In this document: piece by piece, positions 1-64,000 of the stretch
Layout of the letters: each line of letters begins with the position of its first letter
Position numbering within the stretch: position 1 is the first letter of the stretch
Program-made: the position numbers and the translations under genes
From: Bimuria novae-zelandiae CBS 107.79
Lineage: Eukaryota > Ascomycota > Dothideomycetes > Pleosporales > Didymosphaeriaceae
Reading direction: 5' to 3'
Length of the DNA: 64,000 bases
Assembly (NCBI GenBank): GCA_010015655.1
Contig: ML976670.1
Location: 881,397 to 945,396 of the forward strand
The notes under the pieces: generated by a model
Seen by the model: only the letters and a program-made list of their open reading frames with translations
What the model was told of the DNA's origin: nothing
Database searches by the model: none

Positions 1-2
1 AG

Positions 3-190
3 ATGAGTAATACAGTGGCCAACTTTCAGCTTTCCACGAGAGTAAACTGCTGAACAACTTGATCGTATCACAGTGTGTACTTCACTTCCATTCCAGGAAT
101 ATCCTCCACCTACTCCTTGGTCGTCTCGGTTTCCTAAAGAATGACTTTTTTGACGTCTGGATCGATGAAGTTTAACACCCTCTACAATTC
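3..190 (-). pseudogene. possible RIP-damaged coding fragment at window edge
   Basis: One minus-strand frame reads as plausible protein for about 60 codons but is broken by two TAG and three TGA codons. Every stop can be explained by a C-to-T or G-to-A transition from Gln, Arg or Trp. It contains the stretches FIDPDVKKVIL and VEDIPGMEVKYTL. I do not recognise the family, and the reading continues off the left edge. It could equally be a chance frame. Confidence 0.25.
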
Positions 191-1029
191 ACTCAAATGA
201 TAACCTCTGTAGGTACATCGACCCAACTCTCTTTTCCTCTTCATGCGGTCCTCCTGGCCTTGGTAGTGCGCTCACAGTTGTCTCTCTCTCCACGAAATGT
301 TACAACTGTCACCGTAGAAGAGGTGCGGGATGTCAGCATTAAAGTAACCGTTCGTCCTTGTGTTGTTAGGTGCGGCCATTCTCACGCCTTCGAAAAAGTC
401 GCAGATAGCGCCAACCGTCTCCTACTAGGACTCACTAACTGACTTCTAATAGGACTAACCGAAGTACATCAAGTCACCCCAGGCTAATCTGGGGGTTTTG
501 AGAGGGTGTGAGAGGGCCAGTCGAGAGACCAACGATGGGGCCATCCACCGGCGAAAAGCACAGTTCGCATTGACGGATCCACCAGTTGTACAAAGATCTG
601 GACAGAATTGATACGTCGCAGCGTAAGAATGTACTATATCTAAGCTAAGCCTGGGTCCCGCTGCTCACGTCGGCGCATTCCTCCCAAGTCGAATGTTCCT
701 TCCCGGCACCTGCGGTACCTATGACACACACTTCTCAGTGGCGCCCCCTTATAAACCACCAAAGAAAGCGCTGCTTCCCAGAGTTACCCCTCTGCAACAC
801 AAAACCAAGACAGGTCAATTCCTTGCAGCTTCCATTCTGACAAAGTCGTTGCCGTTCTCAACCGTGGCCACAGCGCAAAGCCAGTGACACAGTTACAGCA
901 GAAAGGATTCAGTAAACAAGAGGCAGTACCTAAATGATTGGATCAAGCAGTGAAACCAGGATATAAAGAACCACAATTCAGCTACTCACCCATCACTCCA
1001 GACACCCGGCCGAAGCTCAAACACACTGA
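191..1029. other. non-coding stretch, nothing recognised
   Basis: Composition is ordinary and not RIP-like. Small open frames on both strands show no domain, no consistent splice sites and no codon pattern that I would defend. It probably includes the 3-prime flank of the minus-strand gene ending at 1030. Confidence 0.4.
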
Positions 1030-2252
1030 CTATCTGTGCTCGAGCGGCCTTTTTTTTGAAGAACGAACACGAGACACCCATCGCGCAACCCTTGATTTTT
1101 TCGTCGTGCGCCCTAGACCATTCAGCGACACAGGCTTATCCGCAGTCCCGGTCTTCGCCTTTTCCACAGCTGGCCCTTTGCTCGGATTCGATTGTGTCGG
1201 GCCAGCTGACGACTGGACAGGAACTGACTGCACGGCTTGAGACGGGCGGTCCTCGCTACCATTCGCAGCGTGATCAGCACTGCACCGAGTCAATCGCAAG
1301 CGCCCATTGCGCTCATGGTCATCAGAAGTTGAAATCTCCGATGGACCGTCCGCAGACGTCCGCGTTGGAGTATCCATGCGACTTTCCACCTCGACGACCT
1401 GTGGCGAAACGGTCTTGTTTGCCCCGGAATTAATCTTGATAACCTTCTTCTCCGCAGTATGCACCGAGCCAGATCCTGGCTGACACGGACTCGCGGATTC
1501 GGCGTCTTCTTCCGGGTCTTCGAGGATGGTGGGAAGAGGTGCACCCACTGTGCTAAAGAAGCGGTCTATCTGCTGGACTTGCACCCGGTGTTGAACCTCT
1601 GACTCAGACCGTCTCTGGATCTCCTCCTCGATGATCTGGCGCCATTTTTCTTTCTCTGCCTCTACATGGGCCTTTAGATCCCCGCCGTTTGGATAGTACA
1701 CGCCATGACGACGGTTGGTGCTCTTGAATCGGATCCTGGGTCTTGGGATTGGAGGTATTGTGTCTGTTTATTGTGGAGTGTTAAAGTAAGGCAGGACGGA
1801 CAAGAGGGTGACTGTACTGGAAGGTGTTCCTACCTGAGTGCGACCGGGACGTTTCCCGTCCGGAGTTGCATGGTCTGAGCGGCAGGTCGTTGACTTTCCT
1901 TTGAGGAGACACAGGAGAAGCATTGGGGGCGGTTGAGGCTGGCACGGCAATAGCAGCTGCCCTTGGTGTAGCCCTGGTTGGCTCGCAACGCTCCTCCTCC
2001 GAGGGAAGCAGGGAATGGATGATCTACGACAAGGTAAGTATAAAGGTTGCCCAATATATCCGGATATTTGTTCTTTTGACTCACCCAATCCTTTATCACG
2101 TTATTATCGGCAAAACTGATGGGAGATTCGCTCCTGCTGGCGTCGGCGGTTCCACCGGTGCTCGTGGCAGTAGCGTAGGGCTGCTCTGTGCTGTTTCTCG
2201 CCCTACGGCCGCTGTGCTCTGTTTTGCTTGAAAGTCGAGGATGCGTGGGCAT
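1030..2252 (-). CDS. hypothetical protein, three exons, 363 aa
   Basis: Proposed exons on the minus strand are 2252-2085, 2023-1834 and 1763-1030. The introns are 61 and 70 nt. The first has a GTGAGT donor and a TTACTTAC-like branch site; the second has a GTAGGA donor and a CAG acceptor. Joining them keeps one open frame across two phase changes, which is the main support for the model. The long final exon alone lacks an ATG near its start, so the spliced model explains it better. The product is mostly low-complexity and probably disordered: Ser/Pro/Arg-rich in the first half, a charged helical stretch around residues 135-155 (KEKWRQIIEEEIQRR), and a basic C-terminus ending in SSKKRPLEHR. I recognise no domain. 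The start at 2252 is the second in-frame possibility; an upstream GTG at 2276 was ignored. Confidence 0.6.
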
Positions 2253-2370
2253 TATCTCGGACGCGCGCGCGTTCACTCCTTCACGGTGGGCACTGTGCGT
2301 GTGCAGTTCTCATGGCGAGGGATGCAACGCTACATGAGGCATTGGTTTGGCTATCAAGATCGTGTGCGCC

Positions 2371-2532
2371 TAGTGCTATGAATGATTGCATTATCGCATT
2401 ATTGTTGGGAATAACGGGCTGATCTGCAAGGCTACTTGAGGCCATGAGGTGGCTCTCGTGGTAGTATGTGCTTTAGTGGTATGAACGATCGCATATCGGA
2501 TTATCGTTGGGGAAAACGGATTGACTCTGCAA
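2371..2532 (+). repeat. imperfect direct repeat, two 59-bp copies
   Basis: Copies lie at 2371-2429 and 2474-2532. Both start TAGTG.TATGAA and end TCTGCAA, and both contain ATTATYGTTGGG-like cores. They differ by scattered substitutions and an offsetting small indel. The function is unknown. Confidence 0.6.
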
Positions 2533-3151
2533 TGGTACGGTAAACACCCGGGCCAATCCAGAAATCAGGGTCTCCAATGAGGTATTTATCCATTACAATC
2601 ACTTCGACAAAAGGCATTCTTTTGTTATGGAAAGGCTGTTTTCGATGCAGATAATGAGACAGATGGGTCCCAGGCAGAGTGAGACATGTTCGGGAACTCG
2701 CGTGGTTGAGACCTACAGGTCTTGAGGGCAACATTTGGGGACAGTTCCCAGAAACATGGCACCACACATGAGTGACCTATCATACAAATGATGAATACCA
2801 AAACTTCCATGTGCGACTTAGTTAGCAACTCCACCTGGCGAGAGCCACTACGCACGCGCACACACGCAGATGCACGGTTGAAACACACATGCATCTCCAT
2901 TGAAAAGACACCACGCTTGACCGCTCGCTTTTACACCAAAAACTATAAACACCGTATACAATCGAGATTGAGCGGGCAGTTCAAAACACTGCTTCGCGAA
3001 GCTTCGAGTGGACTCAGCCGTGCGCCCAGCACGCCTACCTCCGTAAACACAGGCCTTGTGTTACCCCGGACTCTAGGACAAAATAGCAAAGCGGCAGCTG
3101 TACATTTAACCAAGTCAAGCCAGGTGCATTATCCACAACAACAACACAACC
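2533..3151. other. intergenic, probable promoter and 5-prime leader of the 3152 gene
   Basis: No gene is seen. The last 60 bases before the start codon at 3152 are CA-rich (repeated CAACAACA), a composition common in fungal 5-prime leaders. Earlier frames on both strands lack any supporting features. Confidence 0.4.
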
Positions 3152-4108
3152 ATGCCACTTGCCATCTACGAAGCATACATGGCTCGCAAAGAAAACCAAC
3201 AAAAACATACACACGACGATGGACCCGCACACGAGGAGGCAGTTCTGGCCCAGATGAAGCTTAAGAATGAAACGCCAACAGAGGAGCCTCAATCTGCACA
3301 AGTCGTAGACATATTTCCCATGCTACATCCAAACCCCAAGCCGCGTCCGTATCCTCACTTCTCCTCCCTGGAGTGTTTACGCAAGTACATCGACGACCAG
3401 GGCGAGCAATACCGCCGCGAGGTGCTCGAGACGAAGTTAGAACACAGCCACGCCGAGGATAAGTGTTGCTGTAAACAAGCTTCCTCTGAGCAGTCGTCTG
3501 TAGAGCGAACGGCATCCTCATCATGCCGAGCCAAGCTTCCACGATCACAGGCACGCCCTCCGCATTTTCAACCCCTGACTCCTCCACAGCGAAAGCCCTC
3601 AGAACCCAATTCCCGCCCCTGCAACATCACCGACGCCTCCCTTGCGCCCAGCACCAAAGCCGCAATCGAAGCCTACATCCCCACCACCATCCTACGCCTA
3701 CCGCTGTACTACAGGATCTTCGCCCTCCGCGCATGGTACGATTACCTGTGCGCGGCCGAGCCAGTGCAGACGCAGCTGCCGCCGCAGCGCACGAGGAAGC
3801 GGGCAGTTGGGGCTGTGGTGACGCCGTGGGATACTGGGTTGGAAAGGTGGAGGGGGAGTTTGAAGTCATGGGCGTCGGAGGTCGATAGGATTAAAGAGGA
3901 AAGGGAAGTGGAAGGACAGAGTCTAGATGTGCTGGAGGGAAATGTGCTCGGGAGGGATTGGGCGTGCGGCAGAGAAGGAAAGACGATACTGGTGTACAGG
4001 CGGAGCGAGGAGGAGGGTAAGGTGGTGAAGGTGGTGAAGGTGGTGAAGGTGGCGAAGGACTCGGTTTTTGAGAGGATGGCTGGGGGGTTTAAGAGGGCGT
4101 TGTCGTAG
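3152..4108 (+). CDS. hypothetical protein, single exon, 318 aa
   Basis: An uninterrupted frame from the ATG in an AACCATGCC context to TAG, with GC-rich third positions typical of the island genes. The N-terminal half is polar and Pro/Ser-rich with a CCC cluster near residue 109. The middle (about residues 165-205) has a hydrophobic, aromatic segment, IFALRAWYDYLCAAEP, preceded by YIPTTILRLPLYYR; this could be a small folded region. The C-terminal third is charged. A 9-bp minisatellite at 4021-4056 encodes a repeated Val-Val-Lys run. No known domain, signal peptide or clear membrane span is visible. The gene stands alone, on the opposite strand to the gene at 1030-2252. Function unknown. Confidence 0.7.
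   Translation: MPLAIYEAYMARKENQQKHTHDDGPAHEEAVLAQMKLKNETPTEEPQSAQVVDIFPMLHPNPKPRPYPHFSSLECLRKYIDDQGEQYRREVLETKLEHSHAEDKCCCKQASSEQSSVERTASSSCRAKLPRSQARPPHFQPLTPPQRKPSEPNSRPCNITDASLAPSTKAAIEAYIPTTILRLPLYYRIFALRAWYDYLCAAEPVQTQLPPQRTRKRAVGAVVTPWDTGLERWRGSLKSWASEVDRIKEEREVEGQSLDVLEGNVLGRDWACGREGKTILVYRRSEEEGKVVKVVKVVKVAKDSVFERMAGGFKRALS
4021..4056 (+). repeat. 9-bp minisatellite, four copies, inside a coding region
   Basis: GGTGGTGAA is repeated three times, followed by GGTGGCGAA. It keeps the frame and encodes Val-Val-Lys repeats near the C-terminus of the 318-aa protein. Confidence 0.85.
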
Positions 4109-5552
4109 CGGCGCTGTGAGGTTGTGGGATCTGTGGCGTGGAGCTGAGGTTGAGGATAAGAACGACAATAGTTTGATGTATCTTAGTATGAATTATACGT
4201 TGGCAGTGTGTTATCCCAGGATGGGCAATACCGCGAGGGAACGCTTGCTGCTAAGTGAACTGTGTATAGTCAAGCTTTGGATTTTTCAGTATAAGTTTCG
4301 TCTGCTGTCTCGTTCCATCTCTTAACGTTCGATTGTGTCTGGAAAATCCACTCGAGAATGAAACCATTGTATCTTGGCTGACTCGCGGGGGAAGAAGATG
4401 CAACGGCGCATCTCCGAGCTTTGCTCACGCTTACGACTGTGCTGGCGTTTGAAAGATGATCCCGGGTCCGCTCAGCACCGCCAGAAACATCGGACATGAT
4501 GAATTCCGGAGACGTAAACTTGTATGCTGTTCACATAGTCACGACAAGCGATAGAGCCTCACGCTACGCTTTCCATCACAGCCCGTTTCAGCATCGGGTA
4601 CTGGCAAAGGTGCAGTATCAGTATTCGTATCCGAGCGCGTTCCGTCATAAGAAAAAGCAGGTGGGCGGGCGAATTAGGGTGCGTAGGAGCACAAATGTAT
4701 ATTAAATGTCCGTATTACCATAGCGGCAGCGATGGAGTGATACGCAGGTGATTGAGTGATAGGGTGCCGTGCTTGATTCATACAGTGCAGTAGCCGCTTG
4801 CAAGGCCTTCCCCATGCGTTTCGCGTACGGTCGCGGTCGCAGCACGAACAGAGGACACACAAGTGCCGCCGACGCGCTGGTGTGCGACGGCGACGGCGTG
4901 CCCCTCGGCGCGCCGTGTTCAGTTTGGGGCGAGTGCATAGCGGTGCAGGCCAGTGGCCACGGGCTTCGAACTCGCGCCCTATCAGCTATCCGCAACGGGT
5001 GTGGAGGTGAACAGGGTTTGGGGGGGTTGGCGGTGAGTGGACCTCCCTCGCAGCTTGGCTTCGCTGCTGTCTCGCAAGAGTTTCACTGCGGCCATTGACC
5101 AGACGCGCCTGCCTTTTTACCAAAAAGCCGCCACTGCCCAGGGGCGCCCTCTCACCACGCTGCACCTCTGTATTCCCACCACGACCGTCGCGAGCACCCA
5201 ACGCTGCGAAAGCATCACGACTCACTCACTGCCCGTAGCGAGCGCCCTGTCCACCGACCACCCCCGCCTAACCAGTGGCCCGCGCTGCGAGCAACTCCCA
5301 AGCTCGGCTCTCCCGCCGCCTCACAGGCCAAGCGATAAACCGCCCCTTCTCACTGCATACCTACCGCGACTTCCATCAGTCAGTCGCTGCTAAAAACTGC
5401 ATCTGTCCGTCTGCACTCTCGGTTTTTGTGTGTACTCGAACGTCCAGGCTGACTGAGCCCGTTGCAAGCCCGAACGCTTCGCACTGTCCTAGCGACCCCA
5501 GCTACAAGTACCGCCAGCACGTCCTCCGCAGCGCGCAATCGGCCCTCCCAAC
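4109..5552. other. intergenic region with a dispersed repeat; leader of the Rac gene
   Basis: It contains one copy (reverse orientation) of the dispersed motif at 4208-4222. From about 5040 onward it is pyrimidine-rich with many CACC/CTCAC tracts, consistent with a long 5-prime leader for the GTPase gene at 5553. Short frames at 4496-4705 and 4769-5098 overlap one another on both strands and show no protein-like features. Confidence 0.45.
4208..4222 (-). repeat. dispersed short repeat motif (TATCCTRGGGTAACAC family)
   Basis: Reverse-strand copy reading GTGTTATCCCAGGAT. The same core occurs near 23094, 23148, 25926, 41548, 57291, 57345, 57454 and 62835. Confidence 0.55.
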
Positions 5553-6422
5553 ATGGCTGCCCCTACAACCCAATCCCTGAAGGTGTGTGCCCATCTGCAC
5601 CCGCGCCTTCATGCCCAGAAATTGAGCTAATCGGTTGCAGTGTGTGGTGACTGGTGACGGTGCTGTAGGCAAAGTGAGTGGATTCTCAGTGCTACGGTGA
5701 TGCATCCTCGAGCTGACAGCCTGCGCAGACATGTCTTCTCATCTCATACACTACGAATGCGTTCCCGGGAGAATACATTCCCACCGTGTGAGTAGCACGA
5801 ACGGCGTCTCGCACGACGACCAACTGACGCGCACGAAGCTTCGATAATTACTCGGCAAATGTCATGGTCGATGGCAAGCCCATAAGTCTTGGTCTTTGGG
5901 ATACTGCAGGACAGGAGGATTACGACCGTCTGCGGCCGCTGTCCTACCCCCAGACCGATGTTTTCCTAATTTGCTTTTCCATCGTCAGCCCGCCCTCGTT
6001 TGACAACGTCAAGGCCAAGGTAACCTCGCCACCCCGCGCTTCAGCATTTCTCAAATTGACACGATCCAGTGGTACCCAGAGATCGACCATCATGCGCCCG
6101 GCGTGCCCATCATTCTCGTCGGAACCAAGTTGGATTTGAGGGACGACGAAGCGACCAAGGAGAGCCTGAGACAGAAGAAGATGGCACCCATACAGTACGA
6201 GCAGGCCGTCATGGTGGCGAAGGAGATCAAAGCCCAGAAATACTTGGAATGCTCAGCGCTGACGCAGCGGAATCTTAAGAGCGTTTTTGATGAGGCCATC
6301 CGGTAAAACACCCACTACTTGTTGTCGCCATACTCAGCTAATCCCGCCACAGTGCCGTGCTTAGCCCTCGCCCTCAAACGACTGGAAAGGCCAGGAAGAG
6401 CAAAGGCTGCACCATCTTGTAG
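5553..6422 (+). CDS. rac1: Rho-family small GTPase Rac, six exons, 201 aa
   Basis: Exons are 5553-5582, 5641-5673, 5729-5787, 5839-6019, 6070-6302 and 6353-6422, separated by five introns of 50-58 nt. The spliced protein has the full GTPase set: P-loop GDGAVGKT (about 15-22), switch I YIPTVFDNY, DTAGQE, the TKLD base-specificity motif and the ECSAL G5 motif. It carries a Rho-type insert ([15 protein letters not shown]) and ends in the CAAX box CTIL after a short basic stretch. Rac-like positions such as [15 protein letters not shown] and [14 protein letters not shown] separate it from fungal Cdc42. Known role of the family: membrane-bound switch for polarised growth, actin organisation and NADPH oxidase activation at hyphal tips. 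All functional motifs look intact. Confidence 0.96.
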
Positions 6423-7076
6423 AGAGTGACTGCGGTAGAAGGGTCGGTAGAATTGCGGTTGGGGTTCCGCAGAGATCGGGGTTGAATACCATTCGGCGAG
6501 ACAGCGACGGGACGACGGCTCGAATCCTTCGTCAGAGCAGCAAGCAGTCCACGGCGCCGTCTCGAACAAAATACCCAAGGCGCCGATCTCGAGACATACA
6601 TACACACCCCGAGGCGGGTACAGCAGGCACGTCTGTGTGAGTGGACGGAGTGAGCTCTATCATTTGGATCTTGGGTTACTCTACAGATGCATCAGGCCCG
6701 CAGGAGTTTTCATCTGCGTGTAGATAATGGACCATGTGCGTTTTGGGTCTGCCACTCTCCTTTGGCATGGAAGAACTGGAATACGGCTTTTTATTCCCAT
6801 AGATCTTGGCATTTCATCAGCATTGCATTGCGCCTTTTAATTCTTTAGTATATGAGACTTGGAGTTGGTGACGTGATATTGCTCAGATTATTATGCAATG
6901 CGTAATAGAGTTGCTCGTCAACAAACGCGACGGGAGTCTGGGAGGGGTGAGCGATTCGAAGTGAATGCAGCTCGGCACAGCCCCACGATGAAAGCTCCAC
7001 CCCTGCCGTTCCTGCGCTACCTAGGTACAAGCTCCCCGGACCCCGCGACAGACCAACTGGCCGCAACACTACCAAC
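6423..7076. other. intergenic region
   Basis: Holds the 3-prime end of the Rac gene and the upstream region of the UBX gene. No gene, tRNA or repeat is supported. A tRNA B-box-like string near 6520 has no matching A box or cloverleaf. Confidence 0.4.
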
Positions 7077-8625
7077 ATGTTCCACGAGGGGAATTTACAG
7101 AGCGGAATAACTCGTGCTATACGGGAGCAGAAGTTGGTCGGATGCTTCGTTCGAGGTATTACCAATATACTATCAGGAGAAGCCCAAGCTAACATGCATA
7201 GACGATGGAGCCGAGAGCACAACCTGGGAGGACGAATGGCTGAAGAGCGGCTGGGTGAGTGTGGACACATGCGTTGATGATTATGTTAACATGGACAGCT
7301 GTCTAGTCTGCTCGAGCAGAAAGCCGTTCTCCTGCGCCTCGAGGCCGGCTCGACAGAGGCAGGCTTCCTCTCAGCCTTCTGCACTATATCCGCGACGCCT
7401 ACGTTCATTGTGATACAGTAGGTCGTATGCCTAGTCCGAAGTAGCATGAAATAACAATCATAGGAATGGACAGCTCCAGGAACACCTGAGTAGCGGCATA
7501 AGTCAGAACGAGTTCGTGAATCGTGTGCGAAAGGTGTTGGGCGCACCACCAATTCCAGGCACGGCGCAACCCACAACCAGCGTACCACAGACATCTACGC
7601 CAGAGCCTGCACGGATACCGCCTCCCGCTCGGCCCACCGATACCCCGGAAGCCTCGACCTCCGCGCCGGCACCACCTCTTTCTTCAAACGCAAAAGGGAA
7701 GCAGAAAGCCACATCTCCAGCGCCACAGCCAGAGCTGTCGGTATCGAAAGCACAGCAAGATGCGAGGGATGCGCTGCGGAAGAAGAAGCAGGAAGAGAAG
7801 GAGGAGCTCGCGCGCATAAAGGCACGCATCGAAGCAGACAAGGCGGAACGCAAAGCACAGGCAGAAGCGCGGAAAGCCGAGCGCGAGCGACTGGCACAAG
7901 CAGAACCTACGACCTCGCAACGTTCCGTCACAACAAGCTCGAAAGGGTCGAATGCGAAGGAGGTGCATCTCAACGTGCGCATGTTCGATGGCGCTACCAT
8001 CCGCGCCACATTCCCGCGGATAGCGAATCTACAAGACGACGTGCGGCCGTGGATAGACCGTGAATTTGTAGCGAGGGCTGAGAACCCAAACGAGCGACAT
8101 CCGCCATATTACTTCAAACAGATACTGGCACCCTTACCGAGCCGTGAGCTGTCAGCCGGGGAGGAGAGTCAGACACTTAGCGACATCGATCTTGCACCGT
8201 CCGCGACGCTTGTGCTCCAACCTGTGAAAGGGTACACTGAGGCATATTCGGGTAACTCCCGTGGTATTGTCGGTGGAGCCGCAGGTGGCGTCTTCAGCCT
8301 TGTTGGTGGGGCTTTTAATCTGGCTGGCTCTACCGTAGGCTATGTGAGCAACACATTGTCGTCCGTCCTGGGAGGCGGGGCAAGCGCACAGCAGGATACT
8401 CTGCAGCAACCGACCGAGGGACGGTCATTAGGCAACACGTCACAAGAGCCAGCTAGTTCGGCGGGTATTCGCGTCCGGACGCTCGCCGATCAGCGGTCAA
8501 GGGAACCCAGGAACGAGCAGTTGTATAATGGTAATCAGGTAGGTCGGGAAGGATTCTTCTTCTGAGCTTCACTGACATGCACCAAGTTAAATTTCGAGCC
8601 CCGGGATGATGATTCAAATCGGTAG
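7077..8625 (+). CDS. UBX domain protein with N-terminal thioredoxin-like region, 454 aa
   Basis: Proposed exons are 7077-7155, 7202-7254, 7299-7417, 7464-8538 and 8587-8625. The introns are 44-48 nt with GT...TAG/CAG/AAG ends, and the frame closes across all of them. The N-terminus (MFHEGNLQSGI, then QKLVGCFVR and TPTFIVIQNGQL) fits the thioredoxin-like fold found before the UBX domain in UBXN4-type proteins. A long charged coiled coil with KKKQEEKEELARIKARI follows at about 165-235. The UBX domain at about 246-340 begins VHLNVRMFDGATIRATF and ends LVLQPVKG. A glycine-rich hydrophobic stretch (GGAAGGVFSLVGGAFNLAG) comes next and may contact membrane. The family recruits the AAA-ATPase Cdc48/p97, often in ER-associated degradation. 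The last exon, giving a NQLNFEPR ending, is an inference; without it the frame stops at 8565. Confidence 0.82.
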
Positions 8626-8775
8626 CAGCCACGAGAAGGCCCCAGGTATGCATGGGAAGAAACCAGGGCTTTCTGATTTTCATGCTCGACTATCCTTTCT
8701 CTTTGCTATCATTATCTTTGAGACGCACTTTACGCGCCACGGGGTATCATTGATGCTTATCCGCAATGGTATGAC

Positions 8776-9657
8776 CTAGTAGAACATGAACAGTCCATTG
8801 CCTTCGTCGTCGTCTCCGACGAATTCCTTGCGCAGCAGGAGCTTGATCAAAGGCTCGTGAAGATCCTTCATGTCGAGAATGCCACGCTTCTTCTGGTCAA
8901 TGTACGACACATCAACCACCACCGTTTTCAAGTTCACCGTCGACAGTGCATTCTGGTCCAGCAGGACAGACAGCCTGTCGGGCGTACCAACACCAAAGTC
9001 GATCCTGTAGTATGTTAGCATGTAGCTTACGAAATCGGGTATGCAGACGCACTTATTCTTCTTGAGATGCTCCACTTGCTCAGCGACTTTCATGTGCTTG
9101 GCAAACAACTTGGCCACGTTCGGATTCTTGACGCCTACTTTTGGCAGCCCCGCTTTCAGCGACCGGAAGACGTCCGCAGCTCTTATTCCAGAGGCCGTAA
9201 CCACAAGCGTATGCGGCGCACCGGTAGGTTTTGCAGGCGTGGGCTCCAGCTTTCCGCACTGCTTCTTCAGAAAGACCGGGAGGTTGTTCAAAGTCCGGGG
9301 CTCAGAGTAACCGGTCGTGTCCTTGACAGTGCGCGTAGGTAGAAACCTATCCTCCAGCTCTACACTACTCAGCTCCTTCCCATACAGCCTCGTCCTCGCA
9401 TTCACATAATCGGCAAGCAGCTGGCTGTCCATGCGCTCGAAGGCCCGGTTAACACCCAGCTCTTGGTCCAAATCATCCTCGTTGATCTCCTTCAATTTTT
9501 GCTTTTTCCTTTCCTTCCTCTTTGCTTTCTTGGCGACTTTTTTGCTGTTTTGCGTGGAGGGTTCTTCGGCGGCTCGCTTGCGCTTTTTGGATGTGGCGGT
9601 GGGGTCGAATTCAGGCTCTATGAGTGGGACGCCTGCTTCGGATTCGGAGTCTGACAT
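8776..9657 (-). CDS. CMS1: Cms1-like ribosomal small subunit biogenesis protein, 277 aa
   Basis: Exons are 9657-9053 and 9004-8776. The 48-nt intron is a multiple of three and has no stop, so an unspliced reading adds 16 residues. It nevertheless has a GTGCGT donor, a TGCTAAC branch and a CTACAG end, and removing it restores the helicase-like HLKKNK-IDFGVGTPDRL segment. The N-terminus is acidic then strongly basic (KKVAKKAKRKERKKQK), typical of nucleolar proteins. The rest resembles a degenerate DEAD-box core: TLVVTASGIRAADVFRSLK, GVGTPDRL, and VVVDVSYID in place of DEAD, without a Walker A. The Cms1 family associates with the 90S pre-ribosome and U3 snoRNP. It is divergent from the CENP-T gene, with starts 206 bp apart. 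The ATG chosen at 9657 gives MSDSESE, a normal acidic start. Confidence 0.9.
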   Translation of the reverse strand: MSDSESEAGVPLIEPEFDPTATSKKRKRAAEEPSTQNSKKVAKKAKRKERKKQKLKEINEDDLDQELGVNRAFERMDSQLLADYVNARTRLYGKELSSVELEDRFLPTRTVKDTTGYSEPRTLNNLPVFLKKQCGKLEPTPAKPTGAPHTLVVTASGIRAADVFRSLKAGLPKVGVKNPNVAKLFAKHMKVAEQVEHLKKNKCVCIPDFVSYMLTYYRIDFGVGTPDRLSVLLDQNALSTVNLKTVVVDVSYIDQKKRGILDMKDLHEPLIKLLLRKEFVGDDDEGNGLFMFY

Positions 9658-9863
9658 GGTGTTATGAGGGAATGTTTGAGCGTGGAACGGTGCGCGTAGG
9701 TGATTTGAGGCGGGCGAAACTTTTCTGGGGCGCAGGGTGTGGCGCGGTATCGATAAGGGAGGCGCTAAGCTAGGGACGCGAGGACGCGTTTTGTGGAGAC
9801 AGCGACAACACGGGCGCAGAGGGGGACTCGCAACGCTTTCGACACTCTGACAAGACACCCACC
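9658..9863. promoter_or_regulatory. shared divergent promoter of CMS1 and the CENP-T gene
   Basis: Only 206 bp separate the two start codons, so both genes must start transcription inside or close to this interval. No TATA box is obvious. This is a positional inference. Confidence 0.6.
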
Positions 9864-11680
9864 ATGTCAGAATCTGCGCGCAAGAAGCAGCGCTTGAGTC
9901 CGCGCATATCAGGCGACCGCTCTGCTATGGAGAATGCGTCGACGCTGTATGATGATGTACGTATCTCTGCCCACTTGGCAATGAAGTCTAACTCGCGGCA
10001 GCTTCATCGTCTCGCGAACATTGCGCCAAAGCCAGTCACTCCTTTCCGTCGCGCAGCCAGTGCCGGCATCACACCTCGAAGCGCACCCATTCGAACTCCA
10101 GGCACCGGACGAACACCCCGCGGCGGCCCTGCGACCCGTCCTCTGCCCGCCAGGAGAGTCGCACCGACAACTCCCCACGCAATCCGAGCATTGAGAGAGC
10201 GCGCAAACGCCGCAAGAACACCCGGACACGTACGGCGACGAAGCGGACGGGTCCAACGGGAGACACCGCGCGACGCCTTGCGGGCGCTCAGCAGAGCCCT
10301 CGCTCCCGTCTCACGCCCCGCTCAACCCACGCCTCGTGCACCGTCAAGACTGAGCCGCCAATCTGCGCTCGACCTTTCAGATATCGACGATGATGACCCT
10401 CCAGCGCCGCGGCTGTCCATGCCGTTGGATGACATGTACGACGACGACAGCTTCGACGAGGAACCGCCCCGCCAATCCATCATAGCGCCCCTCCCCGACT
10501 ACGACTACGACAACGGCACAGCCCACTCAATCGAGTTCGGCAGGCGCGCGCGGAGCGAAGATCCGCGCCTGGACCGCATGTTTAGCAAGCGCATTAGCGA
10601 GCAGTTCGGCGAGCTGAATGATCTGACTATCAACGGAGAAGAGTACGAGCTTGACGGGAACTTTATCAATAGGAGGGGCACGCTGCATCCAGAGGATCTG
10701 CTGGAGCAGGTCGCAGAGGAGGACTTGGATAATACGACGACGGAGATTCGGGCGTTGACGGGAAGGAGGGATGGGCGGGCTAGTGATGTTGATCTGGGCG
10801 TGTTTGGGGAGGTGGAGGACGAGGAGGATGACCCAACGTTTCGGTTTACTATTCCGCCGCGTATGCAGGCTCCTGCGATGGAGGGTGATGATGATGATGA
10901 TGAAGTAGAAGCGGAAGAAGAGACACAGAGAAGAGTGGATGGATCTCTCGTTCAAGAGGCTGATGATGATGATGATGACAACGACGTCCAGGCCGGCGCT
11001 GACATGGGCAACGACGAAGACACCGCGGTATTAGCGGCCGACGACGACGACGAAACCGGCGCCTTCGAAATCGCCGGATGGGAGTCCGAACCAAATGTTG
11101 AAGACGACGAGGACCTGCAAGCATATCGCGGGGAAGTCTCAGCTATAGACCGCAGTCTCCAAACCCCCGCGCCAGAAACGCCAACCAAGAAACGAGCCAG
11201 TCGCCAGCGCAAGGCACTGCACATTTCTAGATTCGGGCACGAGTACCCTTCGTTCCCAGCCGCGACGGTCAAAACGCTTGCGAATGGGTTCGTCAAGTCT
11301 CAGGGCAGCAAGGCGAAGATCAGCAAAGACACGCTGGCGGCACTGGTGCAGACGTCGGATTTCTTCTTCGAGCAAGTCGGTGAGGATCTCGCTGCTTATG
11401 CGCAGCATGCGGGGCGGAGACAGATTGAAGAGAGCGATGTCATTGCTCTGCTTAAACGGTATGTACATTTTGCGGTCCTTCTGCTATACCTCTATACAAA
11501 TACACGCTACATGGCCATGTACTGACTCCTTCCAGGACACGCCAGGTTACAGATAGTAGTACATATTTTTCCTTAGCGCAGAAGCTGCTGCCCAGGGAGC
11601 TGCTCCAGCAGCTGCGCATGGAGCCGTTGCCGAAACTGAAGAGGCAAAAGCGGAAGCGTATGGATACAATTCGTGAATAG
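9864..11680 (+). CDS. CENP-T-like inner kinetochore histone-fold protein, 564 aa
   Basis: Exons are 9864-9956, 10002-11458 and 11536-11680. The first intron (45 nt, GTACGT donor, CTAAC branch, GCAG end) is in frame and stop-free, so it could also be retained, giving 579 aa. The second is 77 nt. The long N-terminus is Arg/Pro/Thr-rich with many TP and SP sites (TPRSAPIRTPGTGRTPRGG), as expected for the Ndc80-binding arm regulated by CDK. The middle is very acidic, with Asp runs encoded by GAT repeats. The C-terminus, about 436-564, is a histone fold with its extension: HEYPSFPAATVKTLANGF, DTLAALVQTSDFFFEQ, RRQIEESDVIALLKR, then FSLAQKLLPRELLQQL. This is the CENP-T signature, not a canonical histone. 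In the family it pairs with CENP-W at centromeres and recruits the outer kinetochore. It is convergent with SHY1, 34 bp apart. Confidence 0.87.
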
Positions 11681-11714
11681 AATGAAGGGGAGTGAAAGAA
11701 AGGGTGGGTGTGGA

Positions 11715-12841
11715 TTATGACCAGTCGACGCTGTGGCGTACGCGTTTCTGGGTCCCGGACAGAGGCTTCTTGACGACCATCCAGAACATGATGGAGGTGG
11801 CGAGACTCAGTGCGTACCTGGGCTGTTAGCATTTTCTGAGTGATAGGCGGGAAGAAGCGTACCATGTGAAAATGTACTGCGTGTGGTTGTTCCTCAGATT
11901 GACCGTTGGCGCCCGTCCGATCGGGATGCCCTTGGGTTCGCGCTCGTAGTTGACGAGTAAATCCGGTGCTGCCATCAATTAGCTCTCCAACCTCTCTCCC
12001 TCAAACAATGCATGCACTCACTCATTGTCTCCTCGACCCACACAGCCTGACTCCCCGTCCACCGCGCCATCTCCTCCACATCCGGGAAAAACCACTTCCC
12101 CTCCTCGGGAACATTCCTCGGCGTAAATATATTCCCCTTCGGCGGCACCCTCAGCAACCCCTCTATCACAACCTCCTCCTCAGGCAGCGCCCCATTCTTC
12201 CTCCGAAACCACTGCTTCGCCACATCCTTCTTAATCCACCCTCTACAGCACAAAATCTTACTCTTGACCCCCCTTTCATCTTCCCTTTCCAACGGCGTCA
12301 CAACCGTATACCCCTCCTCGCCATCCAGCATCCTTGGCCCCATCAGCATCTCCTGATCGTGCCGTAACCGCCCCTTCGCCCAGACTTTGCGGTAATCGAA
12401 ATCCGGGATCGCGGCGGGATCGATGCGCAGAGGGAGTTCGAGAGGCGGGAAAGTAAGGCGGTCTTCGAAGCGCGCGACGAGCTCGGTTTTCCAGCCGAGA
12501 CGCTGGACTTGCCAGCATCCGAGGAGGAAGGCGGTGATGGGGATGATGGCGAGGATTATGAGGCCTGGTCCGTGTTGTTTGCCGACGCGCGCCATTTGGG
12601 CGGGGCGGTCGAGGATGGAGACGAAGTTGGGGTCGAGACCGCCGTTGTTATTGTTGGCGCGGGGGGCGGTGCGGTGTAGGGAGCGGGAGAAGAAGATGGG
12701 TGGTTTGGTGGGTGTGCGCAGGCGGTGCCGGAGGCATTGTGGGCGAAGGAGGGGACGGGAGGGTGTAGGCGCGGCAGGTCGGAAGGCATGGTGAGTGTAG
12801 TGCCGGCGGAAGAGGTGGAGGAAGGGATTTGGTTTGGACAT
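11715..12841 (-). CDS. SHY1: SURF1/Shy1 cytochrome c oxidase assembly protein, 342 aa
   Basis: Exons are 12841-12022, 11968-11863 and 11817-11715; the introns are 53 and 45 nt. The N-terminus is Arg/His/Ser-rich without acidic residues for about 60 residues, fitting a mitochondrial presequence. The first membrane segment at about 93-110 (LIILAIIPITAFLLGCW) is followed by the family motif WQVQRLGWK. Conserved SURF1 blocks follow: FDYRKVWAKGRL, GEEGYTVVTPL and RGWIKKD. KGIPIGRAPTVNLRNNHTQY and the second membrane segment (YALSLATSIMFWMVV) come from the two small 3-prime exons. The protein sits in the inner mitochondrial membrane and helps mature Cox1. The ATG at 12841 is preferred over an in-frame codon 132 bp upstream, because that extension runs through the TIR of the neighbouring transposon. 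Only 47 bp separate this start from the TIR. Confidence 0.94.
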
Positions 12842-12974
12842 TTTGCGTGGGATAGTGGTGGTGGTGAGGTTCGGGGAGAGAGGCGTTAACGTGTCCGTGC
12901 GCGTGATGCGCGGATTCGCGTGATGCGCGGGCAACACCAAAACACCCTTAACTTTAACACGCGACAACTCCACT

Positions 12975-14248
12975 AATATAGATCTAATTTAAGCTACAAT
13001 TAATAATATTAAATTATTAAAGCTAGGCGAAACTTTCTTATACACAAAAACTGCTGCTAAATATAGTGTTATATGGTCTATATTAATCTAAAGGCATAGA
13101 GGAATAACGCGCCCTACACAAGTCAAGAACTTTAGCTAGTAAAAGCTCACCCTACAGCAAGAGGAGGAGCTTGTACGATATATTAAAAGACTCACAAAGA
13201 GACATATACCTCCTACTAGAGAGATAATACAGAACTTCGCCTCAACAATAGCAAAGGAGCCAGTCAGCGAGAGCTAGGTTACCTGCTTTATTAACTAACA
13301 CAGCATTTATCTTATCTTGTAATAGACCGTCGGGATAGACAGCAATCGCCACAACGCTAATTTAGTAGATAAATATTACCTCTATTTTAACCTTCTATAT
13401 AGTAAGATAGATTAATATCGCATAGATCCTTGTCATATCTACAATATAGATAAAAAAGGCGTCCTGATTGGTATTATTAGTAGATTAAAGAGAATATTCA
13501 GCAGACGAATGTGGGAGAAGAAGGAGGTTAGAGCATTACTCTAAGATGGCAATCGCGTATGGATCACGCTCCTGGCATGTATCTACGCTAATGGATCAGC
13601 TCTGCCGCCAAGCCTTATCTATGAGGCTGCCAACAAGGGCATCCAATTAAGCTGGGTAGAGGATATCAAGGCAGGATATTATAAAGTCTTTATTACCTTA
13701 TTATCCTCTGGCTGGACAAACAACGATATTAGACTTGCCTGGCTTAAGCAGGTGTTTAATCGCTATATAAAAGAGAAGGCTCGACGATTATATTAACTTT
13801 TAATCCTAGATAGCTATAGCTCCTACATTACTATAGACTTTATTAACTACTATAATTAGAATAAGATCCTACTTACTATTCTACCTCCTTATTTAACTTA
13901 TACGCTTTAGCTACTTAACGTTGCGATGTTTAAGCCTCTATTAACAGCCTACTTAGTAGAGCTATTAAATTACCTTTATAAAAGCTAGGGCCTAGCTTTT
14001 ATTATTAAAGGCAACTTCTTCCTACTATTCTAGAATGCGTAGAAGGCCTCCTTTAAGGAATTAACTATCCTTAGCTCTTTTAGAGCCACAGGCATATCGC
14101 CACCTAATCCTAATTCTATCCTTAATAGGTTTACCCAGGATTAAAAATCAGGCGATAACTCCTTATTAGGGCTTAGTAATCATGACTAGAGAAAGATAGA
14201 TAGGCTTATACAATTAGTAGTAAAGGAATAGGGTAGTTAAGATATAAA
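12975..14248 (+). pseudogene. DDE transposase remnant, N-terminal part, of the pogo-like element
   Basis: The plus-strand translation is riddled with TAG but keeps recognisable DDE-superfamily blocks, for example SSGWTNNDIRLAWLKQVF near 13705-13758, LILDSYSSYITIDF near 13800-13841 and a LPPYLTYTL-like block after it. The same arrangement recurs in the five elements downstream. RIP stops make it non-functional. The reading is cut by the LTR retrotransposon at 14254. Confidence 0.75.
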
Positions 14249-14253
14249 AAAGC
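14249..14253. repeat. target site duplication AAAGC (left)
   Basis: Five bases directly before the left LTR; an identical copy at 21441-21445 directly follows the right LTR. Confidence 0.9.
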
Positions 14254-14427
14254 TGTCACGAGTCGTAGGTCGAGGGCCCTCGACGGCCCTAGTCCGCTCT
14301 AGACCGGCGCTATCCGGGCCTTCCGCCTATCTACTTCCCTCGCCGCAGCCCTTCTCTTCCCTCTCTAAGGGATCGCCTTAGTACTGTGGATAGACTAAGT
14401 CGCCCGTAGTTAGGGCGCTTTTTTATA
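14254..14427 (+). repeat. left LTR of the Gypsy element, 174 bp
   Basis: Begins TGTCACGAGTCG and ends TTTTTTATA, where the right copy has TTTTTTACA (TG...CA ends). It pairs with 21267-21440 over its whole length. Confidence 0.92.
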
Positions 14428-14519
14428 ATACGATCCCTTACCCCCTCATATCTAATTTACCTATACGATAGAATCGACACGAAGAGTTACCTGCTAGACC
14501 TTAAAAATAGTAGGAGACC

Positions 14520-17500
14520 CTTAAAGCAGGTCACTACCCGCAGGACCCTCTAAACAAGAGCCTCTAATAGTTATAACGCCTACAGAAGACCTAATAACAC
14601 CTATAAACTTAGAGGAAGACCCCCTTGCCGTTACAGGTAGTAATAATAACTAATAATTAGAGGAAGTTACCCTCTAAAAACGCCTAGGCGTGCTATAGCT
14701 CTAATAACGTATTTAGGAACTAGAGGCCTCCCTAATAGCAGAGCGTTACTAATCTAAAGGCAAGACCCTAGTTAGGAACGAGATAATAACTACTAGCATC
14801 TCCGACAACTCCCTAGAGCCCGAGGAGGGTCACGGCAACCCGGATAAGGCCAAAGATATAAGCGATAACCTGTTAAGCGATAGCTTAACGGAGGACGCGT
14901 CCTTAAGCTTAGATAATACTAGTTAAGACTAATCTAGGGCCTCTAGAAGCATCCGACGCCCGCGGAAAAAAGATAGATAAGGCCAGGCCTACACTAGCCA
15001 CAATAAAAAACGTTAGATCTAAACAGCGGCTACTGCCCTAGACGTATAGCTACTAAAGCCGCTAGAACCCCCTTAATTTAAGGGCAAGAGTCGCAAGGAA
15101 CTAAACTTATAGAAGAAGACCTATAAGGACTATATTAACTTCTTACCCGCCCTTGAAACTAACGAAGCGCAGGTTAGGTTCGTAGTAAGATACTTAGGAG
15201 ATACACAACGTAACTACTAGAACTAAACAGTCACCAAGATCCTAGAGCGGAAGCGACACAGGAAAGTTACCTGGGACCTTCTATAGCAGACTATAGTGGA
15301 CTCCCTAGGATTAGCCTAGGAGCGAAAGAGTGCCGCTCGCTAAAGAATTAAAATAGCTAAATAAGGCAAGAAGACCCCTACAGAACTCCTTAACTACCTT
15401 AAGAACTAATAGGAGGAATGCGACCCAGAGAAGGCCTTAGATAATAATAATAAAGACTACATTAATAACTTCTACACGGCACTAGACAAGAAAATCTAAA
15501 AACGCCTTAAATAGCAGCCACGCGAATAGAAGAGCCTCTCTTACTTAAAAGTAAAGGCAAATATATATTAGCGAGCGTTAAAACCTTATAAGTTAGGAAA
15601 ACAACGCACACACGATATTAATAATAACTTCCTTAATAAGCTAGCTAATAAAAGGCGCGATCGAAAGCGATCTAGGTTAAATAACACAAGACTATACTAG
15701 AGACGCCACGACAGCAACCGTCGCGATAAGGACAGCAAGAAGAAGGCTTAGGCAGTAAAGGATAGGAATAAGGACTAATACTTCTACTACCACGAACTAG
15801 GCCATTATAAGGCGTCCTGTTTAAAGTACAAGGCCGAGGCGGGGAAAGACAAGCTGTAGACTAGGAGGCCTAACAGTCTACAGGCAAGATTAACTATAAT
15901 AAGGGTTAATAACAACTAGTCGCAGCCGTAAGGACCCCTAGGGATAGGAGTAGTAGCTTACTAATTACGCTGGATAGTAAAGTACAGCACGAGGGTAACT
16001 AATAACAGATTAAAGCCCTAGTAGACTACGGAGCTAAAGCGAATTTCGTTAGCAGTAATCTAATAAAGCGGTTAGGGGTTACGGTAACAATAATAAAAGG
16101 CAAACGCTACGTGGCGCTGAACGGACAAGATTTAGGCGTTCTAGGCTAGGCGAAGCTCCCCTACACTATTACAAATAGTTGCGGTAAAACCGAGAGCGGT
16201 AGTTGCCTGTTTATAGTTAGTGACATTAGTAGATTCGACATGGTCTTAAGAATGCCCTAGCTAGCAGAATGGAGCCCTATTGTAAACTTCTATAACAAGA
16301 CTATCCGCTTCGCCCATGGGAAGCGCAAATGGACTAAGATCTCCACTAAATTAGTAGAAGAGTTCGCTAGCACGGCCAAAGACATAGCAAATAACTATTT
16401 TGTTATATATGCCACCCTAAAGGACACATTAGGAGGCCCACCCGGGACGCTACCTGAAGAATACCAGGGATAATGGGAGGAAGCCTTTTCCAAAGAAGCC
16501 GCGAGCATTCTTACTAACCATGGCCCCCACGAGATAAAGATTAATATTAAGGAAGGCAAGGAAGTGCCTTTTAGACCACTCTATAGTCTATTAGAGTTAG
16601 AGTCGGCAGTTCTGCGCGACTATATTTAGAAGAACCTTAAATAGGGCTTTATTTAACTATCGCGATTAAGCGCCAGGGCACTAATCCTTTTCGCAAAGAA
16701 AAAGGATAGAGGCCTCCGCCTCTGCGTTGACTACAAGGGACTAAATGTAGTTACAATAAAGAACTAATACTTACTTCCCTTAATACAGGAATCCCTTAAC
16801 TAACTAGGGGATGCCTAGATCTATACTAAACTAGACCTAAGGGACGCCTACCACCGCGTCTAAATTAGGGCAGGAGATAAATAGAAGACGGCCTTCCAAA
16901 CAAGATACAGATAGTACAAATACATGGTAATACCTTTTAGCTTAATAAACGCGCCTGCGACCTTCTAAAGCTATATTAATAATACACTATCGGACCTTCT
17001 TAACATCTACTATATTGTGTACCTCGACGATATCCTTATCTACTCTAAGATAAAGGAGGAATACATCTAGCACGTTTAGACGGTGCTAGAATGCCTTATT
17101 AAACGCTGGCTATACGCCAAACTGTCTAAATGCGAATTCTACACACGCAAGGTGGGATACCTAGGCTTTATAGTATCCCTAGACGGCGTAGAGATAGAGG
17201 AGGACCGCGTCGCCTTTATAAAAGATTAGCCTAAACTAAACTTAGTCTAAGTAGTTAGGATCTTCCTTAGCTTTACCAACTACTATTAAAGGTTTATAGA
17301 AGGATTCTCTTAAGTAGCGGCACCCCTTCACGCCCTAACAAGAAGGCTAGAGGGAGCCACTAAGGGCAAACAGCAACAGAGACTTAAGAAATTAATTATA
17401 ATAAGCCTACTAAAGTAGGCTAAGGCCTCCTTCTACTAGCTAAAAGAGAGCTTTATGCGAGGGCCCTTGCTAGCCCACTTTAACCCTAGAAGACCCTTAA

Positions 17501-19650
17501 AAGTAAAAACTAACGCTTTAGGTTTCGCGATCTTAGGTATCTTAAGCCAACCGCAACTAGATAAATATAGGAAGCTATAATAGCACCTAGTTACTTTTTA
17601 TTCGCGCAAGATAAACTAGGCAGAACAAAACTACAATACATATAATAGTAAGTTACTAGCGATCGTTAAAGCTTTTAAGCATTAGCGACACTACCTAGAG
17701 GGTGTTGGCAAGAAGGTCAAGCTTCTAACTAACCATACTAACCTATAAGGGTTCATGTCTACAAAAGTCCTAACTAGATAATAGGCAAGGTGGGCCAAAT
17801 AGCTCGCGACGTTTAATTTTAAAATTAAATACTATCTAAGAAGGATAAATTCCGCTAACAAACTATTGCAGAGACCTAACTACGAGTTAGAGGAGGAAAC
17901 AAGCTTAGGCGGGACAGGTAGTTCCTAGCAGAGACTCCTTAAGGCCCTATAGCATAAGTTATAGCTAAAAGGCGACGCTTTGGATAAAGCAGGCGTGGCA
18001 GGCAGCCTATAGCCACTAAAGTAGGCAGAAAGCCCTAGACTAGTAGTAGCAACGAGGGTCGCTAGACCTAGAACGTTAGCAACTAAGGAGGCGGCGACAA
18101 ACAATTTAGTAAGCGCTTACCCTATAGTAGAGCTATTAAAGAGAAATAGCCAGGGGGACGAAACTGTAGAACGAATCCTCTAGTACCTCCGAGGGCCAGA
18201 GATGGTAAAGCCGGAATGGCTAAAGCGCTGGATAATTAGACCGGCCAACCTATTATAGTACGAGAATAGGCTATACGTGCCACCTCTAGCAAGGATACAC
18301 GTCCTTTAATAATGCCACGATAACCCCCTCGCGGGCTATTTTAGCTTTACTAAAACCTTAAAGCTAGTGCTGCGGGAGTTCTAGTAGCCTAGTATCTAAT
18401 AATACGTAAAGGACTACGTCTAGACCTATTAAGCGTGCTCTAGGGCGAAACCTGTCTAACACGCAACGTACGGCCAACTTAACAGCCTACTAGTCCTAAG
18501 GGGCATCTAGGAGGACATTGCTATAGATATAGTAATAGATCTACCTAAGAGTAAATCTAGAGCCTATTATTATAACAGCATCCTAGTAGTTATTAACTAG
18601 TTTTCTAAGATAGCACACTACATCCCCACGCGAAAGAACCTAAAGGCAGTAGAGCTAGTTAAGGTCTTTAAGAGAGAGGTTCTACGCCTACACGGCCCTC
18701 TAAAGTTAATAGTTACGGACAGAGGTAGCCTATTTATATCAGCTTATTAGAGCACCTTTACTTAATATTTAAAAACTAAGTAACTCCTCTCTACTGCCTT
18801 CCACCCGCAGACAGACGGACAGACAGAACAATAGAACTAAACGCTTAAATAGTACCTTTAAGTGTTCTACAACTACGAATAATCTAATTAGGCGGACCTT
18901 CTATCTAAAGCAGAATATTTGTACAATAATAGCATCTATAGCTCTACAGGAGTGTCGCCATTTGTTGTAGTGTATGGCCTAAATCTACTAACAGTAGGCC
19001 TGCCCCGAGAAGTATAGCTACGCGGGTCGGTACTTATAGCAAGGGCTAGAGTGGTAGTTCTAGCCCAGACTAGGGTCCGGATGACCTAAGCGATTCTTAG
19101 GGCATAGGCGTACCAGGCGACGTGGTACAACAGGAAGCATAAGGCCCAAACCTTTATAGTAGGGGACATGGTATACCTCGACGCCCGCAACATACGGTTA
19201 ACTAGGCCTAAGAAGAAACTTGACTATAAGTCCTAAGGTCCCTATAAGGTAAAATAGCGGATTAGTTAACAGGTATATAAGCTAGAGCTACTAAAGGACT
19301 TTAACATTTACTTAGTGTTCTATGTGTCTCTCCTAAACTAGGCAGCCCTAAAAGGACTGCTACAACGAGAGCAAAGCCCGCCTAAGGTTATTATACTATA
19401 AGCAGGGGAGAATATATACCCAATTAAAGGAATTAGATCTAGGGTACTCCAGGACAGAGAATGGCTATATAAAGTTAAGTGGAAAGGATATAATAGCGAT
19501 GAGAACCAGTGGTTGTCTGCAGAGGAGATTTCTAAAGGGGCGATAAAGTAGTTCCTAAAGGGCTTAGACAAGGAGACTAAAGGTCGCCCTAGACAGGAGC
19601 CTAAGAGGCGGGGTCGCCCCCCTAGAGAAGGAGGAAGACAGCACTTGATA
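14520..19650 (+). pseudogene. Gypsy gag-pol polyprotein remnant
   Basis: Stop-riddled but readable domains in plus frames. A CCHC-like knuckle lies at about 15777-15830, with Cys codons turned to Tyr. An aspartic protease site at about 16023-16050 reads DYGAKANFV where DSGA would be usual. Reverse transcriptase shows KLDLRDAYHRV near 16828 and the catalytic YLDDILIYS at 17019-17045. The integrase region at 18270-18860 holds KSKSRAYYY and FHPQTDGQTE. The chromodomain at about 19431-19530 shows WLYKVKWKGYNSDENQW. In fungi the chromodomain steers integration to heterochromatin. TAG codons dominate the stops, as expected from CpA-type RIP hitting Gln and Trp codons. Confidence 0.88.
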
Positions 19651-19659
19651 GTGATTAGT

Positions 19660-21260
19660 AATAGATTACCCTAGAGAGTATACTTTATAGGCTGCGAAAT
19701 ACTAGAATAAATAAGGTAGAGGATTCTTAAATAGACTAAAGACTGGAACAAGCTATCTAGGCCCATTTACGCCTCTTGGGGCCTAATAGAGGCTTATAAG
19801 CCTATTTAGACCGTACCTAACGCGATTATAGCTAACCGAAACCTAACCAAAACCGCCTAAGGGTATAGAACGTGAATAAAATCTAGACACCGTTGATAGG
19901 GGCAGGAATCCCTAGATTGTACTAGATAACCCTCTTAATTAGTTAGGCGCTTAGACTTATAAGCTTGCTAGAAAGTCTTCTAACCGCCCTTACTCTTAAT
20001 CTTCTTTTTTACTTCCTCCGCGAGGAAGTCCAGCGTGGCTAGGACACTAGCCTTAAACGCTAACTACCCTAAATTAGTATTAATAACCCGGGATTAGGGT
20101 TAAGAACCTTTACTAACTTAGGAGTAACCTTCTTGCGCCTAGGGGTGAGAGCACTAGTAGTAACTAAGGAGGTTAAACTACCCCCCTCTATGGTAAAAGC
20201 TTTCCTTTTTCGCTTCTCCTTAACAGAGAGGCCTACTACCGGAATAATCTCCTTAGGAGGCTAGGTGTTATAACCTAAGTGGTAGGGGGTTAACAGGTTT
20301 CCGCAGAATTTGGATCCGGTGGCCCTATGCGACTTAGTCTAGATAACCCTTAACTACACTAGATAATACTTATATAATAATATTACTCTATTCTATCTCT
20401 AGTACCTGCGCGGTGGCCTTTACTAATGCTTTATCTAATCTAGAGAGGTCGATCTTATTGCATGTATACGTATTAATTTGGCTCGAGCGCGGCATAAGGG
20501 TAATTAGGGCACTTAATACGTTCTCTAAGTTGTCTTTGGGTATCTGCTACTAATTAGCCTTGAAACCCCTACATAACCCTTAAAGCGCCGACTTACCTGC
20601 TAATAATCCCTACTACCGCCGTAGCAGGCATCGCAGCGGTAGATCGAATTATAGTCCTTTAAATTTATTAGGCTAAGATTAATATACACTGCCCTAGACT
20701 AGACACGACGCATCTTCTTAATCTAAAACTAGCAAAGCTTTATCTTCTTGTAATTAGACTACTTAAGGCTATCTAGGATAATAGGAAGGCAGGTATAGCA
20801 TAAGTTAATAGTACTAACCACGCTTGCACGCGCCTTATTAACCAGGGCCTTAAGGACAGCGTTCGCGGTACTTATAGTGCCGAATGGCGTGGGTATGTCT
20901 AGACAAAGTCCGAAGGTTGCTGAAGAGGGCGGTAGAGAAGTGACAAGTACAGGGACGACTTAGTAGGCCTACACTAGGTTAGTCTACCTTCACGACCCCT
21001 AAATTTAGAGCGGCTAGGTACCAAAATAGGGGGCATCTAGGGTCAGGCACCCTAGACTACTATAGATTGGCCAGGTCGTACTTACGGGTTAGGGAGCCTC
21101 CGGGATAAGGTAAGCCGCCGAGTAGAAAGTAAGAATAAGAGTTTTAGGCCTTAATATAAGCCTAAGATTTAACTTACGTTATTAGCTTACGTAATACGCG
21201 AGGCCTAATTAGGCTAGTTATTACGTGCTTATTCTCGCGGTTGAGACCCTTAAAGAAAAG
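19660..21260 (-). pseudogene. antisense coding-like region between chromodomain and right LTR
   Basis: Neither gag-pol nor LTR. On the minus strand, reading from about 20900 to 19930, there are protein-like stretches broken only by TAG/TAA explainable by RIP: DFLAEEVKKKIKSKGG (near 19990-20045), a CDAC pair within SIYRCDACYGGSRDY (near 20605-20660), and KALVNKARASVVSTINL (near 20800-20860). The plus strand is less protein-like here. It could be an accessory antisense ORF of this retrotransposon family or captured sequence. I do not recognise the protein. Confidence 0.4.
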
Positions 21261-21266
21261 AGCCTT

Positions 21267-21440
21267 TATCACGAGTCGTAGGTCGAGGGCCCTCGACGGC
21301 CCTAGTCCGCTCTAGACCGGCGCTATCCGGGCCTTTCGCCTATCTACTTCCCTCGCCGCAGCCCTTCTCTTCCCTCTCTAAGGGATCGCCTTAGTACTGT
21401 GGATAGACTGAGTCGCCCGTAGTCAGGGCGCTTTTTTACA
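21267..21440 (+). repeat. right LTR of the Gypsy element, 174 bp
   Basis: Full-length match to 14254-14427. The leading TG is now TA, a RIP-type change. Followed by the AAAGC duplication at 21441-21445. Confidence 0.92.
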
Positions 21441-21445
21441 AAAGC

Positions 21446-22030
21446 TTCGTTAATTACTCTACTATCTATCTGTTAAAAATGAGCTGCTTAAGCATGACAA
21501 TAATAGGCTTAGGCAGGCGCTATCTATTAAGAAGAAGCGTAAGAAGAAGGGTAAAACTCTAGACCTTTAACAGCGCTAGGAGTATTATAGTAGGGCTATC
21601 TTGTAGTTACTAAGGAAAGTAAGGGAGGCACGTTATTATTAATTAATTAAAGAGCAGGAAGATAAGCAGCAGTAGCTTTAAAAAGTAAAAATAGCAAAGC
21701 TAAAGAAGGTAGCTAAGCTATATAAGAAGAAAATATAGCAGGAAAAGCGTGCTGCGCGAGAGGCAGCTAAGAAGGCGAAGGAGAAGGAGAGGGCTGAAAA
21801 GGCTGCTCAGCGCGCTGCCCAGAAGTCTGCCCGCGACGCTGAAAAAGCTCTACAAGTATCCCAAAAGGGTAAGAGAAAGGCCTCTCAGCCATCTCTACAG
21901 AGCAGAAAGCGTCAGAAACGTGGTGTGGATGCTGCAGATATTGGGGAGGCCTCAGAGGGCGCATCTGCTGCCCCGAGCAAATCTACACGCAGCGGCCGCG
22001 ACGTCAAGCTTCCAGATAGATTTAAATAGT
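21446..22030 (+). pseudogene. C-terminal part of the pogo-like transposase
   Basis: The rest of the transposase interrupted at 14248. In the plus frame it reads as a basic, Ala/Lys/Glu-rich tail (AAREAAKKAKEKERAEKAA type) and ends with RSGRDVKLPDRFK before a TAG at about 22028. From about 21740 the sequence has few RIP changes, so the last 90 or so codons are well preserved. A 110-aa open frame at 21749-22081 is a shifted shadow of this tail. Confidence 0.65.
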
Positions 22031-22268
22031 GCAAATAAATCGCAGCTATCAAATTACTACCCTGCAAGAAAAATCTCGTGATAATATTGATCGTGGGTGG
22101 TGCTGTAGCCTTGTTTTCAATGGAGCGTTTTTGGTGTTGCCCGCGCATCACGCGCACGGACACGTTAGTGGGGCTGCTTGGGGTTTGGCGCGGGAGCTAT
22201 GAACCGTACGTACGTACCTACACTACCTGAGAACCACCAACACTCTACTCACCACGTCGTAAGTCGAA

Positions 22269-23018
22269 ATGGCAGACGTAGAGGTACAGAAAGCTCCGAT
22301 AGCGAATCATGCAGTTACGAGCCGAGATGATCTGATCGCGCGGCTTGATGAGCTGCTGGAACAATATCTTCACACGCTCGATGCCTACCAGAAAGCACAG
22401 CAGCAGCTAGCGAAACAGCTATCTTCCGTATGTTATCCTAACAATCAAAATGGTCGCGCACTAAATTGTTTGATACAGGGTTATATGTCTTTAGCTCAGG
22501 CAAATTTTACAAACACCACGCGCCTGCGCTATGGGCAAGACTACTATGACGCGAGAATGCGGGCAACGCGTAAGGTGTACGTATCCGTCCCGTGATCAAG
22601 CTACGTGAACGAAACCCTCATTGTTGACTCCATCAGCGTTATAACTGAGGAAAACGATAACTTGACATTCGGAATCGAAGCTCTAGCCTCAGAAGAGCCG
22701 AAGCACAATGCTGAGGAGCCTTCACCATCCGGAGATGAACCCTCCGAGGCCCAAACACATCCACAGCCAAAGAAAGAGCCTGCCTCGACCAACGCCTCAA
22801 ACGAGAAGACCGAGAGCTCAGAATCAGAGAAAAAAGCCCCAGTGAAAGATCCCATTACGTGGTTCGGCGTGCTCGTGCCGCCTGCTCTGCGTTCTGCTCA
22901 GACGGCATTTGTATCCGCTGTTGAGGGGCCCGTCGGTACCCTATCGAAGCTTTCGAAAGAGCTGAAGCGGCAAGAGATTGAGATTGGCAGAGTGAGGAAG
23001 CAGATCAAGAAGCTGTAG
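22269..23018 (+). CDS. VMA22: VMA22/CCDC115-like V-ATPase assembly factor, 212 aa
   Basis: Exons are 22269-22427, 22479-22576 and 22637-23018. The first intron (51 nt, GTATGT donor, CTAAC) is in frame and stop-free; the second (60 nt, GTACGT donor, CAG end) restores the frame between RATRKV and ITEEND. The protein starts with a coiled coil (DDLIARLDELLEQYLHTLDAYQ). It then has ANFTNTTRLRYGQDYYDARM, a pattern typical of fungal Vma22 homologues. A variable Glu/Pro/Ser linker follows, and the conserved C-terminal block DPITWFGVLVPPALRSAQ with a final helix ending VRKQIKKL. Family role: an ER-associated chaperone for assembly of the V-ATPase V0 sector. Its start lies 103 bp from the right TIR of the neighbouring transposon, and before that insertion it would have been divergent from SHY1. 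Confidence 0.8.
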
Positions 23019-23565
23019 TCTTCGCCACCGTGTGTCTCGCGTGGGACTGGAAGTTGGCCACAGTGCATTGATACATCCAGTTCCTGTATGGTGTATCCTG
23101 GGGTAACACGGTGTACTTTGTATTGGATGTTTTGTTGTTCCATCGCCTATCCTGGGCTGACACGCTACACTTTAGCTTAAAAGATCAAAACTGCCTGCCT
23201 ATGGACGTCCTCGTGGCCGACGGTTAGCGTTACGCGGAATTGGGCTATGTTCACATCACGGCAGCGTGCGAGGACGAACGAATCGAAAAATCAATCAAGC
23301 AATGACAACACATGCGAATAGCATTATCCATAAACATTCACAGGGCAGCGGAAAGAATATCGCACGGTTCTCTCGTCTGGCAATCTTTTTTGTCTCGTCT
23401 CCCCTGGCCCCACCTGTCCCACGTCCCCGACTCCTCGCGCCGATCACCAGTTCCCCCTTCCCGTCCTCCCCCCAATCTCTTCCCCCACTCCCTTATTTCG
23501 GCGGGCTATCCGCGGGCGGCGGCGTGCCTTCACAAAAACGTTAGCGCATCTCTCCCTTCTCCCTC
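23019..23565. other. intergenic region with paired dispersed motifs
   Basis: Contains two copies of the dispersed TATCCTGGGGTAACAC motif, at 23094-23109 and 23148-23163, 54 bp apart. The rest shows no gene. Confidence 0.45.
23094..23163 (+). repeat. two copies of the dispersed TATCCTRGGGTAACAC motif
   Basis: Copies at 23094-23109 (TATCCTGGGGTAACAC) and 23148-23163 (TATCCTGGGCTGACAC). The spacing resembles that of the tandem array at 57.2 kb (54 bp in both cases). Confidence 0.6.
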
Positions 23566-24408
23566 TCATAACCAATCCGGGGTCAACTCACCGAGCCTCG
23601 TCGTATAAAACGTCGTCGTCGCCCTCGTCGCCGTCAACGTCACCGTCGTCCGCGACGTCACCGGCACATCGCGCGTCACGTACGCCGTCTCCGTCGTGCG
23701 CGACGTCACGGGCACCGTGCGTGTCGTGTACACCGTGCTCGTGGTGCGCGATGTGACGGTGGTGCCGGCTTTCGTCGTGTATATGGTTGACGTCGTGCGT
23801 GTGACTGTTGAACGCGTGATGAGGGAGGTTGATGTTGTGCGGTTCGTTAGGGTGCGGGTGCGGGTGCGGGTGGATGCTGGGCGGAGTTAGCAGGGTCAGT
23901 GAGATGGGAGGAAGGGGGCGTACTCTCTGTTGTATAGGAGGTCCTGGTGGACGTGACGGTGCGGCTCCCGGTCGTAGTGCTTATGGAGGTGATTATGCGG
24001 GTAGGCTGGGCCAAGGTGCGCGTGGTCGAGACGGTGGTGCCAGGGAGTGATGTGGTGAAGCGCAATGTTACCTCCCTTGTTGAGGTTTCTCGCGACTAGG
24101 TGAAGTGGACGGGTCAGCGGTGTATGATGGGGGCCGAGTCGATAGGGTCTCAGACTTACTATTGCAGTGAAGGTCGTGGGGACCAATCTTATCGAGGTGG
24201 TACGTTCCTACGTCGGACTAGAATCAGCAAAGCTCGAAGGATAGGGTCGGAGGGCAAGACAGACCTTAACGCTCCGCACGGTGGTGATCAGTCTGGTCGT
24301 TGTTACTCGCAAAGCAAACACGTCGGCGGGCGAGGTTATCGTCACGGTGGCAACACCCTCAGTTGTCGTTTCGGTAGTTGTGACCGTAACCATAGCTTGA
24401 GCTCCGCC
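23566..24408 (-). CDS. Thr-rich repetitive protein, model incomplete at the N-terminus
   Basis: Supported exons on the minus strand are 24408-24265 (ATG at 24393), 24207-24160, 24095-23924 and 23876-23566, with introns of 57, 64 and 47 nt. The best intron has a GTAAGT donor, CTGAC branch and CTAG end. The joined frame reads almost entirely as short Thr/Ser/Arg/Val beta-like repeats, such as MVTVTTTETTTEGVATVTIT and VPVTSRTTETAYVTRDVPVT, ending TPDWL. An upstream exon ending at 24461, joined by a 52-nt intron, would add a Gly-rich piece (GGGGGGAGTPPADS), so the true start is probably further upstream and was not found. Such repeats are common in fungal secreted or wall-associated proteins, but no signal peptide could be seen. 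From the 24393 ATG the length is 219 aa. Confidence 0.5.
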
Positions 24409-24461
24409 CTGTGTATAATAAACAACAACTCAAATCAAACAATGTGCTGAGAGATTTCACG

Positions 24462-25143
24462 CCTCCACCAGCTGCAGGAATGCTATCTGCTGGCGGAGTT
24501 CCAGCACCGCCGCCGCCGCCGCCGGCTCCAGCACCACCGTCCTGTCTGCATTAGCTTGGCAGAGAATTAGTGAATAGCCTGTGTGCGTGTAGCTTTGGCA
24601 ACAAAAGGAAAACATAGGGAAACATTACGAGCAGACATGGTAGACTCAGTAATTGCTGCACAAGACCAATATATAAAAGAGCAAACGTCGGTGGTGGGAT
24701 GCATTCTCGATTATTATATATCAAAGACGGAATGTAGCACAGCAAAGCTGCCCAGGCCGTCTCTACATCCCTTTCCCGTCCCAATTGGGACAGTATTGCC
24801 AGGCACAATCCGGCCAGAACTACCGTTGGATTGAGTATGCAGCCAGTAACGATAGACGTATGAGTGATGAGTTTGGTCGTGCGCCGTCCAAATGCACCCA
24901 CACTGACGATTTTGGTGAAAGACTTCTCGAGATTTCCAACCTTCAGGTGTGACTGTGTGTGGAGATGCGGCCATAGGTTCGTGAAAGTTGAATATAGGTA
25001 TGTACAAATGTTGTAGTTTCCAGACTGTTCCAAGGATCGCTCCCGAGATCCTGCGAAACATCCGCTTCGCCTCTGCGAAGGATGGAGTCTCCTGACCAGA
25101 GCTGAACAGCTTTCGCGAGCGGAAGTAGCTGAAATCCTCATTC
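24462..25143. other. uncertain region between the Thr-rich gene and the 25144-25532 gene
   Basis: It should contain the missing 5-prime exon(s) of the Thr-rich gene, including GGC repeats at 24506-24527. A 196-aa minus frame (25141-24551) crosses it but has no recognisable domain and overlaps the terminal exon region of the next gene; I do not accept it. Confidence 0.35.
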
Positions 25144-25532
25144 TTAGGTTGTCACCGGGTCTACACTGTTTTCGTCCTGGGGGTTTCCAGATGGCTAAGC
25201 GGATATATTAAGTTAGTCTAGCGCACTTCCCCTGAAGTGTGACCACGACGTGCACTTACCTCCCGGTCTGGCAGCGTCCACCACCCATCGCGATACAGCG
25301 CATCCACCTCCGAATACCTTGAGTCTCTGCGCTGCTTCTCGGGATGAATATGTATCACGGCAGGCCCCTCGCCCACGCTTGCTTTCATGACTCTAACCAG
25401 CAATTTCTTGGTTTGCACAGCTGCGGTGCGTGCCGTCTTTGCGATCTTGGGTGCAATAGTGTCGCGGAGGATCTCTAGTGATCCACGACGCGGTTTCCTT
25501 CGTTTCGGGGTTGTCTTTGGCCATGCCATCAT
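25144..25532 (-). CDS. small basic hypothetical protein, two exons, 107 aa
   Basis: Exons are 25532-25260 and 25194-25144, joined across a 65-nt intron with a GTAAGT donor, GACTAAC branch and TTAG end. The splice replaces a read-through tail with PSGNPQDENSVDPVTT. The N-terminus is very basic (KTTPKRRKPRRGSLEIL), followed by an Ala/Lys/Arg helix (APKIAKTARTAAVQTKKLL) and the aromatic stretch YRDGWWTLPDRE. No domain is recognised. The basic start could be nuclear or mitochondrial targeting. Confidence 0.55.
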
Positions 25533-26089
25533 AATTGATTCAGTTTCGAAGCACAGTGAGATGAAACATGAATCACTTTAACACCAACTTGCTCAGACTG
25601 CTCTGAGTGCAGTTGTGATACTCACTAAGCGCACAGTAAAGACAAACACTGGACGCAAACGGAAGCAGATGATGGACCAAACGATGCAGGGAATCCGTTT
25701 GCAGCGTTACATTGCCAGCCATACGTAGTCCATCATTCTAGCGCCCGGGAACAAAGCTCCTCTGGCTTATCACTATTCAACCCGAGATCACAGGTTCGGG
25801 GTGCCGGAAACGTTTCTGACGGCCCCATCGATAGTAACAGAATCTGGAGTAATCCAATATGGGTGTGTCGCCGTTTAAGTGCGTTGCAAGCTTTGTACCG
25901 CTTGAGACCTGACAGTTCTATTACGTATCCTGGGGTAACACATGACGGTTAGAGTTCTTATATTGTCTATTTTGCACCTATACTTCGTAATACTTACATA
26001 AATACCCGCACCAATCATACCTTTTGGAAACCGGGCCTGCTGAGGGTGTGGCCAGCTTCAGCAATGCGGTCGTGGTCGGCGATTGTTTT
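25533..26089. other. intergenic region with one dispersed motif
   Basis: Contains the motif TATCCTGGGGTAACAC at 25926-25941. No gene is seen. Confidence 0.45.
25926..25941 (+). repeat. dispersed TATCCTRGGGTAACAC motif
   Basis: Exact TATCCTGGGGTAACAC copy, identical to the one at 23094. Confidence 0.6.
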
Positions 26090-27118
26090 GTGGCGTTTTA
26101 CCACATTGGCTTCGGCGGGTTTTTTGTCCAACGGCCAGAATGTGGTGGTGTAATTTTCACAGTCCTCCGGACGGAACGCCAGTCTCAACAATCTTTGCAT
26201 TAACGCCGCTGTCGACGTTATCATCCTCGGGTTTGTGCGTAGCTTTACAGACACCGGAGGCTACCCTACTATCGACTTCGCCCATCAGTCTGTAATGACA
26301 CAAGACCTGCTAACGCTTCTGCGGCCCCTGGTCTTGCGGTGTGCAAAGAGTTTGGACAGCGGGTAAAGCAGTGTCAACAACAAGGTAAGAATATTTTCGT
26401 GAGTATTAGCGACTCGGCTTCGAACACAACGTTTGCTGTGGGCAAGAAAGGCCGCAAGGAAGCTCAAGGCGCCGCGGGGATGATGTGGAATCTCTTTGGT
26501 GAAGGCAAAGGATCACTATTGCTGCGGCCGTTTGGTCCCAACGTAGTTGTCGATGGGTTCAATCTAGGTAATGGACTCAACCTCTCCTAAGTTCGCAGGC
26601 CAGCTCACCATGACAGATCATGAACAAGGGTCGTTTGACAACCACGATGTGTTCATCTCGAGACTTCGTTCATACCGCAACACTGCGTCAAAGCCAATTT
26701 TCATCTCCGCGGCGCCTGTCTGCACATTGACGAATCGGATAACCCCAGAAGCTGTCATAGTTCTCGTAGATTTCATATTCATTCGCTTCTACAACTCTGC
26801 CGCGTGTGCTCTCGGTACGCCAAGCTTTCCACCCTCGCTCGAATACTGGTATCAAACAGTGGTACCTTCACCGTATGCACCATTCCCAAAGTATTCCTTA
26901 GAGGCCTAAGTTTCGATAATGGCAACACTAGTTTCGTTACCGCGGAGGATTTTAGTGACGCTGTTCTGGCCGCGAGACAACCAAACATCACGTGCTGGTG
27001 GAATGTAAAGAAATTTGGAGGAGTCGCACTTTGGGATGGTCCCAGAGGGCTGGCTAATGAGGTAGCTGAAGTTGACTTCCTGGCCTATGCGAAGGAGATC
27101 CTGAGTCGTGATACGTAA
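26090..27118 (+). pseudogene. GH18 class III-type chitinase pseudogene
   Basis: The translation follows a GH18 chitinase through three frames. SNGQNVVV is followed by an in-frame TAA at 26151, where the family usually continues YWGQ. Then come SSGRNASLNNLC, VDVIILGFVRSFTDTGGYPT and IDFAHQ. A one-base loss near 26289 shifts the frame to NDTRPANASAAPGLAVCKEF and FVSISDSASNTTFAVGKKG. A 49-nt intron (26568-26616) rejoins DGFNL to DHE, so the catalytic DxE end of the GH18 motif survives (Glu at 26622-26624). VDFIFIRFYNSAACALGTP is followed by a second frameshift near 26850 and then KFGGVALWDGPRG to the stop. The changes are indels rather than RIP transitions. It could be a very recent loss, or a sequencing error if both shifts were wrong, but the lost YWGQ segment argues for decay. 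Confidence 0.85.
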
Positions 27119-27598
27119 TCGACCGAATTGACGGCACGCTGCTTGCGTAATTGCGTACTTGCAATGTTGCATTGCATTCCTTTGTCGGAGGACCAGAATG
27201 GGCACATTTTTGTGACACAATTGTTCCAAGGTCGCCTCGCATTCCTGTCGAATGGTGTAGCCACGTGACTTACGTCAGAGGTGGGTGTGTGCAGAAGGTT
27301 CCATCGAGGTGCACAGACCACTGGCTTCAAGATAAAGCTCTCGCCCGCTCCTTTCTTCCTCGATAGACTCCCCACTCCACACACTCTTTTCTGCAGATAG
27401 CAATATAGCTTGTTGATTGTCCTGCCCGCCCACAAATGGCGTTAGTCAGGCTCTATTCTTAGGCTAGGCGCGATGCACAGCTCTCGCCTTTTTGGGTCAT
27501 CAGAATCTGAGCGACGGTAACCTAGGGACAGAAACGTCGTAACACCATTCCTTCAAGCCATACCTGCCACTGGCGCATCAGAAAACTTATTTTGATAG
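27119..27598. other. intergenic region between the chitinase and chitin-synthase-type pseudogenes
   Basis: No gene or repeat is recognised; short frames occur on both strands without support. Confidence 0.4.
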
Positions 27599-28632
27599 AT
27601 GGCTCCTTTGAAGTGGTTGACAACCGTAATGAAAGCGCAGGAAGATGGGCAAGAGGCTGAGAGCAGTATATCGGAGAAATACGTGCACGGGAACAGTCCA
27701 ATCGATGAACAATTCCAGAACGAATGCGGGCTGGAGAGCGACGACACGATAGCGAAACCACCCTCAAGTGGCGATGGGACGGAAAAGGAACCACTCAGTG
27801 ATGGCAATACCACGCAGCATGAACCGGTCGACCATGACAGGGTCCAGCAGGAGCATATCGACAACAATATTACGGAGAAGGCACCTGTCAATGCGGAGGA
27901 TACTGTCGAGGGTTGCAGATACCCGGAGATTCCCGAACATCACGATCCAGCTCGCATCCTCAACCGCAGCGACCTCCAAAGACAACGCATCATATTCTGG
28001 AGCATAATTGCTATCCTCAACATCGGCATGACAATTTTAACGGTTTTCGCATAGTGGAAAGCCCGCATTCGGTTTCATCGTCGTCATCAAGAGCAAGGAT
28101 TTCCTCTCTTGCATACTTTCAGCAGTCGGGCTGTTGACAAGATACATCTACCATCTTTTCAAGCCTTTAAAACCAGTGCCCCGACAGTGGATCCTAACCC
28201 TAATACTCGCGTATTCGGAAAGCGAGGAGCAGATTGTCAAGACTACTTACTCGCTCCGCGATAACGATGTCGGACAACATCGTCAGGTCATGGTCGTGTT
28301 GCTAGATGGAAAGCCGCGCGACGTGCGTAACCATATGACGCGGATTATTCGCGATATTCAACGACCGTACATCACAATCAGGCACAAAAGGGGCACTTTG
28401 AAGATCACGGCGGGGTTTGCACAAGATGTGCCTGTCATCGTAATTGAGAAAGTGAAGAACTGCGGTAAGCCTGCCCATAGAACATGATTGCTGTGGATTA
28501 TGCTGATCATAACACCAGGCAAGAAAGACTGACTTGTACTGTGCCATGATCTGGACCAAGATCCTTCCCGTATGAACCGAAGGGCAGGATTTCATCAAGT
28601 TCGAAATGGTCTTCTGCACGGACGCCGACTCG
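27599..28632 (+). pseudogene. chitin-synthase-type GT2 pseudogene, 5-prime half
   Basis: Begins with an intact 151-codon frame: a polar, acidic N-terminus followed by a membrane segment IIFWSIIAILNIGMTIL. TAG at 28052 and a nearby frameshift break it. The reading resumes as FIVVIKSKDFLSCILSAVG and YHLFKPLKPVPRQWILTLI. The GT2 domain is visible as SLRDNDVGQHRQVMVVLLDG, KPRDVRNHM and VIVIEKVKNCGK. An intron (28466-28518) is followed by a TGA at 28530-28532, then VFCTDADS, the donor-binding D-A-D motif. The coding sequence is cut by a hAT element whose 8-bp target copy, CCGACTCG (28625-28632), lies in the DADS codons. It continues in frame at 38140. Intact homologues are multi-pass plasma-membrane polysaccharide synthases. 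The class was not assigned. Confidence 0.85.
28625..28632. repeat. target site duplication CCGACTCG (left)
   Basis: Eight bases before the left TIR, identical to 38132-38139. An eight-base duplication is the hAT hallmark. Confidence 0.93.
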
Positions 28633-28782
28633 CATACATGGGCAAGTTGCCGGTAAGTTGCCCGGTATTCTGTATAACCGGTTGCCAAGCCCTTATCTCG
28701 TTAACCTGTTAAGAGAATCCTTATCTAGTATAATAGGTTATACTAATTATAGGCTTAGCATGCCAAGCAAAGAACTAAGAGG

Positions 28783-28792
28783 TATATAAAAG
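28783..28792 (+). promoter_or_regulatory. TATA-like box in the hAT 5-prime region
   Basis: TATATAAAAG about 150 bp inside the left TIR, upstream of the interrupted transposase. A likely promoter element by position only. Confidence 0.4.
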
Positions 28793-28837
28793 GATTTTTA
28801 TATTATTACCTACATATATACTACTATGACGCACACA

Positions 28838-28842
28838 CAATC
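28838..28842. repeat. target site duplication CAATC (left) of the first copia element
   Basis: Identical CAATC follows the right LTR at 35034-35038. Confidence 0.9.
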
Positions 28843-29095
28843 TGTCGGTTCACAGGTAGCAAGGAATAAACAAGTAACTCTCTGTCTTTGGTATCTGGTG
28901 TCTGTCTTGTCTTGTGTGTGTGCTATGATAGTTCTATATACCTTCCTTCCAGTTCTTATAGATGTGATAGAGTACCAGGTGGTGTAGAGGCGAAGGGGTT
29001 TCGGTACAGTATCAGGTTAACTAGAAGTGAGGGGGTACAGGGGTATGATAGGGATACACAGTTCCCTTAGTGCGGAAGGCGAGGCTGTGCAGACA
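28843..29095 (-). repeat. LTR of the first copia element, left copy, 253 bp
   Basis: Starts TGTCGGTTCACAG and ends GCTGTGCAGACA; the same length and ends as 34781-35033. It is the 3-prime LTR in element orientation. Confidence 0.93.
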
Positions 29096-29387
29096 CTAGC
29101 AGCTTTTCTTTTATAGTAAAAACAAGTGTGGATTAGGTGTACACTCGCTGGAGAGGCTGTTTGCGAAAGTTGGAAGGTAATAACTATAGTAGTTGTTATA
29201 ATTATTGTTATTAGAGCTAGTTTGCAGGGTCCTTACGTATTACCTATTTATTAACTTGTACGCGCAGCGAGTTTGTACTAATAAGAGTTTCTAGGGCTTT
29301 ATTTAACGATGTTTTTATTATAGCGTTGGCAGGGTTATCTTAGCTATTTACCTATTAAACCTTAAACAACTCCCTTCTCTCATATAA

Positions 29388-32300
29388 TTAACGTAAGGCT
29401 ATAATATTAATTATTAGTCGTTTTTCCTTAGTCGTTCCTAGCTTGACAATACACTCATACAGTGAGTATGAGTCCGTACAAACTACTAGGGGGAGAGATA
29501 GCAGACTAAGCTGCTTTGTAACCATGGCAAGCGTCAAGGTGATAGAGTATGCGAGGTCAACGCCTCCTACCATTGCGTAGATTTCTAATGCAAGTACGCT
29601 CTTGGTCACGCGTTTGCCCTTTGCAGAGCTCTAGTAAATAAAATTACCGTAAATAGTAAACTCTGCGTTAGCAACATCTTCTATAGCTACTATAATTGTG
29701 TAGCTAATCTAGCTACTTAAATCTTTGTTATTTGCGAAGGAGCTATTAACAAAGATAAAAACTTTAGCCTAAGCTAGGTTAAGTGCCTTATAGGTAAGGC
29801 CACGATTAAGATTATTTAGTTGCCACTATAGGCGTTTATTTAACGCGTTAACATCGTTAGCAGTAGGCTCCTAAGTTTATATAGTAATAGAGAGGTTAAA
29901 AGTTACCTCTAGTTAGTAGATGCTCGCGATGTAGGCGCCGTAAGCCCTCTACTTAACGTACTATTATTAATAGTTAGCTAAGCTTACGTTAACAAGATAA
30001 ATCTTCTTGCCCTAATCCTTTTATTATAGTAAGAGCTTGCTAGTGTAATTAATCGATAGGACGTAGCTATTAAAAATTAATAAAGTAGTAGGTATTAGCT
30101 TCTCCTTTAGCTTAGCTATAAATATTAACTCCTTCTCCTCTAGGTTAGAGAAACGTTTATCCGCAAGGATAAGTGTGTCGTTAGTCTGCATGCCTACTAT
30201 GCCAAAGGCGTCCTAAGTAGTGGTTACAAGCAGGTATAGATTATACGTTAAGGTCTCTATGTAAAGCTTTTCCTTATAATAAGCGCTGTATATTGCCCAC
30301 TAATAGGTACTGGCTTTAGCTAGGCCGTATAGAGGCTTCTTAACTATTATAACTGTGCTAGGTGGATACTTGTATTCAATTTCCTTAGGTAAGTAGGTAA
30401 TAACTACTTAGTTAAGCTTTATGCGTAACTGTACGTATGCTTAGGTAATATCTTATAGCTAGAGCGAGATTTCTTTATTTATTAACGGAACTCTATTACG
30501 CATAAGTAAAGGAGTAATAGCTAGTATAATTTGTTAGCTAGCTCGCTAGATAGTTAGCGATTAGGTAAGAATTATTACTTTGCTATCGTCTTAATAGCCT
30601 TGCACTACAAGACGTAATTTCTTATATAGGGTAGCAGTAGTCTTGCCTTTAATTTCGCGTACTAGTCGCAATTTAAAAATCCGTCCTTAGTGCTTACCAG
30701 GATCGTATTATTTAAAGTGGAAGACTCCATTAGTAATAAGGCTATTAATTTCCTTATTATCTAATAGCTTAAATAGTTAACTAGGTGTAGTTATCCTTTA
30801 CTCTTAGCGTAGCTATATAGCAAGTAGCTAATTAGTATTCTCTTTGTGCGTTATAAAGACCTCTATTATGTGAGCTTTGTTAGGCGCTGCGTGGACAGTG
30901 TACGCTATAGGAGCTACACGAGCTATCTTATAAGGGTTCGCGCGGGCTATAGTGGCTTTAGGCTTATTTTTACTACTTTTAGGTTAGCTACGTTTTTATT
31001 AAGGGAGTTTAAAAGCTTATTCTTAATACTAGTTAGTCTTACTAGTTTTGCTATCTTTATCCTAATTATCGTCTCTATTATTTAGCATATTTATCGGGTA
31101 GCTATTATCCTTATTATTAATCGCTAGTAGCGTGGCTGGTTTGTTATTTGTCGGGGAGGTATCCGTGTAGTACGGCTTAACAACTATTAAGCGGAAATTT
31201 GTAGGGCCATGCGGTAGCTATATTATACAGGTCTTATTTATTATAGTAATAAGCTTATAGGGGCCTATCTATCCATCCTTCTCGCGCCAAACGCGCATAT
31301 TAAAGTTAATAAGTAGTATAGTTATTTTAAGCGTCGTAGGTCTATTACGCGTTACTAGCGCATCGTTAATTTAACGCGTCTTATATACCTATTGTACCTC
31401 TCTTATAGCCTTTTTAATAGCAGTAGCGCGTTAAGTAATTAATAGCAACGGGGGAGAGTCTTCTATTATTCGTAGGTAGGCGCCAAAGACAAGGAGCGTA
31501 GGCACTAGGCTATTAGGACCTGCTATATCGTTAATAGCTTTAATAGCTATTTGCAAGATAAGCTACCTGTTTATTATTATAGGTAAATTAGCTTAGATAG
31601 TCTTAAAAGCACGTTATAATAGAGTATAGTACCGCTCTATCTTGCCTACGCTGTTATAACTTCTATAGGTACTTCTTTAACATTAATTAATAGTGACTTA
31701 GCAAGTTACTTAAATTTAGTAGAAATAAAGTTCCTGCTAGCGTCATAAACAAGATACTTAGGTAGTCTAAGGTAGGTATTAATCTAATAATATTATAAAG
31801 CGTCCTAAGTGCTTGCGGCTAATGCATCTTTAAGGAAGCAAGTAGCTTAAAAGGCGATTACGTCGTTAACTATATATAGAATAGGTTTTCTATTTAGGTA
31901 CATAATGTTAATAATTACTTCGTAGTTAAAATTTAGGTTTAGTTCCTTAAGCTTAAATCTAAAGCGTCTAGGTGCTTTCTAATTTAGTTAGCACTATTAG
32001 TAGTACTTAACGAGCTTATTAATAAGCTCCTTATAGACGTTATTATAGCCAGCGCGAATAAGCAAGTCGTAGAGCTAATAAGCTAATAGGTAGCTAAATT
32101 ATTAGTAGAGCTAGCGTAGCTTAGTCTCTATAAGGTGGCAGCTAGTGGCTGCGGTGCGTTTAGGTTAATTCACAAGAAGCTATAGATGGCCCTATTTACG
32201 CATAACTAGGTGTAGCTAGTTGCCCTAGACTAGTACGTTGCGCAGGTTGTCATATCTAACGCCTAGTCTATTTATGTTGGCTAGACAAAGTAAGAATAGC

Positions 32301-34700
32301 GTATTAGTAGGTAGCACGTGGAACGTGACTTTACCAATTACTATGTCGACGTGTAGGGTGCCTATAGATGTAATTGCCTGGCCTCTGCTAAAGCGGATTT
32401 GGTGCTACCTAGCTATTATGGTATCTATTTACAAGCTTATAGCTGCCTGTGGAGTAGTTGCTTATAGTTCTCCAGTTATTAAGACGCCTAAGGCTCCCGT
32501 GTTAGGCATAATACCCTAAAAGACTTTCTTATTATATTAATCCTTAAACGTAAATATAATAGCGGGCGTGTTATCTATAGCCCTAAACGCGTTAATTTGT
32601 ATAGTCGCGTGGTATATAGCTTAGTTGTTTAGGTAGGTAATTATCTAATTACTATTAATTATACTAGAGAACTTAGTGATAAACTAATCTCCCTTAGTTA
32701 TTATTTTAGTAGCGGGTATCTACTAAGTCTTGTTATTAATTTCGATACCTTTGTACTTAGTTAGGAAAGTGTAAAAGTTAGCGACGTTAGGTTGCGCGTC
32801 GTATAAGTAGGCTAACGCTATTTAATAAAATCTATTATAGGATTGCTTGCGCTCGTCCCTAGAGTGCTTTATTAACTAGTAGCTAAGCTTACTATAGATA
32901 AAGTATTTTTTCTAAGATTACTATTGCTCAGGTTATAGTGGCTATTAGAAAGGTAATCCTTAAGAGTTACCTTAATAGAGTCTATAATTATTAACGTCTT
33001 ACGGCGAGAAGCGCGACAAGAATCCTTATAATTTATTACCTTAACCTCTCTATAAGCCTTTACCTCCGTAAGTCCTATTAGTCTAATACTACTTATAGCC
33101 GTTTGCGTTAGGGTCGTCCTTATAAAAGTATTAGAGGTTATAGTAGTTCTAATACTCCTTATTAGTAGTATATTATATTAGGCTTAGATTACGCGCCTCG
33201 CGCGAGCGGGTAGCAGCGCTAATAAATAAGTATAGAGTAAAGTAGAGGCCTTTAAAAGTAGGCGCTAGGGCGAAAAGGGCAAGATTATAGTCCTTAATAC
33301 TACTATACGTATTAAGTAGTTATTCGCGTAGTACGTTATTACCTTAGTAGTTATAGCCTAACCCGCGTTAAAGCTTCTAGAGCTTATTAATAAGTAATTA
33401 AAGAGTATTAAGACAAGATTTATTAGGGTAGGCGCTAATTATACGTGCTAGCGTAGTTATTCTCTACTTACTAAAGTATAATTAATAATTCTCCTTATTA
33501 TAAAAGTGGCTTATTATTATACCTATTATTATCTTAAAATTATAGCCCTGACCCGCGAGGCAGTTATAGTAGTAGTTAGACGCTCTATCTTTTAGCATAA
33601 TAGAAAAAGCTCAATCCTAGTATTACTTAGGTAGCCCTATCTTGCTACAATTGTCTTAGAAGATTTTAAATTTAGTATTAAACATGTTATATAGCTTATC
33701 TCTAAAGCGCTTCTTATTATCGTATAGCTTGCAAAGGTCTGTAATAAGTTAATATATATTGTTAAGACGTGTGGCGTCTATAGGGCTTTCGTGCTACAGA
33801 TAGGGGTTATACGTATTATACTGGTTCAGCTACTGCGTAGAGGATAAAGGCGCGTTGTACTACTAATAAGGGGGCAGGTATGTGGTGGGCTACCGTTTTG
33901 GTAAAGGTATAAGTTAGTAGATAGTGCGTGCTATTAGAGCTAGTTAAGGAGAAGCAAGGTGCGCAAAGGGTTATTAAGAAGATTACTATAATAAAGGCGT
34001 ATTGTATAGAGGCGATATCGCAAGATTTAGATTAAAGCGCGAGTTAAACCTCTTATTTATTTTAAGCTAGTAAGTAACCTTTTTATTAGTCTATTTATAA
34101 TAGTCGCCCTGCAGCGCTTCTACGATATTATAGGTAATTAACTTACTATCCTTAGCTACAAAGACGCCTTGCTTGCGTAGGTGGTCTCAGAATTTAGTAA
34201 TAAGAGATTTATTACCTTTATTAAAGAGTTCTTTTAGCTATTTTTTAAAGATAATAGTTATCTGCTCCTATAGCTCATAGTCCTCCTATTCTTTATTTCG
34301 GGAGATTCAGTAGTAGAAGAGGATGTATATGGTTACACTTTTTATGTTAATTTTCGTAATATCTATATTCTTATTAATATTAAGGGGCTAGCCCTAGCTA
34401 TTCTTGTTAATAAGCGCCTGTTCTTCCTTCGTAAGATAGTTAGTGAAAGGCATCGTAGGAAAACAATTTAGGGGTCGTAAGGCGTCTCTTTAAGAGAGTA
34501 AGACGCAGGTTAATTAATAGTACTATTAGTAGCGGGTACTATAGAGCGTAATAGACAGGGACTTAGGTAAACGCTTAGAGTCCTTATTACTTAGTAGTAG
34601 GCTACGACGCGCGAGCTTCTGGCGAAGGCGTAATAGACGCGGAAACCTAGGTAAACGCTTAAGGTCTCGTTAGCACACGATTTAGGGTATCGCTATACCC
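29388..34700 (-). pseudogene. copia gag-pol polyprotein remnant
   Basis: Minus-strand reading. RNase H is clearest at 29388-29609, with LPLVVCTDSYSLYEC and VKLGTTKEKRLI. The end of reverse transcriptase near 30160-30320 shows AFGIVGMQTNDTLILADKRF. A protease-proximal block near 32230-32400 shows IGTLHVDIVIGKVTFHVLP. The rest is too RIP-damaged to place precisely. Non-functional because of many TAG codons. Confidence 0.8.
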
Positions 34701-34780
34701 CTTATCGTGTCTCTTCTAGTTCTCCTTACTGTCTGTGGTTATCTCTTATAGCATCGACTGTGAGGGTAACTACTAATTAG

Positions 34781-35033
34781 TGTCGGTTCACAGGTAGCAA
34801 GGAATAAACAAGTAACTCTTTGTCTTTAGTATCTAGTGTCTGTCTTGTCTTGTGTGTGTGCTATAATAGTTCTATATACCTTCCTTCTAGTTCTTGTGGA
34901 TATGATAGAGTACCAGGTGGTGTGAAGGCGAAGGGGTTTCGGTACAGTATCAGGTTAACTAGAAGTGAGGGGGTACAGGGGTATGATAGGGTTACACAGT
35001 TCCCTTAGTGCGGAAGGCGAGGCTGTGCAGACA
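34781..35033 (-). repeat. LTR of the first copia element, right copy, 253 bp
   Basis: Pairs with 28843-29095; differences are mainly G-to-A or C-to-T. The 5-prime LTR in element orientation. Confidence 0.93.
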
Positions 35034-35099
35034 CAATCGCACTAAATTTATTATAAATTTTTATATTTTTGTTTAGCGTATTATACTATTTGTTTATAT

Positions 35100-37830
35100 A
35101 CGCCTAGTGCGATGTATAGTATTAAAAAAAACTTATTAATAGAGTATTATTTAATACTAATTATTATTACTATGTTCTATAATACCTTATCTACTACCAG
35201 GCTAGGTAATTCCAAATTAGCATTATTAAATACACTACTATTAAACTTCTTCTCTATAATATATTAAAAGTATTTTAATACTTAAGGACTACTTCTTAAA
35301 GGCTATAAACAACGATCTAAGGGCACAGTCTTATATATTTATAATATATATAATAATTAAAGCTGTAGTTATCGCTACTAAGTTTAGGTTTATATTTAAA
35401 ATTATTACCCGCTAATAGATCTAGCATTAATACCTATAATATAGTCTTAGATTAGTAATACTTGTTCTTTAGTATTATTAATATTAGCACTACGAGATGC
35501 CTTTAATATATAAGCGTATAAAGAGGCTCTTATAGGTCTATTTACGCGTTAATGACTCCTATTATTAGCTATTAAAGATTTTTTAATTATATTTTAACGT
35601 ACTATAGTTTGCTTAATCGCATTAAACTTTAATTTATATATTAACTAACTTAGACATAGCTTATCTAGTACACCTTTTTAGATTTACATCTTATTAGATT
35701 TCTAGATATCACTACATTATTATACTTTACTTGCTATATATACTTAGTTAATAATAACTATAAGCTTCGCAAAGCTTTATTAGGACTACTAAAGTGCCAC
35801 TTTAATTACTTTAGAAAATATTAAGCTAGGCTTATTATTAAATTCCCTAAATAGTTTAGTATAGCGTTAAAAATTAACTACTATACTAGTAAAAATATTA
35901 TATTAAATAATACCTGCCTTAGTGCCCTAGCGTTATAGTTATAAGAAAAATATAATGTTAGTTTACATTGTTTTAGCCCATCTCTAACATCGTATATTAA
36001 CTATATATTAGGTAAAATTCGACCCTAATCTTTAGCGTATCCGATACATCGCTCATATTATAAATCTCTCTCTCCAGGCGTTCCTTCTCGCATCTCCAAG
36101 AGAGGCTCTTATCGCCGCCCTTGAGGCTGCATCTGGCGTCACCGGAGATAAGCTTCTCACTAAGTTTTCTGGTGTGCTGACTTCGTATCGTGAGAGTCAG
36201 AATGCCTCTCGAGGGCGATCAACAAAGCGGACAGGGAAGCAGAGATGGAATAGCCTAGGTACTACTACTACAACCTCTGAGGACTTTAGTGGTATATAGA
36301 ATATTCCTGCATTACGTAAACTACATGATCTATGTGTATGGCTCTGAGTGTCGACCATACATTCTGATCTCTAGGATGCGGAGGTAGGCGTCTAGCTTAG
36401 CGTCGGCAATACTACACAATAGTTATTATAGTATTATATTATTAATTAACTCCTTAAGAAGATTAACTAGATTAAGGCCTTTATAACAAATTATAAGGCT
36501 AGACTTAGTAATATCTAGCTCTTACTGTTACGAGCTTAAGGAACCTGGAGTGTGACACCACGACAACTAAAGGTGAATGGGGGGAGGTGGACGAGGTTGT
36601 GCTATAGCTAGCCTACGAGGGCTCGCGGGGCTGCTTAGGTTAGCCAGGATCACGTGACCCCGATCCGACAGTGGCTCAGGATCAAGGTGATCCGCTAAGA
36701 GGTTTAGATCACCTAGAGGCAGAGGAAGAAATAGACTAGTATATAGTATAATAATTCTTTTATTATTATTTCTCCTCTTTATAGTTAACTTATATATCTT
36801 CTACACGAGTACGTTCTTTATATAGACTAATAGTTATCTTATTTACTATAAGATTAGATTATATAGCCACGCGCTACGTTATTATATTAACTTATATTAT
36901 TAAATAATCTATAAAGTGTTACTTTAGCCTTGCCACCCTCACCCGGATCGGACCAAGGTGTGAGCGCCTTATAACACTTAGTATTAAATTAGGATCTGCT
37001 ACGTAAAGCGTATATATTTCTCTAACTATTTACTTCTACAACCTTTTATACGGAGGGCTTAATATTATTAATTACCTAGTTACTATTTATTATAGATCTG
37101 CTACTTCTACATTACGAGGAGTATAAAGTAGGTTAAGTTACTCTCTTACTTAGGGATCTAAATACTAACGTTTCGCAGGAATACTACTCTAAAGATAGAA
37201 ATAATTATAATAAACGCATGCTAAACACTTAATATAAGTTAATTTATTTTTAATAAATACTATAGAAAATCTAATAAAATACTAGCCTATGTTGTAACTT
37301 TCCTGCTTAATCTAGGTAAGCGAAATATCTATATTAAGCAGAACTAGCTTCTAAATTAGTATAAAAATAGTATTACTACTACTAATAATGTCTAGGAGGT
37401 AAAGTATAATATTAATTTTAGTAATAATTCTCCTACTATTTCTATACTAATAGGACCGCTACCAGGTAGGCTCGGTGTAGGGTTAATACAGTTAATAAAG
37501 GAACAAGAGGTTAAGTTAGTTATATCCTATTATAATATTAATAATTTTAAGACCTTTATTATATTATAGCTAATTAGCATTAACTATACGCCGCTAGAAT
37601 AGTGGTGTAGGCCAGATTAGAGGAAAAGCTACCCCTGACTTAGTTGTATAGCTATCACGATATTCTCTATCCTGGCGGAGTTATTAGAAGCTAAGAGAAT
37701 GTTCTCTAGCGTTTAGAGAACGTGCTTATGGGATAGATTAAGACTTAAATATACTACTATTAAGATAATTAAGTATATAGGTAATTAGCTACGTAAGGGT
37801 TTTAATAGCTAATTAGTAAGAATAAGTTAG
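35100..37830 (+). pseudogene. hAT transposase remnant
   Basis: Best preserved at about 36010-36380, which escaped most RIP and reads IRCIAHIINLSLQAFLLASP, with HIINL the usual hAT block. Near 37640-37760 the C-terminal dimerisation region is visible (SCIAITIFSILAEL, then KRMFSSV and WDRLRLKYTTIK). The N-terminal part (35.1-35.9 kb) is too degraded to show a BED finger. The reading is interrupted by the solo-LTR candidate at 36526-36976. Confidence 0.7.
36526..36976. repeat. solo LTR candidate, 451 bp, inside the hAT transposase
   Basis: Begins TGTTACGAGC and ends CTTATAACA (TG...CA). It is flanked by CTTAC on the left and CTTAG on the right, a four-of-five match. hAT-like reading occurs on both sides. 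It contains GC-rich, lightly RIP-affected patches at its two ends. No second copy is present in the window. Confidence 0.5.
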
Positions 37831-38131
37831 GTATGCTGATAGGTCCTGCGCTAGAAAGCTAATTTAAGAACCTAAATAATTAGGTTACTAATAAAATTAA
37901 GTAGATTTAAATAGACTATAATTATTAGAGACGTAATAGAGTGATATCGTATGTAACTTAACACTATAACTTTATGTAAAGCAGGGTAACATAGATTCTA
38001 TTATAATAAAAGTGCTAAGCCCTTATCCTGTTGCCAAGCCCGTATCTTGTTTGGTATTCTGTACGGCACTCTTAGCCTGTTCGGTATTCCGTACAGCTTC
38101 CTTAACCAATTATACGAGATGCCCATGTATG

Positions 38132-38139
38132 CCGACTCG
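38132..38139. repeat. target site duplication CCGACTCG (right)
   Basis: Matches 28625-28632. Confidence 0.93.
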
Positions 38140-39050
38140 ACAATCTACCAAGGTGCCGTAGCAAGTCTAGCCGATGCTATTGCAAGAGATAAGCACGCTA
38201 TTGCTGCCTGTGGACTCGTCTTTGTGGAGCTCGAGCCAGGTTTTGAGTGGTAGTGGTCGTTTTGGAACTTGTATCAGCAATTCTAGTACAATTACGGCCA
38301 ATACGGTAAGTATGCCACTCCATTGCATGCCCCAAGATTACCCAGTGCTAATCTATATTCGCGCTATCTAGTTCAGAGGCGAGCAGAGAGTTTCGTGGGC
38401 AAAGTTACTTGCTTGCCCAGTTGTATCACAATGATAGCGGTCCGCGAGGAGATAGCAGGGGCCATCCGAAAGTATGCAGCAGCTGTTAAGATATACCCCG
38501 TTGTACATCATCAAGTCTAATATCTTGTAAGTCTCCTGGCGGGGTTCCATTTTATCAAGTCTAGCATTCTTATCTCCATTGGCCAGGAAAGCTCATGCAT
38601 CTTTGCAGGGAACCGACCAACGACGTACTCGATGCTTTCACCAAGCAAGAAACTGCATACACTCTTCGTTTCTGAGGCAATCAGCGAAACTATTGCACCT
38701 CAGTCTTTACAGCATTATCTTTCTCAACGCCGGCGTTGAGCTCAAACGCATGTTTTAACAATTACTTTTACTGGATGGGTAATAATGTATGGAAACCTTC
38801 CTTCTCCGTTATACCATCGACCAAGCTGACCCCACTACCCTTAGATGATCCTCATCACACGTATTGCGGCTGCAATAGATGTCATTAGACTTTCCACGGT
38901 ATATTATCGCGTGCCGAACACGGTTCTATTCGTCAAGGGACTGATGAAAGGGCGTGACGATCATAAAGCTCGCGCCACTCCTCGTCATCGCTTACCTCCC
39001 TACGATGTGGTATGTGATCACAGTGCAGGAGCTCAAATAATTGATTACTA
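38132..39050 (+). pseudogene. chitin-synthase-type GT2 pseudogene, 3-prime half
   Basis: Continues directly from 28632: STIYQGAVASLADAIARDK, VFVELEPGFEW, then TAG at 38251 and another shortly after (LYQQF-stop-YNYGQY). An intron of about 65 nt ending at 38370 is still recognisable. QRRAESFVGKVTCLPSCIT and KYAAAVKIYPVVHHQV follow. The hallmark Q-R-R-R-W motif at 38725-38739 has lost Trp to TGA, a G-to-A change. Further on are NNYFYWMGN, STVYYRVPNTVLFVKGL and, in a shifted frame, LLVIAYLPTMWYVITVQELK. Together with 27599-28632 this is one gene, dead several times over. Confidence 0.85.
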
Positions 39051-39399
39051 GTCAATATAAGATATTTCACACCCAGGACTGGGTCTTGATACGTGTGGGG
39101 CGTAGTGAAGTGTCCAAAGCAATCTTTACGTGTGCAGTCAGCCGCTGTCTCGCTTCCGGCGTCTGTAGAGTGTATGCAGGGGCAACTCACAGATCTATAC
39201 GCTACCAAAAGTGAAGCTCGATGTCGGATCGTTGTGCGTCTCAATGTACGGCGAAGAGTACACAATCGTACTTGTTCACATGCATATGGAGAGCTTAGAG
39301 CTGAGCTTTCCAATCTGCACGTTTCTTATGCGATTTTTCAATGTATTGATCACGGTCGTTTGAATATATATTCTCTCCAGTCCTTAACACCTTACTCCC
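39051..39399. other. intergenic region, decayed 3-prime end of the GT2 pseudogene
   Basis: Short open frames on both strands (for example a minus-strand frame at 39313-38933) have no recognisable domain. It may include an unrecognisable GT2 tail. Confidence 0.35.
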
Positions 39400-40271
39400 T
39401 CACCTCGATCCCCCAATCCCTCTGGTAGTCTCTACCCTCCTCCTCTGTATCTCCCTATTCCCCTTCACACTCCCCTCCAACCCCGTGTGTCGATCCGGAT
39501 CATCCCCGGGGGGCTTCATCTCGAATACCTCCCTTACCGCCGTATACTCGAAGTACCCGCACCTTGCAATCGGCACCGTCTTCGCCACATCAATCCTTCC
39601 GTCCGTCAGCACTCCTTCATCAATATGGATCCCGACCACCTTCCCAATCACCACATCCACTGCGCCCATGGGCGGGTTTCCAGGCAACCGCAAAGTGGTG
39701 TAGTGCGTGCACTCGAATTTTATCGGGCTGGCTTTAACCATGGGGACTTTTGTGGGCATGCCTTTGACGTGGACGGATAAAATGTGCGCGTCTTCCTTCT
39801 CCAGCCCAGCTTTCTCGAACCTGTCCATTTTAGCAATGAGATTCTATAAATCAAGTTAGAAGAACACACTCGTCGACTTCGGGCGGTGTCTGCTCAGAGG
39901 TAGCGTTCACGGCGTCTTTGAGCGCATACGTTGCGAGGTTCCAGCAGAACGCACCAGTCGCTTCCACGTTGACGACGGTGTCTTTCTGCGCGGCGGAGGG
40001 CGTTTGGTTCGCGCTGAACATGACGTAGGGAGGGTCGAAGGTGAGGTTGTTGAATTGGGAATAGGGGGCTAGGTTTGCGGTTCCGGAGGGAGAGAGCGTG
40101 GATATCCAGCCGATAGGACGAGGTATGACGCATGCCTGGAGTGTTGTTAGAAGTCTTAAGCTTAGAAGTGCAAGTCAGCCTCACCAACCTTCTCAATGAA
40201 TAGAATCTCCTACGTACCTTGAAAGGATCATACGGGAGCCCATGCTCCGTTTTGCCCGGCTCGTAGAACAT
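39400..40271 (-). CDS. flavin reductase-like (FMN-binding split barrel) protein, 246 aa
   Basis: Exons are 40271-40218, 40135-39870 and 39820-39400, with introns of 82 and 49 nt. The spliced start MFYEPGKTEHGLPYDPFK joins ACVIPRPIGWISTLSPSG, then NLAPYSQFNNLTFDPPYVMF and KDTVVNVEATGAFCWNLATY. The third exon gives FEKAGLEKEDAHILSVHVKG, IKFECTH and VVIGKVVGIHIDEGVL. This is the full flavin_reduct fold of fungal members (DIM6/NTAB type), which bind FMN and transfer electrons from NAD(P)H to flavin. The specific substrate is unknown. No signal peptide, so probably cytosolic. Divergent from the SDR gene at 40634 with 362 bp between starts. Confidence 0.88.
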
Positions 40272-40633
40272 CTTATAATCTTAACGTTGCACCCACCACT
40301 GAGTACACTCTCGCTCTCTCGAAAAAAGCAGAGCTAAATCTCGTCTCGATCACTCCGAGCATACATCCTCGATTCAAGGTGTGTTTAACGAATACATATT
40401 GTCGGCCTACCCCACACTGCGGGGCCGCCGAAGCCGCACGCTAATGCACGCATCTCTTGCATCACCAATTCCGTGCTAGTCTCTATTCTCAGGGTCCATC
40501 TGCTTTCGGCACTGCACCCGGCATTCTCGTGTTTACCACTCTATTCACTACCTTATTTACCATCAAGCCAAATCCTATAAAACACAAGCTAGTACACACC
40601 TTAGAAAGAGATATAGACAAGTGACGCAAAACA
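40272..40633. promoter_or_regulatory. shared divergent promoter of the flavin reductase-like and SDR genes
   Basis: 362 bp between the two start codons. A TATAAAA box at 40576-40582 lies 52 bp before the SDR start, on its strand. Co-regulation of the two oxidoreductases is plausible but only inferred. Confidence 0.5.
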
Positions 40634-41480
40634 ATGCACCGCATCGTCGCCATAACAGGCGCGTCCTCCGGCCTCGGCCTCGCATTTGTAAAGCACTACG
40701 CTGCGCAACCCTCAACGCGCATATTTGCCCTGGACATCTCGCCCTTACCAGACGCCGTATCATCGCTGGAAAACGTATCTTACTACGAGGTCGACGTCAT
40801 GTCTGAGGAGTCTTTCAAAGGCGTACTCGAAGCTCTTACTAACCTTCCCATACACATCTGTAAGCTGTCTCATCTCCCCAACACCATTCTTATCAGATCA
40901 CATGAAGCCCGTCTACACACACGCCTCCACCCCAACAAGAAATACATCACTCACCTCCCTCGCAGTAATCCATTCCGCCGGCGTCCGCGGCCTCGCCCCT
41001 CCCACCTCCTCGCACCAAGATGTCGCCGCCCTCGAAGCCCTCGCCGCCACCACCCACGCCACCTTCACGCGCACCTTCGAAATCAACACCTGGGGCGCCC
41101 TCCTAACCATCCGCACGCTCATCCCACACCTCCAGCTCGCCTCCACCCCTGATTCCTCTCATCCCGACCCGCCCAAGGTCATCGTCATGTCTTCCCGCAT
41201 GGGCTCCGTGAGCGCAAACACCTCCGGAGGCGGGTACGCGTACCGCGCATCCAAAGCGGCTCTGAACGCTGTGGCCAAGAGTCTGAGCGTGGACGTGCCG
41301 GGGGTGGTGGTACTAGCGCTGCATCCGGGGCGGGTGGAAACGGGGTTGGTGGAGTGGAAAGACGAGGGTGCGATGAGCGTGGAGGAGAGTCTGGGGACGT
41401 GCTTGATGGTTATAGAGGGGGTGGGTTTAAGGGATACTGGGAGGTTTTTGAATCGGTTTGGGGCGGTGATTGGGTGGTAG
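40634..41480 (+). CDS. short-chain dehydrogenase/reductase, 246 aa
   Basis: Exons are 40634-40859 and 40966-41480, joined over a 106-nt intron (GTAAGC donor, GCAG end); the join restores HILIHSAGVRG. The Rossmann NAD(P)-binding motif TGASSGLG is at residues 8-15. HSAG at 78-81 takes the place of the usual NNAG. The catalytic YRASK (Tyr about 168, Lys about 172) follows MSSRMGSVS, which supplies the catalytic Ser. The later LHPGRVETG is the usual PG motif. Length is right for a classical SDR. The substrate cannot be told from sequence. Divergent from the flavin reductase-like gene. Confidence 0.93.
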
Positions 41481-41744
41481 GTGGATGCCAATCGTGAAGA
41501 TACGAGGGCAGCTAAGACAATGCTATTTAGCACTGACTTGGTCTTGTGTGTTACCCTAGGATAGGCAATACAAACTACCTTGTACCGGGCAATGGGAAAA
41601 GAGCACGAGAGGGGGTTCCAGCAGTACTATCATGAGGGGCAAAACAGAATGTATTCGGTTGAGTGCTTGCTTCATGCAAGTCCTGTGACCAATATGGACA
41701 AGAAGAGGGTATCGGTGACGGATAGTCGTAAAAAGACTGGTGAG
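41481..41744. other. short convergent intergenic region with one dispersed motif
   Basis: Between the convergent SDR and TUM1-type genes; includes the motif copy at 41548-41563. Confidence 0.4.
41548..41563 (-). repeat. dispersed TATCCTRGGGTAACAC motif
   Basis: Reverse copy reading GTGTTACCCTAGGATA, followed by GGCAATAC as at the 4208 copy. Confidence 0.6.
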
Positions 41745-42796
41745 TTAGAGCGACTTGCGAATGAGACCCTCGGTAGGCTGCACTCGCTGTGCCCATTCCG
41801 TCCAGCTGCCATCGTAGATTCGCCTGTTTTCTTTTGGATAGCCGGCTTCGGTCAATGCAGTATCGATGATGGCAGCAGTGACGCCTGTGCCACAACTGCT
41901 GATGACGGGTTTAGAGGGATCAACGCCCAGTTTTTGGAGGATTTGCTTGAGTTCGGCCGCAGGGAGAAGCGTTTTGTCCTCTGGATGGAGGAGGTAGCTC
42001 ATGGCAACGTTTATGGATTGGGGCATATGACCAGAGGAGAGACCTGGATTTGTTAGCGTGAGTTGTGTTGAAGTGATGGGGAATGCGCACCCTCTCTAGG
42101 CTCAGGATCGGTACCCGCCCAACGACCAGCAGGCCTCGCGTCCAGTACCTGTACCTCTTCAGCTCCCTCCTTGCCAAGTTCCTTCACAATCTCCTTGACC
42201 TCCTCAAAGGCAGCCACTTTGCTCTTGTCCAGCTCGGACACAGGGTAGTCGACGCGCTCGACCTCTTTCGGCTCTCCGCTTTCAGTCGGGAAGCCGTCCC
42301 TGCACCAGATCTTGAAGTTGTTCAGAATGTGCACGTTTGGGTGGCCGAAGATCTTCAGGGTCCATGCCACGCGGGGTGCAGAGAATATGCCCAGCTCCTT
42401 CGAGTCGTAGACCACGACGCTGTCGTCTTTGTGGATGCCCAGGCGACCCATTGCATTGGCAAAGTCCTTCGCCGACGGGAGCATGTGAGGGTACGGAGAG
42501 TTCTGATCTTTCACTTCGTCCAAGTCGAAGAAACGCGCGTGAGGGATCCGGCTCTCCTTGAATGTGTCGATCCCGGACCTGTCATCGTTGGGCAGGAACC
42601 ACGAGGCGCAAAGCGGAATAATCCTCGGCGCGGTCGACAGCTTGCTGTAGACATTCTTCTTGAGGGCGGAGTCGAGCTCGGCGGGCGTGACGATGTACGA
42701 GGAGAGGGTGTACTGTGACATGGTGCGTCTGCCTCCTCCGAGTGAGCGGAAGGCGGGGAGAGGCCGCAGAGTGATGCGGAGATTTGTTACGAGCAT
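41745..42796 (-). CDS. TUM1: two-domain rhodanese, 3-mercaptopyruvate/thiosulfate sulfurtransferase, 334 aa
   Basis: Exons are 42796-42091 and 42043-41745, with a 47-nt intron joining PEPREG to LSSGHMPQSINVAM. Two rhodanese domains: the first (about 33-190) with IPHARFFDLDEV, DSVVVYDSKELGIFSAPRVA and VHILNN; the second (about 200-325) with VLDARPAGRWAGTDPEPREG and the active-site loop SSCGTGVTA (Cys about 286). A final YDGSWTEW is typical of TST/MST. The CGTG loop type is closer to MST/TUM1 than to classical rhodanese. The N-terminus MLVTNLRITLRPLPAFRSLG could be a mitochondrial presequence, with a second Met at position 26 giving a cytosolic form. Known yeast Tum1 passes sulfur to the tRNA thiolation (Uba4-Urm1) pathway. 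Confidence 0.93.
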
Positions 42797-43273
42797 CTTG
42801 GGAACTGAAGTGGGTCGTCAATGGTCAGCAAATAGTGTGTGCAAAGACCGGAGATATATGAGCCGGGGCAAATAGCTCTATAAGAGCCGCGAGGTAGCTT
42901 GGGCGGATCAGCGGGCATACACTTGGGTAGTTTGTCTTCCCCGCTTGCTGAGCCGCGGCTAGGAACTGAACAGGTTTGCTTCACCTAGCGTCTCCGATTC
43001 GCAACGCCCATTAGGTCATAGTATTCTTTTGTCGTGCCGGAGAAGAAAACATGGGTGATAGGACGCGGGCGTGTGAATGTTGATAACATTTGATAACATT
43101 AGCGTGGATTCCGTCATCCGGGAAAAGTGGGGATAGGGAAGCTGGCGGCGGCGTCGAAGGCGACCAGGGCGCAAAAGCTTGGCATGAGCTTCTCCACTGA
43201 TCCCTGCGTGTTTGTTTAGTCCGAACTCGCCCCGCCCACCCACCTTTGCGCAAGGCACCTTTTTGGAGACACA
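42797..43273. other. divergent intergenic region between TUM1 and APC11
   Basis: About 480 bp between divergent starts. It contains a nearly perfect 11-bp duplication (TTGATAACAT near 43079 and 43090). No gene is supported. Confidence 0.4.
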
Positions 43274-43718
43274 ATGAAGGTGACGATCAAGGAGTGGAAC
43301 GCCGTCGCCGCCTGGCGGTGGGACATGCCCGACGACGACGTGTGCGGTATCTGTCGCAATCCGTACGACAGCACCTGCTCCAAGTGCAAGTACCCCGGCG
43401 ACGATTGCCCGCTGTGTATGTGGAATCTTCGCGAGAGAAACGAGACTTGCTAACGTGGAGCAGTGCTCGGGGAATGCAATCACTCCTTCCACATGGTATG
43501 CTGAGTTGGTACGATGAGGCGGATTGGGCTGATACAAGACAGCACTGCATCTTCTCGTGGTTGAGGCAGGAGGCTGCGCAAGAGAAGTGCCCCATGTGTC
43601 GCCAGCGTAAGTTGGCTGATTCTTCGTGCATTTACATTTGCTGACAGGCACAGCGTTCAAGAGCAAGAACCAAGAAGCCGAGACGCAAGACGCGACCCCG
43701 AACACAAGCCCTGCGTGA
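43274..43718 (+). CDS. APC11: anaphase-promoting complex RING subunit Apc11, 100 aa
   Basis: Exons are 43274-43415, 43464-43495, 43543-43606 and 43654-43718, with three introns of 47-48 nt. Conserved N-terminus MKVTIKEWNAVAAWRWDMP, then the RING-H2 ligands: VCGIC, CSKCKYPGDDCPL, GECNHSFHMHCI and KCPMC. Length is normal for Apc11 (about 85-110 aa). It is the catalytic RING of the APC/C ubiquitin ligase, working with Apc2 to receive the E2 and drive mitotic exit. All zinc ligands are present. The small 32-nt exon 2 carries the histidine ligands and is missed unless both flanking introns are removed. The tail after CRQ (PFKSKNQEAETQ...) is variable. Confidence 0.95.
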
Positions 43719-44134
43719 CCCTAAAGTCCTTTGTCCACGTCTCGTCTCTTCGATACCTCCCTCACTATCATCATTGCCGAATCCTGCGTCACCTCTCGGC
43801 CTAGAAGTTTTGCACGTTCTTGGACATCGAAAAGCTTGAGCTTGGGGGAGCCTGGATACATTCGCACAGCCTGGCTCTTGTTACGGCGTTGTTTCCTTCG
43901 CAGCTATTGTATGATACTTCACGGCAGAGTTGTTTTTGGCGTTGGTTTACTGGCATGATGGCGTTGGAAGATACCCTCTGAACTACCGTGTGTTGTTCCG
44001 CTGTACATCGTGTCTGAAACTGAGTACTGTCTCTCTTCATAAACATACAACAGCGGGCCTGGTAGATTCATAATTTTGACTTGCGGCTCCATACAGCATT
44101 GCCAGACCCAGCCTCGTAATCTGCGCTCGTCCTG
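43719..44134. other. downstream flank of APC11
   Basis: Ordinary composition, no gene recognised. Ends at the TA target of the first of five abutting transposons. Confidence 0.4.
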
Positions 44135-44136
44135 TA

Positions 44137-46263
44137 CCCTGCCGAGACAGTCAGTGCGCCGCGACACTAACGCGCCACCCTAACAGATGTAGCACCTCAA
44201 CTTTGACGCGCCGCATCTCCACCAATATGGATCCGATTGAGGCTGCAATCATCGCTATCGACTCACGAGAACCTGGAGAAACTTTCTTATATAGAAAAAT
44301 TGCAGAAGAATTTGGTGTTGTGCGGTCAACATTAACGCGCCGGCATAGACGCGCCATGCAAGCGCGTACACAGCTACTATAGACTCGCTAAAATCTTAAC
44401 TAATAACAAGAATCTAAGCTCCTATAGTATATATAGCGTCTTACTTAGAAAGGTCTACCCCCTACGCGTTAGATAATTTAAAACTTTATATTAATTATTA
44501 CTAAAAAGAATATGTCTATGCAATAGGTTTATCGCTTTATTAAATACTACCCTAACTCCCTAATCTCGCGATGGACGACTAGGCTAGATAGCAATTGCTA
44601 TAACGCTAATTTAGGCGCAAGATATAGGCTCTACTTTAAGCTTCTATATAAGAAAATTATAAAGTATGGCATAGAGCCTTAGCATACCTATAATATGGAC
44701 AAAAAAGGCTTCCTACTCAGCATCACCAGCAGGTCAAAAAGGATCTTCGACAGGCCTATATATGAGAGTCGCCAAGTAAGGCAATCTATCTAGGATGGCA
44801 GTCGTAAGTGGATCTCGCTCATCGCATGTATATGCGCCAATAAATCTACTATTAATCTATCACTAATCTATTAATCTAACGCTAAGACTCTACAATTAAG
44901 CTAGGTTAAGGAAATTAACGTTAATTCTTATAGAGTCTTTATTACCTTATTAACCTCTAGATAGTTAAACAACAAGATAGGGCTTTAATAGCTAAAACAG
45001 GTGTTTAATCGCTATACTAAAGAGAAGGCTTAACGGCAATAGCGACTCTTAGTCCTTAATAGGCATAGATCTCACGTTACTATAGATTTTATTAACTACT
45101 ATAATTAGAAAAAGATCCTCCTTGCGATATTTCCCCCTTACGCCACTTATACGCTATAGCCTCTAGACGTCTATGTGTTTAAGTCTCTTTCTACTACCTA
45201 CTCCGACGAGCTCTCCGCATACCTATATAAGAGTTAGGGGCTATTAACAATCGCTAAAAGAGACTTCTTTACACTATTCTAGAGGGCCTAAATAATGTTA
45301 GTTACGCCGTAATTAATTGCTAAAGCTTTTAAATATATAGGTATCTCGCCGCTAGATCCTACACTAATCCTTAGTTAATTTAATAGAAATAAGTCTCTAG
45401 AATAAAGATTACGTAAAAGCTCTACTTTAGTACTTAGCGCGTTTAATTAGCGCAAAATTAATTAGCTTTTAAAGGTTGTTATTAATACAGGGGGAGGTAA
45501 TAAGGCCAAAAAGCTAAGTCGCACTATACACTTAATTTCTATATAGAAGTAGCTCCTAGAGCATAAGAATTAGGGGCTATAAGAAGCCCTCATAAACCAG
45601 AAACAGCGTTAAATAAAGGGCAGGACTCTACCTTTTAAGTAGCTAGATAAGTAGCATAAAAGATCTATTTTCTAGTTACCTGCCCGCATATAGAGGGCGC
45701 GCAATTCTCTTAGCCAATAAAAGGCTAAAAAGTAATAACTACAACTCTAGAAAAGTAAGCAGAGAGAGATCTAGATAGTAAATAGGCAGCTTAAAGCTTG
45801 TCTACTATAAAAAAAGCGTGTTACGCGTGCGGTAGCTAGAAATACGCGCGCTAAGAAAAAAGCTAATTAAGCTACTAAGTAATGCCTCTGTTAATAGGCT
45901 CGCAAGACTTAATAATAACATTAAAAACGTCTTAAAATTGCCAAAAAGGGAAGCTAGAATGCTTTAAAAGCTACTTATATAATTATAAAGAGGAAGAAGC
46001 CTACGCCGGCATCTATACGCGTTAATATAGTAATATTTACGCTATTAGCGCTAGCATCGCGTAGTGGCTAAATAATTAGAACACTAAGTAGATATCTATA
46101 ATTTAACTAGCTAGTAATCTTCTATAGCTCTATAAAATCTTAACTCTAGAAAATTTCGCGATAAAAGCTTTTGTGTAAAACTCTACAACCTTATATTGCT
46201 GGCTACGGTACTGGTGTTAGGGTGGCGCGTTAGTGTCGCGGCGCACTAACTGTCTCGGCAGGG
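44137..46263 (+). mobile_element. pogo/Fot1-like transposon 1 of 5 (plus strand), 2,127 bp
   Basis: 48-bp TIRs (44137-44184 and 46216-46263) beginning CCCTGCCGAGACAG and near identical. TA at 44135-44136 and 46264-46265. The transposase starts at ATG 44227 (MDPIEAAIIAIDSREP) and runs on the plus strand. The first 230 bp are unmutated and the rest is RIP-degraded, with readable blocks LVLNRHRSHVTIDFINYYN near 45049-45105 and DVYVFKS after it. Confidence 0.93.
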
Positions 46264-46265
46264 TA

Positions 46266-48400
46266 CTGTGTCTGTGCACCGAACGCCCGGAGTCACTAAA
46301 CGCCCGCTCCAGCACCTTCACACCCACTACAGACATGAGGCTATAGAGCCACATACAATAGCTATTATTATAAGAACTTTTAATAGTTTATTCTATAGCT
46401 TTATGCGATTATTTTAATACCTACTATATCCTCTTTAGTCTAATTTTGCGGCCGCGGCTGCTCTTTTTAAGCTTAAGAGTTAGGGAACGCTCACGAATAA
46501 TAGGTTAACTATAAGTAGCTATAGCACTACGTTTCTACTTCTTTTTAGGTGCTATAGCTTATAAGGCCTTACGTTTACCTTTTTAAAATAATTATAGCGC
46601 TTTTCTAGCGTCGCGTTCTTCTTTTTTACGCTTTCTTTTAGTCTTGCGTTTCTTTATACCTGCGCGCTTCTTTGCGTTAACCTGGTCTTGCTCTACCTTC
46701 TCCCTTGCCTGCTTCTTACGCTTCTCTTTTATAATCTTCTCCTTATATATCTTATTAGCATAAGCTAACTCCTTTATCTTAGCCTTTTCTAGTTCCTTAT
46801 CTTGCCTCTCTTATTTTATAATAGCTGCGCGAGCGCGCGCCTCTTAAAAGGCTCTAAGTAATTATATTATTACTCTACTATAATACTTCTAATATTATTA
46901 TAGATCTAATTGCCTGCTAGCCTGCTTCTTACGCTTCTTATTCTGGTATAGCTTCTTACGTAAGCTATTATTTTCGCTGTAAAGGAGCTTAATTTAGGTT
47001 AAGAGGTAGTAGATAGTTTAACCTAGCTTCCGCGCACCTATACTACGCGGATCCTTCGCCTCTGCACGTAGTGTACTATAAGCTTTAAGCTAATCTTTTG
47101 CAGAATAAGCTGTAGAAGTAGAGGAATCTAATTCTAAGTCCTTAGGAGTTATATAGCGGAACCTATTAAGTATAATATTAGGGTTTACTAGGGATATGCT
47201 AGTAGCTAAGAAGGACTTCTTTATAAGCTTTTCTTTAAATATATTAACCCAGGCAGGCCAGAATAGGTTGAAGAAGTCACCTTTTAATAGTAGGGATAGG
47301 CCTTAAGACTTCTAGAGATAGTCGTTAAGTTTGCTACTATAGTTAGAAGAGAGAGGCTTAAAGCAGATAATATCTAATAGTTATAAAGTCTAGGTACTAT
47401 AAGGAGGTAACACTACTAGTATAATCTAATTCTTATAATAGTATTTAAGGAATTCTTGCGTTAGGTGACTACTATAACTATCTATAATTAAGAGGCAGTA
47501 CTCTAACCTAGCCTTTAGCTTAGTATAATAGTTAAACACCTGCTCTAACCAGGCTAGCCCGATGTTATTATTTGTCCATCTAGAAGGTGAAGAAGCCACA
47601 TGGATAGCGTGTTTTTCGGCCTTAATATCCGCCACCCAGTGACTCTAGATAGTAGAGTTTTTTAACGTAAAGATGATGCCAGGGGGAAGAGTAGTACTAT
47701 TCGCGCAGATTGCGGCCAGAAGGCTTACCTACTTACGTAAGCCATCTTAATAAGCCTGCCTAACCTCCTTCTTCTTATATTAACGCCTACTAAAGATGCG
47801 TTTTAACCTGCCTAGTACCCTAATCGCAAAGCCCTTCTTATCCATATTATATATATTCTCCTCTTTAATATTATATTCTATAATTTTTTATTATAACAAG
47901 TTAAAGTATAGCCTATACTTATATACTAATTTAGCGTTATAACGATTAGAGTCTATGCCTATAGTCTATTAAGAGGTAAGCTAATTATCGTAATAGTAGA
48001 GGAAGCGCGTAACCTAGCTCTTAGAAACGCATCCTTGCATAACTATAGATGCAAAATTCTATATTATGCTCCTTATAGGTAGCAAGTAACGCGTAGTTAG
48101 CTTTTTAATATATTTAACTAGGTTATCTTCTTACTAGTCGTTAAGTTTATAGTTATTAAAGATATTAATATATTAGGGGACCTGCACGCCTCGGTGCGCG
48201 CGCGACAACGTTATATAAGAAATACTATAATTTTCTATAATATAAGTATATATAGGTTTCTTTTCTAGCTTTAGTGTATTAATTGCTATAAGCGCATTAC
48301 TTAATCCTGGTATAGTGTTAAGTTATTACGCGTTAAAATATAGTGCAAATATTGCGTGGCGAGCGTTTGGTGACTCCGGGCGTTCGGTGCACAGATATAG
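46266..48400 (-). mobile_element. pogo/Fot1-like transposon 2 of 5 (minus strand), 2,135 bp
   Basis: TIRs start CTGTGTCTGTGCACCG on the left and, RIP-changed, CTATATCTGTGCACCG on the right (reverse complement). TA at 46264-46265 is shared with element 1, TA at 48401-48402 with element 3. Minus-strand transposase remnant: SRWTNNNIGLAWLEQVF and CLLIIDSYSSHLTQEF at 47426-47600. Confidence 0.92.
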
Positions 48401-48402
48401 TA

Positions 48403-50507
48403 TAGTGACCGTGTACGCCGTGCACACCTTCGGGCTGTGCACGCCTTAGCGACCTGCTGCACATCTTAAAAATGAGGCTATAGAGCTACGTATAATAGCT
48501 ATTATCGCGAGAATTTTTATTATAATAGTCTACTAAGTTCTATAGTGCTTACCCTACTCTTATTTCTTATTTAGCTTTATTTTGCGGCCGCTGCGCGTGG
48601 TAACTAGTAGAAGTGCTAATAATAGCAACGCCTTAATAATAACGCAAGTAGCACTACGCGCACGCTATTTTTTAGCTATAGGCTTTATAAAAGGCTTACT
48701 TAAGGCCTTACGCTTACCTATTTTAGGTATTTATATAGATTTAGTAGCGTCGCGCTCTTATTTCTTTCGTTACTTCTTAGCGTTATTAGTAGCCTTTTTC
48801 CTTGCTTTCTCTTCCCTTACCCTCTCTTATTTTACACGCCTTTACTACTTATCCTGCTTATCTTAAAGCTTCTTCTAGGCTTTTAGCTCCTTTTAATAAG
48901 CTTTATCTACCTTCTCTTATAAATTTTATTCCTTATTAGCCTTATAGCGCTCCTCAGCTTAGCAGATCTTATAAGGGGACTAAAGAATAGCTATACTATA
49001 AAACTCCTTATAATGCTGCAGGTTAAGCCTCCTCTACTTATTTTTAGAGGGCTTAAGCTCTTTAATTACGTTGCGTAGGCCTTCGTTTTCAAGCTATACA
49101 AGCTGTGTATGGGTAGAGAGATAGGAGATAGTACGCCTTAACTGCTACACCTCTTCTGCGTCCTGATTCTCTACTACCTAGGCCAGTATTTGGATAGCTT
49201 GCTTCTAGTTATCTGCTATAATTAGTAAAGGTGTACGAGGCAGCCGCCTGCGCTTATTCTAAAATCTATTAATAATTATAGCTACGTTTAGTGGCGATAG
49301 GCCCGTGACTTTAAAGGCCTTAAGGATAAGGCTTAGGGTGAAGGTTCTTATCTAAGACTTATAGAATAGGCGGAAGAAGTCGCGCTTCTTTACACCTACT
49401 AGGCCTTAAGTACTGTAAAGGTGTTTAGTGAGCTGGTTTGTGTAGCTTATACCTAGAGGTAAGAAGAGTGCTATATCGAGCGGCTGCAGCGTGTGGGTAC
49501 TGTGAGGAGGGAACACTAGTAGTAGTATCCTATTCCTATTGTAGTACTTGATGAAGGACTAGGTTATATGCGAGTCGTAGCTATCTACTATAAGTAGTCG
49601 CTAACTTCTGCGTGCCTTCTCTTAAGTGTAGCGATTAAAGACCTGTTCTAGCCACGTAAGGCTAACCTCGTTGTTTGTCTAGCCTAAGGGCGTTATAGTA
49701 ATAAATACTAAGTGCTTTTCTGCGTCTATATCCTCCACCCAGGACGATTGTATCTCGTTGGGAGCGCCTAGATAGATAACGCCTAGAGGTAGTGTCGAAC
49801 CATTAGCGTAGACGCTTGCGAGTATCGACACCTACTGCCTATTACTATCTTGCATAGGCTGGCGCCTTGTTTTTAACTCTATAGAAGCCCTACTAAACAC
49901 TTGTTTAGTGCGCCTATTAAGTACTCCGATCGCGAAGCCCTTCTTATCTATATTATATATATGCCGTGGCTTAATTAAGTATTCGGTGATCTTGGAGTGC
50001 ATAAGCTTAAAGTATTATATGTACTTCTCGCTGCTATTAGCGTGGAGGCGCTGCGCATTAATAGCGTTGGCCTATTTGTATAGGAGCTGGTCGCGGTGAC
50101 GGTTAAGGAAGTGAGTAACCCACGAGTCGGAGACCCTCTTTGCAGCCAATTTAGAAGCTATATTTTATACTATCTATCTTATAGGAGGTAGGCCTCGCTT
50201 AGTAAGCTTAATTATAAACTTATAAAGCTCTTGCTCTTATGTAGGGTGGAGTTTAAGTAGTTATTAATTAGCGTTAGCACGCGACGCGACAACGCGTTAG
50301 TAATATTATAATAAAGTTATATAGTATATATTATGTTTTTTTATAATTACCTAGTATAAAAGTTTACCTTTTATATCTACTATATCTGCCTCTTTAAGCG
50401 CTTCTTCTAACGGCATTGTGGTGTTGAGTTATATAGTTGAGGAGTATAGTAGATTTTTGGTAAGGGTGTGCACGGCCCGAAGGTGTGCACGGCGTGCACG
50501 GTTACTA
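48403..50507 (-). mobile_element. pogo/Fot1-like transposon 3 of 5 (minus strand), 2,105 bp
   Basis: TIRs start TAGTRACCGTG at both ends and share CGCCGTGCACACCTTCGGGC. TA at 48401-48402 and 50508-50509. Minus-strand transposase remnant with a THTLQPLDIALFLPLG block near 49460-49510 and KAFKVTGLSPLNVA near 49280-49325. Confidence 0.9.
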
Positions 50508-50509
50508 TA

Positions 50510-52629
50510 CCGTGCCCGACGGGCTCGTGCACCGCGCGGGCTCGTGCACTAACACTAACATGCTTACTACTATAAAGATGAGGTTATTATAAGCGCTATA
50601 AAAGCAATTATCGCGAGATTTTTTATTGTAATTACTCTGTAGAGGCGTATAAATAAGTTATACTATCTAAGTTTTCGCGAAAGAGTAATTGCGCGACCGC
50701 GAGAGCTGACTTTAGGTAGAGGTGCTGGTGCAGCTTCTGGGGACGACGGATGAGCTATAGCACCGCCCTTGGCTCGTTTTAGCTTGCGCTTTGCTAGAGG
50801 TGCTTTTAAAGCTTTGCGCTTGCCTCTTTAGATAATTGTAGAGGCCTGCCTAGTGTTTTGAGCAGCTTTTCTGGCATCCCGGGCAGCCACCTGTTTGGCC
50901 TTTATCTGATCTCGCACCTCCTTGGCTCTTTCTCTCGCCACACGACGCTCCTCCTTCTCTTGCTCCTTAAGGAGCTTGGCAGTAGCTTAAAGCTCCTTTC
51001 TGTTTAACTTTGCTAGTCTCTCCTGCTCCTCTTAGTGTTGCTTTTCTGCCTCACGCTCACGTGCTCGCTCGAACTTAGAGGGCGACTAGAAAGTAGCACT
51101 ACTATAGTACTCCTCTTCGCGCTGCAAATTAAGAGGCTTGCTAGCGTTTTTACGCTACTTCTTAGTAGTAAGAGCATCCCTTAGGCCGCTGTTCTTATAG
51201 TGTAGTAGCTCGTTTTAAACCTAAAGTTAGTGTAGCGTTTGGGAGAGCTTCTGCGAGGTCTCCGCCGAGGTATCCTTCACTATAGCACGTATAAGACGCT
51301 CCATCTGCCTCCAGTCCTTAGGCAAAAGGGCTAAGAGCCGTGCCTTACTCTTATTGTTGTCCTATTTGCGAAAACGCTTAAGTACGACGTCAGCCTTTAT
51401 AGGGGCTATACTAGTGGCTTTAAACGCCTTAAGGACGAGTTTTATTATAAACGTAAACTCTTAAGCACTCTAGAATAGCGGGAAGAAGTCTTCCTTCTAG
51501 ATAACTAGTAACCCCTACGTTTTAAAAAGGTAATTAGTAAGCTTAGCGAAGTAGTTGCTGCTAAGAGGTTTAAAGCAAACTATATTAAGAGGCTATAGTA
51601 TATAGGTTAAGTAAGGGGGAAACACGGCTAGTAGTATTTTATAAGCCTCGCAGTATTTAATAAAGTCTATTAAGAGGTAGCTACTATAGCTATTAAGTAT
51701 AAGGAGGCGCTAAGCTTAGCTAAGGCGTGCTTTTTACTTTATTTCGCGGTCAAAAACCTGCTCTAACCAGGCCAATCTAATATCATTATTTATCTATCCT
51801 ATTAGTAAGGAGCTTATAAACACACTATACTTTCCTGCTTTAATTTAAGCTACCTATGAGGCTTAAAGTGTGTAGTTAGCTAACGAGTATATAAAGGCTA
51901 GCGATAAAACACTCCTATCTACTTTAATAGTTGCTATAACTATTACCTACTTTTAAGAGCTATCTTAAAGCGCTGTTTAGACCTTCTTTTCCTCTTATTA
52001 AAGCTAACTAAACACCCGTTTTAAGCGTCCTATAATACTAATTATAAAGCCCTTTTTATTTATATTGTAGGTATTACAAGGCTCTACCTCATACTAAACG
52101 ATCTTATAATACAGGAGGTTAAAGTACAACTTATACTTACGTCGTAAGTTAGCCTAGTAGCGTACAACGTCCATGCCAGCGCTCTATTTAGAGATAAGAT
52201 AGTCGTGGTTATAGTTAATAAAACGCGAAACCCAGCCCTCTCTAACATACTTTTTTAATATATTAGACGCGAAATTTTGTATTATAGCTCTCGTAGGAGG
52301 TAGCCCACGAGCCGTAAGCCCTCTAATATACTCTACAAGTCCCTCCTCTTATTATAGGCTGAGTAGTTATTACGCGGCGTACCTAACTGCCTAAGGGCCT
52401 GTCTAGTAGTTCCACCTTCGGCTAAGTGTTAAATGCGATACACCATATTTTTTCGCGATACCCTAGATGCTAAAATTATTGCTAGCTTTACGCAATTCTA
52501 AATCTATAATTACCTTATTAATTAGTACTATAGTAGTGTAGTTATCGCGTGTTAAAAAAGTTAAGATAGACGCGTTGTTTGGTAGGGTGGTGCACGAGCC
52601 CGCGCGGTGCACGAGCCCGTCGGGCACGG
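50510..52629 (-). mobile_element. pogo/Fot1-like transposon 4 of 5 (minus strand), 2,120 bp
   Basis: TIRs start CCGTGCCCGACGGGC; each contains two copies of GGGCTCGTGCAC. TA at 50508-50509 and 52630-52631. The minus-strand transposase tail near 50690-51060 is hardly RIP-affected and reads as a Lys/Arg/Ala/Glu-rich coiled coil (KEQEKEERRVARERAKEV) ending GRAITLSRKLR; upstream parts are degraded. Confidence 0.92.
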
Positions 52630-52631
52630 TA

Positions 52632-54757
52632 CTGTGCCTCGGCAGTCAGTGCAACACGTTAGTCAATGCAACACCCCAACAAGATCGCTCGGCCAGCAAC
52701 ATGAAGCTGCTGAGCCACCCACAATCAATATTATCACGAGATTTTCTGGATTTAGGGTCTCTAAGGCCTGTAGATAATTGCTAGCTACTTAGATTATTAA
52801 TATCTACTTAGTATTCTAATGATTCGGCCTTTGCGCGACTGTAAGGCGGATGCAACAAATAAGGCCTTATTAATATCTATAGCCTTACGCTAAGGCTGTT
52901 TTTTCTTAGTAGGCTTATTAAGAGGCTTTAAAGCCTTCTTATTTACTAATTTAGATATTTTAATCTATTTTTAAAGTTAACTTTATGCCTTGCGGGCCTA
53001 TTACTTAAGGCGTTGCTTTATAGCCTTATTAGCCCTCTACTTTGCGCGTGCATCTCTAGTAACTACTTAAGTAATACGCTTCTTCTAAAGTAGCCTTATT
53101 TTAAGCTACTAGCTAGCCTGACGTGCCTCTACTTACTTACGTTTTTAAAGCTATAGTTGCTACGCTTTAGTATCTTTTTTGTGTAGACAATTACGTGCCC
53201 GCTAAACGCGATAGGGTAATATAAAAATAGATCCCCCTTAATCCTTATAAGGCTAATTAAAAGATAGAGGCCTGCCTCGCTTTAAGCGTTTCTTTTAGAT
53301 AGTTAGGGCCTTCCGTAGGCCCTAATTTTTATGCTCTGCAAGCTGTGCTCGTGCAGAGATTAAGTGTATAGTTTAACTTAGCTTTTTAGCCACATTACTA
53401 GCCCCTACATTAATATAAGCTTTTAGAAGCCTATCGATTTTCCTCCAATCTAATACGCTAAGTACTAAGATTAAGCTTTCTTATAATTCTTACTTCGGTA
53501 CGTAATTATTATTAAACCGCTTAAGGATAACTTCTAGATATAGAGGTGATAGGCTAGTAGCCTTAAAGGCCCGGAGTATTAATAGCTGCCTTATAGTACT
53601 AACCTAGACCTTCTAGAATAAGCTAAAGAAGTCCCTTTTAGTAATAGAGGCTATTTCTAGGCTATCTTGTAAGAAGGCTGATAGCTCGTTTAAATATGCT
53701 ATTAATAGAGGCTTGAACATGCAGACATCTAGAGGCTGCAGTATATAGGTCGAATATAGTAGATAGATAGCTAACAGGATCTTATTACGATCGCAAAAGT
53801 TGATAAAATCCATAGTAACGTAAGATCTATGGCCATCGAGGATTAATAGTCGATATAATCGTCTAGCTTTTAACTTTATAAGGCGATTAAACACCTGTTA
53901 AAGCTATGCAAGGCCTATCTAATTATTTATCTAGCCAAATTCTAATATAGTAATAAAGACTTAATAATATTAAGGGTTGAGGTCCTCTATCCAACTTGAT
54001 TGTATATCTGTAGAGGTGGCCTGATAGATTAGAGCTGGATCTAGGGCAGATCCGTCGGCGCATATGCAAGCGATGATCGATATCCATTCACGGCTACCAT
54101 CCTAAATAGCTTGCCTTACTGCCTTGCTCTCGTACAGAGGTCTATCAAAGATCCTCTTTAAGCGGGAGGTGATGCCGAGCAGGCAGCCTTTTTCGTCCAT
54201 ATTGTATATATGCTGAGTCTCGATCTGATACTGGCCAATCTTTTGCTGTAGAAGCTGAAAGTAGTCCTTATATTTGCCTAGGGAATTAGCTTTATGGCGA
54301 TTGCTGTCGATGCCGGTCGTCTATCGTGATATTAAGGATTCAGGGTGGCGCCTCACAAAGCGATTAACCCATAATAAGCTAACCTCCTTTTTGGCTATAG
54401 TAGAGGCAAAGCTTTGTATCATTTGCCGTGTAGGAGGAAGGCCACGTTTAGTAAGGCCTCTAATATATCGTAGGAGCTCTAATTCTTGCTGTGGGCTAAG
54501 ATTTCGACGTGTAGAGTCGGTATCTGCACGCGCCTGCGTGACGCCTTAGTGCTAGCGCGTTAATGTAGAAAGTACAATACTATATTCTTTTGCAATTTTT
54601 CTATATAAAAAAGATGCTCCTGGCTCTTGCGATTTGATTGCTGTAATTACTGCCTTGATTGGATCCATATTGGTGGGGATGCGGCGCGTGAAAGTTGGTA
54701 CGTTGCATGGTGGGGTGTTGCATTGACTGACGTGTTGCACTGACTGCCGAGGCACGG
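52632..54757 (-). mobile_element. pogo/Fot1-like transposon 5 of 5 (minus strand), 2,126 bp
   Basis: TIRs start CYGTGCCTCGGCAGTCAG at both ends. TA at 52630-52631 and 54758-54759. The best preserved transposase of the set: MDPIKAVITAIKSQEP start at 54669 (minus), IYNMDEKGCLLGITSRLKRI near 54170-54230, LLILDGHRSYVTMDF near 53820-53865 and a YILQPLDVCMFKP block near 53710-53750. Still interrupted by several TAG codons. Confidence 0.93.
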
Positions 54758-54759
54758 TA

Positions 54760-54993
54760 CAACTCACGCTAGCGACGCGTCGCACGCGCTCCTTATCGAT
54801 AAGAGCTCTAATCTTATACCCCACCCTATTTCTGTGTCCTGTTTCGGTGCGCTCTTTTGTTGCTGTCATCATCGTCGCGTTTTTTGGTTGCTGTGTGTCG
54901 CATGATCTGTTCAGGTCGTTGAAGACGATTAAAGAAAAGCTTGCCTATACCCCAAGCCTCATCCCTACCCGTCTCCACGCTCACATCCCAACC
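54760..54993 (+). promoter_or_regulatory. upstream region of the 54994 gene, starting at the transposon edge
   Basis: Only about 235 bp lie between the last TA target and the start codon. A T-rich stretch at 54855-54900 and CT-rich leader before ACCATGTCT. Positional inference only. Confidence 0.4.
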
Positions 54994-55848
54994 ATGTCTG
55001 CAAGCCCAAGACCCGCGAAGGCGAGCCCGGTGCCGCCGAAAACGAACTCGCCGCGCTCACCGCCGGCCGCGCAGTTCGAAGAGCCGCAAGATAAGCCGCC
55101 CGAGGAATACCAGGCCGCCTCCGACGAAGACGAGATACCCTACCCCGAACCCGCCTCGGAACAGTCGCTGTTGCCCCCACCGAACTTCAAACCCTTCTTC
55201 ACCGTCATAGACGATTCCTCAACCGGCGAGCACTACCATCCCTTTGTTCACTACGTCTTCGCCGACGACGACCCGGTAATCGTGACCGCCGCGGCAATGC
55301 GGAGCCTCGGCCTCGACGACACCAAGTACCTGCCGCAGCCGGAGCAGGAAGAGAAGGAACAGGACAACGAGGAGCTGGAGGAGGAGGAACAGGAGCCGCC
55401 CGTCGAATCCCCGCTTCCACTGCCGCTACCTGCGACCAAAGAGCGCTTCATCATCGTCGACGTTGCTGCAGACGGCCAGACCATTATCGATGCGCAGTCC
55501 ATGTCGCCGGACTGGCAGATCACGAACGCTTCCACGCAAATCGCACCTTCTTTTGACGAGTCGTCGCCTGACTCTGGATATATGCTGCAGATAGAAGGTT
55601 TGGAGGTACCTCGGAAGAGCAAGGGAAAGAGCAAGGGCCAGCCTGGAGAGTCGAAGCTCAGGGAAGCCCAAGAAGCAAGCCAGGGTGACATCTTCGGAGC
55701 GCTGGACAGCCTTGTCACTACGGTGGATGTCAACCTGGAAGTTGTAGGGAAGATCGCGCGCAGACAGGAAGATGTACACCAGTCGGAGCGGACTGTGGTA
55801 CGCAACGAAGAGAACCAAGAAGCGGTGGCACAGAGCCAACTGCTCTGA
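54994..55848 (+). CDS. acidic hypothetical protein, single exon, 284 aa
   Basis: The chosen ATG at 54994 (MSASPRPAKASPVPP) has a good ACCATG context; the frame is open 147 bp further upstream, but that part reads as leader sequence. A Pro/Ser-rich start is followed by an aromatic, ordered-looking segment at about 68-105 (FKPFFTVIDDSSTGEHYHPF, then HYVFADDDPVIVTAAAMRSL). A Glu-rich linker precedes the second ordered part, ERFIIVDVAADGQTIIDAQS, and SGYMLQIEGLEVPRKSKGK. The C-terminus may form a helix (LDSLVTTVDVNLEVVGKIARR). I cannot name the family. No signal peptide or membrane span. Confidence 0.75.
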   Translation: MSASPRPAKASPVPPKTNSPRSPPAAQFEEPQDKPPEEYQAASDEDEIPYPEPASEQSLLPPPNFKPFFTVIDDSSTGEHYHPFVHYVFADDDPVIVTAAAMRSLGLDDTKYLPQPEQEEKEQDNEELEEEEQEPPVESPLPLPLPATKERFIIVDVAADGQTIIDAQSMSPDWQITNASTQIAPSFDESSPDSGYMLQIEGLEVPRKSKGKSKGQPGESKLREAQEASQGDIFGALDSLVTTVDVNLEVVGKIARRQEDVHQSERTVVRNEENQEAVAQSQLL

Positions 55849-56148
55849 GGCCTTCAATGGGATGCTATCTTTGCAAGCGTTTCACTCCATCTACATAAGA
55901 AATGGCCAAGAGGTGCGGACCAGATGGAAAAACATTTCCAGTGTTCATGCCGCCCACACGTTGTCATTGCCCGTGCGCAGCAGTCGTCGTTGCCTCCAAA
56001 TTCAACCCAGCCCAGAAAGCTCCTTCCTCCCCCAAGTACCAAACAACTTCCTTTCGTCACATCGGACACATGTCCTGTTTTCTCCTCTCACTTCCTTTCG
56101 TCCTCGAACTACCAGCACCACCGTCAACCTCCAACTACCAGCACCGCC

Positions 56149-57065
56149 ATGCTCCTTCTCGCAGTCCTGACGGTTTTCCTGTCTGCTTTCTGCGTTGCGG
56201 CGAAAGAAGAATGCTGCCGAAACCTCGCTGATTACGTTGACCACGGCAACATTCAGGTCAGGGCTGTGCAATACCTGCTCAAAGGATCGACCCTCGACCT
56301 CGAAGGCGACTGTCTGAACCAGACGTGCCAGCCAACTCTAGCCACCCCGCTTCCAGTCGACGTCTGCCGTGGTATCTTCAACATAACCACTTCTCCATCC
56401 AGCTCAGTGATCGCGGAGATCTGGCTTCCGGATGAGCTGGAGAAGCACCTTCAATATGTTGGCAATAAGCATTCCAACGACTGTAAGCCAACCCGTTGCT
56501 CTTGCGAGGCTCATACTGATTGTTTCAAGGCATCGACTACGACCAAATGATCTACGACCTATCGTTGGGCTTCGCAACCGTGGGCGTCGACGCTTGTTAC
56601 AACCGCACCTCCACCGGCGCCTCACTCGATGAACCCGAAGTCATCACCAACTCCTCCCAGCGTGTCGTTCCCCAAGCCATAGTCGCAGGCTGGGACCTCG
56701 TCAAGCAATACTACGCCCATAATGGCTGTAGACCCGAGAACCTGCGTCCTCGCCAAGCCGGGCAGGAGGTTCTTGCCCATGCCCAAGCTGCCGCGCCAGC
56801 GGCCAGTCTTGGTGACGAACTCTCGGACACAATCGTTATACCGACAGCCTGGGAAAGGTACAACCATCCCGCCTGCTGGATAGCGGTGCTTCTCGTTGCT
56901 TTCTGCATATGGGTCATAGGTCTGTGGTGCCACTACATTCTGACCAAACCAACCACCCAGGAGAAGTATCGTCGCTGGAAGAGGGCCCAGGAGCTTCAGA
57001 AGGGCTTTGAGAAGATTGCTTTCAAAGAGTATGAAGAGCTGCAGCGGATGCGGGCCGACGAGTAG
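56149..57065 (+). CDS. truncated tannase/feruloyl-esterase-like secreted or membrane protein, 289 aa
   Basis: Exons are 56149-56482 and 56530-57065, with a 47-nt intron (GTAAGC donor, CAAG end). N-terminal signal peptide MLLLAVLTVFLSAFCVAA. The first 140 residues follow the start of the tannase family: VDVCRGIFNITTSPSSSVIA, IWLPDELEKHLQYVGN and, across the splice, CIDYDQMIYDLSLGFATVGV. The nucleophile block expected later (GCSTGG type), the acid residues and the Cys-rich cap are absent. Instead there is a membrane segment at about 226-248 (CWIAVLLVAFCIWVIGLWC) and a charged cytosolic tail (KYRRWKRAQELQKGF). Family members are about 500 aa, so this is a catalytically dead, membrane-anchored derivative, or a fusion. 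The frame is clean with no sign of RIP, so it may be functional in a new way. Confidence 0.68.
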
Positions 57066-57248
57066 AGGGTGAGGGTGTCTCACGAGATGTAGGATAGTTC
57101 TTCCTTCGGTAGATTGGGGTATGCATGGACACGTAAGTGCTACTAGGCCCAGGGATCCTCATCTTAATTAGGGCTGTTTACTCTCGGCTCGCTCGTCAAA
57201 ACGTTGGAGAGGTTTGCTTCGCCTCTTGGTGATGCACCATCTATCTAG

Positions 57249-57497
57249 GATGCCTCTCGCGTAAAGCTGAAAATTGGCTGTTGTATTGAGCATCCTGGAG
57301 TAACACATAGTCGTATGAAGCGCGAGGCTTGTTGTTGTATTACTTATCCTAGGGTAACACGCTGGCTACGACATCTAGTCCTTATAACCTATTTTTACCT
57401 TAATGTAAGTGGATGCCTTTCGCGTAAAGCTAAAAGTTAGCTATTATGTTATCCATCCTAGAGTAACACATGTCGTATAAAGCGCGGGGTTTACTAT
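57249..57497. repeat. tandem array of about 163-bp units, left part
   Basis: Unit 1 starts at 57249 and unit 2 at 57412 (both GATGCCT.TCGCGTAAAGCT). Each unit carries two copies of the dispersed motif (CATCCTGGAGTAACAC and TATCCTAGGGTAACAC in unit 1). Unit 2 is cut at 57497 by a copia element and resumes at 62826. Confidence 0.8.
57493..57497. repeat. target site duplication ACTAT (left) of the second copia element
   Basis: Matches 62821-62825. Confidence 0.88.
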
Positions 57498-57721
57498 TGT
57501 CAGATTTGATAGTGTTCTGTTACTTTGAGATAATGCAATGATGAGAATTGATGGTTGTGATGATTTATTGATGATGTTCGTGTTCTGTCTGTGTCTGGAA
57601 TGCAGATGTGTGCGAGGCTCCAAATAAGTGCCGCTGCAGCGCTAGCCCTATTTAGAATAGTACAAAAGAGAGAGTGCTCCAGCCTCATATCCACAACAGA
57701 TAGAGGCCATATAATCGGACA
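57498..57721 (-). repeat. LTR of the second copia element, left copy, 224 bp
   Basis: Begins TGTCAGATTTGATAG and ends ATAATCGGACA; pairs with 62597-62820. Confidence 0.92.
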
Positions 57722-57829
57722 CACCCCCTCAGCTTGGGCTTATCCTCAAGCTGGACCTTCGCATTATTTATCTATCTATTATTCTAACTTAAAGGCCTCT
57801 ATCCTCTACTGTAGATCCTGCAAGGCAAC

Positions 57830-60800
57830 CTCTTAATTAGTAATCTTGTTTAATATATCTTTAAGTCCTAGCTTATTTAGAAACTTGCTCTATTTATTTA
57901 CTAGCAAGGCCTTTATAAGTCTATCTATAACTATGTCCTCTAAGCGTTAATAGTCTACCTTAATTTTTCTAAGTGTGACTTCTTGTCTTAGCTAGTAATT
58001 ATAAATATCTATATAGTAGAGCTTGGTCTGCAGCTTTGCAATCTCTTTAGTAACTAGGCAAATAGTTTATTAATTATCGCAGTTAATTATAATTAGGTAA
58101 TTGCTTATAGCGATCTAGAGCTCCTAGAGTAATCGTAAAGTGAAGATGGCCTCCTTAGCCACTTATAAAAGCGCTAGAAGTTCGGCCTTTATTATTAATG
58201 TAGTGACTGTATCTTACTTGCTTACTTTCCAGGCAATTAGGCCGCTAAATAGCTTAATAATGTATCCTTATAAACTCTTACGATTAAGTGTATTATTTAT
58301 AAAGGATACGTCGCTTGCTACTTCTAGAGTATCTACACCCCTAAGCTAAAGACCTAATAATTTAGTATTAGCAAGATAGAGAAGAACTTAGTTAGTAGCC
58401 ACTTAATGCTTTTTGCTTAGGTTAGATAAGAATCGTAATAATCTAGAGCTTGCAAAGGCGATATCTAGTTAAGTTGTAACTATAGTATAGAGAATTAATC
58501 CGACTTTGCGCTAGTATTAATTAATTTCACCCTTATTAGCTAGTCCTGTTCTTAGGAGTAATTTAATTAAACCTATTAGGGTATTATGGCGAATCTTATG
58601 GTGATCGATAAAGCGCGATATTTTGTCGATGTATAATGCTTGTAAAAGCCAGATCTTTCTATTTAAGCGGTTCCTAATAATTTCAATTCCTAGAAACTAT
58701 TACAGGTCTTTCCCGCTAGTAAGGGTAAATTTAGTTCTTATCTTTTTAATAGCTACTTTTGCTGCAGGCTCGTGATTCTTCTAATAGGCGATAATAAGAT
58801 CATCTATATAAAAGAAGATAATAATGCCATCCTTAATAAGGCAGCATAGCTCGTGGGGCACTATTTCAAAGCTAATATCACGGAGCGTTAATGTAAACTC
58901 TCTTTACTAGAGCAGTGGAGATATGCGCAGTCTATATAGTGCTTTATGTAGTTTAAGGACTGTGCCTGCTCGCGAGTATCCGCGGGGCATTCTTATGTAG
59001 ATTTCTCTATCTAGCTTTGCGTGAACAAACGCGTTCGTAACGTTATATTAGATAAGCTCTAGGTTAAACCAAGCTATAATTACTATAAGCATGTAAAAGG
59101 ATTGTCCTATAAGTATTACGGCGTAGGTTTCTTATAAGGTTAGGTGCCGCTATTAATTGCCCCGCACCACTAGCCTTGCCTTACACTTTTATAGTTAATA
59201 GTGTTTATTAAACTTATAGATGTATACCTACATGTAGTTAAGGATTTAATGGCCTACTACCTTCACTAAAGCTACTGCGACCTCGCTCTAAGACTTTATT
59301 TCCTTATGGCTCTATAGATGGGAACGTTCTGCTTCCTTCCACATATTATAAAGAGGGTGATCTTCGAGCTTGCTTCGGCATGTAGGTGGCTCTAGAAGCA
59401 CGCTTTAATGTGGCTTCTTACCTAATATAATTATTTATTAAAGCTATGCCTTATCGAGAATCTTGCCTTCGTATTTACTATTACTACTAGCTTTAGTACT
59501 TACTATAAAGGCTGCGGCCTATGCACTTGTTTGTAACTACCCTGTTTATAACTTTTAGGGTAGTCTAGCTTAATCGCCTCTTGCTATTAGTTATGCAAGG
59601 AGTGTTACTAGTAGCGGTGTTAATAAAGGCGTTAGATATTCGTACCTAGCTCTCTTGCCTTAATTATACTTAGGAGCGCTTTTAACCTCTTCCTCTAGCG
59701 CTTTACTAATTATCTTATCCTTAAAGAAGGACTTGGTAGCTTGCTCTTATTAAGGTAAAGAAGGTAGCTCTACTAATCGCACTTAGACTACTATTTCTTC
59801 TAATGTGTTATGCATAAGGTTGTCTACCAGGTCTTTAGTTTTACCTAAGAATATAGTATCCTCGTCGAAAATTACATCGCGAGTACTAATTATCTTTGCT
59901 AGAGAGGGAATCTATATTTTCTAGATGTTAGTTAATTTGTAGCTAACTAAATAACCTATTCATGCTTTAGGATCTAGTCGCTGGAGCTTACTCTTACCAC
60001 GTTTAGTATTATTAGTTATGGCAAAGGTCTTACAGCTATAAGCTTTTAAGTAAGCTTAATTAGGCTTCTTTGGTTAGGTGACAATGCCGTTCTAAAAGGC
60101 TACTATTATAAAGAACACTTTATATAGAGATTGCTATTAATTAGCGTAGGTTGGCGTTTAATTATATAGGTAGACTGCGGCTCGGGTAATCTTAGGCCAT
60201 ATTTGCTAAGATAGGTTAGAGTTAAGTTGCATCGCGCGCGCTTTCTCCTTAATTACACCCCCTAAGCGTTTAGCTCCTTTATTTTATGCTTAAGTATCTA
60301 GTGCTAAAGGCTTGATCTTAATACCTTGCGCTAAGCACTACTTCTTAATATTTACCTTAATAGAGAAGATCTCGTTATTGGATTTAATTACTTTCACTAT
60401 AATGTTATATTATACTTTTATAAACTATATAAAGGTGCTAAGTAATTTAATAATTAAGCGTGCTAGGCGGTTATCCTTAAAGTAGTAGTCCCATGCGAAG
60501 CTAGAGAATTGGTTAGTAATTAGTATTTAGCTCTTCTCTCTTATTAAGCTATCTACTTCGTAGTCGTGAAAGTCTATTGCGACTTGCTCGCCAGGGCCTT
60601 TAGTTCGCTCCCTAGCTTGCCAGCGTATTTGCCATTTTAGTTTTGCTTTACCGCAGGCGTTACATTTAACTATAAGGAGGCCTTTAATCCTTATTCCCTT
60701 AGATTACTGCACGAGGTGTTCGAGGGCCTAAGGGCCTAGATAGCCTAATTATTAGTGCTAGGTCTACGCGTCTGCCTTCTGCGGTCTTTGTTTAGTGCGT

Positions 60801-62500
60801 GTGTTAGTCTTATAAGTGGCGTGCGTAGCATTAGTAGGAATACTACCTACTAGTCTTGTTCTATATTCTAGCACCTACTATCCGTGTAACTCTTAAAGTT
60901 CTGCTAGCATAGTATTGTCTCTTCTTTTTAGAGTTATTAGATCTGCCCTTATGTCCCACTAAAGGCCTTGCCTCTAAAGTAATTAAAACGATATAAGGTT
61001 GCAGAGTAAATTAAGGCAATAGGCGATATTATCTAGCCGTATTATTTAATTGCTACTTGCACTCTATACGTTAAGATAGATAGTTCTATATCCTTAGATC
61101 TATATTTGTGTATTCCTTGCCCATATAAAGTCTCCTGACGCCGGTGGCCGGTATAAGACAAAGCAATTAATGTTATTAAAGATATAGCAGGTTATGCCTA
61201 AATCAAGTATAGCTAAGCATCGCAATAGGTACGTGTTTAATTCGTTATAGAAGGATGCGGCTTAGAAGCTTACTAAGATTTTAGTAATTTTACGTCTGTC
61301 TAGTCACTTATTATTAGCCTTAGTAATTCGAGTTAGAGTGGGAGTATGTAATAATTTAATTCTAGGTGTTTAAGACTTTAGTCTTTTTACCTTCCTAATC
61401 TCATCTTGTAGATGTGAATTATTTTAGATTCTGTATTGTACCATATCTGCAAAGCCAGGTCGTGGCCTAAACCACTCTAGTGCATGATCTAGATATGCGT
61501 AGAAGCAGTCTTTTAGACTATGCCTTTATTTATAAGTAGGGCATTTTTTGCCTTTAACTACTATTATATCCTTTATTAAAGACTACTTGGATATAGTGCT
61601 TTAACTAAAGAATCGTTTTTGTCGAGGTCTCCCCCGTCTACATTAGTTATTCGTGGAAGATGGCGCGTCTTTAATAGCGTAAGAGGCGTCCCTATTAGTG
61701 CCCAGGGTGGATGCACCACCAGCAGCGAGAGATAGCTTACTAGTAGTAAAGGCGCCCCTATGCTGTTTGCCCTTAATCAGGTGGAGTATTACTATATATT
61801 CTTAGAAGCGTTTTATTATTTCCTTCCTTATTATATCTGCGTCTCGGCGTCTAGTTTCTTAAAAGGACATACCCTAAGTAGGAGCAGCCTTTATAATCGC
61901 AGTTAGGAAGTCCTTTATAGTATTATAGATTAATTATACTTCGGCGATATTATTCGTCTCTGCTTCTATAGCTACCTAATTATACTCAGTTAGCTAGGTA
62001 TCCTAGTTTAAGGGTTGTCTTATTAGCTTAAGGGCCTGTAGGTATCGTGCTCTTGCTCTATCCTGCTTGTCTTCTTTATTAACGCCTACGGTCTGTGTTA
62101 GAGACGTAATCTATTACTAGATTTACTCTCTAGGCTTGCAGCAGTTGCGTTGCAAGTGTGGCAACATAGTAGATTAGATATAGATAACCACTTTCTTAAG
62201 ACTTAATCTCTCCTTGTGGTATTCCTTGTCCTTTATCTTGTAGTCTTTAAGCTGTATCTTATAGAACTTAATATCCTCCTTATATGCCTTAAGTCCTAAG
62301 TTTGATAGCTCTAATAGGCGTGTTAGAGGGTTCTGTTAATTGTCGTCGTTTACGCGGATAATCGGTTGGTAACTCGCTATTTCTAGCGGCGATAGCGGTG
62401 TCGGCCTTTTACGTAGGAGTTTGGCTCTATCTAGGTTAATAATAGGCTATATATCTATTAGTTCGCATCGCGCTTTTAGCTACAGCAGCTATAGTGTGTA
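57830..62500 (-). pseudogene. second copia polyprotein remnant
   Basis: Minus-strand reading. RNase H near 57900-58250 shows LFSGLIAWKASK, DTVTTLIIKAELLALL and VTKEIAKLQTKLYYIDIYNY. Reverse transcriptase near 58590-59230 shows the catalytic FFYIDDLIIAY (about 58783-58815) and EIYIRMPRGYSRAGTVLKLH. Integrase and gag parts to the right are heavily degraded. Non-functional. Confidence 0.8.
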
Positions 62501-62596
62501 GTTAGTGTAATTAGTTAACATAATTATTGAGTCGCGGAGTATTAACAGCGACATTATCCTTTCTTAAGGTTTAGTTAAGGCAGTAAGACTCTTAAT

Positions 62597-62820
62597 TATT
62601 AGATTTAATAGTGTTCTGTTACTTTGAGATAATGCAATAATAAGAATTAATAGTTGTGATAATTTATTAATGATGTTCGTGTTCTGTCTATGTCTGGAAT
62701 GCAGATGTGTGCGAGGCTCCAAATAAGTGCCGCTATAGCGCTAGCCCTATTTAGAATAGTACAAAAGAGAGAGTGCTCCAGCCTCATATCCACAATAGAT
62801 AGAGGTCATATAATCGGACA
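62597..62820 (-). repeat. LTR of the second copia element, right copy, 224 bp
   Basis: Same length as 57498-57721; begins TATTAGATTTAATAG, a RIP-changed version of the left end, and ends CGGACA. Followed by ACTAT. Confidence 0.92.
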
Positions 62821-62825
62821 ACTAT

Positions 62826-63030
62826 TATATTACTTATTCTAGGGTAACACGCTAGCTACAATATCTAGTCCTTATAATCTACTTTTATTTTAACGCAAGT
62901 GGATACCTTTTAAGTAAAGCTAAAAGTTAGCTATTATATTACTTATTTAAAAATAACATATAGTTATATGAAGTATAGGGTTTATTATTATATTACTTAT
63001 TTTTAGAGTAATACGTATTAAAACCCTAAG
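62826..63030. repeat. tandem array of about 163-bp units, right part
   Basis: Completes unit 2 and contains most of unit 3 (start at about 62902). Unit 3 keeps the same word order but with CG and CA positions turned to TA, for example CTTATTTAAAAATAACATA in place of the motif core. Confidence 0.75.
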
Positions 63031-63349
63031 GGGAAGTTAGTCCTACAGGATTAAAGGTTAGCTCTTAGGTAGGAGTACTATAAGGTACGAAAGAGGTATT
63101 AACGGATTAAGCTTATTATTAGGACATTAGTATTAAAATTATAAGATATTAAATTAATAGAAGCCTAAGTTAAATTTAAATAATAGATTAAGAAATAGGT
63201 TGAATATAAAAATAAAAGTCTAACTTCGAGTTCTTATATACTTAAGGTAATTACTAAGCTAACTCTTATAATTAAGCTAATTAAGTATATTATAATAATT
63301 ACCTTACTTAGCGTGTTTATTAGTCTTAGACTACTAATTATTCTAATTC
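63031..63349. other. AT-rich, RIP-degraded DNA of unknown origin
   Basis: No domain can be read on either strand. Dinucleotide content is as in the other RIP blocks. Confidence 0.4.
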
Positions 63350-64000
63350 TGTTGGTAGGCCTTTGTACGATCGTACGGGTGATAATAGTAACGAATGTCT
63401 TGTATATTGCTATTGGTATATTCTATCTATGAACGTGGGTGCTACGAAGGTATACATGGGCTCGGTGCGAGTCGGACCGAAGTAGGATCAAGGCGGTACG
63501 TTAGGCAGCATCAAGCAGCCTCAGGCGATAGGATATATGTATACTAACACTAGCAACCTTTTATTATCATAGCACACTATTCCGTAGGTCGCTGCACAGA
63601 TCCCTCTACTTGTATTAATAGCATATTGCTATTAATAAATTATTTAAGTGCGCGATTTGGCGTGGCTTTCGTGAGTGCGTCCGCAGGGTTATCTTTACTA
63701 TTAATCTATTAGATCTCCGCGATCTCATGGCGCTCGTACGACTGGCGGAGTACCATAATGTCGATTATTAGGCGCTTCTCATTCGTGGTGCCAAGTTTAA
63801 CGAGGCACTTATACAGTAAGTATGAGTCTGTATATACAACGAGTGGGATTAATAGTAGACCTAGGCGTTCTGTAATTATCTTAAGTGTTGTTAAGATAGC
63901 AATAGCGATGTCGACGCCGCTAACTATACTATATGTCTCTAATACTAGGACGCTTCTAGTGACGCGTTTACATTTAGTTAAACTCTAATAGATTACGTTA
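63350..64000 (-). mobile_element. third copia element, partial (runs off the window)
   Basis: A probable LTR at 63350-63549 (TGTTGG...CTAACA) is followed on the right by a minus-strand copia RNase H with VKLGTTNEKRLIIDIMVLRQ, SYERHEI and KDNPADALTKATPNRALK at about 63640-63830. This is the same RNase H type as the first copia. The second LTR lies outside the window, so the LTR call is unconfirmed. Confidence 0.7.

Follow-up and report, generated by a model that had tools for sequence, protein, structure and literature searches.

Terminal inverted repeats of resident transposons as probable preferred targets of pogo-like and mariner-like elements in a fungal genome

How do five different transposons come to lie end to end, each sharing a single TA with its neighbour? 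The question is raised by a 64,000-nucleotide stretch of the Bimuria novae-zelandiae CBS 107.79 genome (C15:881397-945396; hereafter the window), where an array of pogo-like elements occupies positions 44135-54759. We combined a re-reading of the array with genome-wide searches for the ends of its elements and with controls from the same flanks. TAs at and within terminal inverted repeats (TIRs) were found filled by unlike elements far more often than chance allows.

An array of five pogo-like elements

The original prediction described five pogo-like elements of 2,105-2,135 bp, one on the plus and four on the minus strand, with exactly one TA per junction. Re-reading of the sequence agreed on every point. 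E1 (44137-46263, plus strand, 2127 bp, TIR CCCTGCCGAGACAG) has a TA on both sides and a TIR pair matching over 49 bp at 98%. The remaining four lie on the minus strand, each with a TIR pair: E2 (46266-48400, 2135 bp), E3 (48403-50507, 2105 bp; pair 89% identical over 47 bp), E4 (50510-52629, 2120 bp; pair 100% identical over 40 bp, with a complete relative at locus L110) and E5 (52632-54757, 2126 bp), the least mutated of the five. Across E1-E5, the two TIRs of a pair are 89-100% identical over about 37-49 bp. The TAs common to neighbours stand at 46264-46265 (E1 and E2), 48401-48402 (E2 and E3), 50508-50509 (E3 and E4) and 52630-52631 (E4 and E5), with no further base between the elements, while the outer TAs lie at 44135-44136 and 54758-54759. 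No recognised TIR was found in the flank to the left of 44135-44136.

Strands were set by DNA alignments, open pieces and Pfam matches. A Pfam scan of open pieces from E1, E2, E3, E5 and the OL element detected both HTH_Tnp_Tc5 (54324-54545) and DDE_1 (53616-53897) in E5, and DDE_1 in E2 (47429-47644) and in the OL element; the E1 pieces and the one E3 piece scanned gave no match, and E1 aligns with E5 at the DNA level. The array thus displays TA target duplication, TIRs and the HTH_Tnp_Tc5 and DDE_1 domains of Fot1/pogo-like elements of the Tc1/mariner group; an intact catalytic transposase is absent from the five window copies. Because no open piece in any of them exceeds 106 codons, these copies look dead, which does not alter their family assignment. 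All five carry RIP-like mutation (TpA/ApT 1.38-2.2), which explains why some terminal bases differ from those of related copies; E3 begins with TAGTG in the window and with CAGTG or CAGTA elsewhere.

Several other features were recorded in the window. At 12886-22170, an LTR-type element of about 7.2 kb interrupts a pogo-like element with TIR ACGTGTCCGTGCGCG; the two LTRs (near 14257-14424 and 21270-21438) are 98% alike. Two more TA-rich, RIP-like islands (28000-38000 and 58000-64000) gave no match to our small element library. A gene for a CENP-T histone-fold protein, 97% identical to a Bimuria novae-zelandiae CBS 107.79 protein, lies at 9864-11525, and Rfam produced no match within the window at the gathering threshold.

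Neighbours of element ends across the genome

The genome (77.4 Mb, 191 contigs) contains 235 exact E1 TIR ends. A search with the E1-E2 junction returned 40 scored matches, and in all eight loci examined, the window's own and seven others, E1 was joined via one TA to another pogo-type end. Such a query favours junctions, and we therefore turned to sets of ends chosen regardless of their flanks. In set A, comprising the first 67 of the 235 exact E1 ends in genome order (C1 to C17), a pogo-type TIR lay across one TA at 13 ends; sequence scoring established 12 of these, while the one at C9:1212253 was assigned from its coordinates and the pattern match. A mariner-like TIR occupied the same position at 3 of the 67, and at three further ends the neighbour began at a TA 2, 2 and 6 bp on. 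Set B consisted of the 30 best-scoring E1 left ends, seven of which also belong to set A (one of these seven abutting); here pogo-type TIRs abutted 5 of 30.

For a further family, F, we collected every end with no more than two mismatches, 33 in total. Pogo-type TIRs abutted ten of them, counting locus L137, where an E2-like TIR was seen by eye (the script threshold gave nine), and mariner-like TIRs abutted three. Two of these three have identical flanks on C110 and C176 and are probably one event; the flanks concerned lie at C110:235792-235966 (L140) and C176:7132-7306 (L141), and their identity reflects segmental duplication or redundant assembly. Additional F ends are separated from a TIR start by 2, 4 and 30 bp, and a further one is located within an E1 TIR. 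As no recognised TIR begins within 6 bp of 48 of the 67 E1 ends and 18 of the 33 F ends, targeting is strong, not obligatory.

Chains other than that of the window were also found: E1 carries neighbours on both sides on C52 and C61, an E1-F-K chain lies on C12, and on C9 E1 is followed by two further elements and then an E1-like end. We searched 15 neighbour stretches for the far TIR of the abutting element. It was found, with its TA, in L099, L102, L104, L110 and L113, and, only in a looser search, in L111. Transposase-like DNA with no far TIR within the stretch was present in L101, L103, L105, L106, L109 and L112; L107 and L108 yielded neither in the stretch, apart from a short E2-like segment in L108. 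Given this outcome, the neighbour in L068 is classed solely by the look of its TIR. The remaining stretch, L100 (C3:611700-614175), holds a different TE of 1,790 bp with TIR AGCTAGCGCATATAGTG inside the repeat that abuts E1, and TIR-like sequence similar to AGCTAGCGCATATAGTG occurs near E1 in L071 and L146. Separately, one repeat, AGGTTTTGCCAAGATTTTCCCC, begins directly at, or 4 bp away from, two E1 ends (L036/L143 on C13, L070 on C3); this repeat was left out of the TIR counts.

Other TAs of the same flanks served as controls. In the 1.5-kb flanks of set B, a library TIR stood at 5 of 30 flanking TAs versus none of 3140 TAs beyond 150 bp (Fisher test, 5e-11). TAs 61-150 bp away had a TIR in 0/204 cases for set A and 0/160 for F, with one weak match among 199 for set B; a weak "end" match at 93 bp in L024 was discounted as spurious. 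At 11-60 bp the signal was weak (1/174 in set A, 1/75 in set B, 4/103 in F), the single match of set A being an internal repeat of one TIR and probably spurious, and one of the four in F a duplicate flank. Within 1-10 bp, TIR starts were found at 3/35, 1/12 and 2/19 TAs for set A, set B and F, respectively. TIRs abutting E1 and F supplied part of the scoring library, and these figures may therefore miss some distant TIRs that belong to other families.

A pattern-only test is free of this bias. With 235 E1 ends, 477 canonical ends and an assumed 3-7 million TAs, chance predicts 0.008-0.019 junctions genome-wide between E1 and a canonical end, and the same number between two canonical ends; 13 and 5 were observed, respectively. 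In all five canonical-canonical cases the joined TIRs differ at 1-3 of the 12 outer bases. Comparison with a TA-based expectation, as had been proposed, places such junctions far above chance. The remaining "solo" flanks (69 E1 and 19 F ends, which still include ends abutted by mariner-like elements) showed no TIR-like consensus. A simple sequence motif as target was accordingly rejected, and the preference is for TIRs as such.

TAs within TIRs and the choice of partner

The left TIR of E1 contains a TA of its own at E1 position 32-33 (44168-44169 in the window). Elsewhere in the genome, at least 18 E1 TIRs are interrupted at the equivalent TA, a lower bound as the search pattern excludes inserts beginning with A, and in all 18 a TE end falls exactly there. 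Eight inserts are pogo-type (c2 in five, and S, U and F) and ten mariner-like; two of the 18, on C33, are the two ends of a single insert. Both breakpoints and the duplicated TA were read on C15 and C20 for the left TIR and on C12, C23 and C2 for the right. In these nested inserts the E1 sequence resumes at the correct base after the insert. Because both TIRs of E1 were struck and the inserts are unlike, several of the events are independent. A hand count among the first 100 of the 235 exact E1 ends gave an insert at a TIR TA in 4 of 12 lengthened copies, although a mutated E1 copy has about 300 TAs.

Similar cases involve other elements. In L192, a mariner-like end cuts the end of E3 at the TA just inside, and in L147 E1 occupies a TA inside a mariner-like TIR. 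The partner elements m1-m6 are putatively mariner-like, judged by the look of their TIRs; inverted ends with TA were seen in their C33 and C2 copies. Neighbours 2-6 bp away, together with the 18 cut internal TAs, indicate that the hot target is the neighbourhood of the TIR, not one TA, and specificity for the single flanking TA was rejected. The original prediction of guidance to the flanking TAs of related elements therefore agrees with the statistics and with the many junctions to different partners, but proved too narrow, since the internal TA of E1, TAs 2-6 bp outside and mariner-like elements are also involved.

Some of the loci inspected have a more complex structure. In L203 (C33:556080-559670), the two sides of a mariner-like element of ~3.4 kb each bear precisely the 33 outermost bp of the E1 TIR, in inverted orientation and followed outwards by TA; perhaps two mariner copies within one E1 recombined, or this is a chimeric mobile unit. 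Two c2-type elements in E1 TIRs (L195 and L200, on C12 and C55) have a different interior right behind the TIR, are 91.7% alike over 2.1 kb and are possibly longer or cargo-bearing c2 variants.

Partners are unevenly represented. E1 is the partner in five of the ten pogo-type junctions of F, in joins that involve either end of each element, and c2 fills four flanking and five internal E1 TAs. No E1-E1 junction was found in a genome search allowing up to 3 mismatches in 28. The nearest to a self junction is E1 joined by one TA to a close TIR variant, CCGTGCCGAGACA, at C15:70439 and C47:329504. By our own arithmetic from the canonical counts only about three E1-E1 junctions are expected, so their absence is weak evidence, and the loss of long palindromes may be an additional cause.

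Explanations and known systems

We propose that the TIRs of TA-specific elements already in place, as a rule unlike the newcomer, probably attract new copies, which then insert at a TA close by. Targeting of TIRs as such is well supported by the exact junctions, the enrichment over TAs of the same flanks, the internal TIR TAs filled with duplication, and the diversity of partners and orientations. The TIRs of residents (about 40-50 bp) and the bases close to them would then be hot spots, roughly thousand-fold above ordinary TAs, for incoming copies of other families, both pogo/Fot1-like and mariner-like. A newcomer would mostly take the TA duplicated by the resident, sometimes one a few bases outside and sometimes one inside the TIR. 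Insertion at the flanking TA would create a TIR-TA-TIR junction and expose a fresh TIR, allowing a chain of the E1-E2-E3-E4-E5 type to grow stepwise. The window array may have arisen in this way; insertion order is known for nested cases only.

As to the cause, it is quite possible that a transposase sitting on the resident TIR acts as a tether: an enzyme of the resident or a related element, with its Tc5/CENP-B-type DNA-binding domain, would recruit the newcomer. That insertions occupy TAs at 0, 2, 4 and 6 bp as well as within the TIR suggests that a newcomer is first recruited to the TIR and then takes a TA nearby. The partner bias favours recognition by a protein, as does, weakly, the lack of E1-E1 junctions. 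Alternatively, though somewhat less plausibly, the hot spots could be intrinsic to TIR DNA or chromatin, with GC-rich, repeat-bearing and perhaps nucleosome-poor or easily bent ends exposing TAs to any TA-specific transposase. This fits the filling of both internal and flanking E1 TAs by pogo-type and mariner-like elements alike, the latter presumably relying on another kind of transposase. It sits less easily with the bias of F towards E1 and of c2 towards E1 TAs, with E1 self junctions limited to the two with a close variant, and with insertion at TAs 2-6 bp beyond the TIR, where the flanking DNA is arbitrary, none of which is decisive. We give slightly more weight to the tether. An extension of the tether, in which pogo-type transposases home to transposase-occupied TIRs of other families and avoid their own, is speculative and rather unlikely; it draws on the missing E1-E1 junctions and on the base differences between the TIRs joined in the five canonical-canonical cases. 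If true, TIRs would serve as landing pads across families, with a kind of target immunity, and chains of unlike elements would be the outcome.

The array, or pairs within it, might instead be a composite or segmentally duplicated unit that was moved or copied whole, as the original prediction had also envisaged. We consider this very unlikely. Some pairs are indeed met again with unchanged orientation (E1R-E2L on C15 and C116, E3R-E4L on C15 and C64, E5R-E4R on C107, C32 and C4), and an F flank on C110 has an identical counterpart on C176. However, on C116 E1-E2 is followed by Z (2108 bp, both TIRs) where E3 stands in the window, and orientations vary both for E1-F and for E4-E5, which is joined as E4R-E5L in the window and as E5L-E4L on C3. 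Outer flanks differ as well: on C107 another pogo end lies four bases from the TA of E5, whereas no recognised TIR was found in the outer flanks of C32 and C3 or on the E4 side of C4. The outer TIRs of recurring pairs are unlike, and searches with the E1-E2, E3-E4 and E4-E5 junctions recovered only pairs, the whole 10.6-kb block not being seen elsewhere. Composite movement of the block was thus rejected.

Random insertion at TAs wherever element-rich regions tolerate it, the abutting cases being those that survived, is highly improbable: elements do cluster in TA-rich islands, but TAs of the same flanks are hardly used, neither beyond 150 bp in set B nor at 61-150 bp in any set. An assembly artefact joining repeats is equally hard to credit, for although N stretches occur in the assembly (in L043 and in a part of L156), as does at least one duplicated flank, two unlike TIRs meeting exactly across one TA share little sequence for misjoining, and nested E1 copies resume at the correct base with the TA duplicated.

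TIR-directed insertion would have several consequences. A natural genome would display an about thousand-fold target preference for the ends of other elements, which explains end-to-end arrays and would steer insertions into elements already present and not into genes. The genome also offers a countable system for target choice by cut-and-paste transposases, including avoidance of their own ends. The common view of Tc1/mariner and pogo elements is that nearly any TA can serve them as an insertion site.

In bacteria, the TIRs of Tn21-family transposons reportedly serve as targets for IS4321 and IS5075 of the IS1111 family (Partridge and Hall, 2003), so that a mobile element takes the TIR of another as its target; enrichment of insertions at the TIRs of other elements was likewise found here. 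These insertion sequences employ a different enzyme, the transposase pieces found here being DDE_1 and not an IS1111-type recombinase, and in the present case the incoming elements are cut-and-paste TA elements from more than one family, inserting at TIRs of more than one kind. IS30, which inserts next to its own inverted repeats, also exploits element ends as targets; it uses its own, whereas partners here are mostly of unlike families. MITE multimers, said to have been described in maize and rice by Jiang and Wessler in 2001, resemble the array in that small, target-specific elements lie in or beside each other.

Fungal Fot1/pogo-type elements of the Tc1/mariner group, as described in PMC3441728, resemble those of the array in length (~2.1 kb), TIRs, TA duplication and HTH_Tnp_Tc5 and DDE_1 pieces; that description mentions no preference for the TIRs of other elements. 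In the literature searched, with its partial coverage, we found no account of pogo elements targeting TIRs across families. Nested plant LTR retrotransposons are comparable in their non-random insertion into residents, at preferred positions within other elements, but they are retrotransposons and prefer the 3'UTR and not the ends (PMC6911290). KolobokP likewise comprises DNA transposons joined into multimers, with abutted TIRs discussed as a possible target; unlike the array, it is TTAA-specific and has a homing nuclease, and its multimers consist of copies of a single element, with long direct repeats (PMC9587614).
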